The notes under the pieces: model-generated
Database searches by the model: none
Told to the model about the DNA's origin: nothing
The model's input: the letters and a program-made list of their open reading frames with translations, nothing else
Position numbers and translations under genes: made by a program
Shown: piece by piece, positions 1-64,000 of the stretch
Layout: every line of letters starts with the position of its first letter
Position numbering within the stretch: position 1 is the stretch's first letter
NCBI GenBank assembly: GCA_937139365.1
Contig: CAKZPT010000041.1
Coordinates: 1-64,000 of the forward strand
Source: an uncultured bacterium
Lineage (GTDB): Bacteria; Verrucomicrobiota; Kiritimatiellia; PWTM01
DNA length: 64,000 nucleotides
Direction of reading: 5' to 3'

Positions 1-183
1 GTAGCCTCATCTTGCCTTCATCCGGTGTTTTATCGGCTCTCCGTCGGCCTGGATCCGGTCTCTCGACTCCCTCTTTTCGCTCGTACCGGCAGGAGTGTCT
101 GTCCCTAAGAGCGGTGTCTGGCACTTTTGGTTGGCCGGTCAGCCGGGTGGGGCTGGGCACATTCTTCCGCTCCTTGCCATGGC

Positions 184-2715
184 ATGGAGCTTTTAAAGAG
201 GCAGCAGGGCCAGTACAGTGAGGAGCTCCCGCTTCAAGGGATACATGGGAACGTGAAGCCCGCGCTGGCCAGCCTCTACCAAGCCGTGGAGATCGAGCAG
301 GAACCGCCGCCGCTCCTGGTCGGCGAGCGCTGCAACGCCAACGGGTCCAAGGCCTTCCGGGAACGGTTGCTGGCGGACGACTTCGAAGGATGTGTCCAGA
401 TCGCCCTCGCGCAGGAAGCCGAAGGGGCCCACGTCATCGACCTATGCACTGCCTACGCCGGCCGGGACGAATTGCGCGACCTGACGACCCTCGTGCCCCT
501 GCTGGCCCGGACCGTGCGGCTGCCCCTGTGCATCGATTCGACCACCCCCGAGTGCATCGAAGCCTGCCTGCGCCTCTATCCGGGCCGATGCCTGATCAAC
601 TCGATCAATCTCGAAGACGGCGGCCGAAACCTTAACCGTATCTGTCCTCTCATCCGCCGACACGGGGCGGCCGTGGTGGCCCTGACCATCGATGAGCGTG
701 GCATGGCCATGACCGCTGACGACAAGGTCGCCGTCGCCGAACGAATCCACGATCTCGCCATCGGACGGCACGGCCTCCGACCATCGGATCTCTTCTTCGA
801 CACCCTGACGTTCACCGTTGGTTCCGGCGACGAGTCGCTCCGTCGCGCCGCCTTGGAAACTTTGGAGGCCATCCGCCGAATCAAACGGCGCTGGCCCGAC
901 GTCCACACGATCCTTGGCCTGAGCAATGTTTCCTTCGGGCTGCCCGCTGCCGCGCGACGCGTTTTGAACAGCGTCTTTCTCCACGAGGCCGTGGCCGCCG
1001 GCCTCGACGCCGCCATCGTCCACGCCGGCCGGATCCTGCCGCTGACGTCCATTCCCGAGGCCGACCGGGAGATCTGCCTCGATCTGCTGTATGATCGGGT
1101 GCGCGATCCGGCTGCTCTGCCTCTCGCCGCCTTCCTCGAGCACTTTCGGCCGGCCGCCGCGAGCGCGCCACCCCAGTCGCGAGCCGCTGCGGGCAGAACC
1201 GCCGGGCCGTCCCAGCAAGCCCTGTTCGACAAGGTCCTGCGCGGCGACAAGGATGGCCTCGAGGACCTGCTGGCCATTCTCCGGCGCCGCCTTCCCCCGA
1301 CAGCCATCATCAACGACGTTCTCGTGCCGGCGATGCGCCACGTGGGCGAGCTCTTCGGACGCGGCGAAATTCTGCTCCCCTTCGTCCTCCAGTCCGCCGA
1401 GGTCATGAAGCGCGCCGTCTCGCTGCTCGAGCCCTTTCTAGACCGATCCGCCGACCGCCACGCCCTGACCGTACTGTTGGCCACGGTCCAAGGCGACGTG
1501 CATGACATCGGCAAGAACCTGGTGGACATCATCCTTTCGAACAACGGCTACCGCGTTCACAACCTCGGCATCAAGGTGCCGGCCGAGACGATCATCGCGA
1601 AGGCTCGCGAACTCTCAGTCGACGTCATCGGCCTGAGCGGCCTGCTGGTCAAATCGGCCCTGGTCATGCGCGACAGCATGGCCCAGTACGCCGAGGCGGG
1701 CCTGCGATGTCCGATCCTTCTTGGCGGCGCGGCGCTCACGGCAAAATTCGTCGCGCAGGAGTGCGCTACAAGATATCCGGGTCCTGTGGTCTATTGTGCG
1801 GACGCGTTCGCCGGCCTGCGGGCGATCCAGGCCTTCGAAGCGGGGGCGCTGACCTCCACCGCCTGGCAGCCGCCCACCGCGGCGGCTGTAGCCGAACCGG
1901 CGGGGCCGGACACGGAGATCCGTCGCGACGTTCCGGTCCCCACCCCGCCGTTTTTCGGCTGCCGGCACGTGTGCGACATCCCGCCAGCGGCCCTGTTTCC
2001 GTACCTGAACCTCGAAGCGTTGTTCCGCGGGCGATGGGGCTACCGACGCGGCCGGATGAGCGCGGAGGAGTACCGTGACCTGATCGAGGGACGGGTCCGC
2101 CCGCTCTTCGACGCCCTGGGCCGCCGCGTCATCGAGGAAAGGTTGGCCCGCCCTGCCGTGGCCTACGGATATTTTCGGTGTTGGCGCGACGGCGACCGTC
2201 TGGTGACCGAGGCCGACGGGCGGCGTCACGTCTTCACCTTTCCGCGCCGAACCCTGCCGCCTCGTCTCTGCATCGCCGATTTTTTCCGCTCCGAGCAGGA
2301 GGGTGGCGACGTGGTGGGGTTTTTCGTGGCCACCCTCGGGCCGGACCTGGACCGCGCCATTCATGATCTGTATGGACGCGACGCCTACCACGATTACCTG
2401 ATGCTGCATGGCCTCAGCGTCGAACTGACCGACGCGCTGGCGGAGTACTGGCATGAACGGATGCGCGAGGAGCTCGGGATCGCGAGCCGGCGGCCGGCCG
2501 ACGTAACGGGATACGTCGTCCAAGACTACCAAGGCTCCCGCTACGGATTTGGGTACCCTTCCTGCCCCGATCTGTCGGCCCACCTCGCCGTCTTCGAGCT
2601 GCTCGATCCCGGCGCCATCGGCGTCACCCTGACGGAGAGCTTCGAAATGGTACCGGAGCAGAGCACCTCCGCCCTGGTGGCGCACCATCCCCAAGCCAAG
2701 TACTTCAACGTTTGA
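184..2715 (+). CDS. MetH-like cobalamin-dependent methyltransferase: pterin-binding + B12-binding + AdoMet activation domain, no N-terminal homocysteine domain
   Basis: LVGERCNANGS pterin-domain start; GDVHDIGKNL (DxHxxG) B12 motif; C-terminal activation-domain block DYQGSRYGFGYPSCPD...GVTLTESFEMVPEQSTSAL. Start chosen at in-frame ATG 184. Confidence 0.88.
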   Translation: MELLKRQQGQYSEELPLQGIHGNVKPALASLYQAVEIEQEPPPLLVGERCNANGSKAFRERLLADDFEGCVQIALAQEAEGAHVIDLCTAYAGRDELRDLTTLVPLLARTVRLPLCIDSTTPECIEACLRLYPGRCLINSINLEDGGRNLNRICPLIRRHGAAVVALTIDERGMAMTADDKVAVAERIHDLAIGRHGLRPSDLFFDTLTFTVGSGDESLRRAALETLEAIRRIKRRWPDVHTILGLSNVSFGLPAAARRVLNSVFLHEAVAAGLDAAIVHAGRILPLTSIPEADREICLDLLYDRVRDPAALPLAAFLEHFRPAAASAPPQSRAAAGRTAGPSQQALFDKVLRGDKDGLEDLLAILRRRLPPTAIINDVLVPAMRHVGELFGRGEILLPFVLQSAEVMKRAVSLLEPFLDRSADRHALTVLLATVQGDVHDIGKNLVDIILSNNGYRVHNLGIKVPAETIIAKARELSVDVIGLSGLLVKSALVMRDSMAQYAEAGLRCPILLGGAALTAKFVAQECATRYPGPVVYCADAFAGLRAIQAFEAGALTSTAWQPPTAAAVAEPAGPDTEIRRDVPVPTPPFFGCRHVCDIPPAALFPYLNLEALFRGRWGYRRGRMSAEEYRDLIEGRVRPLFDALGRRVIEERLARPAVAYGYFRCWRDGDRLVTEADGRRHVFTFPRRTLPPRLCIADFFRSEQEGGDVVGFFVATLGPDLDRAIHDLYGRDAYHDYLMLHGLSVELTDALAEYWHERMREELGIASRRPADVTGYVVQDYQGSRYGFGYPSCPDLSAHLAVFELLDPGAIGVTLTESFEMVPEQSTSALVAHHPQAKYFNV

Positions 2716-2871
2716 CGTTCGGACCGACGGCGTGCGCAGCGGCGTGTGACCGCGTGCCGCCCGGATCGTGTGTCGCGGGATGACACGCGGAAAGCCGGTG
2801 CGCGTTGCCATGGCGTCGGACAAGGCGGCCTCGCACGCGATCGACGTTTCCGGGAGCCGCCTGCGGGGCCC

Positions 2872-3920
2872 TCACGCCGGTCGGCGGGCGGAATGAACCC
2901 GCTCGACAAGCCGGCGAACGCGTTCGGGATCGGTCTCCTTTCGGATCCCATGCCCGAGGTTGAAGATGTGACCCGGGCGGCCGCCCGCCCGGCGCAAAAT
3001 GTCGTCCACCGCCAAGTCCAGCCGCTCCTCGGGCCCGAGGAGCAGGTCGGGATCGAGGTTGCCCTGAATAGCGCGATCACCCGCCAGGCCTCGTCGAGGT
3101 ATACGTCAGCACCGACGCTGACGACCTCTGCGCCAACGTCGGCCACCAGTTCGAGCAACGCTCCCGAACGGCCGGCGAAATGGATGCGCGGGACGTGGCC
3201 GGCCACTTGGCGAAACACCTCGGCGGTCTTCGGCCGGACGCGATGGCGGTACTCGTCGACCGACAGCAACGGCGCCCATGTGTCGAACACCTGCACCGCC
3301 CGCGCCCCGGCCCGGACCTGCAGCGCGAGAAAGGCGCCGGCGGCAGACGCAAGTTTCTCAAGCAACAGGTCGGCCGCGGCGGGCTGGGAGCGGAAAAACT
3401 CCAACGCGAGCGGAAACCTCCGCGAACCGCCGCCTTCGATCGCGTAACAAGCCAGCGTGAAGGGCGCGCCGACGAAGCCGATCACGGGCACACGGTCCGC
3501 AAGCACCCGACAAACGCGGCGGATCGCTTCCAGCGTCGGTTCAAGCCGCTCGCCGGCCGGCGCCCACGGCAGGGCATCCACGTCCGCCGCCGAGCGGATC
3601 GGACGCGCGATGCGCGGCCCCTCGCCAGGGGCAAAGTCGGGGCCCAGATCCATCGCATCGAGGAGCACGAGGATGTCGGCGAACACGATCGCGGCGTCGA
3701 AGTCGAACAACCCGAGCGGCTGAAGCGTCACCTCCGCGGCGAGGTCGGGTGAACGAAGCAATTCCAGCATCGAAGCCCTCTCGCGCAGCCGGCGATAGGC
3801 GGGCAGGTAACGGCCGGCCTGGCGCATCAGCCAAATCGGCGTGCGGTCCGTCGGCCGGCGGTGGCACGCAAGGAGGAAGCGCGAAGCGGAGGCCTGATCG
3901 GCGGGGCCTCCAGCGCTCAT
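2872..3920 (-). pseudogene. hemE: Uroporphyrinogen decarboxylase, frameshifted near 3066-3082
   Basis: IWLMRQAGRYLPAYRRLRE and AAIVFADILVLLDAM in one frame; the tail [31 protein letters not shown]...[25 protein letters not shown] lies in another frame ending at a TGA at 2872. Confidence 0.88.
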
Positions 3921-5239
3921 GGCGGGGCCTCGACCTTGACGCGGGCGGCGGCCTCGAAGGCGGCGGACCACGCCGGGAGCGAACGCTCGAGCAGGTCGTC
4001 GCCGTGGGCGGCGGAGAGGAAGGCCACCTCGTAGGGCGACGGCGGCAAATAAACGCCGGCCGATAACAGCGCGTGGAACAGGGGGCGGAAGCGGGTCGCA
4101 TGGGAGGCCGGGATGTCCTCAAACGCGCGGGGGGGGCGATCCATGAAGAAGACGGAGAACATGCTGCCGAGAACGGGGACAACGGCGGGAACGCCGGCGG
4201 CGCCCGCGCGCGCTTCGATATCGGCCGCGAAGCGGGCCGTGCGGGCATTCAGTTCGTCGTAGGAGAAACGTTCCCGCAGGGCCCGGAGCGTCGCCAGCCC
4301 GGCGGCGACGGACACGGGGTTGCCGCTGAGCGTGCCGGCCTGATAGACGGGGCCGAGGGGCGCGAGAAGGTCCATCAGTTCGGCGCGGCCGGCCACCGCG
4401 CCCATCGGCAAGCCGCCCCCGATGATCTTGCCGAGACAGAGAAGGTCGGGACGGACGTCCGAAACGCCGAGGGCGGGGCCGGCGCTGCCGTAACGAAGCC
4501 GAAAGGCGGTGATGACCTCGTCCCAAATCAGCAGAGAGCCGCAGGCGTCCGCCAGTTCGCGCAGCCGCCGGAGAAAGGCCGGATCGGGCAGGAGCAGGCC
4601 CACGTTGGCGGGGGCGGGTTCGAGAAGGATGGCCGCAAGGTCGCCGCCATGTCGTTCCACGATGCGTTCCACCTGCTCCGCAGAGTTGAAGCGGGCGACC
4701 ACGGTTTGGGCGGCGCACGCGGGCGGAACGCCGGCGGAGGTGGCCTCGGCGAGGCCAGCGACGCCGCTGCCGGCGCGCACCAGCAGGCCGTCGGCATGGC
4801 CATGGTAACAGCCGCTGAACTTCAACACGAGGTTCCGTCCGGTGGCGCCGCGGGCAACGCGAAGGGCGCTCATGCAGGCCTCGGTGCCGGAGCTGACGAG
4901 GCGGACCTTCTCGGCCGCGGGAATGGCCTGGCGCAAGGCTTCGGCCATCTCGATTTCGGTGGCGGTGGTGACCGCGAAACTGGCGCCGCGGGCGGCGGCA
5001 TCGGATACGGCGCGAACCACCTCGGCCGGCGCATGGCCGAGGATCAGCGGTCCGAACGAGAGGCAAAAATCGAGCAGACGGCGGCCGTCTTCGGTGATCA
5101 GCCAAGGTCCCTCCGCGCGGGCGGCGAAGATCGGTTCGCCGCCGACGGAGCGGAACGAGCGGACGGGGCTGTTGACGCCGCCGGGCATGGCGACGCGGGC
5201 ACGGTCGGCCAGCGTGGGCGGGCGGGCACCGGCGTTCAC
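3917..5239 (-). CDS. hemL: Glutamate-1-semialdehyde 2,1-aminomutase
   Basis: PGGVNSPVRSF, SSGTEACMSALRVAR, FSGCYHGHAD, DEVITAFR, LGKIIGGGLPMGA (PLP lysine). Overlaps the hemE start. Confidence 0.95.
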   Translation of the reverse strand: MNAGARPPTLADRARVAMPGGVNSPVRSFRSVGGEPIFAARAEGPWLITEDGRRLLDFCLSFGPLILGHAPAEVVRAVSDAAARGASFAVTTATEIEMAEALRQAIPAAEKVRLVSSGTEACMSALRVARGATGRNLVLKFSGCYHGHADGLLVRAGSGVAGLAEATSAGVPPACAAQTVVARFNSAEQVERIVERHGGDLAAILLEPAPANVGLLLPDPAFLRRLRELADACGSLLIWDEVITAFRLRYGSAGPALGVSDVRPDLLCLGKIIGGGLPMGAVAGRAELMDLLAPLGPVYQAGTLSGNPVSVAAGLATLRALRERFSYDELNARTARFAADIEARAGAAGVPAVVPVLGSMFSVFFMDRPPRAFEDIPASHATRFRPLFHALLSAGVYLPPSPYEVAFLSAAHGDDLLERSLPAWSAAFEAAARVKVEAPP

Positions 5240-6288
5240 GGAGCCCTCCGGCGCGCAGTGAGGCGTTCGATCCGGGCGCGTCGCCGGACGCGGGCTGGGC
5301 GCGGCTCGGCGCGATCGCCGGCGAGCCAGCCCATCAGGCGAGGAGCGAAGTAGGTGACGACGGCCGAGGCACCGGCACGGTGGAACGCGGCCAGGGTCTC
5401 GAGCGCCGCCTCGCGCAGGTCAACGGCACCGGCGGCGGCGGCGTGGCAGAGCATCGCGTACTCGCCGGAAACCTGATAGGCCAGCACGGGAACGGCGACG
5501 GCGTCCCGCGCCTCGCGAACCAGGTCGAGGCACGGCAGGCCGGGTTTCACCAGCACGGCATCTGCGCCCTCGTCCACATCGCGGCGCAGCGCGCGCAGGG
5601 CAAGCCGGCGCGAAGGTGGAGGCAGTTGATAGGCCCGGCGGTCGCCGAAGGCGGGGGCGGACCTGGCCGCTTCGCGGAAAGGGCCATACAGGCAGGATGC
5701 GAGCTTGGCGGCGTAGCTCAGGATCGCCGTCGTCGAGCGGCGGACGGATTTGAGCGCCGCGCGGATGGCGGCGACGCGGTTGTCCATCATGTCCGACGGC
5801 GCGACCACATGGGCGCCGGCCTCGGCATAGGCCGCCGCGATCTGGGCCAGTCGCGCGATGGAGGCTTCGTTGTCCAGGCTGCCGTCCGGCCGCAGGATTC
5901 CGCAGTGGCCATGGGAGGTGTAGGCGCACAGGCACACGTCGGCAATCAGCAGGAGATCGGGATAGGCGGTGCGCAGCAGGCGCAGGGCGCGGGGCACGGG
6001 GGCGGCGGGGTCGTCCGCGCGCGAACCGCGTTCGTCGCGGCCCTCGCCGATGACGCCGAACAGCAACACCGCACGCAGCCCGGCGGCCACGGCCGGGTCG
6101 AGCACCTCGCGGAGACGATCCACTCCCCAGCGGCACTGGCCGGGCATCGCCGCGATCGGCTCGCGGACGCGGCGGCCGTCGGCGACGAAAAGGGGCCAGA
6201 TGAGGCGGTCCGGCGAGGGCCCCCCATCGGCCTGCCAGAGCCGCAGCACGGGATGGCCGATGCCGGGATGGAGTTCAACCGGCGTCAT
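5236..6288 (-). CDS. hemB: Delta-aminolevulinic acid dehydratase
   Basis: ADVCLCAYTSHGHCG, SYAAKLASCLYGPFREA, VLVKPGLPCLDL, YQVSGEYAML. Overlaps hemL by 4 nt. Confidence 0.93.
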   Translation of the reverse strand: MTPVELHPGIGHPVLRLWQADGGPSPDRLIWPLFVADGRRVREPIAAMPGQCRWGVDRLREVLDPAVAAGLRAVLLFGVIGEGRDERGSRADDPAAPVPRALRLLRTAYPDLLLIADVCLCAYTSHGHCGILRPDGSLDNEASIARLAQIAAAYAEAGAHVVAPSDMMDNRVAAIRAALKSVRRSTTAILSYAAKLASCLYGPFREAARSAPAFGDRRAYQLPPPSRRLALRALRRDVDEGADAVLVKPGLPCLDLVREARDAVAVPVLAYQVSGEYAMLCHAAAAGAVDLREAALETLAAFHRAGASAVVTYFAPRLMGWLAGDRAEPRPARVRRRARIERLTARRRAP

Positions 6289-7648
6289 CGAGGAGCTCTC
6301 CTTTCATTCCGGCGGCGTCGAGGGCGGCGAGCGTGGCCGGTCCGATCGCCAGCCAGCGTCGTCGCGCGCCGCGTTCGGCGGGGTAGTGGCGGAGAAACGA
6401 CGCGACGGTGCTGGGGCTGGTGAACAGCGCGCCGGCAAACCCGGACGGCAACGGTCCGGGGCAATGATCCAAGGTCTCGTACAACACGACGGGCACCAGC
6501 TCGACGCCGCACGGCGCCAACGCGCGGCGGCGCTCGTCGGCCGGCGCACGATCGGAACAAGGGTAGAAGACGCGGGCGATCCCGCCGGGCCAGCCGGCCG
6601 CCAGGCCGGCTACGCCGCGCATGTCGTGCACGACGTGGTCGGGCGCAAGGCCCAGACGCTCCATCGCGTCGGCCGTGGCCGGCCCGACGGCGAGCAGGCG
6701 GCGACCCGTGAGCGCCCGCACATCGCGCCAGTGGACAAGCGCTTCCACGAACGCGGCGGCGGCAAAGGCGGAGGCGAACAGGACGGCATCGCAGGCCGCC
6801 AGGCCGCTTTCCAGCGCGGCCACCCGTTCGGCCAGCGGCCGCGGGCGGCGCCGGATCATCGGCCAGGTGGCGGTCTCGCCGAGCCCGGCCAACCGATCGG
6901 GCCGCGTGCCGAGGATCAGCAGCGTGCGGGGTCCGATGCGGCCCGGCTCGGCGGCAGGAGGAACATCGCCGCGTTCGTCGAGCAGTTTCTGCCGAAAGTC
7001 GAGAGGCCGCAATGCGGCAAACCACTGGTCGTCCGAAGACCGCGCAACCACCGCGAGGTGGCCTTGCAGGGGTGCGGCCGCATCGAGCAGATACGAGTGG
7101 ATGCGTTCAGCGAGCCCGAGGCGGATCAGCGCGCAGGCCGCGACGACGATCGCGTCGTAGTCGCCCCGGTCGAGGGCCGCCAGCCACTGTTCGATGTTGC
7201 CGCGGAGGGGGACCGTTTCGGCGTTCCGAATAACCCGGCGGACGGCCGCATAGCGCCGGGGAGTACTCGAGCCCACCCGCCGGACAGCGGCGAGGTCCGG
7301 CACACCTTCGCGGAGGACGAAGGCGTCACGAAGATCGAGGTTCGGCAGGAACGCGGCCACCGCCAGTTCGGGCCGCAGACGGCGGGGAAGGTCCTTGGCC
7401 GAGTGGACGGCCAGGTCGCAGCCGTCGGCCAACAGGAGGCCGTCGAGGTCGCGGGTGAAAAAATCGTCCGGTACGGAGGGATCGGCCAGGGCCGTCACGC
7501 GGTCGCGATCACCCGGCGTCTCGGCCCAGATGAACTCGAAAGCCACCTGCGGGCCCAAGGCCGTCCGAAACGCGGCGACGGCCTCGGCGACCTGCGCGCG
7601 GGACAGGGGGCTGGGCCGAGCGGCGATCCTCAGGGGGCGGCCGCCCAT
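6275..7648 (-). CDS. Fused short HemC (hydroxymethylbilane synthase-like) and HemD (uroporphyrinogen-III synthase)
   Basis: LRIAARPSPLSRAQ, DLAVHSAKDLP, PLRGNIEQWLAALDRGDYDAIVVAA (HemC), continuing in frame to HemD-like AVLFASAFAAAAFVEA, LLAVGPATADAMERLGL, ALFTSPSTVASFLRHYP. No HemC domain-3 CxxPxG-type motif. Confidence 0.8.
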   Translation of the reverse strand: MGGRPLRIAARPSPLSRAQVAEAVAAFRTALGPQVAFEFIWAETPGDRDRVTALADPSVPDDFFTRDLDGLLLADGCDLAVHSAKDLPRRLRPELAVAAFLPNLDLRDAFVLREGVPDLAAVRRVGSSTPRRYAAVRRVIRNAETVPLRGNIEQWLAALDRGDYDAIVVAACALIRLGLAERIHSYLLDAAAPLQGHLAVVARSSDDQWFAALRPLDFRQKLLDERGDVPPAAEPGRIGPRTLLILGTRPDRLAGLGETATWPMIRRRPRPLAERVAALESGLAACDAVLFASAFAAAAFVEALVHWRDVRALTGRRLLAVGPATADAMERLGLAPDHVVHDMRGVAGLAAGWPGGIARVFYPCSDRAPADERRRALAPCGVELVPVVLYETLDHCPGPLPSGFAGALFTSPSTVASFLRHYPAERGARRRWLAIGPATLAALDAAGMKGELLDDAG

Positions 7649-8598
7649 GTGCGCGCTCCCTCGGCAACGAGGCGGGCCGCGATATCCGCACGCCGACGGC
7701 GGTCCTCGAAGTTGACCTTTGCCCGGGCCTCCACCTCGCCCAGCGAGACATAGCGCAGGTCCTTCAGTTCGCGCACATCCGTCGCGCAATCCGGTGGCAC
7801 GCCGAGGTACACGATCACCAGCGGCCGGCGCGCCGCAGCGAGGTGCCGGGCATCGAGGACCGGATGGGGGGGCCGCGGTCGCGCAGATGATCCCGCCGGC
7901 CCCCTCCAGCAGCGAGGCGAGCGTGTCCAGACCGCCCGCGAATCCGCCCACGAGGGCGGCGACCCGCAACGCGTTCTCGGGGCACCGGCCGGCGACCCGG
8001 ACCGCTTCGACGCCGCGCCCGGCCAGCCTCCGCGTCACCGACACCGCCAGCGATCCGGAACTGACCACGGCCACCGGCCAGCCCGCCGGCATATCGCTCA
8101 GCAGCTCCCGCACCGCCAAGGTCGCCAGCGAAATCATGGACCGGTCAATCCCGCTTTCCCGCCGCGCGCGACGGGCCAATTCGAGGACGTCCTGAAAGAC
8201 GCGATCCAAGGCCGCATCGTCCGCACCGCCCAGTTCGCGGAACCGGCGGTAGGATTCTCGGACCTGGCCAAGGATCTCGAGCTCGCCCAACACCCGGCTT
8301 TCGAGGCCCGCGGCGATGCGGGCCAGCCGTTCGAAGGCCTCCGCGCCGCGCCATTCCTGTCGGATGGCGTGCGGTTCCACCACGCCCGGCCGCCCCAGAC
8401 CATACCATTCGAGGCGCTGATACGTATCCAGGACAAGGCCCCGGCCGGCCGACGCCCCCATAGCGCAGCGACCCGCTCCGCCCGGCCGGCAGGTTCGTCC
8501 AAACGGAGGTCAAGGCCGGTCAGGCCGATGAAGCGACGCCGAGGCTCGACCGTCGCCGTGGCGGGCTTCAACGCGGCGGTTGGGGACTTCGAGGGCAT
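7630..8598 (-). pseudogene. hemA: Glutamyl-tRNA reductase-like protein, two frameshifts (about 8432 and 7866-7872) and no catalytic Cys
   Basis: RIAAGLESRVLGELEILGQVRESYRRF (GluTR hallmark), VFQDVLELARRARRES, tail LVIVYLGVPPDCATDVRELKDLRYVSLGEVEARAKVNFEDRRRRAD in another frame. N-terminal segment RRRFIGLTGLDLRL in a third frame. Confidence 0.72.
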
Positions 8599-8831
8599 GG
8601 AAACCAGCGCGGCGCTCTTTGGACCAGGCTAGCGGCCGCCAGCAGGGGTGGCAAGTCTGTGAACCGTGACGATACGAAGAGGTCTCGAAGGTACGTCCCC
8701 GACGGCCCTGCGTTTTTCGAGCAGAGATCCGCTCTCCCCTTCCGTGAGACGACGATGGGAATGGCGCGGCGTTTTCCCGGCGGTGCGAATTTGACAAAGG
8801 GCTGGCGCCGGCGATGGTTTAAAGCCTTCCC

Positions 8832-9074
8832 ATGAAGTCTCGAGAACGAGAAGATGACGTGAAACCATCGAACGGAAAAAAGAAGCCGGCGCCGTCTTCC
8901 AATCTGTACGATACGGCGGTTCGTCGGCAACCGTTGTACCACGCCCGGCCGGGCTATCCCCCTCCGCGAGACAATCGTCGCGGCGGGAAGGGAACCGTGA
9001 TGGGCTGGGGCGTGGTCGCGGGCGCCGCTGGCGCGATCGCGGTAGCGGCCGCAGTGGCCGCCCGGCTCGGGTGA
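8832..9074 (+). CDS. Small hypothetical protein with one C-terminal TM segment
   Basis: 80-aa ORF with basic/Pro-rich N-terminus then GWGVVAGAAGAIAVAAAVAARLG. Confidence 0.3.
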   Translation: MKSREREDDVKPSNGKKKPAPSSNLYDTAVRRQPLYHARPGYPPPRDNRRGGKGTVMGWGVVAGAAGAIAVAAAVAARLG

Positions 9075-9524
9075 CCTCGTCGGCCGGCGCACCGTTCTGG
9101 TGGTTGCGCGCGCACGAGCGAGATGGCGTACGCCCTCCAATCCGGAATTGCCGTACGCACGCCACTCACAGGGCCTGATCTTGGCGAGGACGGTCCGGGG
9201 AAAAACGGCTCGAGCAAGATCGAACCCTACCATCGTTGGTGAATCGCGAGGACAACCGGTCGCCGCAGGGTCCGACGTTGTCCGGCCCGCGCACTCGATT
9301 GATCGGCATCCGGCGGACAAACGTGCGCTGGTTACCGAACTACGGCGTTGCCCTGCTGACTTTGCGTCGGCTTCGTTTCGTGCATGACCGACGCCGCCGT
9401 CTCTCTCCTCACCTCCGCGCCCCGAGCCCTCGTCTCGGAGGAGCGGACCGCCTCCTCACGCCCGATTGTGGTGAACAGATCGGGGGCCACCCAAGCGATG
9501 GCCCCGCTGTTGATCTCCGCCCGC

Positions 9525-11150
9525 TCACCCCTCCGGCAATCCAAATGCGTCCAAACCTTGGAACGCCAGCCGCACCGGATTTCCAAACATTGGAACCACG
9601 GCGACCGGCCACGACGAGACCGGCGGATACCGGCAAGGCGTGTCGAGCAGCAAGATCGCCAGCGCCGTTGCGCGAACCGAGGCGACGCCGCGGCTGTCGG
9701 ACCAGACCCCGCCCGCGTCGCGCCGGCTCAACACCGAGGCCGCCAGGGCGCCATACCATTTCATCCACGACGGTCCGCCCTCGTTGAACCGGCACGCGGT
9801 GGCCAGCAGCAGTGCCTCACCACCCGCGGACTCCCCGCCGGTTCGCGGCCACGCCGGCGACATCGAATCCAACGCCTTCAGGCCCCGCAGCGCGCGCGTG
9901 CCGGCGTCATCGCCGGCCATCTGTAGCGTCAAGACGGCGCCGGCGATCTGCGACCAACGCAATGGGGAAACGCCGCCGGCCGACGGATAATACAGCGACC
10001 CGCTGGCGGGGTTCAGCGATCGGTCCATTGCATCCGCCGCACGGGCAATGGCGGCGTGGATGGCGGGCTCGTCCGCCCCGGCTGCCAGCGCCAACCGCAG
10101 TCCCCAGGTCATCCAGGCGGTGATCACGGGATCGGCCGAGGACGAGGCCCCCCACCCGCCGTTGGAGATCTGGTCGGAAAGCGCCTGCCGGACCGTCAAG
10201 TCCATCGCCGCGCGGACAGCGGGCAGACGGGTGGCGGCGGAGGCATCGGCCATCGCATGCAGCCGCAAGGCGGAGGCGCGTAGGTCGGAGGGACGGCCGG
10301 TGGTGCCGGTCAGAAACGCAAGGGCCCCCCGCACCACGGCGGCGTGCGGTCCACTCCGATGGGTGTCGCCACGCCCCAGCAACGCCAACAACGCCAGGCT
10401 GGTCAGGGCCTGCGGGTCGCTGCCCTCCTCGCGCCAGGCGCCGTCGGTGGATTGTCGCCCGGCCAGCCATCGTGCGGCGCGTGCGGCGGCCTCGTCGGCC
10501 TGCCGGGCCACAACTCCGCCGGCGGCCAGGTACGCGGCCCGCGCAGTGGCGGTGCGCCGTTCGGTCAGAGGATGGGGCCCCGTCAACGCCACATCGCCGC
10601 CGGCGCGGGAAGCGGACACAGCGGCGTCCTCCGGATCCATCCAAACGGCCACGGGGTCCAAGGACTCGCCGGGCCGTGTGGCGGCCGCCGATGCCGGCGG
10701 GGCACGCACCTCGACCGGCGGGGCGGGCAGCTCGCCGGGGCGTCCTTCCAACGCCGTTCGCTCGGCCGGCCGCTCCAGCGCGATCTCCACCCCATCGGCC
10801 TCGCCGCCGTCGTCCCTCCGCGGGGGGGACGGAAAGATCACCCATCGGATCAGAAACACCAGCAACGCGGCATGGGCGACGAGCGCGACCGCGGGGCCCC
10901 AGATGTGCTCGCTCAGCGGCCGGCGCCCCGCCAGGGGCCGCGAACCGGGCGCCACCACCTGCTCGCTGCGGGAACGTCTCACCGCCCGCTCGATCGTCGA
11001 ATCCCAGCGGGCGGCCGACGCGAACCTTCGGGCCGCCTCGGGCGAGGCGCGCAACTCCGCCTCGAGCCGCGCGAGCCCCTCGGCGTCGAGGGCGTCGTTC
11101 AAGTACGCCTCGATCAGTCCGTCGAGCGGATCCGGAGGCCTTACGGTCAT
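9525..11150 (-). CDS. Membrane protein: anti-sigma/FecR-like N-terminus, TM helix, terpene-cyclase/prenyltransferase-like alpha/alpha-toroid domain
   Basis: LIEAYLNDALDAEGLARLEAELRASPEAARRF N-terminus; TM ALVAHAALLVFLIRWVIF; repeats ARWLAGRQSTDGAWREE, QISNGGWGASSSADPVITAWMTWGL. ATGA overlap with the sigma gene. Confidence 0.78.
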   Translation of the reverse strand: MTVRPPDPLDGLIEAYLNDALDAEGLARLEAELRASPEAARRFASAARWDSTIERAVRRSRSEQVVAPGSRPLAGRRPLSEHIWGPAVALVAHAALLVFLIRWVIFPSPPRRDDGGEADGVEIALERPAERTALEGRPGELPAPPVEVRAPPASAAATRPGESLDPVAVWMDPEDAAVSASRAGGDVALTGPHPLTERRTATARAAYLAAGGVVARQADEAAARAARWLAGRQSTDGAWREEGSDPQALTSLALLALLGRGDTHRSGPHAAVVRGALAFLTGTTGRPSDLRASALRLHAMADASAATRLPAVRAAMDLTVRQALSDQISNGGWGASSSADPVITAWMTWGLRLALAAGADEPAIHAAIARAADAMDRSLNPASGSLYYPSAGGVSPLRWSQIAGAVLTLQMAGDDAGTRALRGLKALDSMSPAWPRTGGESAGGEALLLATACRFNEGGPSWMKWYGALAASVLSRRDAGGVWSDSRGVASVRATALAILLLDTPCRYPPVSSWPVAVVPMFGNPVRLAFQGLDAFGLPEG

Positions 11151-11680
11151 GCCCCTGCCTCCGCCCATCGGCGGTGGACGCACTCGCGCAGCGCCTGGCG
11201 CAGACGAGACAGCGCCTTGTTCACCGCGTCGAGCGTGCTCGACAGACGCCGCGCGATCGCGTCCAGCGTCAGGTTCTCCTCGTAGCGCAACGCCAGCAGA
11301 CGGCGAGATTTTTCCGGCAACATCTCGATGCACGCCCGGAGCGCCGCCTCCTTTTCGGCCAGCTCCTCCGCCTCCCCTTCCGTGGCATCGAAAGCGGCCA
11401 ACACCGCCTCCATCGTCTCGGGCGCCAGTGGAACAGGCACGCGCTTCTGCCGGGCAAACGACTGCAACACCTTGTGGACAGCGATGCCGCGCGCCCACGC
11501 ACCGAACGAGCGCGCCTCGTCGAAGTCGTCGAACTTCCGCCAGAGGGTCAGCGCCACCTCTTGCAGGATGTCTTCGCGGGCATGGCGATCCCGAACCATC
11601 GAGCCGACGACGGCGGCGATCTCGTCCTGATGGCGCAGAAAGTGCGCCAGAAACCGTTCGTGCCGTTCCGATTCCGTCAC
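11147..11680 (-). CDS. ECF RNA polymerase sigma factor (PVC-type)
   Basis: GTG start VTESERHERFLAHFLRHQDEIAAVVGSMVRDRHAREDILQEVALTLWRKFDDFDEARSFGAWARGIA; region 4 LPEKSRRLLALRYEENLTLDAIARRL. Confidence 0.9.
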   Translation of the reverse strand: MTESERHERFLAHFLRHQDEIAAVVGSMVRDRHAREDILQEVALTLWRKFDDFDEARSFGAWARGIAVHKVLQSFARQKRVPVPLAPETMEAVLAAFDATEGEAEELAEKEAALRACIEMLPEKSRRLLALRYEENLTLDAIARRLSSTLDAVNKALSRLRQALRECVHRRWAEAGA

Positions 11681-11933
11681 GCTTCCTCTTCCGGGCGGCC
11701 GGGCCGGTTGGACATCTGGCGACCCCGGCCGGAAAAGCATAGCCGCGCGCCACCGAGCTTCCAAGGGCGACCGTGAGTCGGCCACGCGTCCGACGGGCCT
11801 GCCGCCTGCGTCCGCCATCCCTCGACCTCGCGGGGCGCGCCGGCCCCCGCTGCCGCCGGCCGCTTGCGAAAGGCCGCGCGGGATGGGACATTGGGGCGGC
11901 CGGCGCCGCCCTACCGGCGGCGGAGGCGCGACC

Positions 11934-12983
11934 ATGAACGACACCGCCCGCCCATCCGTGGCTCGCAAAGGCCCGCCGTTATCGGTCCTGTTGTCGATTT
12001 CCCTCCTCGCGGCGTCGGCCGCGGTGGCGCTGACTCGCGGGGCGCGCGCAACGGACACGGAGGTGATCGTCGAGCGCATCCCGCCCGGGACGGCGACGCC
12101 GGACATCAACCTCGGCCTCGTCGGCGACGCGGCGACCGCCGCGGAACCGAGAATCGGCCGGCGATACCTCGCCCGAATGGTCGAGGCGTCGCGCACCAGC
12201 CCCGATGCCGTTGCACGAATCGGCGGGCGCGTGACGTTCGTCGCCGGCGCCAGGCCGGGCGAGACGCGCGTGGTCGAGGTGACGGCGGTCCGGGCGACCG
12301 TCGCCGAGGCAGTAGCGGTGGGGCCCCCGCAGGCTGCGCCCTCCGATGCGGTCCCGGCCGCCGCGCAAACGTACACGGGGGCTGTCGAGGGCGTCGGGAC
12401 GCGGGGGGACGGCCGGGTGACCGTGGAGGGCCTGCCCGTCTACGTCCCCGGCGCGGCGAAAGGTGAACGCATTGTCTTCGAGATCGTCCGCCGGTCCGAC
12501 CGGTATGGGACCGGCCGTCTGATCGCGAAACTGCCGACGGAGCCGGCGGACGGGCGACCGGACGTCGGCGCGGACGGGCTGGTCACGGGAGTGGTGGAGG
12601 GCATCGGTTCGCGCGGCGACGGCCGGGTTATCGTGGACGGCCTGCCGGTGTACGTCCCCGGGACGGCGGTCGGCGATCGCATCGTGTTTGCGGTCGAGCG
12701 CCGGACCGACCGGTACGGCACTGGCCGTCTGGTGGAGAAACTGTCGGCGGGCGGTGGGCCGCCGGTCGAGCTGAAGGTCGGCGACATCCTCGAGGTGACG
12801 ATTACCGAGCGCTCCCGCCGCAACCCCGAACGGGAGGGGGTGGCGCGGATCGGCGGCCGAGCGCTGATTGTGCCAGGGGTGGCCAGCGGGCAGACCGTGC
12901 GGGTGCGCATCAGCGAGGTCCGCGAGCGGGTCGCGTTCGGGGAAGTGGCGCCGGCCAGTCCGCCGGCCGAGGCCTCGCCGTAG
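11934..12983 (+). CDS. Exported or membrane-anchored protein with four tandem TRAM-like domains
   Basis: N-terminal hydrophobic segment LSVLLSISLLAASAAVALT; TRAM-like units such as YTGAVEGVGTRGDGRVTVEGLPVYVPGAAKGERIVFEIVRRSDRYGTGRLI and VTGVVEGIGSRGDGRVIVDGLPVYVPGTAVGDRIVFAVERRTDRYGTGRLV. Confidence 0.82.
   Translation: MNDTARPSVARKGPPLSVLLSISLLAASAAVALTRGARATDTEVIVERIPPGTATPDINLGLVGDAATAAEPRIGRRYLARMVEASRTSPDAVARIGGRVTFVAGARPGETRVVEVTAVRATVAEAVAVGPPQAAPSDAVPAAAQTYTGAVEGVGTRGDGRVTVEGLPVYVPGAAKGERIVFEIVRRSDRYGTGRLIAKLPTEPADGRPDVGADGLVTGVVEGIGSRGDGRVIVDGLPVYVPGTAVGDRIVFAVERRTDRYGTGRLVEKLSAGGGPPVELKVGDILEVTITERSRRNPEREGVARIGGRALIVPGVASGQTVRVRISEVRERVAFGEVAPASPPAEASP
12385..12755 (+). repeat. 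Tandem intragenic duplication of a TRAM-encoding unit (about 12385-12540 and 12590-12750)
   Basis: Two adjacent segments share most nucleotides, e.g. gacggccgggt..tcgtgga.ggcctgcc.gt.tacgtccccgg and gaccgaccggta.gg.ac.ggccgtctg. Confidence 0.7.
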
Positions 12984-12992
12984 GAAGGGGCG

Positions 12993-13757
12993 GTGGCGGT
13001 CGTCCGGTCCACCGAGACGAGTCTGACGCGTCGCCGGCGCGCGATGCAGACGGAGGCGCGCTGGCTGGCGCGGCTGGCGCCGGTGGAGCTTGGGGCGGCC
13101 GTACTGCTGGTGGCCGTCGGCGCCTGGGCGGCGGCGAGGCAGCGGCCCGCCGCGGGCTGGTGGATCGGGGCCGCCGCGGTCGGCCTGCTCGGCGGGGGCC
13201 ACCTCTGGAAGGCCCGGCAAAACCGGGATGAAGGACGGGCGCTGCGCGCCGGCGCCAGCGGCGAGGAGCGGGTGGCCGAGGCTCTGGCGAGGCATTTCGA
13301 CGACCGCCATGTCCTATTCAATGACGTCACCTTGCGCAGCGGGCTGCGCTCGGCGCAGGTGGATCACCTCGTGGTGGGGCCAAGCGGCGTGTGGGTGGTC
13401 GAGACGAAGAACTGGGGCGGACGCATCGAGGGCGAGGCCGACGCCGCCGTATGGACGCAGATTCGCCCCGCCGGCGCACCGCGGCGGCTGGACAATCCCG
13501 TCCGCCAGAATCGCCGTCACGTCGCCGTCGTGCGGGGCTTTCTGGAGGTGGCCGGACTGGGCGCCGCGGAGGTGCGGGCGGTCACGGTCTTTGCCGGGCG
13601 CGGGACGGAGCTGGCCATCCGCGGCGCGCGGTCGGATGAGCCGGTGCTGACGCTCGACGAGTTTCCTGCCCGCCTCACCGCAGTCGTCGCCAATGCGCGG
13701 GAGCTGCCGACGGCGACGGTTGAGCGGCTGGTTGCACGGATCTCGGAGGCGGCGTAG
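12993..13757 (+). CDS. NERD (nuclease-related) domain protein with two N-terminal TM helices
   Basis: ASGEERVAEALARHFDDRHVLFNDVTLRSGLRSAQVDHLVVGPSGVWVVETKNWGGRIEGEA; preceded by hydrophobic VELGAAVLLVAVGAWAA and WWIGAAAVGLLGGGH. Confidence 0.88.
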   Translation: MAVVRSTETSLTRRRRAMQTEARWLARLAPVELGAAVLLVAVGAWAAARQRPAAGWWIGAAAVGLLGGGHLWKARQNRDEGRALRAGASGEERVAEALARHFDDRHVLFNDVTLRSGLRSAQVDHLVVGPSGVWVVETKNWGGRIEGEADAAVWTQIRPAGAPRRLDNPVRQNRRHVAVVRGFLEVAGLGAAEVRAVTVFAGRGTELAIRGARSDEPVLTLDEFPARLTAVVANARELPTATVERLVARISEAA

Positions 13758-13765
13758 GGGGGCGG

Positions 13766-13993
13766 ATGCCAGGAGGGTGGTCCAGCGGCAGCACGGGTCC
13801 GGCGCGGCGAACGTTGCGCCGCGCGGTGCTGACGGTCAACGCAACGGGCTTTGCGGTGTACCTGTTCTGGCTGGCCTCCCGGGGCCGACGTCTTTTTTTC
13901 GATCCCGAGGGTGCGATCCAATTGCTGCCGTGCCTGGCGTTCCTTTTCGTGTTCGTGTGCCTGGCGAGCGATGGCGGGGGCGGCGGAGGGTGA
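13766..13993 (+). CDS. Small membrane protein
   Basis: 75 aa, two hydrophobic stretches (VLTVNATGFAVYLFWLAS; LLPCLAFLFVFVCLAS); tightly packed between NERD and comEC. Confidence 0.55.
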   Translation: MPGGWSSGSTGPARRTLRRAVLTVNATGFAVYLFWLASRGRRLFFDPEGAIQLLPCLAFLFVFVCLASDGGGGGG

Positions 13994-14201
13994 GGGTATG
14001 GAGCGCGGGGCAGTCGGTCTGGCGAGGATTCTGGCGGTGGCGATGGCGATCGGCGCGCTCGTGATCGTAGTGCGCCCCGACTATCGCGCGGCGCTGGCGT
14101 GCCTGTGGCGCGGCCGGCCGGCGGAATCGCCCATCTGGCAATCCAATTCGCGATACTATCCCGGCATCGACCAGCCGGCGGAAGGGGCACATGGCGACTA
14201 G
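13971..14201 (+). CDS. Small single-TM protein
   Basis: GAVGLARILAVAMAIGALVIVV TM segment; overlaps the comEC start at 14191. Confidence 0.5.
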   Translation: MAGAAEGEGMERGAVGLARILAVAMAIGALVIVVRPDYRAALACLWRGRPAESPIWQSNSRYYPGIDQPAEGAHGD

Positions 14202-17200
14202 CTCGGCCATTCTCCTGATCTGCTACGCGTTCGTCGCCGGCATCGGTTTTTCGATGGCGTGGGACCTCGGCGCCGTGGTCGCGGCGGGGTGTGCAGCCGG
14301 CGGCGCGCTCGCGCTCGCGGTGGCGGCGTGGATGCGACGGCGCGGGATGCGAGCGGCGGCACGGCAGGCGGTAGAGACCGCCGCCGCGATCGGACTGGGG
14401 CTCGGGTCGGGCATGGCGCGTCACATCGCGGCCGTGGCGAGACCCGACGCGCACTGGGCGGAGGTGGCGGTCGATGAAACCGTGGCGCGGCTGGAACGAA
14501 CGCGGACCGGTTTCGACACGGGCCGCATTCGCCTGGAGCTGCTGGAGCCGCCAGCGTCGGACCTTGCGATCCGGCTGGTCGGGGAGGTGGATGCCCGCCT
14601 GCCCGCGGGCGAGGGCGGGTCGGTGGCGGCCGACGAGGGGGGGCGGTGGCGGTTCCGGATGGCGACGTTGACGGTGACCACGGACGCGATCCGGGTGCGG
14701 TCGGACGATCCGGTCGGTCGTGAATGGTGGCCGGCGACGCCGCTGACGCGCCTGATCGGCGTGGTGCTGTCCGGGGGCCGCGGTCCTGCGCGGCTCCGGG
14801 TTTGGCGGGTGGCCGGCCAGATCGGCGCCTTTGCGCGGGCGGAGCGGCGCCAACCGCCGCTGCGGGTGCTGGGCCACGTCAGCGGTGACCCGATCGTCTA
14901 TGACTACAAGACCGTCCTGCCGGTGACCCCTCACTACATCGAATGGCCGGCCGGCGGGCCGTTCCTGCGCGCCGAAGGCGGCCTGATCCACGTGACGATC
15001 CGGCCGGAGGCGCCGGGCTATGCGGAGATGTCCGGGACGGCGGCGTATGGACGGCTAATCGAAGTCACTGCCCCACTGCAGGCGCCCGCCGGCGCGCGCA
15101 ACCCCGGCGGCTTCGACTATCGCCGGTACCTTCGAAACAGCGGGGTGCAGGCGCTAATGTACCCCGACGTCCGCGAAGGCGGCGCGGGCGCGCGGCTGGT
15201 GGAGGCGGGGCGGCCCGGCGTGGCCCCACACCGTCACGCATGGGTGGCGTTCTCGTTGAACCTGCGTGACCGGCTGACGCGCGTGATCAAAGCGACGCTG
15301 CCGTGGCCGCAGTCGGCTTTCGTCGGCGGCGTGACGCTCGGGCTGCGGTACGGGCTGCAGAACGTGCTGTGCCTTCGCCGCACGGCGGATGCCGCCGGCG
15401 GGCCGGGGATTGGCTGTCCGGAGTTCATCGCCGACGAGTTCCGCGCCGCGGGAATCAGTCACGTGCTGGCCGTGTCGGGGTTGCACGTGACGATCATCAC
15501 GGTGATGTTCGTGGGGCTCTTCTCGCTCGCCCGCCTGCCGCGGCAGGTGTACGCACCGCTGATCCTCGCGGCGCTGGTGGTCTTCGCGATCGTCACCGGT
15601 GCGCGTCCGTCGACGCTGCGGGCCGTGATCATGAACGGCCTGATGCTGACGACGTGGGCCTATCTGCGGACCGGTCTGCGGGCCTCGGTGCTCTTCGGCG
15701 CGCCGGTGGCGGCGGCGTTGATCCTGCTCCACAACCCGCTGGTCGCCACCGATCCGTCGTTCACGCTGTCCTTCGGCGCGATCCTTTCGCTGGGGCTGCT
15801 GACGGAGCCGGTGCTGGAGCTGTTGCAGGGGCTGCGGGGTTGGCGGCTGATCGGCGCCGTCCTGGCGGCCGCCGGCTGGGCGGCCGCCACGGCGCTGCGC
15901 TGGCCGCTTGCGGCCACGCCGCAGTTCTGGGGGCCGATGGGCGCGATGACGGCCGCGCTGCTGGCGGCCGGCCGGGCGCTCGACCGGCGGGGCCCGGCGC
16001 TGCCGCGGTGGGTCGCCGCCGATCGCGCGCCCAAGGGCGTGTTGACCTTCGTCGCCGCGCAGGGGGCGATCCAGGTCGGGATGATGTTGCCCCTGTCGGC
16101 CTACTACTTCTGCCGGTGGCCTTTGGCCGGCGCGTGGGCGAACCTGGCGGCCATCCCGTTGATCGGCGTGATCGTGCAGCTGGGGGCGATCGGCGGGCTG
16201 CTCGGCCTGATACCGGTGGTCGGCCCCTATCTAGCACTGCTGTTCGGCGCCGCCAACTGGTTCTTTTCGACGCTGTTTCTGTTGCTTGGCCACGCGGCGG
16301 CCTGGAGTTTTCCGTATCCCTTCGTACGGCGTCCTGGCGAGGCCTTCCTCGCGGCGTGGTACGGCCTGTGCGCGCTCTGGATCTGGCGGCGACCGCTACG
16401 CGCCGCGCTCGAGGCGGCGGCCGCGCGGATCGGCGCGGGGCCGGCCGCGGCGCGCGCATGGATGGCCGTTGTGGCGGCGCTGATGGCAGGGGCGGCCGCC
16501 GTCCGCCTGGCGCCGGAACGACCGGGCGGCCTTCGGGTCACCTGGATCGCCGTCGACTACGGCGGGGCAACGCTGCTCGAGACGCCGTCGGGGCGCCGCG
16601 TGCTGGTGGACGCCGCCTTCGCCGACGCGGACCACTCCCGCCGCAACCAGGCGGTGCGGACGCTCCTGCCGTTTCTGGCGTCGCGGCGGATCCGGGCGGT
16701 GGACGCCCTGATCCTCACCTCGCTGCGGCCGGAACGGATCGGGGGCGCCGGCTCGGTGCTCGAATCCCTGTGGGTCCGCGAGGTGGCGCTGCCCGCGGCG
16801 TGGCCGTCGTGGGCGGAGGGAACGACCCCGGACGAGGTGGCGGCGGTCCTCGGATTGCCGCTCGAATCGCCGTTGGCGGCGGCGATTCACGACGCGGTCG
16901 TCGGCTCGGCCGGCCCATTCCCGCGGCCGTCGCTCGTACGGGAACTCGCCCGTCGCCGCCCGACGCCGCTCAACCGCTGGGCGGGATGGGACGTGCGGGT
17001 GCGGCGGATCGCGGCGGGGGATGTACTGTACCAGGAGACCGGGCCGGACGGGGAGTTTCGGATCGAAGTGGCGCATCCGCCGGCCGAAACGGATCTCCGA
17101 GCAGGGCCGGACGCAGTTGCGGTGGCGTTGCGGGTGGTCTATGGCGACACGGCGCTGCTTTTGACCGGGGATCTGGGGCTCGCCGAGGCGGCGGCGATGG

Positions 17201-17586
17201 CCGGGCGGCTGGGGGCGCAGGGACGCGGTGCGCAGATCGTCACCGCGCCTCACCACGGCGCCCCGCCGGGGCTGCCGGCGGAGCGGGCTGCGGCCGAGGC
17301 GGTGCTCGACCGCGAGATCGGGGCGTTGCTGCGCGCGACCGGCGCGCGGACCGTGATCGCGGAGTTCGGCCGCTCGGCGGGCGTGCCCGGCGGCTCGCCC
17401 CGTTCGCGCGAGGCGGCGGCCGCGTGGATGCGCATGGCGGTGACCAGCGGCTCGGCGGACGTGGAGTGGCTTTCGACGGAAGAGGGATCGATCGCAGCCG
17501 AATCCGACGGCCGCACATGGAGGGGGCCGCAGCAGTCTGGCGCCGGCGGGGACGAGGCGGACGAGGCGCCGGCCTTCGACGGGTGA
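14191..17586 (+). CDS. comEC: ComEC/Rec2 family competence protein with a degenerate C-terminal metallo-beta-lactamase-like domain
   Basis: RNPGGFDYRRYLRNSGVQA, AAGISHVLAVSGLHVTIITVMFVG, VTGARPSTLRAVIMNGL; C-terminal TWIAVDYGGATLLETPSGRRVLVDAAF...LLLTGDLGLAEA...APHHGAPPG. Confidence 0.92.
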   Translation: MATSSAILLICYAFVAGIGFSMAWDLGAVVAAGCAAGGALALAVAAWMRRRGMRAAARQAVETAAAIGLGLGSGMARHIAAVARPDAHWAEVAVDETVARLERTRTGFDTGRIRLELLEPPASDLAIRLVGEVDARLPAGEGGSVAADEGGRWRFRMATLTVTTDAIRVRSDDPVGREWWPATPLTRLIGVVLSGGRGPARLRVWRVAGQIGAFARAERRQPPLRVLGHVSGDPIVYDYKTVLPVTPHYIEWPAGGPFLRAEGGLIHVTIRPEAPGYAEMSGTAAYGRLIEVTAPLQAPAGARNPGGFDYRRYLRNSGVQALMYPDVREGGAGARLVEAGRPGVAPHRHAWVAFSLNLRDRLTRVIKATLPWPQSAFVGGVTLGLRYGLQNVLCLRRTADAAGGPGIGCPEFIADEFRAAGISHVLAVSGLHVTIITVMFVGLFSLARLPRQVYAPLILAALVVFAIVTGARPSTLRAVIMNGLMLTTWAYLRTGLRASVLFGAPVAAALILLHNPLVATDPSFTLSFGAILSLGLLTEPVLELLQGLRGWRLIGAVLAAAGWAAATALRWPLAATPQFWGPMGAMTAALLAAGRALDRRGPALPRWVAADRAPKGVLTFVAAQGAIQVGMMLPLSAYYFCRWPLAGAWANLAAIPLIGVIVQLGAIGGLLGLIPVVGPYLALLFGAANWFFSTLFLLLGHAAAWSFPYPFVRRPGEAFLAAWYGLCALWIWRRPLRAALEAAAARIGAGPAAARAWMAVVAALMAGAAAVRLAPERPGGLRVTWIAVDYGGATLLETPSGRRVLVDAAFADADHSRRNQAVRTLLPFLASRRIRAVDALILTSLRPERIGGAGSVLESLWVREVALPAAWPSWAEGTTPDEVAAVLGLPLESPLAAAIHDAVVGSAGPFPRPSLVRELARRRPTPLNRWAGWDVRVRRIAAGDVLYQETGPDGEFRIEVAHPPAETDLRAGPDAVAVALRVVYGDTALLLTGDLGLAEAAAMAGRLGAQGRGAQIVTAPHHGAPPGLPAERAAAEAVLDREIGALLRATGARTVIAEFGRSAGVPGGSPRSREAAAAWMRMAVTSGSADVEWLSTEEGSIAAESDGRTWRGPQQSGAGGDEADEAPAFDG

Positions 17587-17599
17587 GCGGCGGAGTCGA

Positions 17600-17986
17600 T
17601 CACCCCCCGGCGCGGCCCAGCTTCTCGCCGATCGTGTGCAACAAGATCTTCGGATCCACCGGCTTTTGGAAGATGCCGTCCAGCCCAAGGTCGGCGTAGC
17701 TGGTGACCATGTTGAGCTGGTCGCCGGCGGAGCTGAGAAGGTAGATCGGCGCTCGGTTGCCGAGCAGGCGCAGCTCCTTGATCATGCCGGTGCCCGAGTC
17801 GACCTCCTCCATCATCAGGTCGAGCAGGACCAGGTCGGGCGGATGGGCCTTGTAGACCTTCACTCCCTCCTCGGCCGAGTGCGCCTCGACCATGAGGTAG
17901 CCGGCGGACTCCAGGATGACGCGGACGGTGTCGAGGTAGTCCTGGTCGTCGTCCACGTAGAGGATCACGAACTTGCCGTCCTTCAT
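17600..17986 (-). CDS. Single-domain response regulator (REC only)
   Basis: ILYVDDDQDYLDTVRVILESAGY...DLVLLDLMME...FQKPVDPKILL. Confidence 0.88.
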   Translation of the reverse strand: MKDGKFVILYVDDDQDYLDTVRVILESAGYLMVEAHSAEEGVKVYKAHPPDLVLLDLMMEEVDSGTGMIKELRLLGNRAPIYLLSSAGDQLNMVTSYADLGLDGIFQKPVDPKILLHTIGEKLGRAGG

Positions 17987-18495
17987 CGCGCGGTCTCCAT
18001 CGGGTTGGGGTCTGCTGCGGCCGCGTCGTTCGTTTCCGCGCCGGCCGCAATCCGCCGCAGCCAAGAGTCGAGAAATTCCACGGCGGCGTCAAGATGGCGG
18101 CGAGCCTCGTCCGACAGACGCTCGCCGAACTCCGAGAACCGCCGGCCGCGGATCGCGAGGGCGTAGCCCCGGGGTTCGGCGCGGAAGATGTCGCGGGCCA
18201 GGGCCAGTACGGCGCCGGGGCCGAGGGTATGCGTGCCCATCCCCTCGACGGGGCGGGCCTCGATCGGCCGCCAGTCGAAGGGGGCGGGGCCCTCGACGGC
18301 CGCATCGGCGAAGACGACGGCCGCGTGCCGCGCCGCGTCGGCGGCGTGCTCGACGTTGAGCTGGTAGTCCACGTCCACGTCCACGCCGGGGATGTGCCGG
18401 GCCTCGATGGCGGCGGCGCAGGCCGGGCCCAGACCGTCGTCCATCCGGCCGGGGTTTCCGTAGCCGATCACCAGAATGCGCCGGGCCGGTTCCAT
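17983..18495 (-). CDS. Hydrogenase maturation protease (HoxW/HycI-like)
   Basis: RILVIGYGNPGRMDDGLGPACAAAIEA...YQLNVEHAADAARHAAVVFADA. Confidence 0.85.
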   Translation of the reverse strand: MEPARRILVIGYGNPGRMDDGLGPACAAAIEARHIPGVDVDVDYQLNVEHAADAARHAAVVFADAAVEGPAPFDWRPIEARPVEGMGTHTLGPGAVLALARDIFRAEPRGYALAIRGRRFSEFGERLSDEARRHLDAAVEFLDSWLRRIAAGAETNDAAAADPNPMETAR

Positions 18496-18506
18496 GCGCG
18501 GTTCCG

Positions 18507-19955
18507 TCACGCTCCGCTGTCGCGGACCCGGCGCGCCAGCGTGGCGCCATTGGGGCCGACGAGTTCCACGACGAGCGGCATCTGGCCGAGCGCGTGCGTC
18601 GCGCAGGACAGGCAGGGGTCGTAGGCGCGGATGGCAACCTCGATGCGGTTGAGAAGGCCCTCGCTGATCTGGACGCCGTCCAGGTACCTGCGCGCGACGT
18701 CCTCCACGGCCCGGTTCATCGGAGTGTTGTTGTTCGTCGTCGAGACGATCAGGTTGCAGCGGACGACCTGGTCGCGGTCGTTGACGACGTAGTGGTGGAA
18801 CAGAGTGCCCCGCGGGGCCTCGATCAGGCCGACGGCCTCGTTGCGCCGCTCGCCGCGGACGACGAGGTCGGTCCCCTGCAGGTCGGCGTCGTGCAACAAC
18901 TGTTCGATCACCTCGACCGAGTGGAGCAGCTCGATCATCCGGGCCCAGTGGTACGTCATCGTCATGTTGTTGGGCCGGCCGCCGGTCAGCCGGAAAAACT
19001 CCTTCCGGGCGGCCTCGGCCTTCGGGCTGGGGATCGAGTCGCAGAGGTTCACGCGCGCCAGCGGGCCGACGCGGTACCAGCCACGCTCGGGGCCCAGCGA
19101 GCGGATGAAGGGGAACTTCATGTAGGACCACGGCTGCACGTCCTCGGCGATGTAGTCGAGGTAGTTCTGATAGTCGACGCCGTCGAAGATGGTTCCCCCC
19201 TTCGCGTCCACGGCGCGCAGCACGCCGTGGTAGAGGTCCATCTCGCCGTTCGGCCGCACGAGCGAGAGGTGGTTGGAGTCGAACGCGCCGAACGGGGCCA
19301 GCTCCTCCAGGTGCTCCATCGTGTAGTCGCGGGCGACGCGGACGGCGCCCTCGGCCCAGTCGAGCATCTGGGGAAGGTCCTTCAGGAAGGCGTCGCGCTC
19401 CTCGACGGGCAGGTTGCGGTTGACGCCGCCGGGCACCGCACCGGTCCCGTGGATTTTCTTGCCGGCCGTCGCGCGGATGATCTCCTGGCCGTACTTCCGG
19501 AGCATCACCCCCTGGACGGCCAGGTCGGGATACTTGCGGGCGACCCCGACGATGTTGCGTACCGCCGGATCGGCGTCGAAGCCGAACAGGAAGTCGGGCG
19601 AGCACAGGTGGAAGAAGTGCAGCGCGTGCGACTGGAGCATCTGCCCGTAGTGCATCAGCCGGCGGATCTTCTCCGCCGTGGGGGTCAGGTTCTCGCCGCC
19701 GACGATGCGGTCCATCGCCTTGGCCGCGGCCAGGTGGTGGCTGACGGGACAGATCCCGCAGAGGCGCTGGACGAGCACGGGCACCTCCCAGAAGGGGCGC
19801 CCCTGAATGAAGCGTTCGAAGCCGCGGAACTCGACGATGTGCAACCGGGCCTGGCGGACGCGGTTCTGCTCGTCGAGCTGGATGGTCACCTTACCGTGGC
19901 CCTCGACACGGGTCACGGGCTCGATCACGACGGTGCGGGTGGCGCTGGGGTTCAT
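18507..19955 (-). CDS. hoxH: [NiFe]-hydrogenase large subunit (HoxH-type, probable group 3d)
   Basis: EPVTRVEGHGKV, RLCGICPVSHHLAAAKAMD, C-terminal RAYDPCLSCATHALGQ. Confidence 0.94.
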   Translation of the reverse strand: MNPSATRTVVIEPVTRVEGHGKVTIQLDEQNRVRQARLHIVEFRGFERFIQGRPFWEVPVLVQRLCGICPVSHHLAAAKAMDRIVGGENLTPTAEKIRRLMHYGQMLQSHALHFFHLCSPDFLFGFDADPAVRNIVGVARKYPDLAVQGVMLRKYGQEIIRATAGKKIHGTGAVPGGVNRNLPVEERDAFLKDLPQMLDWAEGAVRVARDYTMEHLEELAPFGAFDSNHLSLVRPNGEMDLYHGVLRAVDAKGGTIFDGVDYQNYLDYIAEDVQPWSYMKFPFIRSLGPERGWYRVGPLARVNLCDSIPSPKAEAARKEFFRLTGGRPNNMTMTYHWARMIELLHSVEVIEQLLHDADLQGTDLVVRGERRNEAVGLIEAPRGTLFHHYVVNDRDQVVRCNLIVSTTNNNTPMNRAVEDVARRYLDGVQISEGLLNRIEVAIRAYDPCLSCATHALGQMPLVVELVGPNGATLARRVRDSGA

Positions 19956-19968
19956 GGCGGTCTCCGAT

Positions 19969-20517
19969 TCAGTCGTACTTCAGGACCTCGTAGGGCAGGT
20001 CCACGGGCCGGTGGTTCAACAGGGCGACGAGCGTCTGCCAGATCGCGTCCGCCGGCGGGGGACAGCCCTGAATGTGGTAGTCGATCTTCACCACCTCGTG
20101 GCACGGATAGACGCGGTCGAGCACCAGCGGCAGCGCGGGGTCGTTGGGGTAGACGCGGCGCGGGTTGTGGACGGTGGGGCCGTTGAGGTAGGCCTCGTCG
20201 AGGCACTCCTTCAGGGGGATGTTGTTGCGCATCGCGGGGATGCCGCCGCAGATGGCGCATTCCCCGACGGAGACGAGCACGTCGCAATGCTTGCGGAACT
20301 CCTGCAGGACGCGGACGTTCTCCTCGTTGCAGCAGCCGCCCTCGACGAGCCCCACCGCGCAGCGACCGGTGAACTCCTTGAGGTCGTCGATGGGGGACTT
20401 GTCGAACTCGACCAGCTCGATCAACTGCAGGATGCGCTCGTCGATGTCGAGGATGGACATGTGGCAGCCGAAGCAGCCGGCGAGGGAACAGGTCGCGACG
20501 CGGGGTTTGTCGGGCAT
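19969..20517 (-). CDS. hoxY: [NiFe]-hydrogenase small subunit (HoxY)
   Basis: RVATCSLAGCFGCHMSILDIDERI, VEGGCCNEENV, GECAICGGIPAMRN, IQGCPPPADAIW. Confidence 0.93.
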   Translation of the reverse strand: MPDKPRVATCSLAGCFGCHMSILDIDERILQLIELVEFDKSPIDDLKEFTGRCAVGLVEGGCCNEENVRVLQEFRKHCDVLVSVGECAICGGIPAMRNNIPLKECLDEAYLNGPTVHNPRRVYPNDPALPLVLDRVYPCHEVVKIDYHIQGCPPPADAIWQTLVALLNHRPVDLPYEVLKYD

Positions 20518-20528
20518 GGCGGGCCTCC

Positions 20529-21248
20529 TCAAGTGGTGGGGGTGGGACGGCGGGACTCGATGTCGGAGCCGATCGGGCGCCGGTCGTAGAGACGCCGCCC
20601 GATGGGCGTCGCATAGCCCTGCCGCTTCTTCAGCAGGCAGCCGACGGGGCAGACCTCGACGGCGCGGTCTTCGGCGGCCGCGTTCGTCCCCGCCAGCTCC
20701 GTCTCGGCGTTGATCCACAGTTTCTTCCGCGCGCCCCGGCCGACGAACTGGAAGACGCCCTTACGGTCGAGGTCGCGCGAGGCGCGAACGCAGCGGGCGC
20801 ATAGGATACAGCGGTTACGGTCGATCAGGACGTCCGGATGGGAGGCGTCCACGTCGCGATCTGGGAACAGGTAGGGGAACCGGGGAGCGGTGATGCCAAA
20901 CCGGTACGCGAGGGCCTGCAGTTCGCAGTTGCCGCTCTTCTCGCAGAACATGCAGTAGTGGTTGCCCTCGACGAAGAGCATCTCGATCAGCCGGCGGCGG
21001 TGCTCGAGCAATTCGGGAGTGTTGTTTTCCACCACCATGCCCTTGGCGGCCGGCATGGTGCAGGCGGCCTGCGGGCGGCCGTTGACCTTGACGGTGCAGA
21101 CGCGGCAAGCGCCGAAGGGCACCAAATCCTTGTGGGCGCACAGGCGGGGGATGTAGATGCCGGCGTCGTCGGCGGCCTGCAGGATGGTCTGGCCGGGACG
21201 GGCCTCGATGGCGACGCCGTCGATCGTGAAAGACAACGTCTCGCTCAT
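20529..21248 (-). CDS. hoxU: Diaphorase/hydrogenase Fe-S subunit HoxU (NuoG-N-like)
   Basis: GACRVCTVKVNGRPQAAC, HYCMFCEKSGNCELQALAY, RCILCARCVRASRD. Confidence 0.92.
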   Translation of the reverse strand: MSETLSFTIDGVAIEARPGQTILQAADDAGIYIPRLCAHKDLVPFGACRVCTVKVNGRPQAACTMPAAKGMVVENNTPELLEHRRRLIEMLFVEGNHYCMFCEKSGNCELQALAYRFGITAPRFPYLFPDRDVDASHPDVLIDRNRCILCARCVRASRDLDRKGVFQFVGRGARKKLWINAETELAGTNAAAEDRAVEVCPVGCLLKKRQGYATPIGRRLYDRRPIGSDIESRRPTPTT

Positions 21249-21269
21249 GTCGCGGTTCCTTTCATCGGG

Positions 21270-23083
21270 TCAGGGCGCGTAGATCACCGACGGACGGCCG
21301 ACCAACCGTTCGGTGTCCGCCAGCGCGCGGCGGACGTCGAACGTCGGCAGGAATTCGCCCGCCGGCGGGCGGATACGGCCCTCCAATGCGGTCGGGAAGT
21401 TGCGGATCAGGGACAGCACCGGATTGGGCGAGGTCTGACCGAGGCCGCAGCGGCTGGTGAACTTCACGCACTCCGCCAGCCCGGTCAGGTAGGCCACGTC
21501 CGACGGCGCGCCGCGGCCGGCCAGGATCTCCGCGATCTTGCGCAGCATCAGCACGTTGCCCACGCGGCACGGCGTGCAGTAGCCGCAGCTTTCGTCTACG
21601 AAGAACTCCAGGTACCTGGCGACAACGTGGACGAGGTCGCGGCTGGTGTTGAAGACGACGATCGAGCCGCCGGTGGCCAGGTCGTCGTACTCCAGCCGGC
21701 GATGGAAGCTCTCCGGTCCTACCATCTGGCCCGACGGCCCCCCTACCTGCACGGCCTGGACGTCCTCCGCGCCGACGTCGCGCAGCAGGTCCGCCAGCGG
21801 GACGCCGAAGGGGTACTCGTACACACCCGGCGCCGCGCAGTCGCCGCTGACGCTGAAGAGCTTGGTGCCCGGACTGCCCTTGGAGCCGATCTCGGCGAAC
21901 CACCCGGGGCCGCGGTCGAGGATGCGGGCGACGCAGCAAAACGTCTCGACGTTGTTCACGCTGGTCGGGCAGCCGAGGTACCCCTTCTGCGCGGGGAACG
22001 GCGGGCGGTTCTTCGGATCGCCCCGCAGCCCCTCGCACGAGCTGATCAGCGACGTCTCCTCACCGCACACGTAGGCCCCCGCGCCCAGCTGGATGCGGAT
22101 GTCGAACTCGACACCGCGCTTGCCGCAGATGTCGCGACCCAGCAATCCCGCGTCGCGCCGGACCTGCAGAACGTGCTCTAGCAGAGGCCGCAGGTAGGCA
22201 TATTCGCCGCGCAGGTAGAGGATCCCCTCCCTCGCTCCGATCGCATACCCGGCGATCGCCATACCTTCGAACAACAGGTCCGCGTACTCCGTCAGGATAA
22301 CGCGATCCTTGAACGTCCCCGGCTCGCCCTCGTCCGCGTTGCAGATGACGAATTTGCGGTCGCCCTCAGCCTGCCGCGTGAACTCCCACTTCATGCCGGT
22401 CGGGAAGCCAGCGCCGCCGCGGCCGCGCAGACGGGCGGTCTTGATGTCCCGGATGACCTCCACCGGGCTCATTGCCAACGCCTTGCGCAGAGCGGCCCCC
22501 GGCGGGAGGTCCGCCAGGACCACCGGGCCCTTGCGCCGGACGTTGTTGTGAACCATCGAGCGGACCAGCGGATGCGCGTTGTGGCCGTCGCCCAGCCGGT
22601 GCACCAACTTGCGGGGATCGCCGCTGCGTCGCAGCTCCGCGACGATCTCGCGGGCCTTGTCCGTTGAAAGGTACGTCACCACGACGTCGTTGATCAGGGC
22701 CGCGGGCGCCTGGTCGGACATCCCGATGCACGGCGTCCACTCCAACGTGATCGCCCCGTCCGGAGTCGTCTCGCCCATTCGGATGCCCAGCTCGGCCTCG
22801 AACGCCCGCGCGACGGGCTCCATTCCCGCCATCTCGTCCACCGGATCGCTGCACAACCGGATCACGATCCGCCCTTTGGGCTGGGCCGTCAGAAAGCTGT
22901 AGAACGAAACCGTGCTTTGCACCTCGACGCGCGTCGTGTTCACCGCGGAGGCAATCACGTCCAGCGCCTCGCCCGACACGCACCCGAATCGTGCCTGCAC
23001 CGCCTGAACGATGTCCATCATCCGGGTCCGGTCGTTCTTGAACGCCGAACAGATCTGCCGAACCGTCTGTTCGAACTCGCTCA
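21270..23083 (-). CDS. hoxF: NuoE-NuoF (HoxE-HoxF) fusion diaphorase subunit
   Basis: N-terminal NuoE-like VQARFGCVSGEALDVIASAVNTTRVEVQSTVSFYSFL; NuoF-like LRGRGGAGFPTGMKWEF, CNADEGEPGTFKDR, YLRGEYAYL, ESCGYCTPCRVGN. Start approximate. Confidence 0.9.
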
Positions 23084-23485
23084 TGTCTGGGCCCTCATCC
23101 TGTGAGCCATCCGCCATCGGGCTTGTGCCCATCACACAAGTAACCTACGAAATGGCCGCCATACCGTCAAGCCTCATCCTATCGTCAGTTCGTATCTACA
23201 GAACTGGTTTGAAACTTATTTGACGTCGAATCATGAACAAAAAAATGACCCGGATTGCCCAAATATGTGAGTAGCGGAACATGATCTGCCATGCCTGAGT
23301 GCATATCCTGAACTTTGAGGATTTTGCATGTCAGGCGACCGGACAGGAGGTCGGAAGCGGCCCGGCTCCGCATGCGCTCGCACAATCTGTTCGGGGCCCG
23401 ACAACGGGCGGAACGTCTGCGCCCGCCCGACGCGGCGGGGTCACTGGGGAACGCGCGAGGCTGATTCGTTCCTGTCTTGGGGTCA

Positions 23486-23561
23486 TGGAGCCAGCTGTCG
23501 GAGTCGAACCGACGACCTGCTGATTACAAATCAGCTGCTCTGCCAACTGAGCTAAGCTGGC
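23486..23561 (-). tRNA. tRNA-Thr (anticodon TGT), CCA encoded
   Basis: Minus strand GCCAGCTTAGCTCAGTTGGCAGAGCAGCTGATTTGTAATCAGCAGGTCGTCGGTTCGACTCCGACAGCTGGCTCCA; anticodon loop TTTGTAA flanked by GCTGA/TCAGC; T-loop GGTTCGACTCC. Confidence 0.95.
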
Positions 23562-23657
23562 GTCGCCCCGCGATTTTCCGCGTCAGGGCGCCAAATGCAA
23601 GCGCTTGCCATCCCCTGTCCATTCGGCCAGACTGAAACCGGCCAGGAAGCCTAAGGA

Positions 23658-24635
23658 ATGGCTGAAGACATTTACATCCGTCGGCCGGGAGAGCGGCGGT
23701 CCCGACGCGGCCCGTTGGTGCTGGCGGCGAGTGTGCTGCTGTTGGCTGCGGGGGCAGGTTGGCTGTGGAAACTGAAGCGGCAGGAGGAGGCGGCGGAGCC
23801 GGCGGTTGAACCGCCGCCCGCGGCGGCGGAGCCGCTGGTCGCTCCACCTGCTGCTCCGGCCACCGTACCGCAGCCGGCGTCGCCGGAGGCATCGGCCGTT
23901 CCACCGGCCGGCAAGCCGGGAGAGGCCGCCGAGCTAGCCGATGGACCGTGGGCCGAGGCGCAAGCGGCCGCGGCCGCCGGCCAGTGGGGCGTCGCCCGGA
24001 CCCGGGCATTCGCCGCTCTCGAATCCGCGCGCGACCCGTCCCTCCGCCGCCGCATCGAGGACCTTCTTGGCCGCGTGCACATCGCGCTGGCATTTTCCCC
24101 CGCACCGATGGAAGAAAAGATCGACTACACGATCCGCCCCGGCGACACGCTGGCCGGCATCGCCAAGGCCCACGGGTGCACCGTGCAATTGCTGGCGCGC
24201 GGCAATGGAATCAAGGGGGACGTGATCCGGCCGGGCGACCGCCTTCGTATCCTGACCGGGAGGTTTGCGGTCGCGGTGGATAAGTCCGACAACGAGTTGG
24301 TAGTGACCCTGAACGACCGATTCTTCAAGCGCTACCGTGTCGGCACCGGCAAGTACGAGCGCACCCCCGTCGGGCAGTTCCGCATCACCGAGCGCATCCC
24401 GCAGCCGACGTGGTGGCACCCGGACGGGCGCGTCATCCCCTACGGCGACAAGGAGAACGTGCTGGGCACCCACTGGTTGTCGCTCGATGTGCCGGGCTAC
24501 GGCATCCACGGCACGTGGGAGCCCCAGACCATCGGCCGGCAGGAAAGCGCCGGCTGCATCCGCCTCCTCAACGAGGACATCGAGGAGCTGTTTGTACTGT
24601 TGCCGTCGGGCACGCCTGTGACGGTCGCCGACTAG
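23658..24635 (+). CDS. LysM + L,D-transpeptidase (YkuD) protein
   Basis: IDYTIRPGDTLAGIAKAHGCTVQLLARGNGI (LysM); YGIHGTWEPQTIGRQESAGCIRLLNEDIEEL (HGT..SxGCIR). Confidence 0.92.
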   Translation: MAEDIYIRRPGERRSRRGPLVLAASVLLLAAGAGWLWKLKRQEEAAEPAVEPPPAAAEPLVAPPAAPATVPQPASPEASAVPPAGKPGEAAELADGPWAEAQAAAAAGQWGVARTRAFAALESARDPSLRRRIEDLLGRVHIALAFSPAPMEEKIDYTIRPGDTLAGIAKAHGCTVQLLARGNGIKGDVIRPGDRLRILTGRFAVAVDKSDNELVVTLNDRFFKRYRVGTGKYERTPVGQFRITERIPQPTWWHPDGRVIPYGDKENVLGTHWLSLDVPGYGIHGTWEPQTIGRQESAGCIRLLNEDIEELFVLLPSGTPVTVAD

Positions 24636-24644
24636 CCCCAACCT

Positions 24645-25685
24645 TTGGAGGACAACGTGCCGCCCCCATCCCTCCCCTTCGAGCAGCCAATCCTCGAACT
24701 CGAACAAAAACTCCGCGAGCTGCGGCAGTTCAGCGAGGAACAAGACATCGACGTCTCCGGCGAAGTCCAGCGCATCGAGGAAAAAATCCGCGAGCTGCGC
24801 CGCAAGATCTACGCCGAGCTGACGCCGTGGCAGAAGGTGCAGGTGGCGCGGCACCCCCAACGGCCTTACGCGCGCGACTACATCGCTTTGGCGATGACGG
24901 ATTTTGTCGAGCTACACGGAGACCGTCGGCACGCGGACGACGCCGCGATCGTGGGGGGGTTCGCGACGCTGCGCGGGCGGCGGATCATGGTGATCGGCAC
25001 GCAGAAAGGCCGCGACACCAAAAGCAACGTCCAGTGCCACTTCGGCTGTGCGTATCCCGAGGGCTACCGCAAGGCCCTGCGGCTGATGCAGCTGGCCGCG
25101 AAGTTCGGCCGTCCGATCCTCACCCTGATCGATACCCCCGGCGCCTACCCCGGCATCGAATCGGAGGAGCGCCACATCGCCGAGGCGATCGCGGTCAATC
25201 TGCGCGAGATGTTCGCCCTGCCGGTGCCGATCGTCGTGTGCGTGATCGGCGAGGGGGGCAGCGGCGGCGCGCTCGGCATCGGCGTCGGCGACCGGGTCCT
25301 CATCCTCGAGCACGCCTACTACTCGGTGATCTCGCCCGAGGGGTGCGCCGCGATTCTCTGGAAGGACCGGGTCTACGCCGACCGCGCCGCGGAAGTCCTG
25401 AAGCTGACGGCCCGGGACCTGCTGGGCCTGGGCATCGTCGACGAGGTCGTCCCCGAGCCCGATGGCGGGGCCCACGCCGATCCCCCCCGGGCGGCCGCCA
25501 CGCTGGCCGACGCGGTGGTCCGCGCCCTGGACGAGCTGGGTGGCATCCCGTCGGAGCGCCGGCTCGAAGAGCGCTATCGAAAATTCCGCCGGCATGGCGT
25601 ATGGACAGAGGCCGACCCGCCGCCGCCCGCACAGGAGCCGGGGGGCGGACCAGCGGCAGAGCCGTTCGTTCCGGCCAAAGGCTGA
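24645..25685 (+). CDS. accA: Acetyl-CoA carboxylase carboxyltransferase subunit alpha
   Basis: QKGRDTKSNVQCHFGCAYPEGYRKALRLMQLAAKFGRPILTLIDTPGAYPGIESEER, GEGGSGGALGIGVGDRVLILEHAYYSVISPEGCAAILWKD. Confidence 0.95.
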   Translation: MEDNVPPPSLPFEQPILELEQKLRELRQFSEEQDIDVSGEVQRIEEKIRELRRKIYAELTPWQKVQVARHPQRPYARDYIALAMTDFVELHGDRRHADDAAIVGGFATLRGRRIMVIGTQKGRDTKSNVQCHFGCAYPEGYRKALRLMQLAAKFGRPILTLIDTPGAYPGIESEERHIAEAIAVNLREMFALPVPIVVCVIGEGGSGGALGIGVGDRVLILEHAYYSVISPEGCAAILWKDRVYADRAAEVLKLTARDLLGLGIVDEVVPEPDGGAHADPPRAAATLADAVVRALDELGGIPSERRLEERYRKFRRHGVWTEADPPPPAQEPGGGPAAEPFVPAKG

Positions 25686-25712
25686 CACCCGCCGCACCGG
25701 GTGGAAGTTGGC

Positions 25713-26432
25713 TCACTCGAGGATAGACATCGCCTCCGCCGCGGCCTGGCAGCGTCGCACCTGCTGCTCGTACTCCTGGACCCTGGAGGGCGGCAAGTTC
25801 GCCGCGCGCGCCAGGCGCAATGCTTCCTCGGCGGTCCGCCGGGCTCGCTGGTACTCCCCGCTGACGTAGTACGCCTCGGCCAGCGTGCTCCAGACGTGGA
25901 AATCCGCCGGGGCGATCATCAGCGCCTCGTGAGCCAGTCGGATAGCCTGCTGGCCGTCGCGAAAACGGATGTCCCTCGCCGTGGCGAAAAGCCACGCGAG
26001 ATTGTTGAGCGGGATGTAATCCTGGCGGTCCAGCATGACCGCCCGCATCAGGACATTGGTCGCCTCGGCGTACCGTTCCAGGGCGATGTAGGAGGTGCCC
26101 AGTCCCAACATCGCCCGCCGGTTTTCGGGATCCATTTCGAGGGCGCCCAGGAACAATTGCACCGCGCGCTCATGGTTGCCCAGACGCGCATGGAAGAACC
26201 CCTCCTCCAGCGTCGGCTGGGCGGCGGCGGCCCGCGGGGACACCGCGGATGCGGCTCGGGGCGCCGCGCCCGTCGACACCGCCGGCCCGGCCTGGGCCAC
26301 CGCCGCACCGCCGGCGGCCGGAGGAGGGAGGGCGGAGGCCGGGGTATCGTCCGCCCAAAGCCGCCCGGCGGCGAACGTTACGATCGCCGCGGCCGCCGCG
26401 GTCCGCACACTGCTCCCACACGCCTTCTTCAT
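25713..26432 (-). CDS. Exported tetratricopeptide-repeat protein
   Basis: Signal-like N-terminus; TPR consensus EEGFFHARLGNHERAVQLFLGALEMDPENRRAMLGLGTSYIALERYAEA. Confidence 0.82.
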   Translation of the reverse strand: MKKACGSSVRTAAAAAIVTFAAGRLWADDTPASALPPPAAGGAAVAQAGPAVSTGAAPRAASAVSPRAAAAQPTLEEGFFHARLGNHERAVQLFLGALEMDPENRRAMLGLGTSYIALERYAEATNVLMRAVMLDRQDYIPLNNLAWLFATARDIRFRDGQQAIRLAHEALMIAPADFHVWSTLAEAYYVSGEYQRARRTAEEALRLARAANLPPSRVQEYEQQVRRCQAAAEAMSILE

Positions 26433-27382
26433 TTCGCGAGTCTGACCCTCACCGAGGGCGGTTCCACCAGCACCGCGCGCGCGCCCGATGGCGGCGCAAC
26501 GCGGACCCGGAGCTCATAGGTTTGGTCCCGTTCGACGCCGGCGGCGTCCACAAATGCCGTCAGGGACTCCGGTACAAGCCCGCTCAGCAAGGCCGCCCGG
26601 CCCTGGAGTTGGACGCGAACGGTCGCGGGCTCGACGAGAACATGGCACACCCGGCCGGGATGGACAAGCACCATCACCGGCACCTCCGCGAATTCGCGCG
26701 TGGCGGCGTGCTCCACGATCTCCACCCCCACGCTCACCCGGTCCGGGTCCAGCCGGGCGGCGGGCAGCGCCAGCAGCGGCGCGAGGCCGGCGCGGACGCG
26801 GAAGGACTGCACCCGTCCCTGGAGGTCGATCGGCTGCGTGTGCACCCTTTCGATCTCCTCGAGCCGCGACAGCGGCCCCCGCAGGGTCACCGTCGCCGGC
26901 GTGCAGGTCACCGCGCTGATCTCGTAGCCCTCCGGTGGCGCGTCTTGAAACTCCGCGCGCACGGGCACCTGCCGCTCGCCTTCGTCGTCGATGCCGAACT
27001 CGACGCGGGACGGTTCGAAGCGCACCGCCCGCGCCCCGCCGGTCCAGCCGCGCACATGGACGGGCTTGAGATCCACCGCCTGCCGGCTGTCCCTGCCGGC
27101 CGCGGGCACGTGGATGACTTCGATGCGCAGACGGTCGCGATCCAGCTGAATGAGGTCCGACCGGGCACCGCGGAACCAGACGTCCACCGTTTCGGCCGAC
27201 TGATCGAGCACCGTTTTGCCGGTCCCCGCCTCGATGCGCACCGGCACATCTTGGACGACCTGCTCGAAGCTGATCGCCTCGCGGATCGCGTACCAGACCG
27301 CCGTGGCCAGCGCGACCGAGAGCAAGGCGATCCAGCGGTTGGCGGCCCCGTAGTTCCGAGCGTCATGGATCGGGTCATCCAC
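26429..27382 (-). CDS. cdaR: YbbR/CdaR-type regulator of diadenylate cyclase
   Basis: Adjacent to cdaA; N-terminal TM (WIALLSVALATAVWYAIRE) and YbbR-like repeats (VPVRIEAGTGKTVL, VPVRAEFQDAPPEGYEIS..CTPATVTLRGP). Confidence 0.75.
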   Translation of the reverse strand: MDDPIHDARNYGAANRWIALLSVALATAVWYAIREAISFEQVVQDVPVRIEAGTGKTVLDQSAETVDVWFRGARSDLIQLDRDRLRIEVIHVPAAGRDSRQAVDLKPVHVRGWTGGARAVRFEPSRVEFGIDDEGERQVPVRAEFQDAPPEGYEISAVTCTPATVTLRGPLSRLEEIERVHTQPIDLQGRVQSFRVRAGLAPLLALPAARLDPDRVSVGVEIVEHAATREFAEVPVMVLVHPGRVCHVLVEPATVRVQLQGRAALLSGLVPESLTAFVDAAGVERDQTYELRVRVAPPSGARAVLVEPPSVRVRLAK

Positions 27383-28232
27383 GGTCGCTGTCCTCCGCCT
27401 CGACGTCCTCGGAAACTGCCGAGGCAGCGTTCATCACCCCTCGCCACCGGCGCAGGCCGGCCCGCTGGCGGGCGCGATGCAGTACCGCGCCCAGTGTCCG
27501 GCGAAGCCGCTCCTCGTCCAAGCCGCGGCTAAGGCGGCCGTTCAACGCCACCGAGATCGCCCCCGTCTCCTCCGAGACGACGACGACCACCGCGTCGGTC
27601 TCCTCCGTCAGGCCGAGCGCCGCGCGATGGCGGGTCCCGAGCGTCCGCGCCGCCTCGTCCTGCTGGGACAGCGGAAACACACAGCCCGCGGCGACGATGC
27701 GGTTGCCGCGGATGATCACGCCGCCGTCGTGGAGGGGGGTGTGAGGGAAAAAGAGCGTGGCCAACAGTTCCTGGGTCACGACCGCGTCGATGGGCTTCCC
27801 CGTCTCTTGGACCGGCCGGGTGCCGATCTGGCGCTCGATGGCGATCAGGGCGCCGATCTTTCGCTCGGAAAGCAGCACCGCGGCCTCGACGATGGCGTCC
27901 ACGAGGCTCCGTTCCCGCGCAGTCATCCCGAACATGTGAGGCTTGCCGACCTCCGCGAGGGCCCGGCGGATTTCGGGCTGGAAGATCACCACCAGCGCGA
28001 CGGCCAGGTAGACCGAGAAGCGCTGCAGCAGCCAATAGAGCGCATCCATTCGGAAAAGCCGGGTCAGGACCGTCAGGAGCACGAGAACCACGATCAGTCC
28101 GGTCAGCACTTGCGCGCCGCGGGTACCGCGGAAGAATTGGATGGTGAAGTAAAAAAGCACGGACAGGACGGCAATCTCCAGCAGGCCGGCGAAGCCCGGC
28201 CAGGGAAACCGCTCAATCCATGCCCACGCCAT
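27375..28232 (-). CDS. cdaA: Diadenylate cyclase
   Basis: DALYWLLQRFSVYLAVALVVIFQPEIRRALAEVG, LHDGGVIIRGNRIVAAGCVFPLS, GTRHRAALGLTEETDAVVVVVSEETGAISVA. Confidence 0.95.
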   Translation of the reverse strand: MAWAWIERFPWPGFAGLLEIAVLSVLFYFTIQFFRGTRGAQVLTGLIVVLVLLTVLTRLFRMDALYWLLQRFSVYLAVALVVIFQPEIRRALAEVGKPHMFGMTARERSLVDAIVEAAVLLSERKIGALIAIERQIGTRPVQETGKPIDAVVTQELLATLFFPHTPLHDGGVIIRGNRIVAAGCVFPLSQQDEAARTLGTRHRAALGLTEETDAVVVVVSEETGAISVALNGRLSRGLDEERLRRTLGAVLHRARQRAGLRRWRGVMNAASAVSEDVEAEDSDRG

Positions 28233-29084
28233 GCCGGAGACCCTCGGCGGCCATCCTATCCGCGACGCTCATCGCGTCGCAACTGTCGCGGACATCGTGG
28301 ACCCGGACGATGTCCGCTCCGTTCAGCACCGCCCACACCGCCAGCGCCAGGCTGCCGGCCCGGCGTTCGTGGACCGGCCGGCCCGTCAGGTGCCCGACCA
28401 CGCTTTTGCGCGACACGCCGACGAGCACCGGCCGCCCCAGGGCGGCCAGCCGCGGCAGCGCCGCCAGCAACGCGAGGTTGTGCTCGGGCGTCTTGCCAAA
28501 ACCGATCCCGGGATCGAGCACCACCTGCTCCCGCCCGATGCCCGCCGCGGCGGCCGCCTCCAACCGTTCGCGCAGGAAGTCCGCCACCTCCGCCACGACG
28601 TCGCTGTAGGCCGGGGCCCGCTGCATCGTCGCCGGCTCCCCCTGCATGTGCATCAGCACGGCGCCAGCCCCGAACTCTCGGATCACCTCCGCCATCGCGG
28701 GATCGCGCAACGCCGAGACGTCGTTGACGATGTCCGCCCCGGCCTCGAGCGCCGCCCGGGCGACCGCCGCGCGCCGGGTGTCGACGGAGATCGGCACCGA
28801 AACGCGCCGGCGCAGTTCACGGACCACCGTTTCCACCCGCGCCTGCTCGGCCTCGGGCGGCACCGGGTCGGCGCCGGGCCGGGTTGACTCGCCCCCGACA
28901 TCGATGACGTCGGCCCCCTCCCCGGCCATCTCCACGCCCCGGGCGACCGCCCGCTCCGGATCCAGGTACAGGCCGCCGTCCGAGAAGGAGTCCGGGGTGA
29001 CGTTGAGAATGCCCATCACGAGGGTACGCCGGCCGCAGAGGAGCGTCCGGGCCCGGCAACGCCAGAGGCGTTCGACGCGGGCGT

Positions 29085-29088
<4 letters not shown>
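28213..29088 (-). CDS. folP: Dihydropteroate synthase
   Basis: MGILNVTPDSFSDGG, DVGGESTRPGADPV, DIVNDVSALRDPAM, DPGIGFGKTPEHN, LVGVSRKSVVG. GTGA overlap with the ftsH stop. Confidence 0.95.
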
Positions 29089-31037
<1,949 letters not shown>

Positions 31038-31292
31038 GCGGATCTCCTGACCGGCCGATCACTGTACCACTCCGCTCCCCCCCTGCAAAGCCGCGACGCC
31101 GCGTTGGCATCGCGCGGCCGCGGCGCGTCCGTCCCCGAGGCCGCCGCGCGCGCACCAGGAGAATGCCGGCGTCGCCCAATGTTTGGACAACCGGCGAACG
31201 TAATGCCCCAAGGATTGGACGCGGGACCCGCGGCGGGTGCGCGGGTTGCCTGGGCCGGCCTGGCGGAGTAGCCTGCGGACGAACTGGAGTCA

Positions 31293-31655
31293 ATGGACAT
31301 GAAGGCGAGGAACATCCGCGGAGCCGCCGTGATCGTCGCGGCCGGCCTGGGCATCGCGGCCAACGGCTGTGTCAGTGGCCAGGCGGAGCGGCCGGCGTTC
31401 GAACGCATGCGGACGAAGGAGATCTACAGCATCCGTTACGACTTGCCCACGCAGCACCTGACGGTGGTCACCCGGACGGGCGATGTCCTCGAATTCGAGA
31501 ACGTGGCCCCCGCGATTGTGGACGGCCTCCGCACCGCGAAGGACCAGGACGCGTATTTCCGCGAGCAGATCAGGGGACGGCTGCCGTTCAAGGCGATGGA
31601 GTTTCCTGCGCCCGTCCCGCCGGCGGCTCCGAACGCGACGCCGACTCCGCCGTAA
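31293..31655 (+). CDS. Lipoprotein-like KTSC-domain protein
   Basis: Lipobox-like IAANGC; KTSC-like EIYSIRYDLPTQHLTVVTRTGDVLEFENVAPAIVDGLRTAKDQDAYFREQIRGRLPF. Confidence 0.65.
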   Translation: MDMKARNIRGAAVIVAAGLGIAANGCVSGQAERPAFERMRTKEIYSIRYDLPTQHLTVVTRTGDVLEFENVAPAIVDGLRTAKDQDAYFREQIRGRLPFKAMEFPAPVPPAAPNATPTPP

Positions 31656-32742
31656 GCCCCGCCGCCCCCGCGGCCAGCGGGCGCGAGCGCATGTCGGGGG
31701 CCCGCTTGATGCCCCGGGTCCGCCGCTCCATCCGGCGCAGCAGCGCCGAGCGCACCGACTCCAGCAATTCCTGCCGCGCCGGCGCGTCGAGTCCCGGCAC
31801 CGGAATCGCCGCGGCCGCCAGCCGGTCGTGCCCGCCGGCGGACCCGCGTAAGCCGACCGCCGCACGGATCAGCGCGCCGCACGCAGCGTTGCGCCGGTTG
31901 CTGCGGATGGAGACCAGTAGCTGGTCGCGGTGAAAGGCCGTGCAGAACGCGTGGCTGACGCGCTCCAGCCGGGCAAGACGATCGGCGATTTCCGGGACGA
32001 TGTCGGCGTGAGGCACCTCGGGCAGGTGCGACCAGGCGACGCGTCCGTACAGCCGCGCGTTGGCGATGGCTTGCTGCAGTAGCGAAAAATACGCCGCCGG
32101 CAGCGGGGCGTGCTTGATCAGGCCCAGCAGCCGAAGGCTGGCCTGCGGCAACAGGGCGAGGTAAGCAGCACGGTCGAGCGCCGACCCACCGCGGGTGAAG
32201 TCCATCGTCTCGGTCTCGATCGCGTAGACCATGCATGCCGCCAGCCACGTCGGCGGCGTCAGCCCGGCCGCGGCCATCAGATCATAGACGATGGAGGTGC
32301 AGGCCCCCACCGAAGGTCGGACGTCCGACCATTCCAACGCGGGTCCGCGCCGGCCGCCGCCAGGGTCCGGGTGGTGGTCCACGACGGCGATCGGACGCAT
32401 CCAGTCGGGGAGCGTGACCTTCCCTGTGCCCGGCCGGACATCCACGACGACCGCTGGCACGCGGCGGCGCGCCGGCCGCAACGCGGCCAGGTCCCAGAGC
32501 CGGTATCGGAAATGCCGCACCATCTCGCGGTTTTCCGCGCGCTCCACCGCCCCGCTGTACACGATGCGGCTGTGAACGCCGAAGCGCCGCTCGAGCATCA
32601 GGTGAAGGCCGCCCGCCGACGCGAGGGCGTCGGGATCGGGATAGTCGTGCGGGACGATCGCGACGCGGGCGCGGGGGGGCAGAATCCGCCCGAGCGCCTC
32701 CAGCCGTTCGGTAGCCGAAAGATTGTCCATTGCGCGCTCCAT
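31588..32742 (-). CDS. DHH-family phosphoesterase (NrnA-like)
   Basis: VAIVPHDYPDPDALASAGGLHLML, VVVDVRPGTG, IAVVDHHPDPG, ACTSIVYDLMAAAGL. Tail overlaps the convergent KTSC gene. Confidence 0.8.
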   Translation of the reverse strand: MERAMDNLSATERLEALGRILPPRARVAIVPHDYPDPDALASAGGLHLMLERRFGVHSRIVYSGAVERAENREMVRHFRYRLWDLAALRPARRRVPAVVVDVRPGTGKVTLPDWMRPIAVVDHHPDPGGGRRGPALEWSDVRPSVGACTSIVYDLMAAAGLTPPTWLAACMVYAIETETMDFTRGGSALDRAAYLALLPQASLRLLGLIKHAPLPAAYFSLLQQAIANARLYGRVAWSHLPEVPHADIVPEIADRLARLERVSHAFCTAFHRDQLLVSIRSNRRNAACGALIRAAVGLRGSAGGHDRLAAAAIPVPGLDAPARQELLESVRSALLRRMERRTRGIKRAPDMRSRPLAAGAAGLTAESASRSEPPAGRAQETPSP

Positions 32743-32860
32743 GATAGGCCGTCGCACCCGCCGCGCACAAGGAAGGGAACGCGGCGCCGTGGAGCCACCC
32801 TCCCATTGACCGAGCTGGAAACGGGAGATAACGCCGCGACGGAGAGGAAATGGGACAACG

Positions 32861-34218
32861 GTGAAACGAAATACGTGGCCGGGAACGGCGGTGCTGATGG
32901 TCATGTGGACGGGTGGCGCGGTGGCGCTGGGGGCGGAGGTTCCGCTGGGCGGCGAGGCCGGCGGCTGGCGGTGCGCCGCGCCACGCGCGGAAATCGCGCC
33001 GCGGTTCGAGTGGAACGCTATGCGCCGCGAGTGGAGGATTCGCGCCGACGACTGCGAGAGCCGCTCGGGCTGGTGGTGGCGGCAGATGGCAGTCACCGGC
33101 GGCCAATGCTATGCCTTCCGCGTCCGGGCGTTGCCGCGCAACGTGACGAACACGCTGCGAAGCGTGGTCGCACGTCTGATCTGGCAGGCGGCGGACGGTC
33201 AGCGCGCGCGGCTTGACCCGCCGCTGTACACGCCGCGCGTCGTCACCGACCGACCAGCGTCGGAGCCGGAGCATCCCGTTGAGGCGGACCGGTCGCCGGA
33301 CGGCTGGCTCGAATTGCGGGGCGTTTACGCCACGCCGAGCAACGCCGCGGCGGCGGTGGTCGAGCTGCACCTGCGGTGGGCGCCGGGGGGCGAGGTCGCC
33401 TGGCGCGACGCCGAACTGACGCCCGTGCCGCCACTGCCGCCGCGGATCGTACGGGTGGCGGCCGTCCACTGCGGCCCGTGGCCGGGCGCGACCTCGCGGA
33501 CAAGCCTCCGCAGTTCGCGCCGCTAATCGAGGAAGCGGGACGGCGCGACGCCGACCTCGTGGTGCTGCCGGAGGTGCTGACGTACTACCGCACCGGCCGG
33601 CCCATGGCGGAGGTAGCCGAACCGATTCCGGGGCCGTCCACCGAATTCTTCGGAGCACTGGCCCGGCGGTTCAACCTCTACATCGTCGCGGGCCTGGTCG
33701 AACGGGACGGGCGGCGGATCTACAACACGGCCGCTCTGGACGGCCCCCGGGGCACCGTCGAGGGAATCTACCGTAAGGTCACGCTGCCGCGCAGCGAGAT
33801 CGAGGAGGGGGTCCATTTTGGCACGGAGTACCCGGTGTTCGACACGCGGTTCGGACGCCTCGGGATCATGATTTGCTACGACGGGTTCTTTCCCGAGGTG
33901 GCCCGCCAACTGGCGTTGAACGGCGCGGAGTTGATCGCGTGGCCGGTGTGGGAGTGCAACCCGTTGCTGGCGGCCGCCCGCGCCTGCGAAAACCATGTGT
34001 GGCTGGTCAGCAGCACCTACATGGATCCCCACGACCACTGGATGATCACCGGCATGTACGATCCTGCCGGCCAGCTCGTGGTTCAGGCGACGGAATGGGG
34101 AACGCTGGCCTTCGCCGAAATCGACCTCCATCGCCGACACTTGTGGTACAGTCTGGGCGATTTCAAGGCCGAGTGGCCGCGGCACCGGCAGCCGTGGAAC
34201 GAGCCGGCACGGCGGTGA
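32861..34218 (+). pseudogene. Exported carbon-nitrogen hydrolase (nitrilase superfamily), frameshifted near 33474-33490
   Basis: N-terminal half ending IVRVAAVHCGPWPG; other frame continues GRDLADKPPQFAPLIEEAGRRDADLVVLPEVLTYY...GRLGIMICYDGFFPEVARQLALNGAELIAWPV. Confidence 0.82.
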
Positions 34219-34249
34219 GGCCGGCGGCGGCCGGGCGAGGAGCTTGCGT

Positions 34250-35241
34250 ATGGAGTTCAGGGAGCTGGGACGGAGCGGAATCCGCGTTTCGTGCATCGGA
34301 CTCGGCACGTAGTCCATCGGCGGCGGCACATGGTGGGGCCTTTCGGACGATGGCGAAGCCGTCCGGACCATCCAGGCGGCGCTGGACCACGAGGTGAATC
34401 TGATCGACACGGCGCCGATGTACGACTTCGGCCATGCCGAGGAGCTGGTTGGGCGGGCGATCCGCGGACGTCGCGAGCGCGTGGTGCTGGCACCAAGTGC
34501 GGCCTGTGGCACGCCGATGGGCGTGGCATCCCCTGGTTCGAGTTCGAGGGCCGCACCATCCGCCGCTCACTTCGGCCGGACACGATCCGGATCGAAATCG
34601 AGGAGAGCCTCCGCCGGCTGGGCGTGGACTGCCTTGACCTCTACCAGACCCACTGGCCGGCCGTGCCGCCCGAGGCCACGCCGATCGCCGACACGATGGA
34701 GTGCCTGCTCGACCTCAAGCGGCAAGGCAAGATCCGCGCCATCGGCGCCTCGAACGTGACGTGCGCCCAGATGGACGAGTACCGCTCCGTCGGCGGGCTG
34801 GACGCATGTCAGCCGCGCTACAGCCTGCTGGACCTCCGCATCGAGGCCGACGTCCTCCCCTATTGCCACCGGCACGGCATCGCGGTGCTGGCCTATTCCC
34901 CCCTCGAGCAGGGACTCTTGACGGGCCGGATCGGAATGGATCGTCGGTTTGCGCGGGGGGAGTTTCGGAACACGATCCCCTGGTTCCGCCCTTCGAACCG
35001 AGCGCGCGTGCTCGGCATGCTCGACGGCTGGCGAGACCTCTGCGAGGCGCACCGCTGTACGCTCGGCCAGCTCGTGTTGGCCTGGACGGTGGCCCAGTCC
35101 GGCCTGACGGTGGCGCTGGTCGGCGCGCGCAAGGTGGCCCACGCTCTCGAGAACGCCGCGGCGGGCGATCTGCGGCTCGACGACGTCGCGCTGACACGCA
35201 TGCGCCGCGACGTCGAGGCGTTGGGTGAACCCGCGGAGTGA
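34250..35241 (+). pseudogene. Aldo/keto reductase with in-frame TAG (34310-34312) and frameshift (about 34490)
   Basis: MEFRELGRSGIRVSCIGLGT*SIGGGTWWG...LIDTAPMYDFGHAEELVGRAIRGRRERVVLA / TKCGLW...LDLYQTHWPAV...RAIGASNVTCAQMDEY...AYSPLEQGLLTGR. Confidence 0.9.
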
Positions 35242-35266
35242 CCGCCGGCGGCCGCAACGTGGCGGC

Positions 35267-38200
35267 TCAGGGCGTTACGTCGCGTACGCGATAGAACCGT
35301 TGGTCTCCGACCGAGCCGTCGACGAATTCGTACTCCAATTGCTCGGCGACGAAGGGCGACGCGAACGGCTGCCAGTCGGCCGGAGAAAGTCGGTCGGTGT
35401 ATTCAATTAGGTAGCTCCGCCCGATAATGGTCTGCAGCCGGAAGGCGCGCAGGCCCTCGGGGAGACCCGACACGCCAGCGAGCGGACCGAGGCGCAGGCG
35501 CGGCAGCGGCAGCGCCTGCACGAACACGTCGCGCTCAGCCGCCCGGGGGGGATCCCCGCTGTCGGCCACCCGCAGGCGCACCTGCCAGGTCTCCGCCTCG
35601 CCTTCGGGATCTGGGGTCCACGCGAATTCGCCCGTCGCCGGCTCGAGGACGGCGCCGGGCGGGCGTTGAACATCATAAACGTCAGCGTCTGGGCCGGGGT
35701 GTCGTCGTCCTCCGCGGTGGCGTGGAACTGAATACGGCCGCCGCGAAACACGCTCTGAACGGCGCGGGCGAACAACCGCGGGGGTCGGTTGGTCGCGGGG
35801 GCGGCGTTCGGCGCCGCCGGGGTTGCCTGGGGCAGCCGCGCAATGGAGCCGGCGCCGTCCGGATACCGTCCCTCGGAGACGTCGGTCGCCTGTGGCCCGA
35901 ACACGACGGCATCCACGAGCCGGCCGGCCGCGTCGTAGACGGCGATGGCCTCCCCGTTCTCGCTCAGGCTGAAGCCCGCGTGCAGGTGCGGTCGTACGGC
36001 GGGGTTGTTCTGCCCCGTCTCCCCGTCGGCCCAAACCAGCAGGAACCCTTTGGGGGCACGAAAAAAGCCGGCGGGCACCCGGTACTTGTTCGCGTTCGAC
36101 AGGTCGTCGGTTAGGCTCGCGCCGCCGAGGTCCATCGGGTCATCCGCCGGATTGTAGAGTTCGAACCAGTCCTCGTACTGACCGTCGGCGGGATCGGGGA
36201 GGCAGGCGACGTTGTCGGCCAGCCACTCGTTGACCAACACCCGCGGCGGCGGCGAAGTGCCGTCGTTCGGCGCCCGGGGCGTCGGCTCGCGCAGCAGCTT
36301 CCGAGAGAGCGGATCGCCGTCGGGCCACGAGCCGTAGGCGCGGTCCGCAGGCGCCGACGCCCAGCGGAGATGGTCGGCCACCGCCAGTCGGTTGGACAGC
36401 GAACTGACGAGTGCGACGACGCCGGTCGCACCGCCGACCCTGAAATTTGCATGCCACGCATTGCTCGTCGTCTCCCCATTTTCGCCGTCCATCCAGACGA
36501 GCACAAACCCGCCGGCCGGAATCTGCGCGCCGGGGTGGGGAATGCCCACCGGGTGAGGTTTGACGGCGTGTCGGTCAGGTACCAGCCGGCCAGCGATACG
36601 GCGTGGGGGCCGGCGTTGTGGAGCTCGATCCACGGCTCCCGCTCGCCGACGTTGTCGGCCGCGCCAGCCACGTTGGAGACGACGATCTCGTTGAGCCACA
36701 GGTTGGGCAGAGGCGGCAGAGAGCGCGCGACCGAGTTGGTCGCGCCGGGCGTGGCCGCCGCCTGGACGCGAGGCTCGGCCACCAGCTCGAGGCCGAATAC
36801 GACGTCGGAGCTGTTCGTGCTGTGTTGGTGGCCTGCACGGCGATGACGTTGCGGCCGGGCACCAGCAGGTCGGAGGGAAGCGCAACGGGCCCCTCGAGCA
36901 CGGCGTCGCCGACGACGCGAGCGGCGGTGGTGGTCCAGCCAGCGGACCCTGGCGGCATGCCGATCCGGTACGCCTCGACGCCGTTCAGGTGGATCACCGC
37001 CCCGTCGTCGACACAGAGGGGGGCCCGCAGGTCCACGTTGGCCGGGTTGGCGGCCAGGTGGAATTCGGAGCGGAACTGAAAGGCGAGGATCCGCCGGCCG
37101 GCCCAGTTGGTCAAGGGCAGCGGCGTGGTCTTCGGTGCGGGCAGGCCTGCGGTCTCGAAGAGCCCCCCGCCGGCCGCCCAGTGGGCGTCGTCGAAGTCGG
37201 CGGCGACCCACGAGGGGTCCAGATGGGTTCCGCCGGTGTTGTAGCGCCAGATATTGGTCTTCGAAAGCAGCACGGCAGCGGGCGCGCCAGCGGTGCCGCT
37301 CAGGGCGGCGGCCCAGTGGCCGGGACGGCGGCGATCCGCGGCCGGATCGAGAAGCTGCAGCGAGGCCCCCTGCCCCGCCGCCTCGGTGGGCCAAGGCCAG
37401 CGGTTCTCGTAGCCGACCTGGTCCACCACGACCGTCTCATTCGAGGTCGGCCCCGGCTGGATTAGCGCCAGGGATTCGCCCGCGTCGGCCAGGCCGCCCG
37501 GGTATTCCGCGGCCACCGGGATGGCCGCGCCGTGGGTCTGAGCGAATCGCGTCCGGTCGGCGGCGAAGACCGCGAAGCCGCCGGGGGGCAGAACGACGCC
37601 GTCGGGGATCGTCAGGCCGACGCCGTCGATCCGCCACCGGGACAGGTCGTACCAGGTCGAGGTGGACGCATCGTGCAGCTCGATGAAGGCGGCGCCGGAG
37701 GTGGGCGGCTGGTACATGATCTCGCTGAAGACGACCCGACCGGCCGCGGGCTCCGACTCGGCGCTGGTGACGATGGCCAGGTCGACCGGCGCGGCGGCGA
37801 TGGCCGAGCCCCGCGCGTCCACCGCATGGACGCGCAGCGCGTTGGTACCCTCGGCCAGCGGCACCACCACGCGCCACTGGTTGAGCGAGAGCCATTCCGG
37901 CGTCCATCCGACCCCGTTGACCGTGATCCGGTCCGCCTCCACGGGCGCGGCGCCGGTCAGCGCAATGTAGTTGAGATTGGTCGAGATCACCGGCGGCAGG
38001 CTGACGGCGAACGGCGACTGGACGTCGGCCAACTGCTGGAGGACGAACGTCCGCCGATCGCGGACGAACGTCAACAGGGGCGCGTAGCTCGAAGGGGAGG
38101 CCCCGTTGTCGGTCAGCGCGGCGAACCGCCCAGCCATCTGTGGCGCGAGGGCGGCCTCCGAAAAGGGGCCGTCGAGCAGCTCCTTGACGAAGGCCCAGAA

Positions 38201-41200
38201 CACGCGCTGGAACGGCGGATGGCTTTTCAGCCGCGCCATCAGCGCATCGTTTTCGCCGCCGAACAGCGACTCGTTCGTGGAGCCCTGGGCGAAGATGAAG
38301 TCGATGTCCCACATCAGAAGCTGCCAGGGGCTCTGGGCGGGCTTGTACGCGTACATGTTTTTGCCGCGCTGGAAGACGTACGAGTCGTAGTTGCGGAACA
38401 TGCGCTCGAACGCGAAGACCCGCATCCACTCGCGCAGGTCCAGCGTCCCCGGCACGACGGCCTCGTACGGCTGCGGCGAGGTCGAGTTCACGGCGTCCAC
38501 CAGCCTAAAAAACTTCGCGAAGTCGTTCGCCGTGCCGCGAATCGCGCGCGGCCTCCAGTTCCAACGGTAGCGGGCGACCTTGCGCGAGCCATCGGCGGTG
38601 CGAAAGTCGCCCAGCGCGGCGTTGACGTTCGCGAAGCTGACGCCGTCGTCCAGAAACTCGAACCAGTCTTCGATCTAGTGCAGGGGCCGCGGTCGTCGTT
38701 CGGGTAGAACTCCTCGACCACGTCGCCGGCGGGCTGCTGGACATACTCGCTCAACGGGGTACGCCGCACCCCGTTGACGAAGAGATGGTGATACCGCCGG
38801 TGCAGGTAGGGAACGCCGAGTCGCTCTGCGGCCCAGTAGCCGAGCTGCTGGCGGAGGCGCGTGTCGTCGTCGCTGAGCATCTGGAGCCGAACATCGGTCG
38901 CGTTGAGAAGGCGGTCGTTCTTGGGCATCTCGAGGGAGTAGTCGCACCACTGGCTGCCGGTCGGGCCGTTGAATTTGCGGGCGTGAATAGGGCTGCCGCT
39001 GCACATGCATTTGGCCGAATGGATCACGCGCTCCCCGTGGTAGACGAAGCTGCCCTGGAGGGGGTGGTTGCTATTCTTGTCCCGCGTCGTCCAGGTCTGC
39101 CGCGTCGACTCGGTGATCCAGAGGTGGTAGGTGGCGAACGTGCCGGGGGCGTTCGTGGAACCCCAACGGATGAGGGCCTCGCGGGACGGCGCGCCGGAGG
39201 GGACCACGGTCGTAGCGGCGGGCAGCCCGCCGTCCTCCGCCTCGATGTGGAAGGCGACGAGCGTATTCGCCGGCTGCGCGGGAAGCGCGGCGACGTACCA
39301 GCCGCCGGCGCGCCGCTCCATCGGACCCGGGCACGCATCGTCGCACACTGCCGGCCGGCAGCGTCGCGGTCAGCTTGGCCCCCAGCCAGTTGACGCCCGG
39401 ATCGCCGCGCCAACTGGCGCGAATCCGCATCCCTCCGCCGCTTTCTCCGGCCTCGGCCATCCATGCGCTGTCCTGGTGCGAGCCGCGCATCGTCCAGCCG
39501 CCGACCCCCGACGTGAACGTTCCGTTGGTCAGCACGTTCACGCCCGAGGCGTTCAGGACCTCCACCTGGTCGAGGTCGTACTCCCCCGCGCCCAACGCCA
39601 GAACGTGCAACTCATCGGCCACATAGCTGGCATTGCCGTGATCGAGCACCCTTGTGTGTTCGACCGCCACCCATCCGCACGACGCGGTCTCGTCGCTGTC
39701 GGCCCAGTTCGTCGGCCGGCGCCGGTCCGCCCGCGGATCCACCAGCTCCAAGCTGCTGCCGCCACCGTCCGACCAGCGCCCCCACTGCCCGCCGTCCCAG
39801 TACCGCACCTCGTCCACCAGCACGTACACGCGGTTGGTCACCCACTGGCCCGCGTCGTTGGTCGCGACCAGGTCCTCCGGCATGAGCAAGCGGATGGATT
39901 CGCCACGATCAGAGAGGCTGCCGGAAAAATTGCCGAAACAGTTGGTCGCCGTCAGCCACGGATAGCGGCTGCGTAGACGGCCGGCATCGGCCGCGATCAC
40001 GAGATGGCCGCCCGGCGGGAGCGAGGCCCCCGCAGACAGGTTGAACGAAATGCCGCCGCGGATCCGCCAACCGGCTAGCGATACGGCCTGCGTGCTCCAG
40101 TTGTGAAGCTCGATGAACTCGTCGGCCCGATCCTCGGTGATAGGGTGGTACATGATCTCGTTGATGACGATGGGGCCGAGACGGCGCGGGGTGTTGGGGG
40201 CGTCGGGTGTGGGCGCAACGGCCTCGTTCCAGTCGGCAGCGCCATCGGGGGTCCGCCCGCTGGAAACGCCGTTGGCCGAGGGCCCGAAGGCCACGGCGTC
40301 GATCACGGTGCGACCGTCCTGCGCGCAGAAAAATGACCTCGCCGGCGGCGTCGAGGGCAAACCCCAGCTGCGACTGCGTCCACGCACGGTGGCCGCCGGC
40401 CGGGATGACCTCGCCGTCCGGAATGCGGAACTTGTTCGTCGCGGCGTCGTCGGAGAGCCAGCAGCCGGCGAGGCTGACCGCCTGCGTGCCCGCGTTGAAC
40501 AGCTCGATAAAATCCTCTTGCGGGTCGTCGGTGTGCGCCAGCCATTCGTTGATGACCACGGTTGACCATGCGTGGGAGGTCCACGGGTCCGGCCCCCCCG
40601 GCGTGCCGCCGTCCACCGTGCCCGCCGCCCAGGCGCGCGGGTCGCGCTCGCCGTACGACGGACGGGCCAGGATCAGCGAAGGCCCGCCCCCATCCGGCGC
40701 CGCCGGCCAGGGGGGTTCATCGTCATACTCGAGCTCCAGCAACACCTCGCCGAGACGGCCGACCAGGCGCACCTCGCCCCCGCCGTTGCCGAGCCGCCCG
40801 CTGTAGGGGCCTAGCACGTTCGAGAGCCCGTGGACCGCCTGCAGGTCCGCCGGCGCGGCCGCGACGACGACGTAGGATCGGCCCGAGACCACGGTGCCCG
40901 GAGGAAACAGATAGCTGACTTCGCCCGACAGCCGGTAGCCGCCGAGGTCCCACGGCCATTCCACGGAGTTGTAGATCTCGATGAACTCCGTCTCACGCCC
41001 ATCGCCGCGGGGGGCGGGGTGGTAGTGGAGCTCGGTGATCCCCAGCGGCGTACGGCGGCTCGACGGACCCGCCGACTCCCGCACGCCGCGCCAGATGGCC
41101 AGCGGCGGAGGGCCAAGCCGCGCGCCCGCCGTCGCAGGCGTGTCGGTGACAATGGTGTTGGGCATGGAGGCTCGGTCGCGCACGCCGGTGACGCGCACCG

Positions 41201-42491
41201 TGACGCCCGTGGTCACCGGCGAGGCCAGCGTCAGCAGAACCGAACGGCCGTCCGACGACAACCGCGCCGCCGTCACGGCGGGGCCGCCCGGCACCGTGTA
41301 CGATGTCGGGTTCGTCGCGGTCGCCGCCTCGACCGGTTCGGAAAACATCACCTCTACGCGGGTGCCATCGAACATCGCGGCGGCCGAGACCGTCGGGGGA
41401 ACTGTGTCGGGCACGACGTTGATCGCGGCGACCTGGCTGGTCACCGGGCCATGCAGGTTTGTGACGATGGCCCGGATCTGGTCGTTGTGGTTGAACCGCG
41501 CAGCCGGCCCATAAACGAACTCGGCGTCGCCGCCCGCCGGCGCGTTGGTTCCGTTGATCTGCCAGCGGTAGCCGACGTTCAGCCGCCGCGCCACCTCCAC
41601 GCGCAGAAGAGTGATGTCGTTTTCCATCAGTACGACCGACGGTGGAGGGTGGGCGGTGATCACCGGCGGCGCCATGCCCACCGGCCGCAAAAACTGGCCG
41701 GGGATCGGGATGTTCGTCACCGAGCCGGGCCGGACCCACATCACCGTCAGGTTGTCCCCTCCCGTCCCCTCCTTCATCACCGCCTCGATGTAGCACGGCT
41801 GCCCGTTGGTCAACTGGACGACCGCGGACATCTGGTTGGTTTCCTTGGTGAACTGCCGAAAGTTCGTCCATCCGTTCACCCGGGCCACCGGCGCCGCCTG
41901 AGCCGGATTGGTGGACGGCGACAGGTAGAGCACGGAGGCGTCGTCGCTGGCAATGCCGAACTGATAGCTTCCCGTGTCGGGCGGAAACAGCAGCGCCCTC
42001 AGGCGCCGGCCGAAGTTGTCCATTTAATTGGTCGGGCATTCGAAATCGGCGAGAAATCCTTCCGCCGACGGCCCTAGAGGGTAGATCGCAGAATTGGTCA
42101 AGTTGGAGACGCTCGAACCGGCAAGGTCAGTGAAAATCTCAAAAAACACGCCAGTTGCCGGTGTTTGTGCGGCAGCCATGCCGGCGGTCAGCAGCCCTGC
42201 CGCCACCGTCCGGGCGACGGGCGACGATTGCAGGGATCGCAGCCGCAGCCGGACCATCGTCTGGAGGGGATTTTGCATCTCTGAGAAAGTCCTGCCATAG
42301 AAAATCTTACCATGCAAAGCCGTTTCCTCCATCCCCGATCGATGGATGGGGGACATTATCAACGGTGCAGTGCGCCCCCTTCCGCACCGTGCGCCGGCCC
42401 GCGGCCGCGCGTGCCGTCCGTCAATCCGGCCCGATGGGCGGCCGGTCACAATGCGAGGCCGCCTCGTCCGATCGTCCGGCGGGGACGGCAT
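35267..42491 (-). pseudogene. Giant exported surface protein: PA14-like, repeated lamin-tail (LTD), CotH kinase and putative-Ig domains; at least 2 in-frame stops and 6 frameshifts
   Basis: PA14 TGSYQFGIASDDASVLYLS; LTD VINEIMYHPITEDRADEFIELHNWSTQAVSLAGWRI, VINEWLAHTDDPQEDFIELFN, VVFSEIMYQPPTSGAAFIELHD, VLVNEWLADNVACLPDPADGQYEDWFELYNP; CotH KNMYAYKPAQSPWQLLMWDIDFIF; C-terminus YLIEYTDRLSPADWQPF...RFYRVRDVTP. Pieces occupy all three frames in collinear order. Confidence 0.85.
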
Positions 42492-43350
42492 CGCCGCCCG
42501 TGTCGGCGCGTACGGCCAGCACAGCCCCCGCCACGAGGAGCGCGGCCGCCGGATAGAACCGCGGGGACGGTAGATGGCCGGAGACCATCCAGTCCACTGC
42601 GCCGGCGAACAGAAACTGCGTAAGGTTGGCGAGCGTCACCGTCTGCGAGCGAAGGCGCCGGACGGCGGCCATCAGCGCGCTGTGGCCGATCACGGTCGGG
42701 CCAAGGGCCAGGCCGCCCGTCCACGCCGCCTCACGCCAGTCGAACGGACCGCCCGGCGACCGGGACACCGCGAAGGGCACGCACACGAGCGCGGCCGTGG
42801 CGTAGAGGGGCACCACGTAGAGCCACACCCCCGGCACCCCGCGGTTGCGGCGCCCCAACACGAGATAGGCGGCGAAAAACACCATCGAGCCCAGGCACAG
42901 CAGGTCGCCGGCAAAGGTCGTCCGGCTGAGATGAAAATCCCCGGCGACCAGCCAGCCCACCCCCATCAGCCCCAGGAAAGCGCCGGCGACCTCATGGCGC
43001 GCCACCCGTTCACCCAGCAACGCCGCCGAGAAAAGGGGCACAATGGCGGGGGCCAGGTTCACCAGCAGCGTGGCGTTCGCGACACTGGTCATCCGCACGC
43101 CAGCGAGGAACGTCATGAAATGGACACCCAGCAACACGCCGGGCGGAATGGCGGCCCTGGCGGCGGCCGTGGCGGCCGCCGTGCCATGGCGGCGCCGATC
43201 CCGGAGGCACCACGGCCAGAGCACGATCGCCGCGATCCCAGTGCGCGCCCCCGCCAGCCAGACGGGATCCAACCGGCTGCCTTGGATCAGGTTGGCGGCC
43301 GTCGAGCACACCAGGATGCCGGTCCACAGCAACAGGTGCGCCGAACGCAT
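42421..43350 (-). CDS. DMT-superfamily (EamA) transporter
   Basis: About 10 hydrophobic helices; LVNLAPAIVPLFSAALLGERVARHEVAGAFLGLMGV. Confidence 0.85.
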   Translation of the reverse strand: MRSAHLLLWTGILVCSTAANLIQGSRLDPVWLAGARTGIAAIVLWPWCLRDRRRHGTAAATAAARAAIPPGVLLGVHFMTFLAGVRMTSVANATLLVNLAPAIVPLFSAALLGERVARHEVAGAFLGLMGVGWLVAGDFHLSRTTFAGDLLCLGSMVFFAAYLVLGRRNRGVPGVWLYVVPLYATAALVCVPFAVSRSPGGPFDWREAAWTGGLALGPTVIGHSALMAAVRRLRSQTVTLANLTQFLFAGAVDWMVSGHLPSPRFYPAAALLVAGAVLAVRADTGGDAVPAGRSDEAASHCDRPPIGPD

Positions 43351-43403
43351 GGCACGGCAGCCTACCCGCCGCCGCCTCGGCCCTCAACCGCCGCCCGGCA
43401 GTA

Positions 43404-45191
43404 TCACGGACCGCCGACCGGCAGCAGCCTCACCGCCCGCAGGTGCATCAGCGTCGGCGCCGACTCCCGGCGGCGGCCACGAGCCGACACACCCCACTCC
43501 CCCACCGAGGGGATCGTCAATTCGCCGAGCACAAGGCGACGAAACGCGTGCGAACTGCCCGTGGTCTTCAACTGTCCGCTAACCGCCTGGTCCACCACCG
43601 TCACCTGTACGGTTCCGCCGTCCGAGGCCTTCTCGCACGCGTACTCGATCTCGACGCGGAAACGGCCGGGCTGGACCACCTTCACCGTCCACTCGGCCCG
43701 CCCGTCGTCGCTGCGCCACTCGCCGATGCTGTCGGTGGCCATTTCGTACTTCAGGTCGCCCAACAACCGCGCCTCCTCGCCGTCCAGATGCACCACCCCC
43801 GTCTCCGGATCCTGTGCCGGCGGGCGGGCGGCGGCGCCGGGCACGCCCTCGACCGACACCGCGACCACCGTCACGTGCGGGTCGGGCAGCACCGTCGGCA
43901 GCTCCACCGCCGGCTCGCCGTTGCGCTCGCCGACGGTCAGCGACGTGCCGCCCGCCAGCAGGCGCGCGCTTAACACCCGGTTGGTCAGGCCGGGCAGCGA
44001 AACCCAGCCGTCGGCGGGGCGCTCGGTGACGTGAACGTACAGGCATCCCGGCCGCTTCGTGCACCGGAACCGATGGCGGCGAAACGGTGTCGCCGTGGTG
44101 CCGCGGATCGCCTCTGCGTTGACCTCCATCCACCGGCCCATCGCCTCCAGCCGCTCCACGCTTTCGGGCGGGATCGTCCCGTCCGCCTTGGGCCCGACGT
44201 TCAACAGCAGGTTGCCGCCCTTCGAGGCGACGTCCACGAGCATGCGGATGAGCTGGGTGACGGATTTCCAGTCGTGGTCGTCCTTCTTGTAGCCCCACGT
44301 GTCGTTCATCGTGATGCAGCTTTCCCAGTAGACGCCCTCCGGGAAGCCGCGGCTGGGCACCTCCTGCTCGGGCGTGCCGTAGTCGCCGGCGAACTCCCCC
44401 TCCGCAGTCATGCCCGCCATCCCTTTGCGCCCCTTGTCCACCCGGTTATTGACAATGATGGAGGGCTGCAACGATCGGACGTAGTTGTAGAGGTCCACGC
44501 CGCGGTTGTGGGTCCAGGTGGGCTCCCACTCGCCGTCGAACCACAGGATGCCCAACGGCCCCATCCCCTCGATCAGCTCCCGGAGCTGCGCCTTCATGTA
44601 CCGCACATAGGCGTCCATGTCTGGCCGGTGGCCGGACCGGCCCGCATCCCACGAGGGCAGCGGATCATAGTTGGGGTGCTGCCAATCCATGATCGAGTAG
44701 TACAAGCACATCTTCAGCCCCGCGGCGCGCGCCGCCTCGGCCAGCGGTTTCAACAGGTCGCGGCCCCACGGGGTGGAGGCGACGTCGTAGTCGGTCTCTT
44801 TGGAATCCCACAGGCAGAAACCGTCGTGGTGCTTGGAGGTAATGACGATGTACTGCATCCCTGCCCGTTTAGCGATCCGGGCCCATTCGGACGGGTCGTA
44901 GGCAGTCGGGTTGAATCGAGAAAGAAGCTGCCGGTATTCCGAGAGGGGGATCTTTGCGCGGCTCATGATCCACTCGCCGACGCCCGGGACCGGTTGGCCG
45001 TTCCACTCGCCCGCCGGAATCGCATAAAGGCCCCAGTGAATGAACATGCCGAAGCGAGCCTCTTGGAACCAGGCCATCCGGGCTGCGCGCTCGGCCGGCG
45101 ATTCTCTCCTGTAGTCCCGGGCCGGCTCCGTCGCCGCTGCGGCGACCGCGGCAAGGGCCGCTGCCATGACACCCTGACGCATCTTCATCAT
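43404..45191 (-). CDS. GH29 alpha-L-fucosidase
   Basis: RMAWFQEARFGMFIHWGLYAIPAGEW, MQYIVITSKHHDGFCLWDSKETDYDV, GPLGILWFDGEWE, NLLLNVGPKADGTIP. Confidence 0.93.
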   Translation of the reverse strand: MMKMRQGVMAAALAAVAAAATEPARDYRRESPAERAARMAWFQEARFGMFIHWGLYAIPAGEWNGQPVPGVGEWIMSRAKIPLSEYRQLLSRFNPTAYDPSEWARIAKRAGMQYIVITSKHHDGFCLWDSKETDYDVASTPWGRDLLKPLAEAARAAGLKMCLYYSIMDWQHPNYDPLPSWDAGRSGHRPDMDAYVRYMKAQLRELIEGMGPLGILWFDGEWEPTWTHNRGVDLYNYVRSLQPSIIVNNRVDKGRKGMAGMTAEGEFAGDYGTPEQEVPSRGFPEGVYWESCITMNDTWGYKKDDHDWKSVTQLIRMLVDVASKGGNLLLNVGPKADGTIPPESVERLEAMGRWMEVNAEAIRGTTATPFRRHRFRCTKRPGCLYVHVTERPADGWVSLPGLTNRVLSARLLAGGTSLTVGERNGEPAVELPTVLPDPHVTVVAVSVEGVPGAAARPPAQDPETGVVHLDGEEARLLGDLKYEMATDSIGEWRSDDGRAEWTVKVVQPGRFRVEIEYACEKASDGGTVQVTVVDQAVSGQLKTTGSSHAFRRLVLGELTIPSVGEWGVSARGRRRESAPTLMHLRAVRLLPVGGP

Positions 45192-45380
45192 CCCGCGCTC
45201 CTTTCGTTCCCGCGGATTGTAGAAGACCGTCAACGCGGCGCAACCGCGAGGACGCACGGAACCGGCTCTGCGCCACACCGCAACCGTGGGGCGTGCACGG
45301 GAAACGGCCCTCGCCGGAAGGAGAACGAGGGGGCCAAACAATGGCGGCGCGCTGCAGACGCAGGAAGCCGGTGCCGGGGG

Positions 45381-46148
45381 TCAGGGCGCGGCGGGGGCGA
45401 TTGGAGCGGGTGCCGGGACAGCGGCTGGCGCATTGGTTGCCGCCGTCGGCGGCGCGAGTTGAACCTCGAGCACCTTCTGCGCCGCTCGACGCTTCTGTTC
45501 GAGCGTCTTCAGGTTGGCCTCGGCGACGCCGGCCAGCGGGCCCTCCGGATTCGCCGCGATGTATTCTTCATAGGCATGGCGCGCGTCGGTGTACCGCCCG
45601 GCCTGCTCCAGCGCCCGGGCGCGTCCCAGCATCGCGGCCGATGCGAAGAGCGACGTTTTGTCGCGCGAAAGCACGGCCTCGTACACCTTCACCGCCTCCT
45701 CGAGCCGCCCCTTCGCTTCCAGGCACGTGGCCCGGTTGACTTCGGCCACGACGGCCCACGGGTGGTTGCGGTGCAGGGCAAGGAATTCGGCGTATCGCTT
45801 CTCCGCCTCCTCGTAGCGGCCGGAGTGGAAATCCAGCCGCGCCAACGCCAGCCGCGCGACCGGTGCGCCGGGCGTCGCCTTGTATTGGCGGAGCAACGCC
45901 TCGAGCTGCTCCGGGCGGCCGCTGACGAGCATGCGAGCCGCCTGGTCGGCCGCCGCGCGCCGGGAGCGGCGCACCATGCCGATGCCCACGACGATCACGG
46001 CCGCGACAACGGCCCCGATCAGGATCGGGCGGCCGTAGAGGCGGAGCACCGCCGCCAGGTCCGGCACGGCCGGCTCGGCGGCGGAGGCGGGCGGGGTCTC
46101 CTGGTCGTCGCGCATGGCGATATAATCCCGGTGATTCGGGCGCGCCAT
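45381..46148 (-). CDS. Membrane-anchored TPR protein (YfgM/YbgF-like)
   Basis: Single TM PILIGAVVAAVIVVGIGMV followed by TPRs GRYEEAEKRYAEFLALHRNHPWAVVAEVNRATCLEAKGRLEEAVKVYEAVL. Confidence 0.75.
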   Translation of the reverse strand: MARPNHRDYIAMRDDQETPPASAAEPAVPDLAAVLRLYGRPILIGAVVAAVIVVGIGMVRRSRRAAADQAARMLVSGRPEQLEALLRQYKATPGAPVARLALARLDFHSGRYEEAEKRYAEFLALHRNHPWAVVAEVNRATCLEAKGRLEEAVKVYEAVLSRDKTSLFASAAMLGRARALEQAGRYTDARHAYEEYIAANPEGPLAGVAEANLKTLEQKRRAAQKVLEVQLAPPTAATNAPAAVPAPAPIAPAAP

Positions 46149-46304
46149 GCTGCCGCCGCGGCGGCGGAAAAGCAAGCCGGCCGGCGGGGGTCGCTGGACA
46201 GGCCTCAGAGCGGTGGGAATAATCGCCCCACTTTCTTCGTGCCCCACGGGGCGGTTCCAGATGGCCCGATGGTCCGAAGGATGCCAGCGTTGACGGTGGC
46301 TGAC

Positions 46305-46365
46305 ATGTCCGCCGCGCCTGGGGCCCCCGCCGTCCTACGGCGGGCGGCCCGGATTCTACGGACAT
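46305..46365. other. Nested inverted repeat (possible structured RNA or terminator)
   Basis: Outer arms ATGTCCG (46305-46311) / CGGACAT (46359-46365); inner arms CCCGCCG / CGGCGGG around TCCTA. Confidence 0.5.
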
Positions 46366-46582
46366 CGACCGAAACGAGGAGCGACCGCGCCGGCCACCCC
46401 TGCCGGTACGGCCGGAAGTCGCATTCGGCCCCCGATGCGGGCCCGCCGGCGGGGGCCTTCCCAGGCGGCCCGCCATGACCCCCAATCCTGCATCGCCCCA
46501 CCCGCCTCGCATGCCGCGGCAATATTTCGTGCGGCTCGCCGTTTTATTGGCGAGAATCGAAGCGGGTTCCTGGACATGGTGA

Positions 46583-47173
46583 ATGGACGCTCAAGAACGT
46601 GCGTGGCTCGATGAGTACCGCCGAGGCGACCGCGAGGCCCTCGGCAAGCTCGTGGAGCATTATCGCCGCCCGCTCTACTCGTTCATTCTCAAGATGACCG
46701 AAGGCCGCGTGGACGCGGACGAGATCTTTCAAGAGGTCTGGATCCGCGCGATCCGGAAGCTCGATGCATTTCGCGAGGAGAACTTTCTCGGATGGCTCTT
46801 CCGGATCGCCCATAACCTGATCATCGACGTGGCGCGCCGTCGGAAGCTCTTCGTGGACCCGGAGACGGGCACGCACGGCTCGCAGTCCCGCAGCAGCTGG
46901 GTGCACCGGCTGCCCGCCTCGGGTCCCGGGCCGGCCACGCACGCAGCGGGGCACGACCTGGGCCGCAAAATTCAGGAGGCGCTGGCGCGCCTGCCGCCCG
47001 AGCAGCGGGAGGTGTTTCTGCTGCGCACGGAGGGGGAGGTGCCGTTCAAGGAAATCGCAAAAATCCAGGGAGTCACGCTGAACACGGCGCTGGCGCGCAT
47101 GCACTACGCAGTGCTGAAGATGCGTGAGGCGCTGCGGGATGAGTACCGGGCCTTCGGGGGACGCTCGACATGA
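46583..47173 (+). CDS. ECF RNA polymerase sigma factor (RpoE-like)
   Basis: YRRPLYSFILKMTEGRVDADEIFQEVWIRAIRKLDAFREENFLGWLFRIAHNLIIDVAR; LPPEQREVFLLRTEGEVPFKEIAKIQGVTLNTALARMHYA. Confidence 0.92.
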   Translation: MDAQERAWLDEYRRGDREALGKLVEHYRRPLYSFILKMTEGRVDADEIFQEVWIRAIRKLDAFREENFLGWLFRIAHNLIIDVARRRKLFVDPETGTHGSQSRSSWVHRLPASGPGPATHAAGHDLGRKIQEALARLPPEQREVFLLRTEGEVPFKEIAKIQGVTLNTALARMHYAVLKMREALRDEYRAFGGRST

Positions 47174-47715
47174 ACTGCGAACGGGCCGTACGGGACATTT
47201 TGCTAGAATCCAGCGGCGAGCTGGACAGGGAGCGGCGAGCGCGCCTTCGGGCGCATGTCGCCGGCTGCGCGGCCTGCCGGAAATACCGCGCTGAGCTGAT
47301 GGGCATCACCGACCTGGTGCACAGCGAGTCGGCGCCGCCCGCGGCCTCGCGCGTGACGGCCGACACGATCCTGACCAGCCTGGCCCTGCGTCCCCGCCGC
47401 AGCCGGTGGCAACGGTGGTGGTCCGACTGGCTGGCGCACCCCGCGCCGGCCGCCGCCGCCGCCGCCGTCGCGGCGTTCCTCGCCGGCTTTGCCGCGGCGG
47501 TCGTCCTCGCCGGCCTGCGCGCTCCACCGGCCGCCCCGGGTCGTCCCGCTGCCGGGGTGATGGTCATGGACGACTGGCTTGATGTCCAGCTTGACCTACT
47601 GAACGACGACGCCGCCGCCGTCGCGCACGACCTCGATCAGACTTCCGAACCGTCGGAGCCGCCGGCGGAGGAGCCCCTAGTTGAGATCGACCTGCAGATC
47701 CACGCTGAAGCATGA
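47170..47715 (+). CDS. Zinc-finger anti-sigma factor (single TM)
   Basis: LRAHVAGCAACRKYRAEL (HxxxCxxC); TM AAAVAAFLAGFAAAVVLAGL; ATGA overlap with the sigma gene. Confidence 0.85.
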   Translation: MNCERAVRDILLESSGELDRERRARLRAHVAGCAACRKYRAELMGITDLVHSESAPPAASRVTADTILTSLALRPRRSRWQRWWSDWLAHPAPAAAAAAVAAFLAGFAAAVVLAGLRAPPAAPGRPAAGVMVMDDWLDVQLDLLNDDAAAVAHDLDQTSEPSEPPAEEPLVEIDLQIHAEA

Positions 47716-48332
47716 TCCTTCAATTTCTTCGATACCTACTGCGTTGGGCCCCGTGGCTTCTGGCCCCCACCGTGTTCGCCGACGGACCGTCCGCAACGGC
47801 CCCATCCGCCCCGACGAACGCCCCGGCGGGCCGCCCCCCCCGCGCGGTGGAGCGGCTGTTGGAGGCGATCCGGCAACAACGACCGGACGAATACGACCGA
47901 CTGCTGCGGCTTCGACGGGACAACCCTGCCCGTTTCCAGGAGGAGCTCCGCCGTCGCTTCGACGAATCCGCCCGCCGGCGCGGACTGGCCACCAATGCCG
48001 CGCCCGTGGCCGAGCCGGCCCCCGCCGTGGCCGGTCCGGCCCCGACCGACGTCGAGGAGCGGGTCGCCGAAATCATGCGGGAGGTCATACGGCTCGCGGA
48101 GGAGTACCCGCGCGCCCCGTCGTCCGAACGGAACGCGCAGCGCGAACGAATCCGAAACCTCGTGGCCGCCGCGTTTGACCTCCGCGAGCAGGACCGTGTC
48201 CGGCGCGTGCAGCGGCTGCGACAGGAACTCGACCGTTTGAAGGAGGAACTCGACCAGCGGCGGAGAAACCGGGACGCGATCGTCGACCGGAAGGTAGCCG
48301 AGATTCTCGGCGCCGACCCGACCAGCTGGTGA
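47712..48332 (+). CDS. Exported coiled-coil protein in the sigma operon
   Basis: Signal-like N-terminus, long charged helix RVRRVQRLRQELDRLKEELDQRRRNRDAIVDRKVAEIL; overlaps the anti-sigma gene by 4 nt. Confidence 0.7.
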   Translation: MILQFLRYLLRWAPWLLAPTVFADGPSATAPSAPTNAPAGRPPRAVERLLEAIRQQRPDEYDRLLRLRRDNPARFQEELRRRFDESARRRGLATNAAPVAEPAPAVAGPAPTDVEERVAEIMREVIRLAEEYPRAPSSERNAQRERIRNLVAAAFDLREQDRVRRVQRLRQELDRLKEELDQRRRNRDAIVDRKVAEILGADPTSW

Positions 48333-48369
48333 GAGGCATCGCGAGGGAACCTCAAGGAGCGAGGGTGGC

Positions 48370-48397
48370 GGGGGCCGCGCCCGGGCGCGCGGCCCCC
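48370..48397. terminator. GC-rich hairpin between convergent genes
   Basis: GGGGGCCGCGC-CCGGGC-GCGCGGCCCCC: 11-bp perfect stem, 6-nt loop, between the ORF end at 48332 (+) and phoU end at 48406 (-). Confidence 0.6.
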
Positions 48398-48405
48398 GAA
48401 TTGCC

Positions 48406-49089
48406 TCAACCCCCGCCGGCCCCCTCTCCGGGCTGCAAGCGTTCGTGCCGCGCGATCCGCCCCTCCAGAAGATAGATCACATCCTCCGCGATGTTGACCG
48501 CGTGGTCGGCGATCCGCTCGAAGTGGCGCGCTATGGCCATCAGATGCAGATCCTGATCCAGCCGCGTCGGGTTGTTCCGGATGCGACTCTTGACCTGCTC
48601 CACCACCGCCCGGTCGGCAACGTCCACGGCGTCGTCCGCCTCGATCACCTCCCGCGCCTTCCGGGCGTCGAGGTCGATCAGCGCGTCGATGCTGCGGCGC
48701 AGCATCGAGATGGTCTGATCGGCCAGCGGCCGAAAGTCGATCGCCGGCCCCGACGGCGGTTCGCGACAGATCTCGACCACCCGCTCAGCAATGTGCACGG
48801 CCAGGTCGCCGATCCGTTCGAGGTCGCCGTTGAGCCTCATCACGGCGACGATGAAGCGCAGGTCGGTGGCCACCGGCTGGTGCAGCGCTAGGACCTTGAG
48901 GCAGTCCTCCTCGATCTCCACCTCGTACCGGTCGATGACGTCGTCCTCCTCGATCAGCCGTCGGGCGAGGGCGGTGTCGCGCGACGCGAGCGCCGCGACG
49001 GCGTCCTGCACCGTCCGCTCCGCGCGCGCGCACATCTCGAGGATCCGCTGTTTCAGCCGGTTGATCTCGCGTTCGAGGTGCACCGACAT
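48406..49089 (-). CDS. phoU: Phosphate transport system regulator PhoU
   Basis: Two-repeat PhoU pattern: VEIEEDCLKVLALHQPVATDLRFIVAVMRLNGDLERIGDLAVHIAE; IRNNPTRLDQDLHLMAIARHFERIADHAVNIAEDVIYL. Confidence 0.95.
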   Translation of the reverse strand: MSVHLEREINRLKQRILEMCARAERTVQDAVAALASRDTALARRLIEEDDVIDRYEVEIEEDCLKVLALHQPVATDLRFIVAVMRLNGDLERIGDLAVHIAERVVEICREPPSGPAIDFRPLADQTISMLRRSIDALIDLDARKAREVIEADDAVDVADRAVVEQVKSRIRNNPTRLDQDLHLMAIARHFERIADHAVNIAEDVIYLLEGRIARHERLQPGEGAGGG

Positions 49090-49137
49090 GGGCTTTCGTC
49101 CTTTCCGTCCGCCGCCGGCGCCACGCGCCGGGCGGAT

Positions 49138-50238
49138 TTAGAATTTCGCGGTCAGGTCCACCTGCAGCCTCCGGTAGTGGTGCGGGTCGTCCAGCCGCTT
49201 CTCGTCGAGGAAATACGACACCGACGCCTGCAGGCCCTTCATCAGCTGCACGGCCGCGCACAGCTTGTGGCCGCGCGCGTCCACGCCGCCGCCGAAGGAG
49301 TCGGAGTCGGTGAACGCGCCGGGGAACGAATCGGCCTCCAGGCGCCGGTAGTCGTAGCCGACCTGCACGCTGCCGGGCTTCGACATACGGCCGAGGCGCG
49401 CGCCGATCGTGACGGCGTCGTTCTCGTCGTCGACATCAGTGTTCACCGCCCACGCGGCAAAAAGGTGAAGCGGCAGGCCGACGTCCACGTCGAGCGCCGC
49501 CAGCGCCTCGACGGTGGTGAAGCCGGTCACGTACACCGTATTGGTCACCCCGTCAATGACCGCAGTCCGCGTCGAGTTCCCGTAGGAGCGGCCGGCGCCC
49601 TGCCAGTCGAAGACCGGACGGCCCTCCATTTCGGTGAACGCGTACACGGAGCCGGCCAGGGTCATCTGGACGCGCTCGTGCAGGCGGCCGGCCAGCGCGA
49701 GCTGTCCGCCGTACATCATCGAGTCGTCGTCGGAGCTGCGTTCCTGGATCCAGTGGTACGCGCCAACCGCCGAGGCCCGCCACAACTCGCCGACGCCCCA
49801 GGCAGCCGCCACGCCCTCGGGGGTGTAGTCGGCGTCCCAGAGATAGTCCCCAGCGGTCAGGAACGGCTGGACCATCTTGCCGGCGACGAGCCGGGTGCCG
49901 GGCATCGCCCGGGGCGTCCACTCGATCGATGCCACATCGAGGAAGACACTCTTCTTGGCCCCGAAGTCCCTGAGGGTCCTGTTGCCCGAGATCGGATCGG
50001 CCACGCCGTTTTTCTGCTCGGCCGTCGTCAGCCGCAGCGCGAGCGTGACCTCCTCGTTGGCCGGCGCGGTCAGGCCGGCCCGCACACGGAGCCGGTTGTG
50101 GTAGCGCTCATCCCGGCCCTCCTCGTCGACGTGCTCGAACCGATACCGCACATCGGCCTGGGGCTTGAGGTCGTCGAACCACGCCGCCGTCGCGGCCACC
50201 GCCCATGCCGTCATTGCGATCCCCGCCGTTGCTTTCAT
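49138..50238 (-). CDS. Outer-membrane porin-like beta-barrel protein
   Basis: Signal peptide, alternating amphipathic strands, terminal RRLQVDLTAKF (C-terminal Phe); sits in the pho cluster. Confidence 0.7.
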   Translation of the reverse strand: MKATAGIAMTAWAVAATAAWFDDLKPQADVRYRFEHVDEEGRDERYHNRLRVRAGLTAPANEEVTLALRLTTAEQKNGVADPISGNRTLRDFGAKKSVFLDVASIEWTPRAMPGTRLVAGKMVQPFLTAGDYLWDADYTPEGVAAAWGVGELWRASAVGAYHWIQERSSDDDSMMYGGQLALAGRLHERVQMTLAGSVYAFTEMEGRPVFDWQGAGRSYGNSTRTAVIDGVTNTVYVTGFTTVEALAALDVDVGLPLHLFAAWAVNTDVDDENDAVTIGARLGRMSKPGSVQVGYDYRRLEADSFPGAFTDSDSFGGGVDARGHKLCAAVQLMKGLQASVSYFLDEKRLDDPHHYRRLQVDLTAKF

Positions 50239-50311
50239 CCGTGGTCTCCCGTGCGACGGCCCCGGCCGTCGCGGCCACGCACCGGCGCGCCGCCGTAGCC
50301 CAGGGGTCCGC

Positions 50312-50383
50312 CTAACGCGGGATTAACACTCATCTCACTTGCCACTAACCGTGTTAGCACGGCGTTTGTTTTCTGTTAGCCGC
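50312..50383. promoter_or_regulatory. Candidate Pho-box arrays: 11-bp-spaced direct repeats in two opposing orientations
   Basis: Plus strand 50312 CTAACGC-GGGA, 50323 TTAACAC-TCAT, 50334 CTCACTT-GCCA, 50345 CTAACCG; opposing 50351 GTGTTAG-CACG, 50362 GCGTTTG-TTTT, 50373 CTGTTAG. The arrays meet at CTAAC-CGT-GTTAG. Confidence 0.6.
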
Positions 50384-52194
50384 GGCCCGTCCATGTCCAT
50401 TCCCGGCCACCGGGCCGTTCTGCGGGACCGCGAACCAGAAACGGCTACCCCGGCCGGGTTCGCTCTCCACCCCGACCTCCCCACCGTGCGCCGCGACAAT
50501 GTGTTTGACGATCGCCAGCCCGAGTCCTGTGCCGCCCTCCCGCCGGCTGCGCGACTTGTCCACCCGGTAGAACCGCTCGAAGAGCCGGGGCAAATGGCGC
50601 GCCTCGATGCCCGGGCCGTGATCCACGACGCGCCAGCGAACCCGCCCGCCCACGAGACCGCACTGAACGAGCACCTCTTCGCCGGGGGGGCTATGCTTGA
50701 TCGCGTTGTCGAGCAGGTTGACCAACGCCCGGCCGAGCAGGTCGGGGTCGGCTCGCAGGAGGACGTCCGGCGGCACGTCGGCCCGGAGCGACACGCTGCG
50801 CTCCGCGGCGAGCTGGCCGCACACCTCGACGGCGTCCGTGGTGATGTCCGCCGCGGAGACCTCCGCGACGCGCAGCGTCACCGCCTCGGCCATCTGCTCG
50901 ACGCGAGACAACTGAAGCAGGTCGTCCACTAGCGTTTGAAGTCGCTGCGTCTGCCTCAGCGCGATCCCGAGGAAGCGCCGCTGCTCCTCCGCCGAGGGCG
51001 GGCGGGGGTCGAGCACAGTCTCGAGGAAGCCGCGGATCGAAGTCAGGGGCGTCTTCAGCTCGTGCGAGACGTTCGCGACGAATTCGCGCCGGAGGGTCAT
51101 CAGCCGGTGCAGGTTGGTTAGGTCGTTGAACACCATCACGGCGCCCCGCACGCGGCCGTCGGCGTCTTGCAGGGGAGCAGCCCGGCCGTGAACGAAGCGC
51201 TCGGACTCGCCATCCCGGATGGTGGCGCTGGTCTCGGCGGTGCGCCGCTCGCGCAACGCGGACAGGAGGAGTTCCTGAAAAGGAACCACTCGCACACAGG
51301 CCCGCAGGTCCTGGCCGCGCCGCCACTGCGTGCCCGCTGCCAGCAGCTCCGCCGCCCGCCCGTTGGCAAACAGAAGGCGCTCCTGGGCGTCGATGGCCAA
51401 CACCCCCTCGCTTAGGCTCTGCAACAGCGTCTCGACCTCGCGCTGCTGGGTCTCCAGCGCGCGCATGCGAACGTCGAGTTCGCTGGCCATCTGGTTCATC
51501 GCCTCGGCGACCTCGGCGATCTCCCGGATCGGCGGCGGGGCGACACGGTGGTCGAGCCGCCCGGCCGCGAACCGCCGCGCCGCATCGGTCATCGCCGCCA
51601 TCGGCCGCAGGATGCGAGCGGCCAGCAGGAGCGCGACCGCCGCGACCAGCGCCGCCGCTCCCGCCGTGGCTGCCAGCATCCGTCGCCGCAGCGCGGCGAT
51701 CGCGGCCTCCATGCGGTCTACCGCCACCGCCGTCCGCAACGCCCCCACGACCGCCTCGCCGCGGCGGAGCGGAAGGGCCAGATACACCGTCGGCAGCCCG
51801 GTCGTGTCGCTGTGCCGCACGTCGCGGCCCTCCCTGCCCTCAAGGGCCGCGGCGACCTCCGGCCGGCCGTGGCGCAGCATCATCCGCGAGGCGGCGGCCG
51901 CGGAGTCCGCCAACACCCGGCCGGAGGCCGCAATGACCGTCACGCGGGTGTCCGGCGAGATGGCGCGCGCCAGCCGCGCCAACTCCGCCGCAGCGCGCTC
52001 GTCAAAGGCGTCGAACCGGTCGGACTGCAGCAGGGTTTGCAGGAATCGGTTTTCGACGCGGAGGCGCTCCTCGGTCTGGCGCAGATGGAAGTTGCGGACG
52101 GCACGCTCCGCCCACGTGCCGACCGCCGTGCCGGTCACAGCGGCGGCCACCAGCAGCGGCGCGACCAGCGTCCAGGCGATCGGCGTTCGCCGCA
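50354..52194 (-). CDS. phoR: Sensor histidine kinase PhoR
   Basis: HAMP, PAS and kinase regions: FVANVSHELKTPLTSIRGFLETVL, LVNLLDNAIKHSP, GTGLGLAIVKHIVAAHGG; adjacent to phoB. Confidence 0.9.
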
Positions 52195-52881
52195 TTACTT
52201 CTCCCGGAACCGATACCCCACCCCGCGCACCGTCTCGATCAGGTCCGCATTGCGGCCGAGCTTCCGCCGCAGGTTGACCATCTGCACGTCCACGGAGCGG
52301 GCGGTCACAGGATAGTCCGTCCCCTTCACGGCGTCCACGATCTGCTCCCGGCTGAACACCCATCCCGGCTTCGAGGCCAGGAACCGCAAAATCCCGAACT
52401 CGGTCGCCGTCAGCTCCAGCGGGCGGCCCTTCAGCGTCGCCTCGTGCCGCGCCGGATGGATGCGGAGATCACCGACCTCGATGGGCTCGTCGGTCATCGC
52501 TAGCCGCTGCCGGCGCCGAAACACGTTGCGGATGCGCGCCACCAGCACTTTGGGGTTGAACGGCTTGGTGATGTAGTCCTCCGCCCCCAGCCGCAACCCG
52601 GACACGATATCGCTCTCGTCGCCCTTCGCGGTCAACATGATGATCGGCAGCGTGCAGGTGCGCCCGTCCGATTGCAGCAAGCGGGCGACCTCCATCCCGT
52701 CGAGGCCGGGCAGCATCAGGTCGAGCAGCACCAGGTCGAACCCGCCGTTGCGGGCCATTTCCAGCGCCCGCTCGCCGTTGTCCACCCCCGTGACGCGGAA
52801 CCCTTCCTTCGTCAGCGTGTACCGGACCAGCTCCTGGATGTCCTCGTCGTCCTCGACGACCAGTATGTGTTCGCGAACCAT
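52195..52881 (-). CDS. phoB: PhoB-type response regulator
   Basis: HILVVEDDEDIQELVRYTLTKEGFRV, DLVLLDLMLPGLDGMEV, AEDYITKPFNPKVLVARI, winged helix TATEFGILRFLASKPGWVFSREQIVDAV. Confidence 0.93.
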   Translation of the reverse strand: MVREHILVVEDDEDIQELVRYTLTKEGFRVTGVDNGERALEMARNGGFDLVLLDLMLPGLDGMEVARLLQSDGRTCTLPIIMLTAKGDESDIVSGLRLGAEDYITKPFNPKVLVARIRNVFRRRQRLAMTDEPIEVGDLRIHPARHEATLKGRPLELTATEFGILRFLASKPGWVFSREQIVDAVKGTDYPVTARSVDVQMVNLRRKLGRNADLIETVRGVGYRFREK

Positions 52882-53053
52882 GGTGGCCCTTCCCTCCCCC
52901 GATCCGACGGCGGGGGATGTGGAACCGCAAGGTTTCGTGGAAGTGTACACTGTCGGGCCGGCGTGATGAATCGGTAAATGGATTGTAAGGATTCCGTGCG
53001 GACGGCGCCGGCGGCCGCTTGCCGGGGACGGCGGCGACGGCGACAATGGTGGA

Positions 53054-54496
53054 GTGAGTGATCCCGGCCGGCTGGAGCGCTGGCGTTCGGGCTGGCACGC
53101 CCCCGCCGGCCCCGGCGAAATCTGGCGCGTCGCGGCGCCGCTGATCGTCGCCACCGCCTCCCTCAGCCTGATGCAGTTCACCGACCGGATGTTCCTCGCC
53201 TGGCACGACGCCAACTCGCTGCGGGCCGTCGTTCCGGCGGGCATCCTGGCTTTCACGATGACCTGCGGGTTCCTCGCGCTGGTCGGCTACGGCCAGACCT
53301 TCGTCGCCCACCACCACGGGGCGGGCGACCCGTACGGCTGCGCCCGGTCCGCCGCGCAGGCCGTGCTGCTGGCCCTCCTTTCCTGGCCGGCCGTCCTCGC
53401 CGTCGCGCCCCTCGGCCGCGCCATCATCCGCGCTTCCGGCCACGCGCCGGACGTGGCGGCGCTCGAGCGGGAGTATTTCGACCTGGTGATGCTCGGCAGC
53501 CTTGGGCCGCTGCTGACGCAGGCCTTCGGCGGTTTCTTCAGCGGCCGCGGCCACACCCGCGCGACGATGTGGGCCCACCTCGGCGGCAACCTGCTCAACA
53601 TCGCACTGAACTATTGCTGGATCTTCGGCCGCGCCGGCTTTCCGGCCCTCGGTCTGCGTGGCGCCGCGCTGGCCACGGTGACCGCCGGCTTCGCTCCCGC
53701 TTTCGGCCTCGGGCTCCGCTTCTTTGCTCCGTCGGTCCGCCGCCGCTTCGACACCCTAGGCGCTTTCCGCCCCGACCTCCGCCTGCTCGGCCGCCTCCTC
53801 CGGTTCGGCCTGCCGGCGGCTGGCCACATGTGGCTCGACCTCACCTCCTTCGCCTTTTTCGTGTTCCTCGCGGGCCGGTTCGGTCCCGCCGAGCAGGCGG
53901 CGGGCAACATCGCGCTGACCGTGAACGCGCTGGCCTTCTTGCCGACCATCGGCATCGGGCACGCCGCCTCGATCGTCGTCGGCCAGTACCAAGGCCGCAA
54001 CGACCCCGCACGCGCCGAGCGGGCCGGCTGGACCGCGCTGGCGATGGCGGCCGGTTACATGGGGACCGTTGGGCTGACCTACGTCCTATTCCCCACCGCC
54101 TACGTCTCGCTGTTCACCGACCGAGGGCCCGGCTCGGTCCCGCACGGGGAGGTCTTTCCGATCGCCCGCCGCCTGCTGGTCGTCCTCGCCCTCTGGAGCA
54201 CCGGCGACGCCACCGACCTGGCGCTGGCGGGCGCGCTGAAAGGCGCCGGCGACACCCGCTTCGTGATGACCTTCTCCCTCGCGATGGCCTACGGCCTCTT
54301 CGTCGGGGGTGAACTGCTGATCGTCGGGGTGTTCGGCGGCGGCGTTTACGCGGCGTGGGCGTGGACCTGCGTGTACATTGCCGCCATGGCGTTCGGCTAC
54401 CTCCATCGCTTCCGGCGGGGACGCTGGAAGCGCATCGATCTGCTCGGCCGGGGCGCCGCCGCAACGGCGCCGGATACCCTCCAGGTGGCGTTGTGA
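53054..54496 (+). CDS. MATE-family efflux transporter
   Basis: 12 hydrophobic helices; GQTFVAHHHGAGDPYGCARSAAQAVLLALLSWP, FFSGRGHTRATMWAHLGGNLLNIALNYCWIFG. Confidence 0.9.
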   Translation: MSDPGRLERWRSGWHAPAGPGEIWRVAAPLIVATASLSLMQFTDRMFLAWHDANSLRAVVPAGILAFTMTCGFLALVGYGQTFVAHHHGAGDPYGCARSAAQAVLLALLSWPAVLAVAPLGRAIIRASGHAPDVAALEREYFDLVMLGSLGPLLTQAFGGFFSGRGHTRATMWAHLGGNLLNIALNYCWIFGRAGFPALGLRGAALATVTAGFAPAFGLGLRFFAPSVRRRFDTLGAFRPDLRLLGRLLRFGLPAAGHMWLDLTSFAFFVFLAGRFGPAEQAAGNIALTVNALAFLPTIGIGHAASIVVGQYQGRNDPARAERAGWTALAMAAGYMGTVGLTYVLFPTAYVSLFTDRGPGSVPHGEVFPIARRLLVVLALWSTGDATDLALAGALKGAGDTRFVMTFSLAMAYGLFVGGELLIVGVFGGGVYAAWAWTCVYIAAMAFGYLHRFRRGRWKRIDLLGRGAAATAPDTLQVAL

Positions 54497-55449
54497 ATCG
54501 CTTCGTCGTCTACTTCCGTCGTCCCTTCATGGCCGCCGCGCTGGCCTTGGCCAGCGGTTGCGGGCGTGAAGGCCCGCCGCCCGACCTCGCCGCCCTGGAC
54601 GGCGGGCGCGCGCTCGCCGAGGTGCGCACCTTTGTCGCGCTCGGTCCCAAGACCGCCGGCACCGACGGCGCCGCCCGCGCCGCCCTCTGGATCCGCGACC
54701 GCCTCGAGGCCCTCGGCTGGGCCGCCGAGGTGGACGAGTTCGAGGACTCCTCCGCCGGCCGCCCCATGATCTTCCGCAACGTCGTCGGCCGTCGGCCGAG
54801 CCGCTCGCGCGATGTCGTCCTCTTCGGCGCCCACTACGACACCAAAGGCGGCATCGAGCCGTTCGAGGGCGCCAACGACGCCGGATCCGGCGTGGGCGTC
54901 CTCCTTGAACTGGCCCGGGCCGGCGCCGGCTGGGGCTGGCCATGGGACACCCGGCTCGCGTTTTTCGACGGCGAGGAGTGCCGGATCGCCTACGGGCCCG
55001 ACGACGGCCTCCACGGGAGCCGCCGACTCGCTGCCCGGGCGGTTCGCGAATCGTGGAGCCGACGCGTTCGCGCCGTCGTGATCGTGGACATGGTCGGCGA
55101 CCGCGACTTCACGATCACGCTACCGCGCAACGGAACGCCCGCGCTGATGACGGCCGCGCTTGAGGCCGCCGCCGCACTGGGCCTCCGCGACCGCGTGCGG
55201 CTGGCGCCGGGCGCGATCCTCGACGACCACCAGCCCTTCCTCGACGCCGGCATGCCCGCTGTGGACCTGATCGACTTCGAGTACGGCTCCGCCCCCGGCT
55301 TGAACGACTATTGGCACACCCCGCAGGACACCCTCGACAAGCTCTCCGCCGAAAGCCTCGGCCACGCCGCCCGGCTAGCGCTGCTGACTGCGCTACGGGC
55401 CACTGGCGACAAGCGTGTTGGACTATCGCGGACGAGGGAGTCAGAATAG
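54493..55449 (+). CDS. M28-family peptidase / glutaminyl-cyclase-like lipoprotein
   Basis: Lipobox-like ALASGC; VVLFGAHYDTKG, GANDAGSGVGVLLELAR, LAFFDGEEC, AVDLIDFEYG...NDYWHTPQDTLDKL. GTGA overlap with MATE. Confidence 0.88.
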   Translation: MNRFVVYFRRPFMAAALALASGCGREGPPPDLAALDGGRALAEVRTFVALGPKTAGTDGAARAALWIRDRLEALGWAAEVDEFEDSSAGRPMIFRNVVGRRPSRSRDVVLFGAHYDTKGGIEPFEGANDAGSGVGVLLELARAGAGWGWPWDTRLAFFDGEECRIAYGPDDGLHGSRRLAARAVRESWSRRVRAVVIVDMVGDRDFTITLPRNGTPALMTAALEAAAALGLRDRVRLAPGAILDDHQPFLDAGMPAVDLIDFEYGSAPGLNDYWHTPQDTLDKLSAESLGHAARLALLTALRATGDKRVGLSRTRESE

Positions 55450-55476
55450 GATGACGCGCAAGGAGATGCATTCGAT

Positions 55477-56787
55477 ATGAACCGTCGCTCGTTTCTTAGG
55501 TCCGCCCGCGTCGCTGCCGCGCCGTTCATCCTTCCGTCGCACATCCAGGCCGCCCCGACGAAGCCCAACGACCGTATCACGATGGGCTTCATCGGCATGG
55601 GCAAACAAAACCGCCATTTGATGGGCAATTTTCTGTGGCGCGTCCAGGTCGTTGCGGTTTGCGACGTGGACACCACCCGCCGCCTCGACGCGCAGAAGCG
55701 CGCCGACAAATTCTACCAGGAGCATCGCGACCTCGGCGCGCCGGGCGTGGCGGCCTACAGCGATTTCCGCGAGCTGCTGGCCCGCACCGGCATCGACGCC
55801 GTCTGCATCGCCACCCCCGACCACTAGCACGGCATCCAGATTCTTGAAGGGCTCCGCGCCGGCAAAAACGTCTACTGCGAAAAGCCGCTGACCCACAACG
55901 TTGCCGAGGCCGTCGCGGTGATTCGCGCAGTGGACCGCCACCGCCGTGTGCTCCAAACCGGCTCGATGCAGCGCTCCTCGAAGGAGTTTCGCGTAGCCTG
56001 CGAGCTGGTCCGCAACGGCGTCATCGGCCGGATCGAGCGCGTCGAATGCTCGTTCGGCAACCCCGGTGTTCCCTGCGACCTGCCCGCCGAGCCCGACGAG
56101 CCCGGGCTGGACTGGAACCTGTGGCTCGGCCCCGCTCCGTTGCGGCCCTACCACTCCGTGCTCAGCCCGCGCGGAATCCACGACCACTTCCCCAACTGGC
56201 GCACATACCGCGAATACGGCGGCAACGTCACCGACTGGGGCGCCCACCACATCGACATCGCGCAATGGGGCCTAGGCATGGACGAGAGCGGGCCGGTCGA
56301 AGTCCGCCCCCCCGACAAGCCCGACGCCAAACGCGGCGGAATGCTGGTCTTCGCCAACGGCGTTCCGGTGATCCACAAGGACGGCTTCGGCGTTCACTTC
56401 GTCGGCGCCGACGGCAAGGTCAAGGTCAACCGAGGAAAGTTCGAGCTGATCGTCCGCGGGGAGGTGGTCGCCTCCTCCGCCCGCGAAAAAACCTCCTGCG
56501 CGGCCGAGGTCGCCCGGGCCGAAAAGGTGCTTCTCGCGGACGCGAAGGCCCGCCTGTACGACAGCAAGTCGCACACCGACGACTTCCTCGCTCGGATGAA
56601 GGACCGCGGCAAACCGATCGCCAGCGAGATCGTTGGCGGCCGCACCGCGATCTGCTGCAACCTGCTCAACCTGGCCTACTACCACCGTCAGACCATCCGG
56701 TGGGACCCGGCGCGGCTGACCCTCGCCCCCGGCTCCGGCGATCCCGCGTGGCTGACGCGGAATTATCGTTCCCCCTGGAAAGTCTGA
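55477..56787 (+). pseudogene. Gfo/Idh/MocA oxidoreductase (Tat-type signal) with in-frame TAG at 55825-55827
   Basis: [75 protein letters not shown]; same frame on both sides of the stop. Confidence 0.92.
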
Positions 56788-56845
56788 GGCCACGCGGACG
56801 ATTTGCCAGCAGAGTTTGCACCCGCAGCCGCCCGCCGGCGTGGGT

Positions 56846-57427
56846 TCACCGGTGGAAGGGGCGCGGTGACGGCAAACGCCCGGCGGCGACGAGGGACGCG
56901 AGTACCCCCGCGGGATCGCGCCGCAACCACCCGAGCTCGTGTTCAAAATTCGAGGTGAACACGCCGCGGCCGACGGCGGCCTCGATTTCGGCCGGCGCCC
57001 AAAACTTCGCGTCGGCGATCTCCACAGGGTCCGGCCGGAACGGCCCGTCGTGGACGGCGATGAAGCTGCGCACGTACTCGGTCTCACGATCGGAGCGCCA
57101 CAGGTACTCGTGCGACGGCCGCAGGTCCGCGGCGATTCCCAGCTCCTCCGCCATCTCCCGGCGGGCGCCTTCCGCCGGATCCTCGCCCGGCCGGAGATGG
57201 CCGCCCACCGACGTGTCCCACCGCCCCGGCTGGATGTCCTTGTCCGGCGAGCGACGCTGCAACAACAGCCGGCCGAGCCGGTCAAACACGAACACGTGGA
57301 CGGCAGGATGGATCAGCGCCGGGTTAGAGTGACATTCGCGCCGCGGCGCGCGCCCGACGGGCCGACCGCGCTCGTCCACGACGTCGAAGACCTCCTCCCC
57401 TGATTCCGGCGGCGTGTTCGCGTTCAT
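56846..57427 (-). CDS. NUDIX hydrolase (IDI-like)
   Basis: GHLRPGEDPAEGARREMAEELGI NUDIX box; VHVFVFDRLGRLLLQRRSPDKDIQPGRWD. Confidence 0.9.
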   Translation of the reverse strand: MNANTPPESGEEVFDVVDERGRPVGRAPRRECHSNPALIHPAVHVFVFDRLGRLLLQRRSPDKDIQPGRWDTSVGGHLRPGEDPAEGARREMAEELGIAADLRPSHEYLWRSDRETEYVRSFIAVHDGPFRPDPVEIADAKFWAPAEIEAAVGRGVFTSNFEHELGWLRRDPAGVLASLVAAGRLPSPRPFHR

Positions 57428-57618
57428 GCGGTGCGAGGGTAACCGCTGCCGCGCCGCGCCGCCAGCGATCCGGGCGACGACGCCGCGCAGGGCTGGCCGC
57501 GCATGGGCACGCCACCGCCCCTCGGAACGTGCGCTTGACCACTCACGGTGCAGCCGGCTGGAAGCTATGTTTTGACTGGCCGAGCAGCGGCGCGGCCCAT
57601 ACAGAGGGAAAAATCATC

Positions 57619-58434
57619 ATGAAAGCACTTGGTCTGGCGGGAGGACTCTGGTGGTGGTGCGGCGTGACCGCCTCGGCGGCGGCCACGTTCTCGATAGGGC
57701 TACGGTACGGATTGGACGGCTGGTCCCTGGCTGCCGATGTGTCCGGCACGGGTGTCTCGACCGACCGTCTGGTGCGAACCTCGGACGATCAGGAGGTGAT
57801 GATCTTCCGCTCTGGGACCGACAGCGGGGGCACGGTGTATTTCGTGGGCGCCTCGCCCTTGTACAGCACCCTGGATGACTACGCCCTCGACTGGGCCGAC
57901 ATGGATTATGATCTGACCATCGGCGTCGGTAGCCAGAGCGGCATCTACCGCTTCATGCTCAATCCCGCGACCAATGGTTGGTTTCCTGTGCGGCCTTTGT
58001 TCGACTCCATCGACGAGCCCGTCCCGTGGAACGCGACGTTTACTTGGCAATGGGAGGGAGCCGCAGACGCGAAGATCTTCGACTACATCCAGTGGACCAC
58101 GAACAGAGAGCCAGCCGGCTTCGAGGGTAGCCTGCTAACCTGGAGCGGCGAGACAGGGTTTGACAGCCTCAATCAGTCCCTGAACTTCCTCCCGCAACCC
58201 GGCGGGGCCACTATGCGGATTGCGTACGGAAACCTCACCCCCTTCCTCGTGGGCAGTTGGGCGAAAAGGGAGGGGGACGACGTGCTGGACGAGCCGCCGC
58301 TCTTCTACACCGTGTCGTTCGACGAGCGCGACGTCCAACTGGTCCCCGAGCCGATGAGCGCCGCGCTGACCGCCGGCGGATTGGCGCTGGTGCTCGCAGC
58401 CCGGCGCCGGACCGCCCGCCGACGGGGCCGCTGA
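57619..58434 (+). CDS. PEP-CTERM sorted exported protein
   Basis: Signal peptide; C-terminus LVPEPMSAALTAGGLALVLAARRRTARRRGR. Confidence 0.85.
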   Translation: MKALGLAGGLWWWCGVTASAAATFSIGLRYGLDGWSLAADVSGTGVSTDRLVRTSDDQEVMIFRSGTDSGGTVYFVGASPLYSTLDDYALDWADMDYDLTIGVGSQSGIYRFMLNPATNGWFPVRPLFDSIDEPVPWNATFTWQWEGAADAKIFDYIQWTTNREPAGFEGSLLTWSGETGFDSLNQSLNFLPQPGGATMRIAYGNLTPFLVGSWAKREGDDVLDEPPLFYTVSFDERDVQLVPEPMSAALTAGGLALVLAARRRTARRRGR

Positions 58435-58568
58435 CGGACGGCGCGGAGAGGCGACCCGCCGCCGCGCCGGCGGTGGACGCGGGCCTTTCCAGACAACCAC
58501 GGCCAACCCCGACTCGGCGCGCCAGGGAGGGCTGGCCTCCGAGCGACCGCAGGGGTAACTATTCCCTC

Positions 58569-61091
58569 ATGCGCCACGTCCGGCCGCATCGAGGCTTCAG
58601 AGCCCGGACCGCCTTGCTCGCGACGGGGGCGCTGGCCCTGTCTGCCGCCCATGCCGGCCCGGTGCGCCTCGAGGTCGTGTACCCATTCCCGGGGGCGAGA
58701 TTTCCGCCGGGCATCGTGCCGCCGGCGGTGCTCTGGAACGACCCGACGACGGCGGCGCACTGGCGGCTGACCGTCCGGCTCGCCGGCGGCGCTCCGCTCG
58801 AGATGGACAGCGACGGCCGCCGCCGGCCGCCCGTTCTCGACCCCCGCTGCGTCCGCGAGGACAACTCCCCCCGACGCGCCGCCGCAGTTCGCTTCGGCGC
58901 GCGGCTGTGTGTTGCCGGCCGATGCCTGGGCGGCAATCCAGGCGGCGAGCGTCGAGGCCGACGCGACGCTGTCCGTTGCCGGCTACGACCGGCGGCCCGG
59001 TAACCACGGCGCGTGGCGGCTTTCGGAGGGCTCGGTGACGTTTCGCACGGCCCGGGAGCCGGTCGGCGACGCGATCTTTTACCGGGATGTGCCGCTAATG
59101 CCAGTGCGCACCCACCAGGGGATCGTACGGCCGCTGCGGCCCGAGGCCCTGCCGTTGATCGAATGGCGGCTTCGCGACATCACCCGCCCCGCGCCTTCCG
59201 TGGTGATGAGCAACCTGCCGACCTGCGCCAACTGCCACTCGTTCTCGGCAGACGGCTGACGGCTGGGCCTCGACGTGGATGGACCGGACGGCGACAAAGG
59301 GGCCCACGCCGTCGTCCAGGTACGCCCGCGGATGGCCATCGAACGCGAGGACGTGTTCAGCTGGAACCGCCTCGGGCGCGAGATCGCGGGCGCGACCGTC
59401 ACCTTCGGCCTGTTCCCGCGCCTGTCCCCCGACGGCCGGTACGTCGCCGCAACGGTGGCCGAATCGGTCTACGTTCAAAACTACACGGACTGGCGCTTTC
59501 TCCAGACCTTCTATCCCACCCGGGGCATCCTCGCGATCTACGACACCGTCGAGCGCCGCGCGGCACCCCTGCGGGGGGCCGACGACCCGGGCTTCGTGCA
59601 GTCGAACCCCGTCTGGAGCCCCGACGGCCGCTGGATCGTGTTCATCCGCGCTACCGCCCGCGACAACTACACCCCCGATCCCCTCGCCGAGCGCGCGAAC
59701 GATCCGCGGGAAACCCCAATCCGCTACGACCTCTGTCGCATCCCGTTCAACGGCGGACGCGGCGGGCGTCCCGAGCCGTTACGGGGGGCCTCGAACAACG
59801 GCCGCAGCAACTCGTTTCCCGTCTTTTCGCCCGACGGCCGCTGGATCGTGTTCGTGCAGGCGTCCAACGGACTCCTTTTGCGCCCCGACTCAAGGCTATG
59901 GATCGTGCCCGCCGACGGCGGCGAGGCCCGATCGCTGGAATGCAACCTCGAGCCGATGAACTCGTGGCACAGCTTTTCCTCAAACGGCCGCTGGCTGGCG
60001 TTCACCTCGAAGGCGATGGGGCATTACACGCGGCTTTTCCTGGCGCACATCGACGAGTCCGGGCGAGCATCCCCGCCGGTGCTCGTACCCGACTGCACGG
60101 CGGACAACCGGGCCGTCAATCTCCCCGAGTTCGCACCGGGACCGGCGCGGGAGATGCGGGCGATCGGGACCCCGGCGGTGGATTATCGCCGTCTTTCGCA
60201 CCGCGCGCTGGAGCTGGCGCAGGCGGGCGACCTGGCCACTGCCGAGCGGTATTTGCGCGAGTCGCTCGCCCTGAAGGAAGACTACGCCGACACCCATATC
60301 GCCCTGGGCTACGTCCAGGACGCGCTGGACCGCCCGGAGGAGGCCGTCCGTTGCTATCGGCGGGCCCTCGAACTCCAGCCTGGACATCCCCGCGCACATC
60401 GCTATTGGGCCATGACGCTCAACAAGCGCGGCGACGCACAGGGGGCGATCGCGCACCTGCGTCAGGCGTGGCGGCCGACCCCGACGACGACGATACCCTG
60501 CGGCTGTGGGGCGATGCGCTGGTCGCGACCGGTCGCGCGGAGGAGGCCGTCGCGATGTATCGCCGCGCCCTTGCGATCGCGCCGGACAACGTCTACGCCC
60601 ACCACAACCTCGCCACGGCGTTGGCGTCGTCGGGCCGCATCGAGGAAGCTCTTCGCCATTATCGGGAGGCCGCCCGCCACGATCCTCGCCGCGCCGCCGC
60701 GCACGCGAATGCGGGCGTGCTGCTCGCACAACTCGGCCGCTCCGCGGACGCCGCGCAGGCCTACCGCCAGGCGCTTCGCGTGGACCCGCGCCATGTTCCA
60801 GCCTTGCACGGGCTGGCGTTCCTGCTCGCCGCCGATCCCGATCCGGCCGCGCGCAACGCCCCGGAGGCCCTGCTGCTGGCGCGCCAGGCCTGCGAATGGT
60901 CCCGCGACGCGGACGGCCTCAGCCTCGCCGCACTCGCCTTTGCTCTCGCGGCGGCCGGACGGGATCGCGACGCCGTCGAGGCCGCCGAGCGCGCGCTTCG
61001 GCTCTTGCCGCCGGCCTCGCCTACGGCCGTCCGCTTGCGCGACGATCTGCTCCCCCGCCTCCGCCGCGCGGTCCCGAGTCCGCCACCCTGA
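58569..61091 (+). pseudogene. TolB/PD40 + TPR protein with CxxCH c-heme motif; two frameshifts and one in-frame TGA
   Basis: LPTCANCHSFSADG*RLGLDVDGP; VWSPDGRWIVFIRA, VFSPDGRWIVFVQA; TPRs YADTHIALGYVQDALDRPEEAVRCYRRALELQPGHP and, in another frame, TGRAEEAVAMYRRALAIAPDNVYAHHNLATAL. Confidence 0.85.
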
Positions 61092-61139
61092 CCGCCCCCT
61101 CCTTGCAGAGGGGACAGGGGTGCCCCTAGACTGGCACCG

Positions 61140-61943
61140 ATGACCCTCAAAAACCTCGCGCGCTCCGTTCACGCCCGACTGCCGGCCGGTCCTCTGCGTA
61201 ACTTCCTGTCGGCGCTGGCCTACCGGTGCTTCTACCGCTCCGCCCTGGCGGACTGCGCCTGGCGCAACGGCCGCTTCGAGGTCCGAACCGTCGACGGCAC
61301 CTTCGTCGTCAGCGAACGCGAGTTCGATCCCGCTCCGCTGGTCGAGGATTTCGCCGGTATCGAGTTCCGACCGGACATGGTCGCCCTCGACGTCGGGGCC
61401 AACATCGGCGCCGTCGCTTGTTGGATGGCCCGTCGCATCGGGCCGCCCGGCCGGGTCGTCGTCTTTGAGCCCGACCCGGACAACCTCGCCGTCCTGCGCC
61501 GCAACCTCGCCCTGAACGGCGTGTCGAACGTCACGGTCGTGGCGCGCGGCGCGTGGGACCGGCCGGGGGAGCTGGAGTTTCACGCCGGCGGCGGCTACAC
61601 ATCCTCGTTCTGCCGGACCTCCTACGTCCGGGCCCGACCGGAACGGTATCGCGTCGTCCGGGTCCCTGTAACGACGATCGATGCCGAGGCCGCCGTGCTC
61701 GGCCTGCCGCGAGTTGATCTGATCAAGATGGACATCGAGGGCGGCGAGGGGCCAGCGCTTCGCGGCGCCGCTGGGACGCTCCGACGGTGGCGGCCGGTCG
61801 TCATCGTCGAGTCGCACGTCGTGGACGGGCGACCGACGGTGGGCGACATCGTGGACGCGCTCCGCGACGCCGGATACGACTGCATCGACGTCCGCCCCGA
61901 CCGCGAAACCTCCGTCGTGACGGCGCGGCGGCCGGTCGTTTGA
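61140..61943 (+). CDS. FkbM-family methyltransferase
   Basis: MVALDVGANIGAVACWMARRIGPPGRVVVFEPDPDNLAVLRRNLALNGVSNVTVV; VDLIKMDIEGGEGPALRGA. Confidence 0.9.
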   Translation: MTLKNLARSVHARLPAGPLRNFLSALAYRCFYRSALADCAWRNGRFEVRTVDGTFVVSEREFDPAPLVEDFAGIEFRPDMVALDVGANIGAVACWMARRIGPPGRVVVFEPDPDNLAVLRRNLALNGVSNVTVVARGAWDRPGELEFHAGGGYTSSFCRTSYVRARPERYRVVRVPVTTIDAEAAVLGLPRVDLIKMDIEGGEGPALRGAAGTLRRWRPVVIVESHVVDGRPTVGDIVDALRDAGYDCIDVRPDRETSVVTARRPVV

Positions 61944-62017
61944 CAGGCCGTCGGCCGACGACTAGATTGATGGTATCTGGCCGTCGCATAATTCGGGGCG
62001 GCGACGCCGGAATCCAT

Positions 62018-62317
62018 ATGCCGACATACGACTATCAATGTGACCGTTGCGGGGTGACGTTTGAGATCTTCCAAGAGATTACCGACCGCCCGAAACGGAA
62101 ATGCCCGCAGTGCGGCGGCCGGATCCGCCGCCTGATCGGCGCGGGCGCGGGGCTGCTCTTCAAGGGCAGCGGGTTTTACACCACCGATTACCGGAGCGTG
62201 GGCTACAAGAAGGCGGCCAGGGCCGAAGGCGGATCCGGTGCCCCGGCCGGCAAAGGCGGCGGCGACGGATCGTCGTCCAAGCCCTCCCCTGCCAAACCGG
62301 GCGTATCGGAGAAGTGA
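62018..62317 (+). CDS. FmdB-family zinc-ribbon protein
   Basis: MPTYDYQCDRCGVTFEIFQEITDRPKRKCPQCGGRIRRLIGAGAGLLFKGSGFYTTDYRS. Confidence 0.93.
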   Translation: MPTYDYQCDRCGVTFEIFQEITDRPKRKCPQCGGRIRRLIGAGAGLLFKGSGFYTTDYRSVGYKKAARAEGGSGAPAGKGGGDGSSSKPSPAKPGVSEK

Positions 62318-62318
62318 C

Positions 62319-63026
62319 TTGCCGGTATCCGTGGTCTGTCCGGAGTGTGGGCATGAGAACTTAAGCATCGGCGTGTTCTGCGCTCGGTGCGGCAGCCGGA
62401 TGGGCGCGCCGGCCTTCCGGCGGCGGCGCGATCCTTTTCCGATCGGCCGGTGGCTGGGCGCGATCGTGCGTGCTGCGCTGCTGCTGGCGATCTTCGGCGG
62501 CATTGGCCTGATGTGCTGGCCGGTGGAGGTCGCCGAAACACGGGTGGACGTGGAGCGGGCGCGCCGGTTCGCGCAGCGATTGGCAGACGTCGAGCAGACG
62601 CTGCAACAGCAGGGAACGGCAGTGGACACGGTCAGCGCCGACGAGATCAACAACTACCTTGCCTGGCGGTTACAGGAAACTCCGGGGGCGGGCGTGTCCG
62701 GGGGGCTACAGATGTCGCTGGAGCGCGTGCGGATCGAGGTCTCGCCGACGCGCATCAGCGCGGTGGCATTGGGGGGGTGGGGACCGCTGAAGCTCACTTT
62801 CGAGGCTCGCGGTCTGCCCGAGGCCGGAAATCAGGGCTTTGTCTTTCGCGTGTACCGGGCACGGGTCGGCCGGCTGTGGCTGCCGCCGTTCGCACGGCCT
62901 TGGGCCGTGGACAAACTTCGGCAGGCTTTGGGTGGACTCGATCGCGAGCGACGGATCCTGGATCGTGTTCAGCGATTTGAGTTGGGCGATGGCAAGGTGA
63001 GGATGGCGGCGTCGGGCCGAGGGTGA
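62319..63026 (+). CDS. Zinc-ribbon membrane protein
   Basis: TTG start; CPECGHENLSIGVFCARCGSRM zinc ribbon, TM AIVRAALLLAIFGGIGLMCW. Confidence 0.7.
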   Translation: MPVSVVCPECGHENLSIGVFCARCGSRMGAPAFRRRRDPFPIGRWLGAIVRAALLLAIFGGIGLMCWPVEVAETRVDVERARRFAQRLADVEQTLQQQGTAVDTVSADEINNYLAWRLQETPGAGVSGGLQMSLERVRIEVSPTRISAVALGGWGPLKLTFEARGLPEAGNQGFVFRVYRARVGRLWLPPFARPWAVDKLRQALGGLDRERRILDRVQRFELGDGKVRMAASGRG

Positions 63027-63057
63027 CGTCCGGCCGCGGGAGGCGAGGCGGGCAACA

Positions 63058-64000
63058 TGAAAGACAAACGCGAGTTTCTCAATGTCCTGCGATCGATTCA
63101 CGGCCTGCCCGCCTCGGAGTACGCGCGGCTGGTCGGCGACTACGACTTCGCGCGATTCGTCATCCACGTGCGCCGCGCCCCCACCGCGACGCCCCGGGGC
63201 GCCCATGGCGTGTTCATCGTCCACGTGCCGCAGATCATTTCGGGATTTCCCCCTTCGCTGATCTCCACCCCGATGCGGCGGACGGCGCTGGAGGACTATC
63301 TGCTCCGCCGCCTGGAAGAGGCGGCCGAGCGGCGCGGGTTGTCCGGCGGAGGTGGGAACGCCACACTGGCCCTGCCCCCGGTCGGACCGGAGGTGTTGCC
63401 GCGCTCGATCGTGCTGGCCGCGCCGGACTACGTCGAGGCGCGTCTGTCCATTCGCCTTCCGTTGCGCGAGGGCATGGTGGACGCCGATTGCGCCGAGCGC
63501 ATTTTCTTCCACGACCTGCCGGTGATCGTCAACGAGTCGCTGATCCACTGCTACCTCGACACGGAGGACGTCGCGCGGTTCGTCAACCTGATGGAGGACG
63601 CCGAGCACGCCCGCCGCCAGCTCGTCCGGCGCGGCCTCGTCGGCTTTATCGGCGAAGGCGCCCGCCCCGCCCCCGCCGCTCCGCCGCTGCAACTGTCTGG
63701 CACCGGCCTGACGAATCTCGACGTGCCCAACGCCGGCGTGGTCCGCGGCATGGGCGTGCCCACCGGCGTGACCCTGATCATCGGCGACCCCTACTCCGGT
63801 CGCCAGGCCCTCCTGGCAGCCCTCGGCGCCGGCGTCTACAACCACGTCCCCGGCGACGGCCGCGAATGGATCCTGGCCATCCCCGACCTCGTCCGCGTGG
63901 ACACCGACCCTGGACGGGCAGTCCAGCAGGTGGACCTCTCGCTGTTTCTGCCCGCCGCCAGCGGCCGCGACACCCGCCGCTTCACCACCGACCGCGCCAC
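63058..64000 (+). CDS. Predicted ABC-class ATPase family protein (truncated by window end) with degenerate P-loop
   Basis: LPRSIVLAAPDYVEARLSIRLP, HDLPVIVNESLIHCYLDTEDVARFVNLMEDAEHARRQLVRRGLVGFIGEGA, LTNLDVPNAGVVRGMGVPTGVTLIIGDPYSGRQALLAALGAGVYNHVPGDGREWIL. Confidence 0.85.

Follow-up and report, generated by a model that had tools for sequence, protein, structure and literature searches.

The 349-residue protein encoded at 11934..12983 (+ strand) of the window, that is, of the whole 64,000-nucleotide stretch of DNA analysed, carries four TRAM units behind a single N-terminal membrane helix. Its gene is the first of a conserved operon, in which it is followed by genes for a NERD nuclease-domain protein, two small membrane proteins (s1 and s2), and ComEC2, a divergent paralogue of ComEC. 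This operon, absent from the earlier note on the protein, is the strongest functional evidence. We consider the chances about even that the five proteins form a class-specific inner-membrane complex for the uptake or processing of nucleic acid. TRAM is known mainly from enzymes that modify tRNA and rRNA and from small archaeal RNA chaperones, and to our knowledge the role of NERD in bacteria has barely been studied. Here, known domains are combined in a conserved membrane operon, and the combination is apparently undescribed: literature searches on three topics, namely TRAM domains combined with a signal peptide, ComEC together with NERD, and natural transformation in Kiritimatiellota, returned no paper.

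The ATG of the array gene is preceded by a GGAGG box a few bases 5′, and the product matches the Pfam TRAM model (PF01938) in four stretches (7.6e-21, 74.2 bits against a cut-off of 21); the relative L004 matches it likewise, in five stretches. In the AlphaFold2 model, for which the input was the window protein and one relative (a shallow alignment), one helix is followed by four five-strand units with the TRAM barrel fold. These are unit 1 at residues 77-128 (12162..12317), unit 2 at residues 146-200 (12369..12533), unit 3 at residues 216-270 (12579..12743), and unit 4 at residues 285-338 (12786..12947), all on the + strand, the last corresponding to the best Pfam stretch (281-338). The mean pLDDT was 64, with values mostly of 70-84 in the domains, and at a pTM of 0.25 the placement of the units relative to one another is uninformative. 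S1 proteins were the top Foldseek matches of this model, and 1yez, 1yvc, RlmCD-RNA, and MiaB-RNA were also retrieved. In a closer structural alignment the best 12 matches were all TRAM-bearing chains (RlmCD, RumA, MM1357, MMP0076, and MiaB; Z 8.7-10.3), with S1/OB-type proteins ranking below them at Z ≤7.6. The sequence search placed unit 4 closest to the archaeal stand-alone TRAM proteins 1yez and 1yvc. The NCBIfam PyTRAM model (NF053605) missed its equivalog cut-off, with 79.8 bits against 85, though four stretches match; archaeal PyTRAM proteins have a single domain, whereas the window protein has four units and a membrane anchor. The four TRAM units proposed in the earlier note were thus recovered by the Pfam profile, by the barrel count of the model, and by the best structural matches, and the stand-alone multi-TRAM architecture that it had called unusual turns out to belong to a conserved family. 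From the fold, together with the partner genes, we infer that the array binds nucleic acid.

Units 2 and 3 are duplicates of each other, with identity at 39 of 58 residues (67%) and 132 of 171 nucleotides (77%), against amino acid identities of 23-37% in the other unit pairs. The duplication of the middle units described earlier is therefore real and visible in the DNA, but the word “recent” was too strong. In one relative (G002) the DNA identity between the two equivalent units reaches 92%; judged by this value, that pair would be the younger, having been duplicated, or homogenised by gene conversion, later than the pair in the window.

The single N-terminal hydrophobic segment that had been noticed before corresponds to the helix at residues 16-35 (11979..12038, +) of the AlphaFold2 model and of the hydropathy profile, and hydropathy displays one such helix in every family member with a complete start. 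The helix looks like an uncleaved anchor, so the description of the protein as exported stands in part only: the charges favour an outward C-terminus in most relatives, not in all. When 15 residues on either side of the helix were counted, with the free amino group included, 27 of the 38 proteins were more basic before the helix than after it, 5 were equal, and 6 were opposite; with that group excluded, the numbers were 23, 4, and 11, respectively, the 38 including the truncated and uninformative L133. By the charge rule, an N-in/C-out orientation would apply to the 27, and in the window's own group, where the C-terminus is mostly predicted to lie outside, an outward-facing array is favoured. 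In family f26 the topology is ambiguous, since the basic residues after the helix equal or exceed those before it. The start of the G032 array resembles a signal peptide. Overall, the arrays of four relatives are acidic, with net charges of -19 to -31, and single TRAM units lie mostly between -5 and +5. Net charge was dropped as a test of nucleic-acid binding because the core of TRAM0076, a proven chaperone, itself carries -3. Two further proteins were encountered in relatives. In G029 a second two-TRAM membrane protein, strongly basic after its helix, is encoded directly downstream of ComEC2 (L029:4858-5595), and NERD genes stand on both sides of the first array. G019 additionally encodes, away from its operon, a distant protein with two TRAM units and a hydrophobic segment at the N-terminus (L044:7039-7764).

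The second gene of the operon (12993..13757, +) has a GTG start and encodes a NERD protein of 254 residues with an N-terminal membrane hairpin. It scores 92.8 bits against PF08378, and its D..ExK motif is intact (QVDHL..VVETKNW); in the alignment, D..ETK is kept in all single-copy NERD proteins. In the structural model, two long helices at the N-terminus precede an alpha/beta domain. The mid-scoring matches of this model include the nuclease-type chains Hjc, HsdR, Cas4, and EndoMS at Z of about 6-7, values insufficient alone. Basic residues at both ends of the hairpin favour an N-in/C-in arrangement with the domain in the cytosol. Paired NERD proteins occur in family f26 (L138, L139, L004, L145, and others), where ExK is missing from the first protein while ESK is retained in the second, as though a catalytic partner might be paired with a non-catalytic one. 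The next two genes encode the small membrane proteins s1, of about 75 residues (13766..13993, +), and s2, of 67 residues (13998..14201, +). Their profiles match in all 20 full operons, and that of s1 also in the relocated ComEC2 locus of G051; since about half of the loci went into building the profiles, the remaining ones provide the independent evidence. Neither s1 and s2 nor the ComEC3-linked protein described below could be credibly assigned to a family by searches of Pfam, NCBIfam, and PDB sequences.

ComEC2 (14191..17586, +), with 1131 residues, scores 121 bits against the competence domain PF03772 (cut-off 23) and 49 bits against PF13567 (DUF4131; cut-off 31.6). The equivalog cut-off of TIGR00361 (190) was missed by ComEC2 at 87 bits and also by the canonical ComEC1 of the same genome at 124.8. 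This ComEC1 is encoded on another contig, DprA is present in the genome as well, and a canonical ComEC was found in nearly every relative. Two or three ComEC proteins per genome are unusual, since with one exception every proteome in a published survey had a single protein of this type (PMC6299819). In a quick tree, for which the tool warns of some long branches, ComEC1, ComEC2, and ComEC3 formed separate groups with full support. The C-terminal metallo-beta-lactamase domain of ComEC is a Mn-dependent nuclease that needs the aspartates of motif II (PMC8579336). This motif is degenerate in ComEC2: in the alignment, from which the motifs were read because regular-expression searches were too strict, it is replaced in 19 of 19 ComEC2 proteins (e.g., TSPRPERAGG), and the ComEC1 of the window's genome keeps LDADH. 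The loss is suggestive only, because many ComEC1 proteins of the class are also eroded in their metallo-beta-lactamase motifs, and for the same reason we rejected the idea that NERD generally takes the place of the ComEC nuclease. ComEC3, the sister of ComEC2, was observed in eight genomes of the class (L077, L080-L086), in all eight directly behind the gene of a protein of about 625 residues. The C-terminal tail of that protein is homologous to s2 (hhalign 98.1%), and the motifs RFEDHHP and GGHAGAA in its body are reminiscent of DHH phosphoesterases, although no profile confirms this.

A scan of the collection gave one relative of the array, the five-TRAM protein L004 (JAISGX010000075.1, from a Verrucomicrobiota genome), and matches above 100 bits were obtained in seven families of one Verrucomicrobiota class (f1, f7, f8, f10, f12, f21, and f26), with two to five TRAM units per copy. 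Outside that class the array family was not found in an even sample of 387 genomes of the phylum; weak matches elsewhere reached at most about 55 bits, as ordinary single-TRAM proteins would give. The complete order TRAM-NERD-s1-s2-ComEC2 is present in 20 loci, the window included, and two further loci meet a contig edge after TRAM-NERD-s1. Of the 34 readable loci, 32 have a NERD gene right after the array; in the window its start codon lies 9 bases after the TRAM stop codon, and s2 overlaps the start of ComEC2. Departures from this order are found in family f26, in which 10 loci read TRAM-NERD-NERD and the one genome checked (G051) has ComEC2 apart from the array, preceded by s1, a cation-efflux-transporter-like gene, and s2. 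Another genome (G007) has TRAM-s1-s2-ComEC2 with no NERD gene alongside, and in G032 the TRAM protein stands alone without partners. Because the flanking genes are not conserved, with no flanking family common to more than 3 of 19 loci, the order appears to be held by selection and not by a shared background. Among 58 relatives, 17 have both ComEC2 and the array, 2 only ComEC2, 1 only the array, and 38 neither (p 1.5e-11, uncorrected for kinship); in both ComEC2-only genomes the contig is cut just upstream of ComEC2. The shared operon and this co-occurrence support a joint function.

In the complex that we propose, the array would be anchored by its N-terminal helix in the inner membrane, with its TRAM barrels probably exposed at the outer surface. 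There they would bind single-stranded DNA or RNA and keep it at the channel of ComEC2, through which the nucleic acid may pass. The hairpin-anchored NERD protein, with its domain predicted to be cytosolic, would then cut or trim it, s1 and s2 would serve as small assembly partners, and the whole would represent a second, specialised system for nucleic-acid import or processing in addition to the cell's canonical ComEC. Our confidence stays near one half because some arrays are acidic, the G032 array is found alone, the array does not replace ComEA in the genomes counted, and SmdA provides a precedent for a role in morphology. A replacement of ComEA by the array was rejected since the two are not complementary: ComEA-like HHH proteins occur in about 6 of the 18 array-bearing genomes and in 17 of the 40 that lack the array. 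A more specific version, which we hold to be rather doubtful, is a second import machine in which an outward TRAM receptor serves a dedicated ComEC2 channel whose nuclease domain is dead, and NERD takes over the cutting, possibly for RNA or for nucleic-acid feeding rather than for transformation.

The side of the membrane on which the array lies is central to the first of the alternatives. With an N-out anchor, the array would be cytosolic and would pair with NERD to process RNA or DNA at the inner membrane surface, for instance nucleic acid that leaves ComEC2. The N-in/C-in hairpin predicted for NERD, with its domain in the cytosol, is consistent with this arrangement, as are the f26 arrays, equally or more basic after the helix, and the cytosolic location of all other TRAM proteins known; but the charge distribution of 27 of the 38 arrays, that of the window among them, and the signal-peptide-like start of the G032 copy argue against it, and we regard it as possible, if unlikely. 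A complex for envelope or cell morphology, in which the TRAM units would mediate protein-protein contacts, NERD would be a scaffold without catalytic activity, as has been suggested for SmdA, and ComEC2 would no longer transport DNA, appears improbable. SmdA, a membrane-anchored NERD protein, is needed for normal division (PMC9040797), and both the lost nuclease motif of ComEC2 and the acidity of some arrays would fit such a role. SmdA, however, is missing several residues that NERD domains conserve, whereas none of the single-copy NERD proteins here has lost D..ExK, and the meeting of TRAM, NERD, and ComEC, all linked to nucleic acid, in one operon would then be a coincidence. Least probable, and in our view very unlikely, is a defence system destroying incoming foreign DNA at the membrane. 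NERD domains are found in PglW and MAD6, both defence proteins, and the NERD protein of the window scores against those models, but only at 29-56 bits, which reflects the shared domain and lies far below the curated cut-offs where these are given; PADLOC gave no match for the TRAM array, s1, s2, or ComEC2, and the distribution follows lineage. Membership in a known anti-phage system was accordingly rejected, the matches being local to the NERD domain.

Returning to the proposed uptake or processing complex, its parts can be compared with known systems. The archaeal TRAM RNA chaperones (1yvc, and MM1357 = 1yez) have the same domain by sequence and fold, likewise with no enzyme domain attached, but they are single cytosolic domains of about 70 residues, whereas four units (2-5 in relatives) lie behind a membrane helix here, in an operon with NERD and ComEC2. 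TRAM0076/MMP0076 (1yvc) has been shown to be an RNA chaperone (PMC6705878). The TRAM domains of RumA/RlmD, RlmCD, and MiaB share the fold at the Z values given above; in those proteins, however, TRAM is accessory to an enzyme that modifies RNA. Ribosomal protein S1 is also a beads-on-a-string array of small RNA-binding barrels and led the Foldseek matches; it differs in being cytosolic, and its S1/OB domains fall below TRAM in the closer alignment. The transformation machinery of ComEC and ComEA with NucA or EndA likewise comprises a channel, a candidate binder, and a nuclease, and the same division of labour is proposed here, with TRAM in place of the helix-hairpin-helix binder and NERD in place of NucA or EndA; ComEC2 differs from canonical ComEC in its separate clade and dead motif II, and ComEC1 is present as well. 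SmdA of Staphylococcus aureus resembles the second gene of the operon as a membrane-anchored NERD protein with a predicted cytosolic domain, but it has a single membrane helix, is missing several of the residues conserved in NERD, and is encoded by a monocistronic gene (PMC9040797). If the proposal is correct, TRAM would extend to membrane nucleic-acid traffic, NERD would gain a clear pathway, and ComEC would be shown to have split into specialised paralogues within single cells.

Two other regions of the window were also inspected. Divergent to the operon, the region 9525-11742 (-) encodes a sigma factor of the ECF type (Pfam Sigma70_r2/r4). The membrane protein encoded after it resembles an anti-sigma factor to which a terpene-cyclase-like repeat domain is attached. 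Read by eye, a 728-residue open reading frame at 6275-8461 (-) begins like glutamyl-tRNA reductase (HemA), has a garbled middle, and continues with HemC- and HemD-like parts, possibly as the result of a frameshift or of fusion within a haem gene cluster.

Follow-up and report, generated by a model that had tools for sequence, protein, structure and literature searches.

What would a bacterium do with a second, divergent ComEC whose gene is packed together with those of a TRAM protein, a nuclease-related NERD protein, and two very small membrane proteins? The window analysed here is a stretch of 64,000 nucleotides that forms one end of a 91.7-kb contig, from a G+C-rich Kiritimatiellia genome of 2.82 Mb that is 97% complete. 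The nearest named relatives of its ComEC protein, hereafter ComEC2, are also Kiritimatiellia, recorded as Kiritimatiellae, Lentisphaerae, or Verrucomicrobia. A genome is generally assumed to have a single ComEC with a single task. A sequence-only reading of the window had described five tightly packed genes of the same strand, and had proposed that they might act on nucleic acid at the membrane, either as an accessory of competence or as a defence against incoming DNA. All five genes are present (Table 1). They lie head-to-tail in the order TRAM-NERD-SM1-SM2-ComEC2 with gaps of 60, 8, 4, and -11 bases, the last being the overlap between SM2 and the ComEC2 start that had already been noticed. 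The size of approximately 76 aa first given for SM2 had to be corrected to 67 aa, counted from its ATG.

Table 1. Genes of the ComEC2 locus in window coordinates, with the evidence behind each assignment
Gene product	Position	Strand	Evidence
TRAM array protein, 349 aa	11934..12983	+	Pfam TRAM, NCBIfam PyTRAM, family alignment, charge bias
NERD nuclease-related protein, 237 aa	13044..13757	+	PF08378, invariant columns, AF2 model, fold matches, charge bias
SM1 (small membrane protein 1), 75 aa	13766..13993	+	Conservation across loci
SM2 (small membrane protein 2), 67 aa	13998..14201	+	Conservation; upstream of ComEC2 in several phyla
ComEC2, 1131 aa	14191..17586	+	PF03772, PF13567, AF2 model, fold match 9ic4, tree

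Several other gene groups of the window were recognised. On the minus strand, a 727-aa frame (6275-8458) joins GlutR_N, porphobilinogen deaminase, and uroporphyrinogen-III synthase domains into a HemA-N/HemC/HemD fusion, which is followed by HemB (5236-6285). An ECF-type sigma factor and a large downstream protein (9525-11891 and 11147-11650, minus strand) are divergent from the ComEC2 operon, and the large protein displayed weak similarity to the C-terminal domain of squalene-hopene cyclase. An operon for a NAD-linked NiFe hydrogenase (17983-23135, minus strand) encodes Nuo51/24-like and Fer2_4 proteins, the small and large subunits, and a probable maturation protease. It is followed by a response regulator (17600-18064).

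We looked for the TRAM, NERD, and ComEC proteins in 58 genomes and then scanned the matching regions for synteny. The five genes, in the same order and on one strand, were found in 14 relatives from several Kiritimatiellia families within this set. All five also occur in order at 20 of the 80 loci that came from a scan of named genomes; these two sets overlap in part, since a number of the named records come from genomes already in the first set. Altogether, this arrangement of the five proteins is kept in no fewer than 20 distinct loci or Kiritimatiellia species, at protein identities of about 27-66%. Conservation of the TRAM-NERD-ComEC adjacency in relatives had been named beforehand as a test of the module, and the order is indeed kept across many families.

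The genes are also inherited together. Among 57 relatives, 16 encoded both ComEC2 and the NERD subfamily, two encoded ComEC2 only, none NERD only, and 39 neither (Fisher p 3e-12, a value that ignores shared ancestry). The corresponding counts for ComEC2 and TRAM were 16 with both, two with ComEC2 only, one with TRAM only, and 38 with neither. The two genomes with ComEC2 alone are incomplete assemblies (69-89% complete). Stronger evidence for co-inheritance than these p values comes from lineages in which the genes have parted. Thirteen genomes, from a clade with species of rumen and gut among its members, displayed the locus SM1 - cation efflux transporter - SM2 - ComEC2 with no adjoining TRAM or NERD (two members are cut or have no recognised SM1). 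The NERD subfamily was found elsewhere in the genome in 12 of these 13, mostly following a TRAM array, in the order TRAM-NERD-NERD. In G007 the NERD gene, and in G071 both TRAM and NERD, likewise lie elsewhere, unlinked from the ComEC2 locus. Since the rumen and gut clade, G007, and G071 look like separate cases, at least three separations of TRAM/NERD from ComEC2 are implied, as a provisional count. The conserved adjacency, together with a co-occurrence that lasts after separation, bears out the proposal that these genes form one module.

The domain content of ComEC2 places it within the ComEC family. Its competence transmembrane domain scored 121-126 bits against PF03772 (E 6e-35, curated cut-off 23). 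The OB fold (DUF4131) ahead of the channel scored 49.5 bits against PF13567 (E 5e-13) and had a profile match to the ComEC OB structure 9iew (E 1.7e-5). The complete layout consists of three N-terminal helices, an extra beta-rich region, the OB fold, the competence channel domain, and a C-terminal MBL fold, with the OB domain predicted by charge bias to lie outside, as expected. In the AF2 model (mean pLDDT 81.5, pTM 0.80), the C-terminal domain matches the solved MBL domain of ComEC, 9ic4 (Foldseek, TM 0.78, E 2e-11). The protein stayed under the NCBI equivalog cut-off for ComEC_Rec2 (TIGR00361), with 87 bits against 190. Across 32 homologues of the Kiritimatiellia branch (type A), the channel region is very strongly conserved, including HVLAVSGLHVT, TGARPSTLRAVIM, and many invariant aromatics. 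For this reason, transport has probably been retained.

Type-A ComEC2 has kept the MBL fold, and its metal motif is gone. Motif II of functional ComECs is H-x-D-x-D-H, with aspartates on which activity depends (PMC8579336, PMC12455585). This motif was absent from all 32 type-A sequences, in which the position that aligns to STHPDADHIGG of the solved domain reads T-S-P-x-P-E-R/H or similar. The ordinary ComEC of the window genome retains D-x-D-H.

This ordinary ComEC is encoded on another contig, and its Pfam score of 187 bits is above that of ComEC2. The genome also encodes DprA and several pilus-type ATPases. In a tree of 76 competence domains, 45 form the ComEC2 clade (support 100/100, branch length 1.92), and the ordinary ComECs that these genomes also encode fall outside it. 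Its members are Kiritimatiellia of types A and B, Riflebacteria, Hydrogenedentes, CSSED10-310, Mcinerneyibacteriota, and others, and an ordinary ComEC accompanies ComEC2 in most of the 19 genomes checked. The sequence-only reading had taken the window protein for the DNA uptake channel. Its membership in the ComEC family stands, but it is a second, divergent paralogue whose MBL motif has degenerated, and not the usual competence channel. Type B, a further Kiritimatiellia ComEC known from eight loci, is mostly 925-940 aa long and also lacks the MBL metal motif; an SM2-like protein lies upstream of it in seven of the eight.

The two small membrane proteins had no match in Pfam or NCBIfam. SM2 consists of one helix followed by P.YR...W.G..e.SpIW.SN..YYP, which includes an SNxYYP motif (17 loci). 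An SM2-like protein is found directly upstream of ComEC2 in nearly all loci checked, type B included, and is recognisable at this position in Riflebacteria, CSSED10-310, Mcinerneyibacteriota, and other bacteria. SM2 has therefore long accompanied the channel as a lineage-specific partner, an association read from gene context. SM1, found in most named loci of the Kiritimatiellia branch, is a probable two-helix hairpin with a conserved eGvlyLLPxxPFFFVY (17 aligned loci). In one clade, a cation diffusion facilitator gene (PF01545) is kept between SM1 and SM2 (six loci).

The surroundings of ComEC2 in other phyla provided insights into what TRAM and NERD might do. Riflebacteria, CSSED10-310, and their relatives have the gene order SM2 - ComEC2 - a ComEA-like one-helix HHH_3 protein - a one-helix free MBL protein, and the latter has an intact TH.H.DH-type motif. 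Directly downstream of ComEC2 in Mcinerneyibacteriota there is neither a helix-hairpin-helix nor an MBL gene. Searches for TRAM and NERD in the ComEC2-bearing Riflebacteria and CSSED10-310 genomes returned generic matches only, which assigns the two proteins to the Kiritimatiellia branch. A related NERD occurs by itself in one Hydrogenedentes genome. By analogy, we infer that TRAM and NERD would fill in Kiritimatiellia the receptor and nuclease places held elsewhere by HHH_3 and free MBL proteins. This parallel is our main argument that the two proteins serve the channel.

The TRAM protein matched Pfam TRAM with 74 bits (7.6e-21, gathering score 21) and NCBIfam PyTRAM in four stretches, and its sequence matches in the PDB were 1yez and 1yvc. 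It has one N-terminal membrane helix and, according to the family alignment, about four TRAM/OB-type domains, the number in homologues ranging from two to five. From the charge bias around the helix (+1.0 before and -1.3 after, 19 homologues), the array is predicted to lie outside the cytoplasmic membrane, and judging by its family it may bind nucleic acid. In canonical systems, the nucleic-acid receptor outside the inner membrane is ComEA. No HHH_3 protein (ComEA-type helix-hairpin-helix) was found in the window genome or locus at E 1e-3. The idea of TRAM as a strict substitute for ComEA is weakened by clear HHH_3 matches somewhere in the genome in 8 of 18 ComEC2-bearing relatives. A TRAM array of the same family also occurs in one genome in which the NERD subfamily and ComEC2 were undetected.

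The NERD protein, whose ATG start is backed by homologues, scored 93 bits against PF08378 (2.2e-26, gathering score 22.1). Two N-terminal helices, arranged as a membrane hairpin, precede a PD-(D/E)XK-type domain in which E74, D107, E120, K122, and Q155 are invariant in 24 homologues. The retention of these residues agrees with its earlier description as nuclease-related. The AF2 model has a pLDDT of 95.5, and its fold matches to PD-(D/E)XK nucleases were weak (best E 8e-3); one of them is the small subunit of R.BspD6I, a heterodimeric enzyme. A sequence search of solved structures with NERD gave no match. Charge bias, a weak indicator, is +1.3 at both hairpin ends in the homologues and predicts that the domain lies on the cytoplasmic side.

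In one lineage, NERD was duplicated after it had separated from the ComEC2 locus. Tandem NERD genes were found in 12 genomes (11 of the 13 with the separated locus and one further genome), and in each pair the upstream copy lacks the catalytic residues, reading WIDH...INTLNW where the live copy has QIDH...ESK, while the other is intact. Dead copies cluster in one clade and live copies in its sister (100/99 and 100/100). Among eight sequences sampled from each, mean identity was 72% for the dead and 66% for the live copy. Being as conserved as the live copy, the dead one is therefore maintained, with both under selection, which suggests an active/inactive heterodimer. In restriction-type enzymes, such heterodimers can limit cutting to one strand. 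The tandem lineage is one clade, and its 12 genomes represent one relocation event maintained over time.

We propose that the five genes specify a second import module dedicated to nucleic acid, built on a divergent ComEC2 and with nuclease and receptor as separate proteins, and we give this reading a probability of about 50%. Nucleic acid would first be bound outside the inner membrane by the membrane-anchored TRAM array. ComEC2, in which the fold and the channel residues are observed, would then use its OB fold and its catalytically dead MBL domain to guide a strand into the competence-domain channel. SM2, and in Kiritimatiellia also SM1, would be permanent small partners of this channel. 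The nuclease role of the canonical ComEC MBL domain would be taken over by the separate, membrane-anchored NERD, which has its catalytic residues intact and might cut entering nucleic acid at the cytoplasmic exit. The role of the MBL and OB domains in ComEC itself has been described (PMC8579336, PMC12455585). Counting against this proposal, NERD is predicted on the cytoplasmic side and the MBL nuclease lies outside, so that NERD, in contrast to the domain whose role it would take over, would encounter the strand once it has been transported. With NERD inside, import for digestion would fit, as would a single-stranded substrate, and a one-to-one replacement in dsDNA transformation fits less. 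A single-stranded substrate also agrees with the loss of the outside dsDNA-degrading activity, taken together with a receptor of OB type, not helix-hairpin-helix. With an ordinary ComEC and DprA already in the genome, we consider uptake for consumption or processing a little more probable than uptake for transformation.

The question then is whether the module serves transformation after all. ComEC2 might be a second dsDNA channel of ordinary natural transformation, active in different circumstances; TRAM would be the receptor, and NERD would degrade the strand that is not transported. The channel and OB domains of ComEC2 are conserved, the window genome has DprA and pilus ATPases, and the sister systems of Riflebacteria and others combine an intact MBL nuclease with a ComEA-like HhH protein, which is the classical parts list. 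However, an ordinary ComEC is already there, no DprA/ComF/RecA-type gene lies inside the module, and a cytoplasmic NERD would attack the incoming strand. We regard this explanation as unlikely, if still a serious contender.

The ComEC2 of Kiritimatiellia could also be a dedicated importer of single-stranded nucleic acid, of ssDNA or possibly RNA, an idea that we put forward as speculative and quite unlikely in this specific form. In such an importer, the external TRAM array would stand in for the dsDNA receptor, and the outside strand-degrading nuclease would have been given up, with no second strand to remove. NERD would cut at the inner face, where the active/dead pair of the tandem lineage would cut one strand only.

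A NERD domain is no guarantee of a nuclease, because SmdA, a NERD membrane protein of S. aureus, acts in cell morphology; it lacks several conserved NERD residues, and its authors knew of no NERD activity in 2022 (PMC9040797). SmdA, a membrane morphology factor, is the sole bacterial NERD protein for which we found a dedicated functional study (PMC9040797). By this precedent, the locus might have a role in the envelope or in cell division without nucleic-acid transport, with an SmdA-like NERD, a TRAM array that binds RNA or another polymer, and a ComEC2 that transports something else. We find this decidedly improbable. Unlike SmdA, the NERD proteins studied here have E74, D107, E120, and K122 invariant (24 homologues). 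Furthermore, the partners here are a ComEC channel with an OB fold and an OB-type TRAM array, and SmdA is monocistronic.

The defence proposed earlier would have NERD destroy entering phage or conjugative-element DNA, with ComEC2 and TRAM as sensors or anchors. NERD domains do occur in defence proteins (PglW, MAD6, NERD+UvrD), here as weak domain-level matches, but PADLOC gave nothing specific above that level, and the neighbours are housekeeping genes of haem synthesis and hydrogenase, with no defence island. Inheritance looks vertical through the class, the phyletic pattern follows the channel, and the transport domain is strictly conserved. On the PADLOC result and the neighbouring genes, the module was rejected as a defence system, a role that we hold to be very unlikely. 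It is just as hard to credit that TRAM-NERD and SM1-SM2-ComEC2 are conserved but unconnected sub-operons, adjacent by happenstance in many species. The two halves do part in some lineages, which speaks for this reading, but once separated they still share genomes and elsewhere they are absent together.

Compared with ComEC/Rec2, the three-part fold and its order are the same, and the channel motifs HVLAVSGLHV and GARPSTLRAVIM are common to ComEC2 (PMC12455585, PMC8579336). ComEC2 differs as a separate long-branch clade, with 1131 aa and an extra N-terminal beta region in the window protein, by the constant small partners and the coexistence with an ordinary ComEC, and in the Kiritimatiellia branch by the missing metal motif. 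The ComEC and EndA of S. pneumoniae likewise combine an altered MBL site in the channel protein with a separate membrane nuclease. EndA is an unrelated nuclease on the outer face; NERD is of PD-(D/E)XK type and predicted inside. The substituted motif II of S. pneumoniae ComEC has been discussed (PMC8579336). Known NERD proteins (PF08378: SmdA, PglW, MAD6) have the domain in common with the window protein, and SmdA also the membrane anchoring; the two-helix hairpin, the intact catalytic residues, the linkage to a channel, and the active/dead tandem of one lineage set the present family apart. The TRAM fold is held in common, by Pfam and PDB sequence match, with archaeal TRAM RNA chaperones (PMC5572242), RumA, and MiaB, whereas here it forms a membrane-anchored tandem array of 2-5 TRAM domains with no enzyme.

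In the open-access literature, we found no description of ComEC with NERD or TRAM, of ComEC paralogues, or of competence in Kiritimatiellia, and the module is a real, conserved, and apparently undescribed variant of ComEC-based uptake. A second ComEC lineage that extends across several candidate phyla, has its own micro-protein partner, and leaves receptor and nuclease to separate genes would point to a DNA-uptake channel that has been repurposed. The ComEC2 module provides a list of parts ready for testing, and the tandem NERDs a natural pair of active nuclease and pseudo-nuclease. It also gives a substrate hypothesis for NERD, a widespread domain that is present in BREX and MAD defence proteins as well and whose activity had not been studied by 2022 (PMC9040797). 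A rearranged version of the locus (L102 / L175) displayed the order NERD-TRAM-NERD-SM1-SM2-ComEC2-TRAM, and the catalytic residues are intact in both of its NERD proteins.

Follow-up and report, generated by a model that had tools for sequence, protein, structure and literature searches.

A Porin_5-family porin gene is preceded by two face-to-face arrays of 7-bp half-sites, each running at exact 11-bp steps, and the sequence supports reading both as PhoB-type sites, that is, as CTAAC-type Pho boxes. They lie in the window, by which we mean the whole 64,000-nucleotide stretch of DNA analyzed here, at the end of a phoR-like gene. The minus-strand (coding) array is the conserved, predicted activating Pho box of the porin. 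The best explanation for the pair, to which we give a probability of roughly one in two on the basis of the sequence and of analogy with a known promoter, is that phosphorylated PhoB (PhoB~P) would activate porin-phoU from the coding array and repress it from the overlapping opposing array, leaving an output that is capped, pulsed, or off at high PhoB~P.

Two opposed arrays at the phoR-porin junction

The genes and sites concerned are as follows.

48406 to 49089, minus strand: phoU, downstream of the porin (TIGR02135, above cut-off)
49138 to 50238, minus strand: Porin_5-family outer-membrane porin, the target gene (PF16930, E 3.2e-30)
50312 to 50351, plus strand: opposing array of four half-sites, CTAACGC-ggga-TTAACAC-tcat-CTCACTT-gcca-CTAACCG, over the expected porin -10/start; probable PhoB repression site
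50345 to 50357, strand not applicable: junction CTAACCGTGTTAG, the meeting point of the innermost opposed half-sites
50351 to 50379, minus strand: coding-strand Pho box of three half-sites, CTAACAG-aaaa-CAAACGC-cgtg-CTAACAC; expected activation site for porin-phoU
50354 to 52300 (start approximate), minus strand: phoR-like sensor kinase (HAMP, PAS, HisKA, HATPase; PnpS/PhoR models, below cut-offs)
52195 to 52881, minus strand: phoB-like response regulator, the presumed binder (best model TIGR02154, below cut-off)

On the minus strand, the gene order is phoB, phoR, Porin_5 porin, phoU; the names PhoB and PhoR are those of the best models, which score below their curated cut-offs, and PhoU scores above its own. 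The genome encodes only two OmpR/PhoB-type (Trans_reg_C) proteins, the second of which adjoins its own kinase elsewhere. A matrix scan found no array upstream of phoB. The region upstream of a second porin paralogue of this genome (30% identical; L143, upstream of G000:C11:63664-64596) is without a CTAAC array, so the motif tracks the pho-cluster porin rather than porins of this family in general.

Re-reading the letters returned all seven half-sites at the coordinates given in the preliminary description, converging and in exact 11-bp register: CTAACGC (50312), TTAACAC (50323), CTCACTT (50334), and CTAACCG (50345) on the plus strand and, as read on the plus strand, GTGTTAG (50351), GCGTTTG (50362), and CTGTTAG (50373) on the minus strand. 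Its statement that the site overlaps the phoR stop and precedes the porin start was also correct: the stop codon TAA (50356-50354) lies inside the minus-array half-site CTAACAC, and the porin ATG is at 50238. The minus array thereby doubles as the last phoR codons (...A-N-R-K-Q-T-P-C-stop). The array ends lie 74 bp (opposing) and 113 bp (coding) upstream of the ATG, and the coding array spans about -141 to -115 from it, a strand and distance much the same as those of the porin boxes in same-family relatives. The innermost opposed 7-mers have base 50351 in common, and 9 bp are shared between their 11-bp units; because each PhoB monomer takes up an 11-bp unit (review, PMC4415409), both innermost units are unlikely to be filled at once if the footprint is 11 bp.

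The arrays stand far above chance

A half-site matrix was derived by expectation-maximization on the porin promoters of relatives, with the window left out, and runs at 11-bp steps were scored. The plus array reached 31.8 bits and the minus array 25.4 bits. When the 430-bp promoter was order-1 shuffled 4000 times, no array exceeded 18.8 bits, and 60 shuffled versions of the 64-kb window gave an average of 13.2 bits (maximum, 19.0); both the arrays and their significance are direct readings of the sequence. The matrix scan found no other array above the shuffled maximum in the 64-kb window. At 57312-57338 on the minus strand, an array-like run (CGAAT/CTAAC/CTGAT) inside a Nudix-like reading frame scores 18.6 bits, within the range of the shuffled windows.

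Genome-wide counts were obtained by pattern searches. The strict motif YTAAC-N6-YTWAC occurs at three places in the 2.82-Mb genome, namely, the porin locus, pstS, and C10:8886 (TTAACGGATTTCTAAC); the last adjoins a hairpin at gene 3' ends and was taken as chance. YWMAY three times at 11-bp steps gave six matches (three at the porin locus, one at pstS, and two with no visible pho link), and the reversed control of this pattern gave 0 matches genome-wide. The shuffles and reversed-pattern controls together rule out a chance origin of the arrays.

CTAAC is the Pho box of the lineage

The motif was sought at another pho promoter, as the preliminary description had suggested, and is present at the only pstS of the genome (a PBP_like_2 gene) as CTAACTG-gaat-TTAACCG-tttg-TTCACAA, in coding orientation, 105 to 79 bp before the ATG. 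Among relatives in the class, coding-strand arrays occur at 58/78 porin promoters (chance, 0.3) and 13/28 pstS promoters (chance, 0.08), counts drawn from related genomes that are not independent events; 29 of the porin promoters counted also trained the matrix, so it is the pstS promoters that form the independent test. The porin-trained matrix recovers these untrained pstS promoters in coding orientation, with opposing arrays at 0/28 in the same scan, and wherever a porin or pstS promoter has a single array, that array is almost always on the coding strand. Because coding CTAAC arrays recur in this way at the porin and pstS promoters of relatives, the coding array of the window is read as the porin's conserved activating box, and its conserved Pho-box role can be seen directly in these promoters.

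The attributes of a Pho box are found here in the form of 7-bp direct repeats with 4-bp spacers, presence at a core Pho gene of the same genome (pstS), and a coding array at orthologous promoters. Like the canonical Escherichia coli Pho box (CTGTCAT twice), the arrays have 7-bp half-sites, 4-bp spacers, and an 11-bp period and lie upstream of pstS/phosphate genes; they differ from it in a core of CTAAC/CTCAC/TTAAC rather than TGTCA, in having two to four half-sites, and in being opposed. Bacillus subtilis PhoP sites, TT(A/C/T)ACA, belong to a different phylum but resemble those of the window in their TTAACA-like core, 11-bp period, and several half-sites. The E. coli consensus CTGTCAT is not matched, the core here being CTAAC; Pho-box consensus sequences differ between species (PMC4415409).

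The proposal that this is a PhoB-type site is thus strengthened by the 11-bp period, the phoB-phoR-porin-phoU cluster, the motif at pstS, and its class-wide occurrence at porin and pstS promoters. Other parts of the preliminary description need revision. A face-to-face CTAAC array had been called an unusual Pho-box variant, but CTAAC is the lineage's normal Pho box and the opposition has a precedent in E. coli phoB. The arrays had also been described together as a double array; both are present, but they are not equivalent, since the porin's conserved Pho box is the minus array alone. Likewise, presence in close relatives holds for the coding array, which is kept, and fails for the opposing array in three same-genus genomes. 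Within the window's genus, half-sites drift from CTAAC to CAAAC: one same-genus porin promoter (L016, G001) has three successive CAAAC half-sites at 11-bp steps, comparable to the CAAACGC of the window's minus array.

Opposing arrays recur at phosphate-uptake promoters

The three same-genus genomes that lack the opposing array (L015-L017) include one that is 68% complete, and their lack of it suggests that this array is recent or easily lost. Among the other porin promoters, opposing arrays score at 3/78 (chance, 0.3), and one porin promoter of the window's own family (L039) carries three opposing half-sites as a downstream array. A search of 345 class genomes for the face-to-face pattern gave matches in 3 genomes against control matches in 2, a raw count not enriched over the control; the back-to-back control pattern gave one match. 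In two of the three genomes (L086 and L087), the arrays precede Na/Pi cotransporter genes, and in L086 they run into the stop codon of phoR, similarly to those of the window; the third match (L088) precedes an apparent ribosomal protein gene. Upstream of another porin (L110; G102:C17), the arrays stand back to back, the coding one immediately preceded by the opposing one, and a divergent promoter may lie there.

That opposing arrays recur at promoters for phosphate uptake is directly visible in the Pontiella-like genus of L086 and L087 (g67, family f32), where 14/29 Na/Pi cotransporter promoters have opposing arrays (chance, 0.03) and 10/29 have coding arrays, counted without the L171 row, which duplicates another gene's promoter. 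Their common form is CTAACaaaacgCTAACaattaaggATTAGcaaaccGTTAGgattctGTTAGgTTC, of which the opposing part is the best conserved and often stands alone; where both arrays are present, the opposing one again covers the expected -10/start. These arrays (L145, L147, L149, L159, and others) resemble those of the window in motif and in the placing of the opposing array across the region where the start is expected, and in L149 they occupy the same place, at the end of phoR and before an uptake gene. They have two coding and three opposing half-sites with an 8-bp junction gap, compared with a 3-bp gap in the window, and many of these promoters carry the opposing array only, whereas the window porin has both. 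Across the L145-L174 cotransporter promoters, conserved opposing-only CTAAC arrays start 57-76 bp before the start codon and are followed by a conserved GTTC-n-CCGCGCA-TTT. Cotransporters with opposing arrays only are possibly PhoB repressed, judging by their promoters; this would fit the situation in Sinorhizobium, where low-affinity phosphate transport is regulated reciprocally to Pst (PMC8829014).

Proposed activation and brake at the porin promoter

We infer PhoB binding, the position of the start, and the direction and size of the effect of the opposing array. Upon phosphate starvation, PhoB~P would fill the three coding half-sites (50379-50351) in tandem and recruit RNA polymerase to a start about 25-30 bp beyond the coding array, and the resulting porin-phoU mRNA would come on top of phoBR read-through. 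The four opposing half-sites (50312-50351) would cover the expected -10 and start, and their innermost unit would overlap the polymerase-proximal activating half-site; PhoB~P on this array would then block polymerase and compete with the activating site, so that high PhoB~P would cap output, turn it into a pulse, or shut it off. The positions of the porin -10 and start are taken solely from the spacing in relatives: in three of these (L029, L031, and L042), a TAATCA-like -10 follows the last coding CTAAC at 12 bp, and on this spacing the -10/start of the porin would fall within the opposing array. The same 12-bp spacing to the -10 is found in E. coli Pho promoters. No sigma-70-like promoter is recognizable in the window's G+C-rich porin promoter region.

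The closest known system is the E. coli phoB promoter, which likewise has a sense Pho box and a face-to-face antisense PhoB site (Gao and Stock 2018, PMC6194859); there, the antisense site lies at the -10 and represses at high PhoB~P, as established by EMSA and mutants (PMC6194859). In both promoters, the antisense-strand array is downstream of the sense Pho box and touches it. However, the E. coli brake consists of two weak half-sites 10 bp apart and acts on phoB itself, whereas the candidate brake in the window has four well-matched half-sites of the CTAAC motif at exact 11-bp steps, sits on the porin-phoU promoter, and outscores the sense array. Since, in contrast to the weak E. coli brake, the opposing array outscores its activating counterpart, repression may dominate, and the promoter may be mostly off at full PhoB~P. 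Repression by a related regulator is also described for Bacillus subtilis, in which PhoP~P represses some promoters, tagAB/tagDEF, according to a reference as it is cited in PMC4415409.

Read as a dual-action PhoB promoter, the double array is a variant of a kind already known, with a lineage-specific motif. Sequence by itself thus yields a Pho box for a large class that is mostly uncultured, and the phosphate regulon of this class becomes mappable. The double array suggests that an activate-then-repress PhoB promoter, known from E. coli phoB, has also arisen in a second phylum, where it serves uptake genes and is much stronger. More tentatively, the orientation of the arrays might form a class-wide code, coding CTAAC arrays activating and opposing arrays over the start repressing, with combinations giving repressed, capped, or pulsed outputs under phosphate starvation; if true, some cotransporters would carry the opposing-only version and the window porin both arrays. 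Cultured Pontiella strains would make the brake idea testable.

Other readings of the opposing array

The opposing array could instead be a reverse-oriented activating site, all seven half-sites forming one extended platform with a start downstream (porinward) of 50312, which we consider unlikely. The array is strong, it is the better conserved one at the Pontiella-like cotransporters, and many of those promoters have it alone, starting 57-76 bp upstream of the ATG with an AT-rich stretch after it, all of which would suit an activator. However, single arrays at porin and pstS promoters are almost always on the coding strand, and no -10-like hexamer lies at the right distance after 50312. Moreover, PhoB contacts sigma-70 in one orientation, which counts against activation in reverse.

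We give less weight to the plus array being a bystander, in the sense of a surplus PhoB site, arisen by chance or in decay, that leaves expression unaffected, as its lack of conservation in the same genus might suggest; the many intragenic PhoB sites of E. coli that are transcriptionally inert (PMC10294691) count for this reading too. Against it, four consecutive half-sites score far above any shuffle and are placed over the expected core promoter, and opposing arrays are recurrent and conserved in another family.

It is somewhat less probable again that the plus array, which is oriented as an activator of rightward transcription over phoR, starts PhoB-dependent antisense transcription into phoR as negative feedback on the kinase. 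Opposing arrays accompany the downstream uptake gene whether phoR or, as in the other family, another cotransporter gene stands upstream, so they track the uptake gene and not phoR, and on this ground antisense feedback was rejected; in addition, many phoR-porin junctions have no opposing array, and a weak terminator-like hairpin at 50349-50362 faces rightward transcription. This hairpin, on the plus strand and antisense to phoR, reads CCGTGTTAGCACGG and then CGTTTGTTTT.

Finally, although face-to-face CTAAC/GTTAG repeats are inherently complementary and CCGTG-CTAA-CACGG can pair, an RNA hairpin acting as attenuator or terminator between phoR and the porin is very improbable and was rejected, given an ordinary folding energy (z = -0.65, with 54/200 shuffles folding as well or better), no Rfam match, no U-tract on the transcribed strand, and arrays in relatives that are as a rule of a single orientation.
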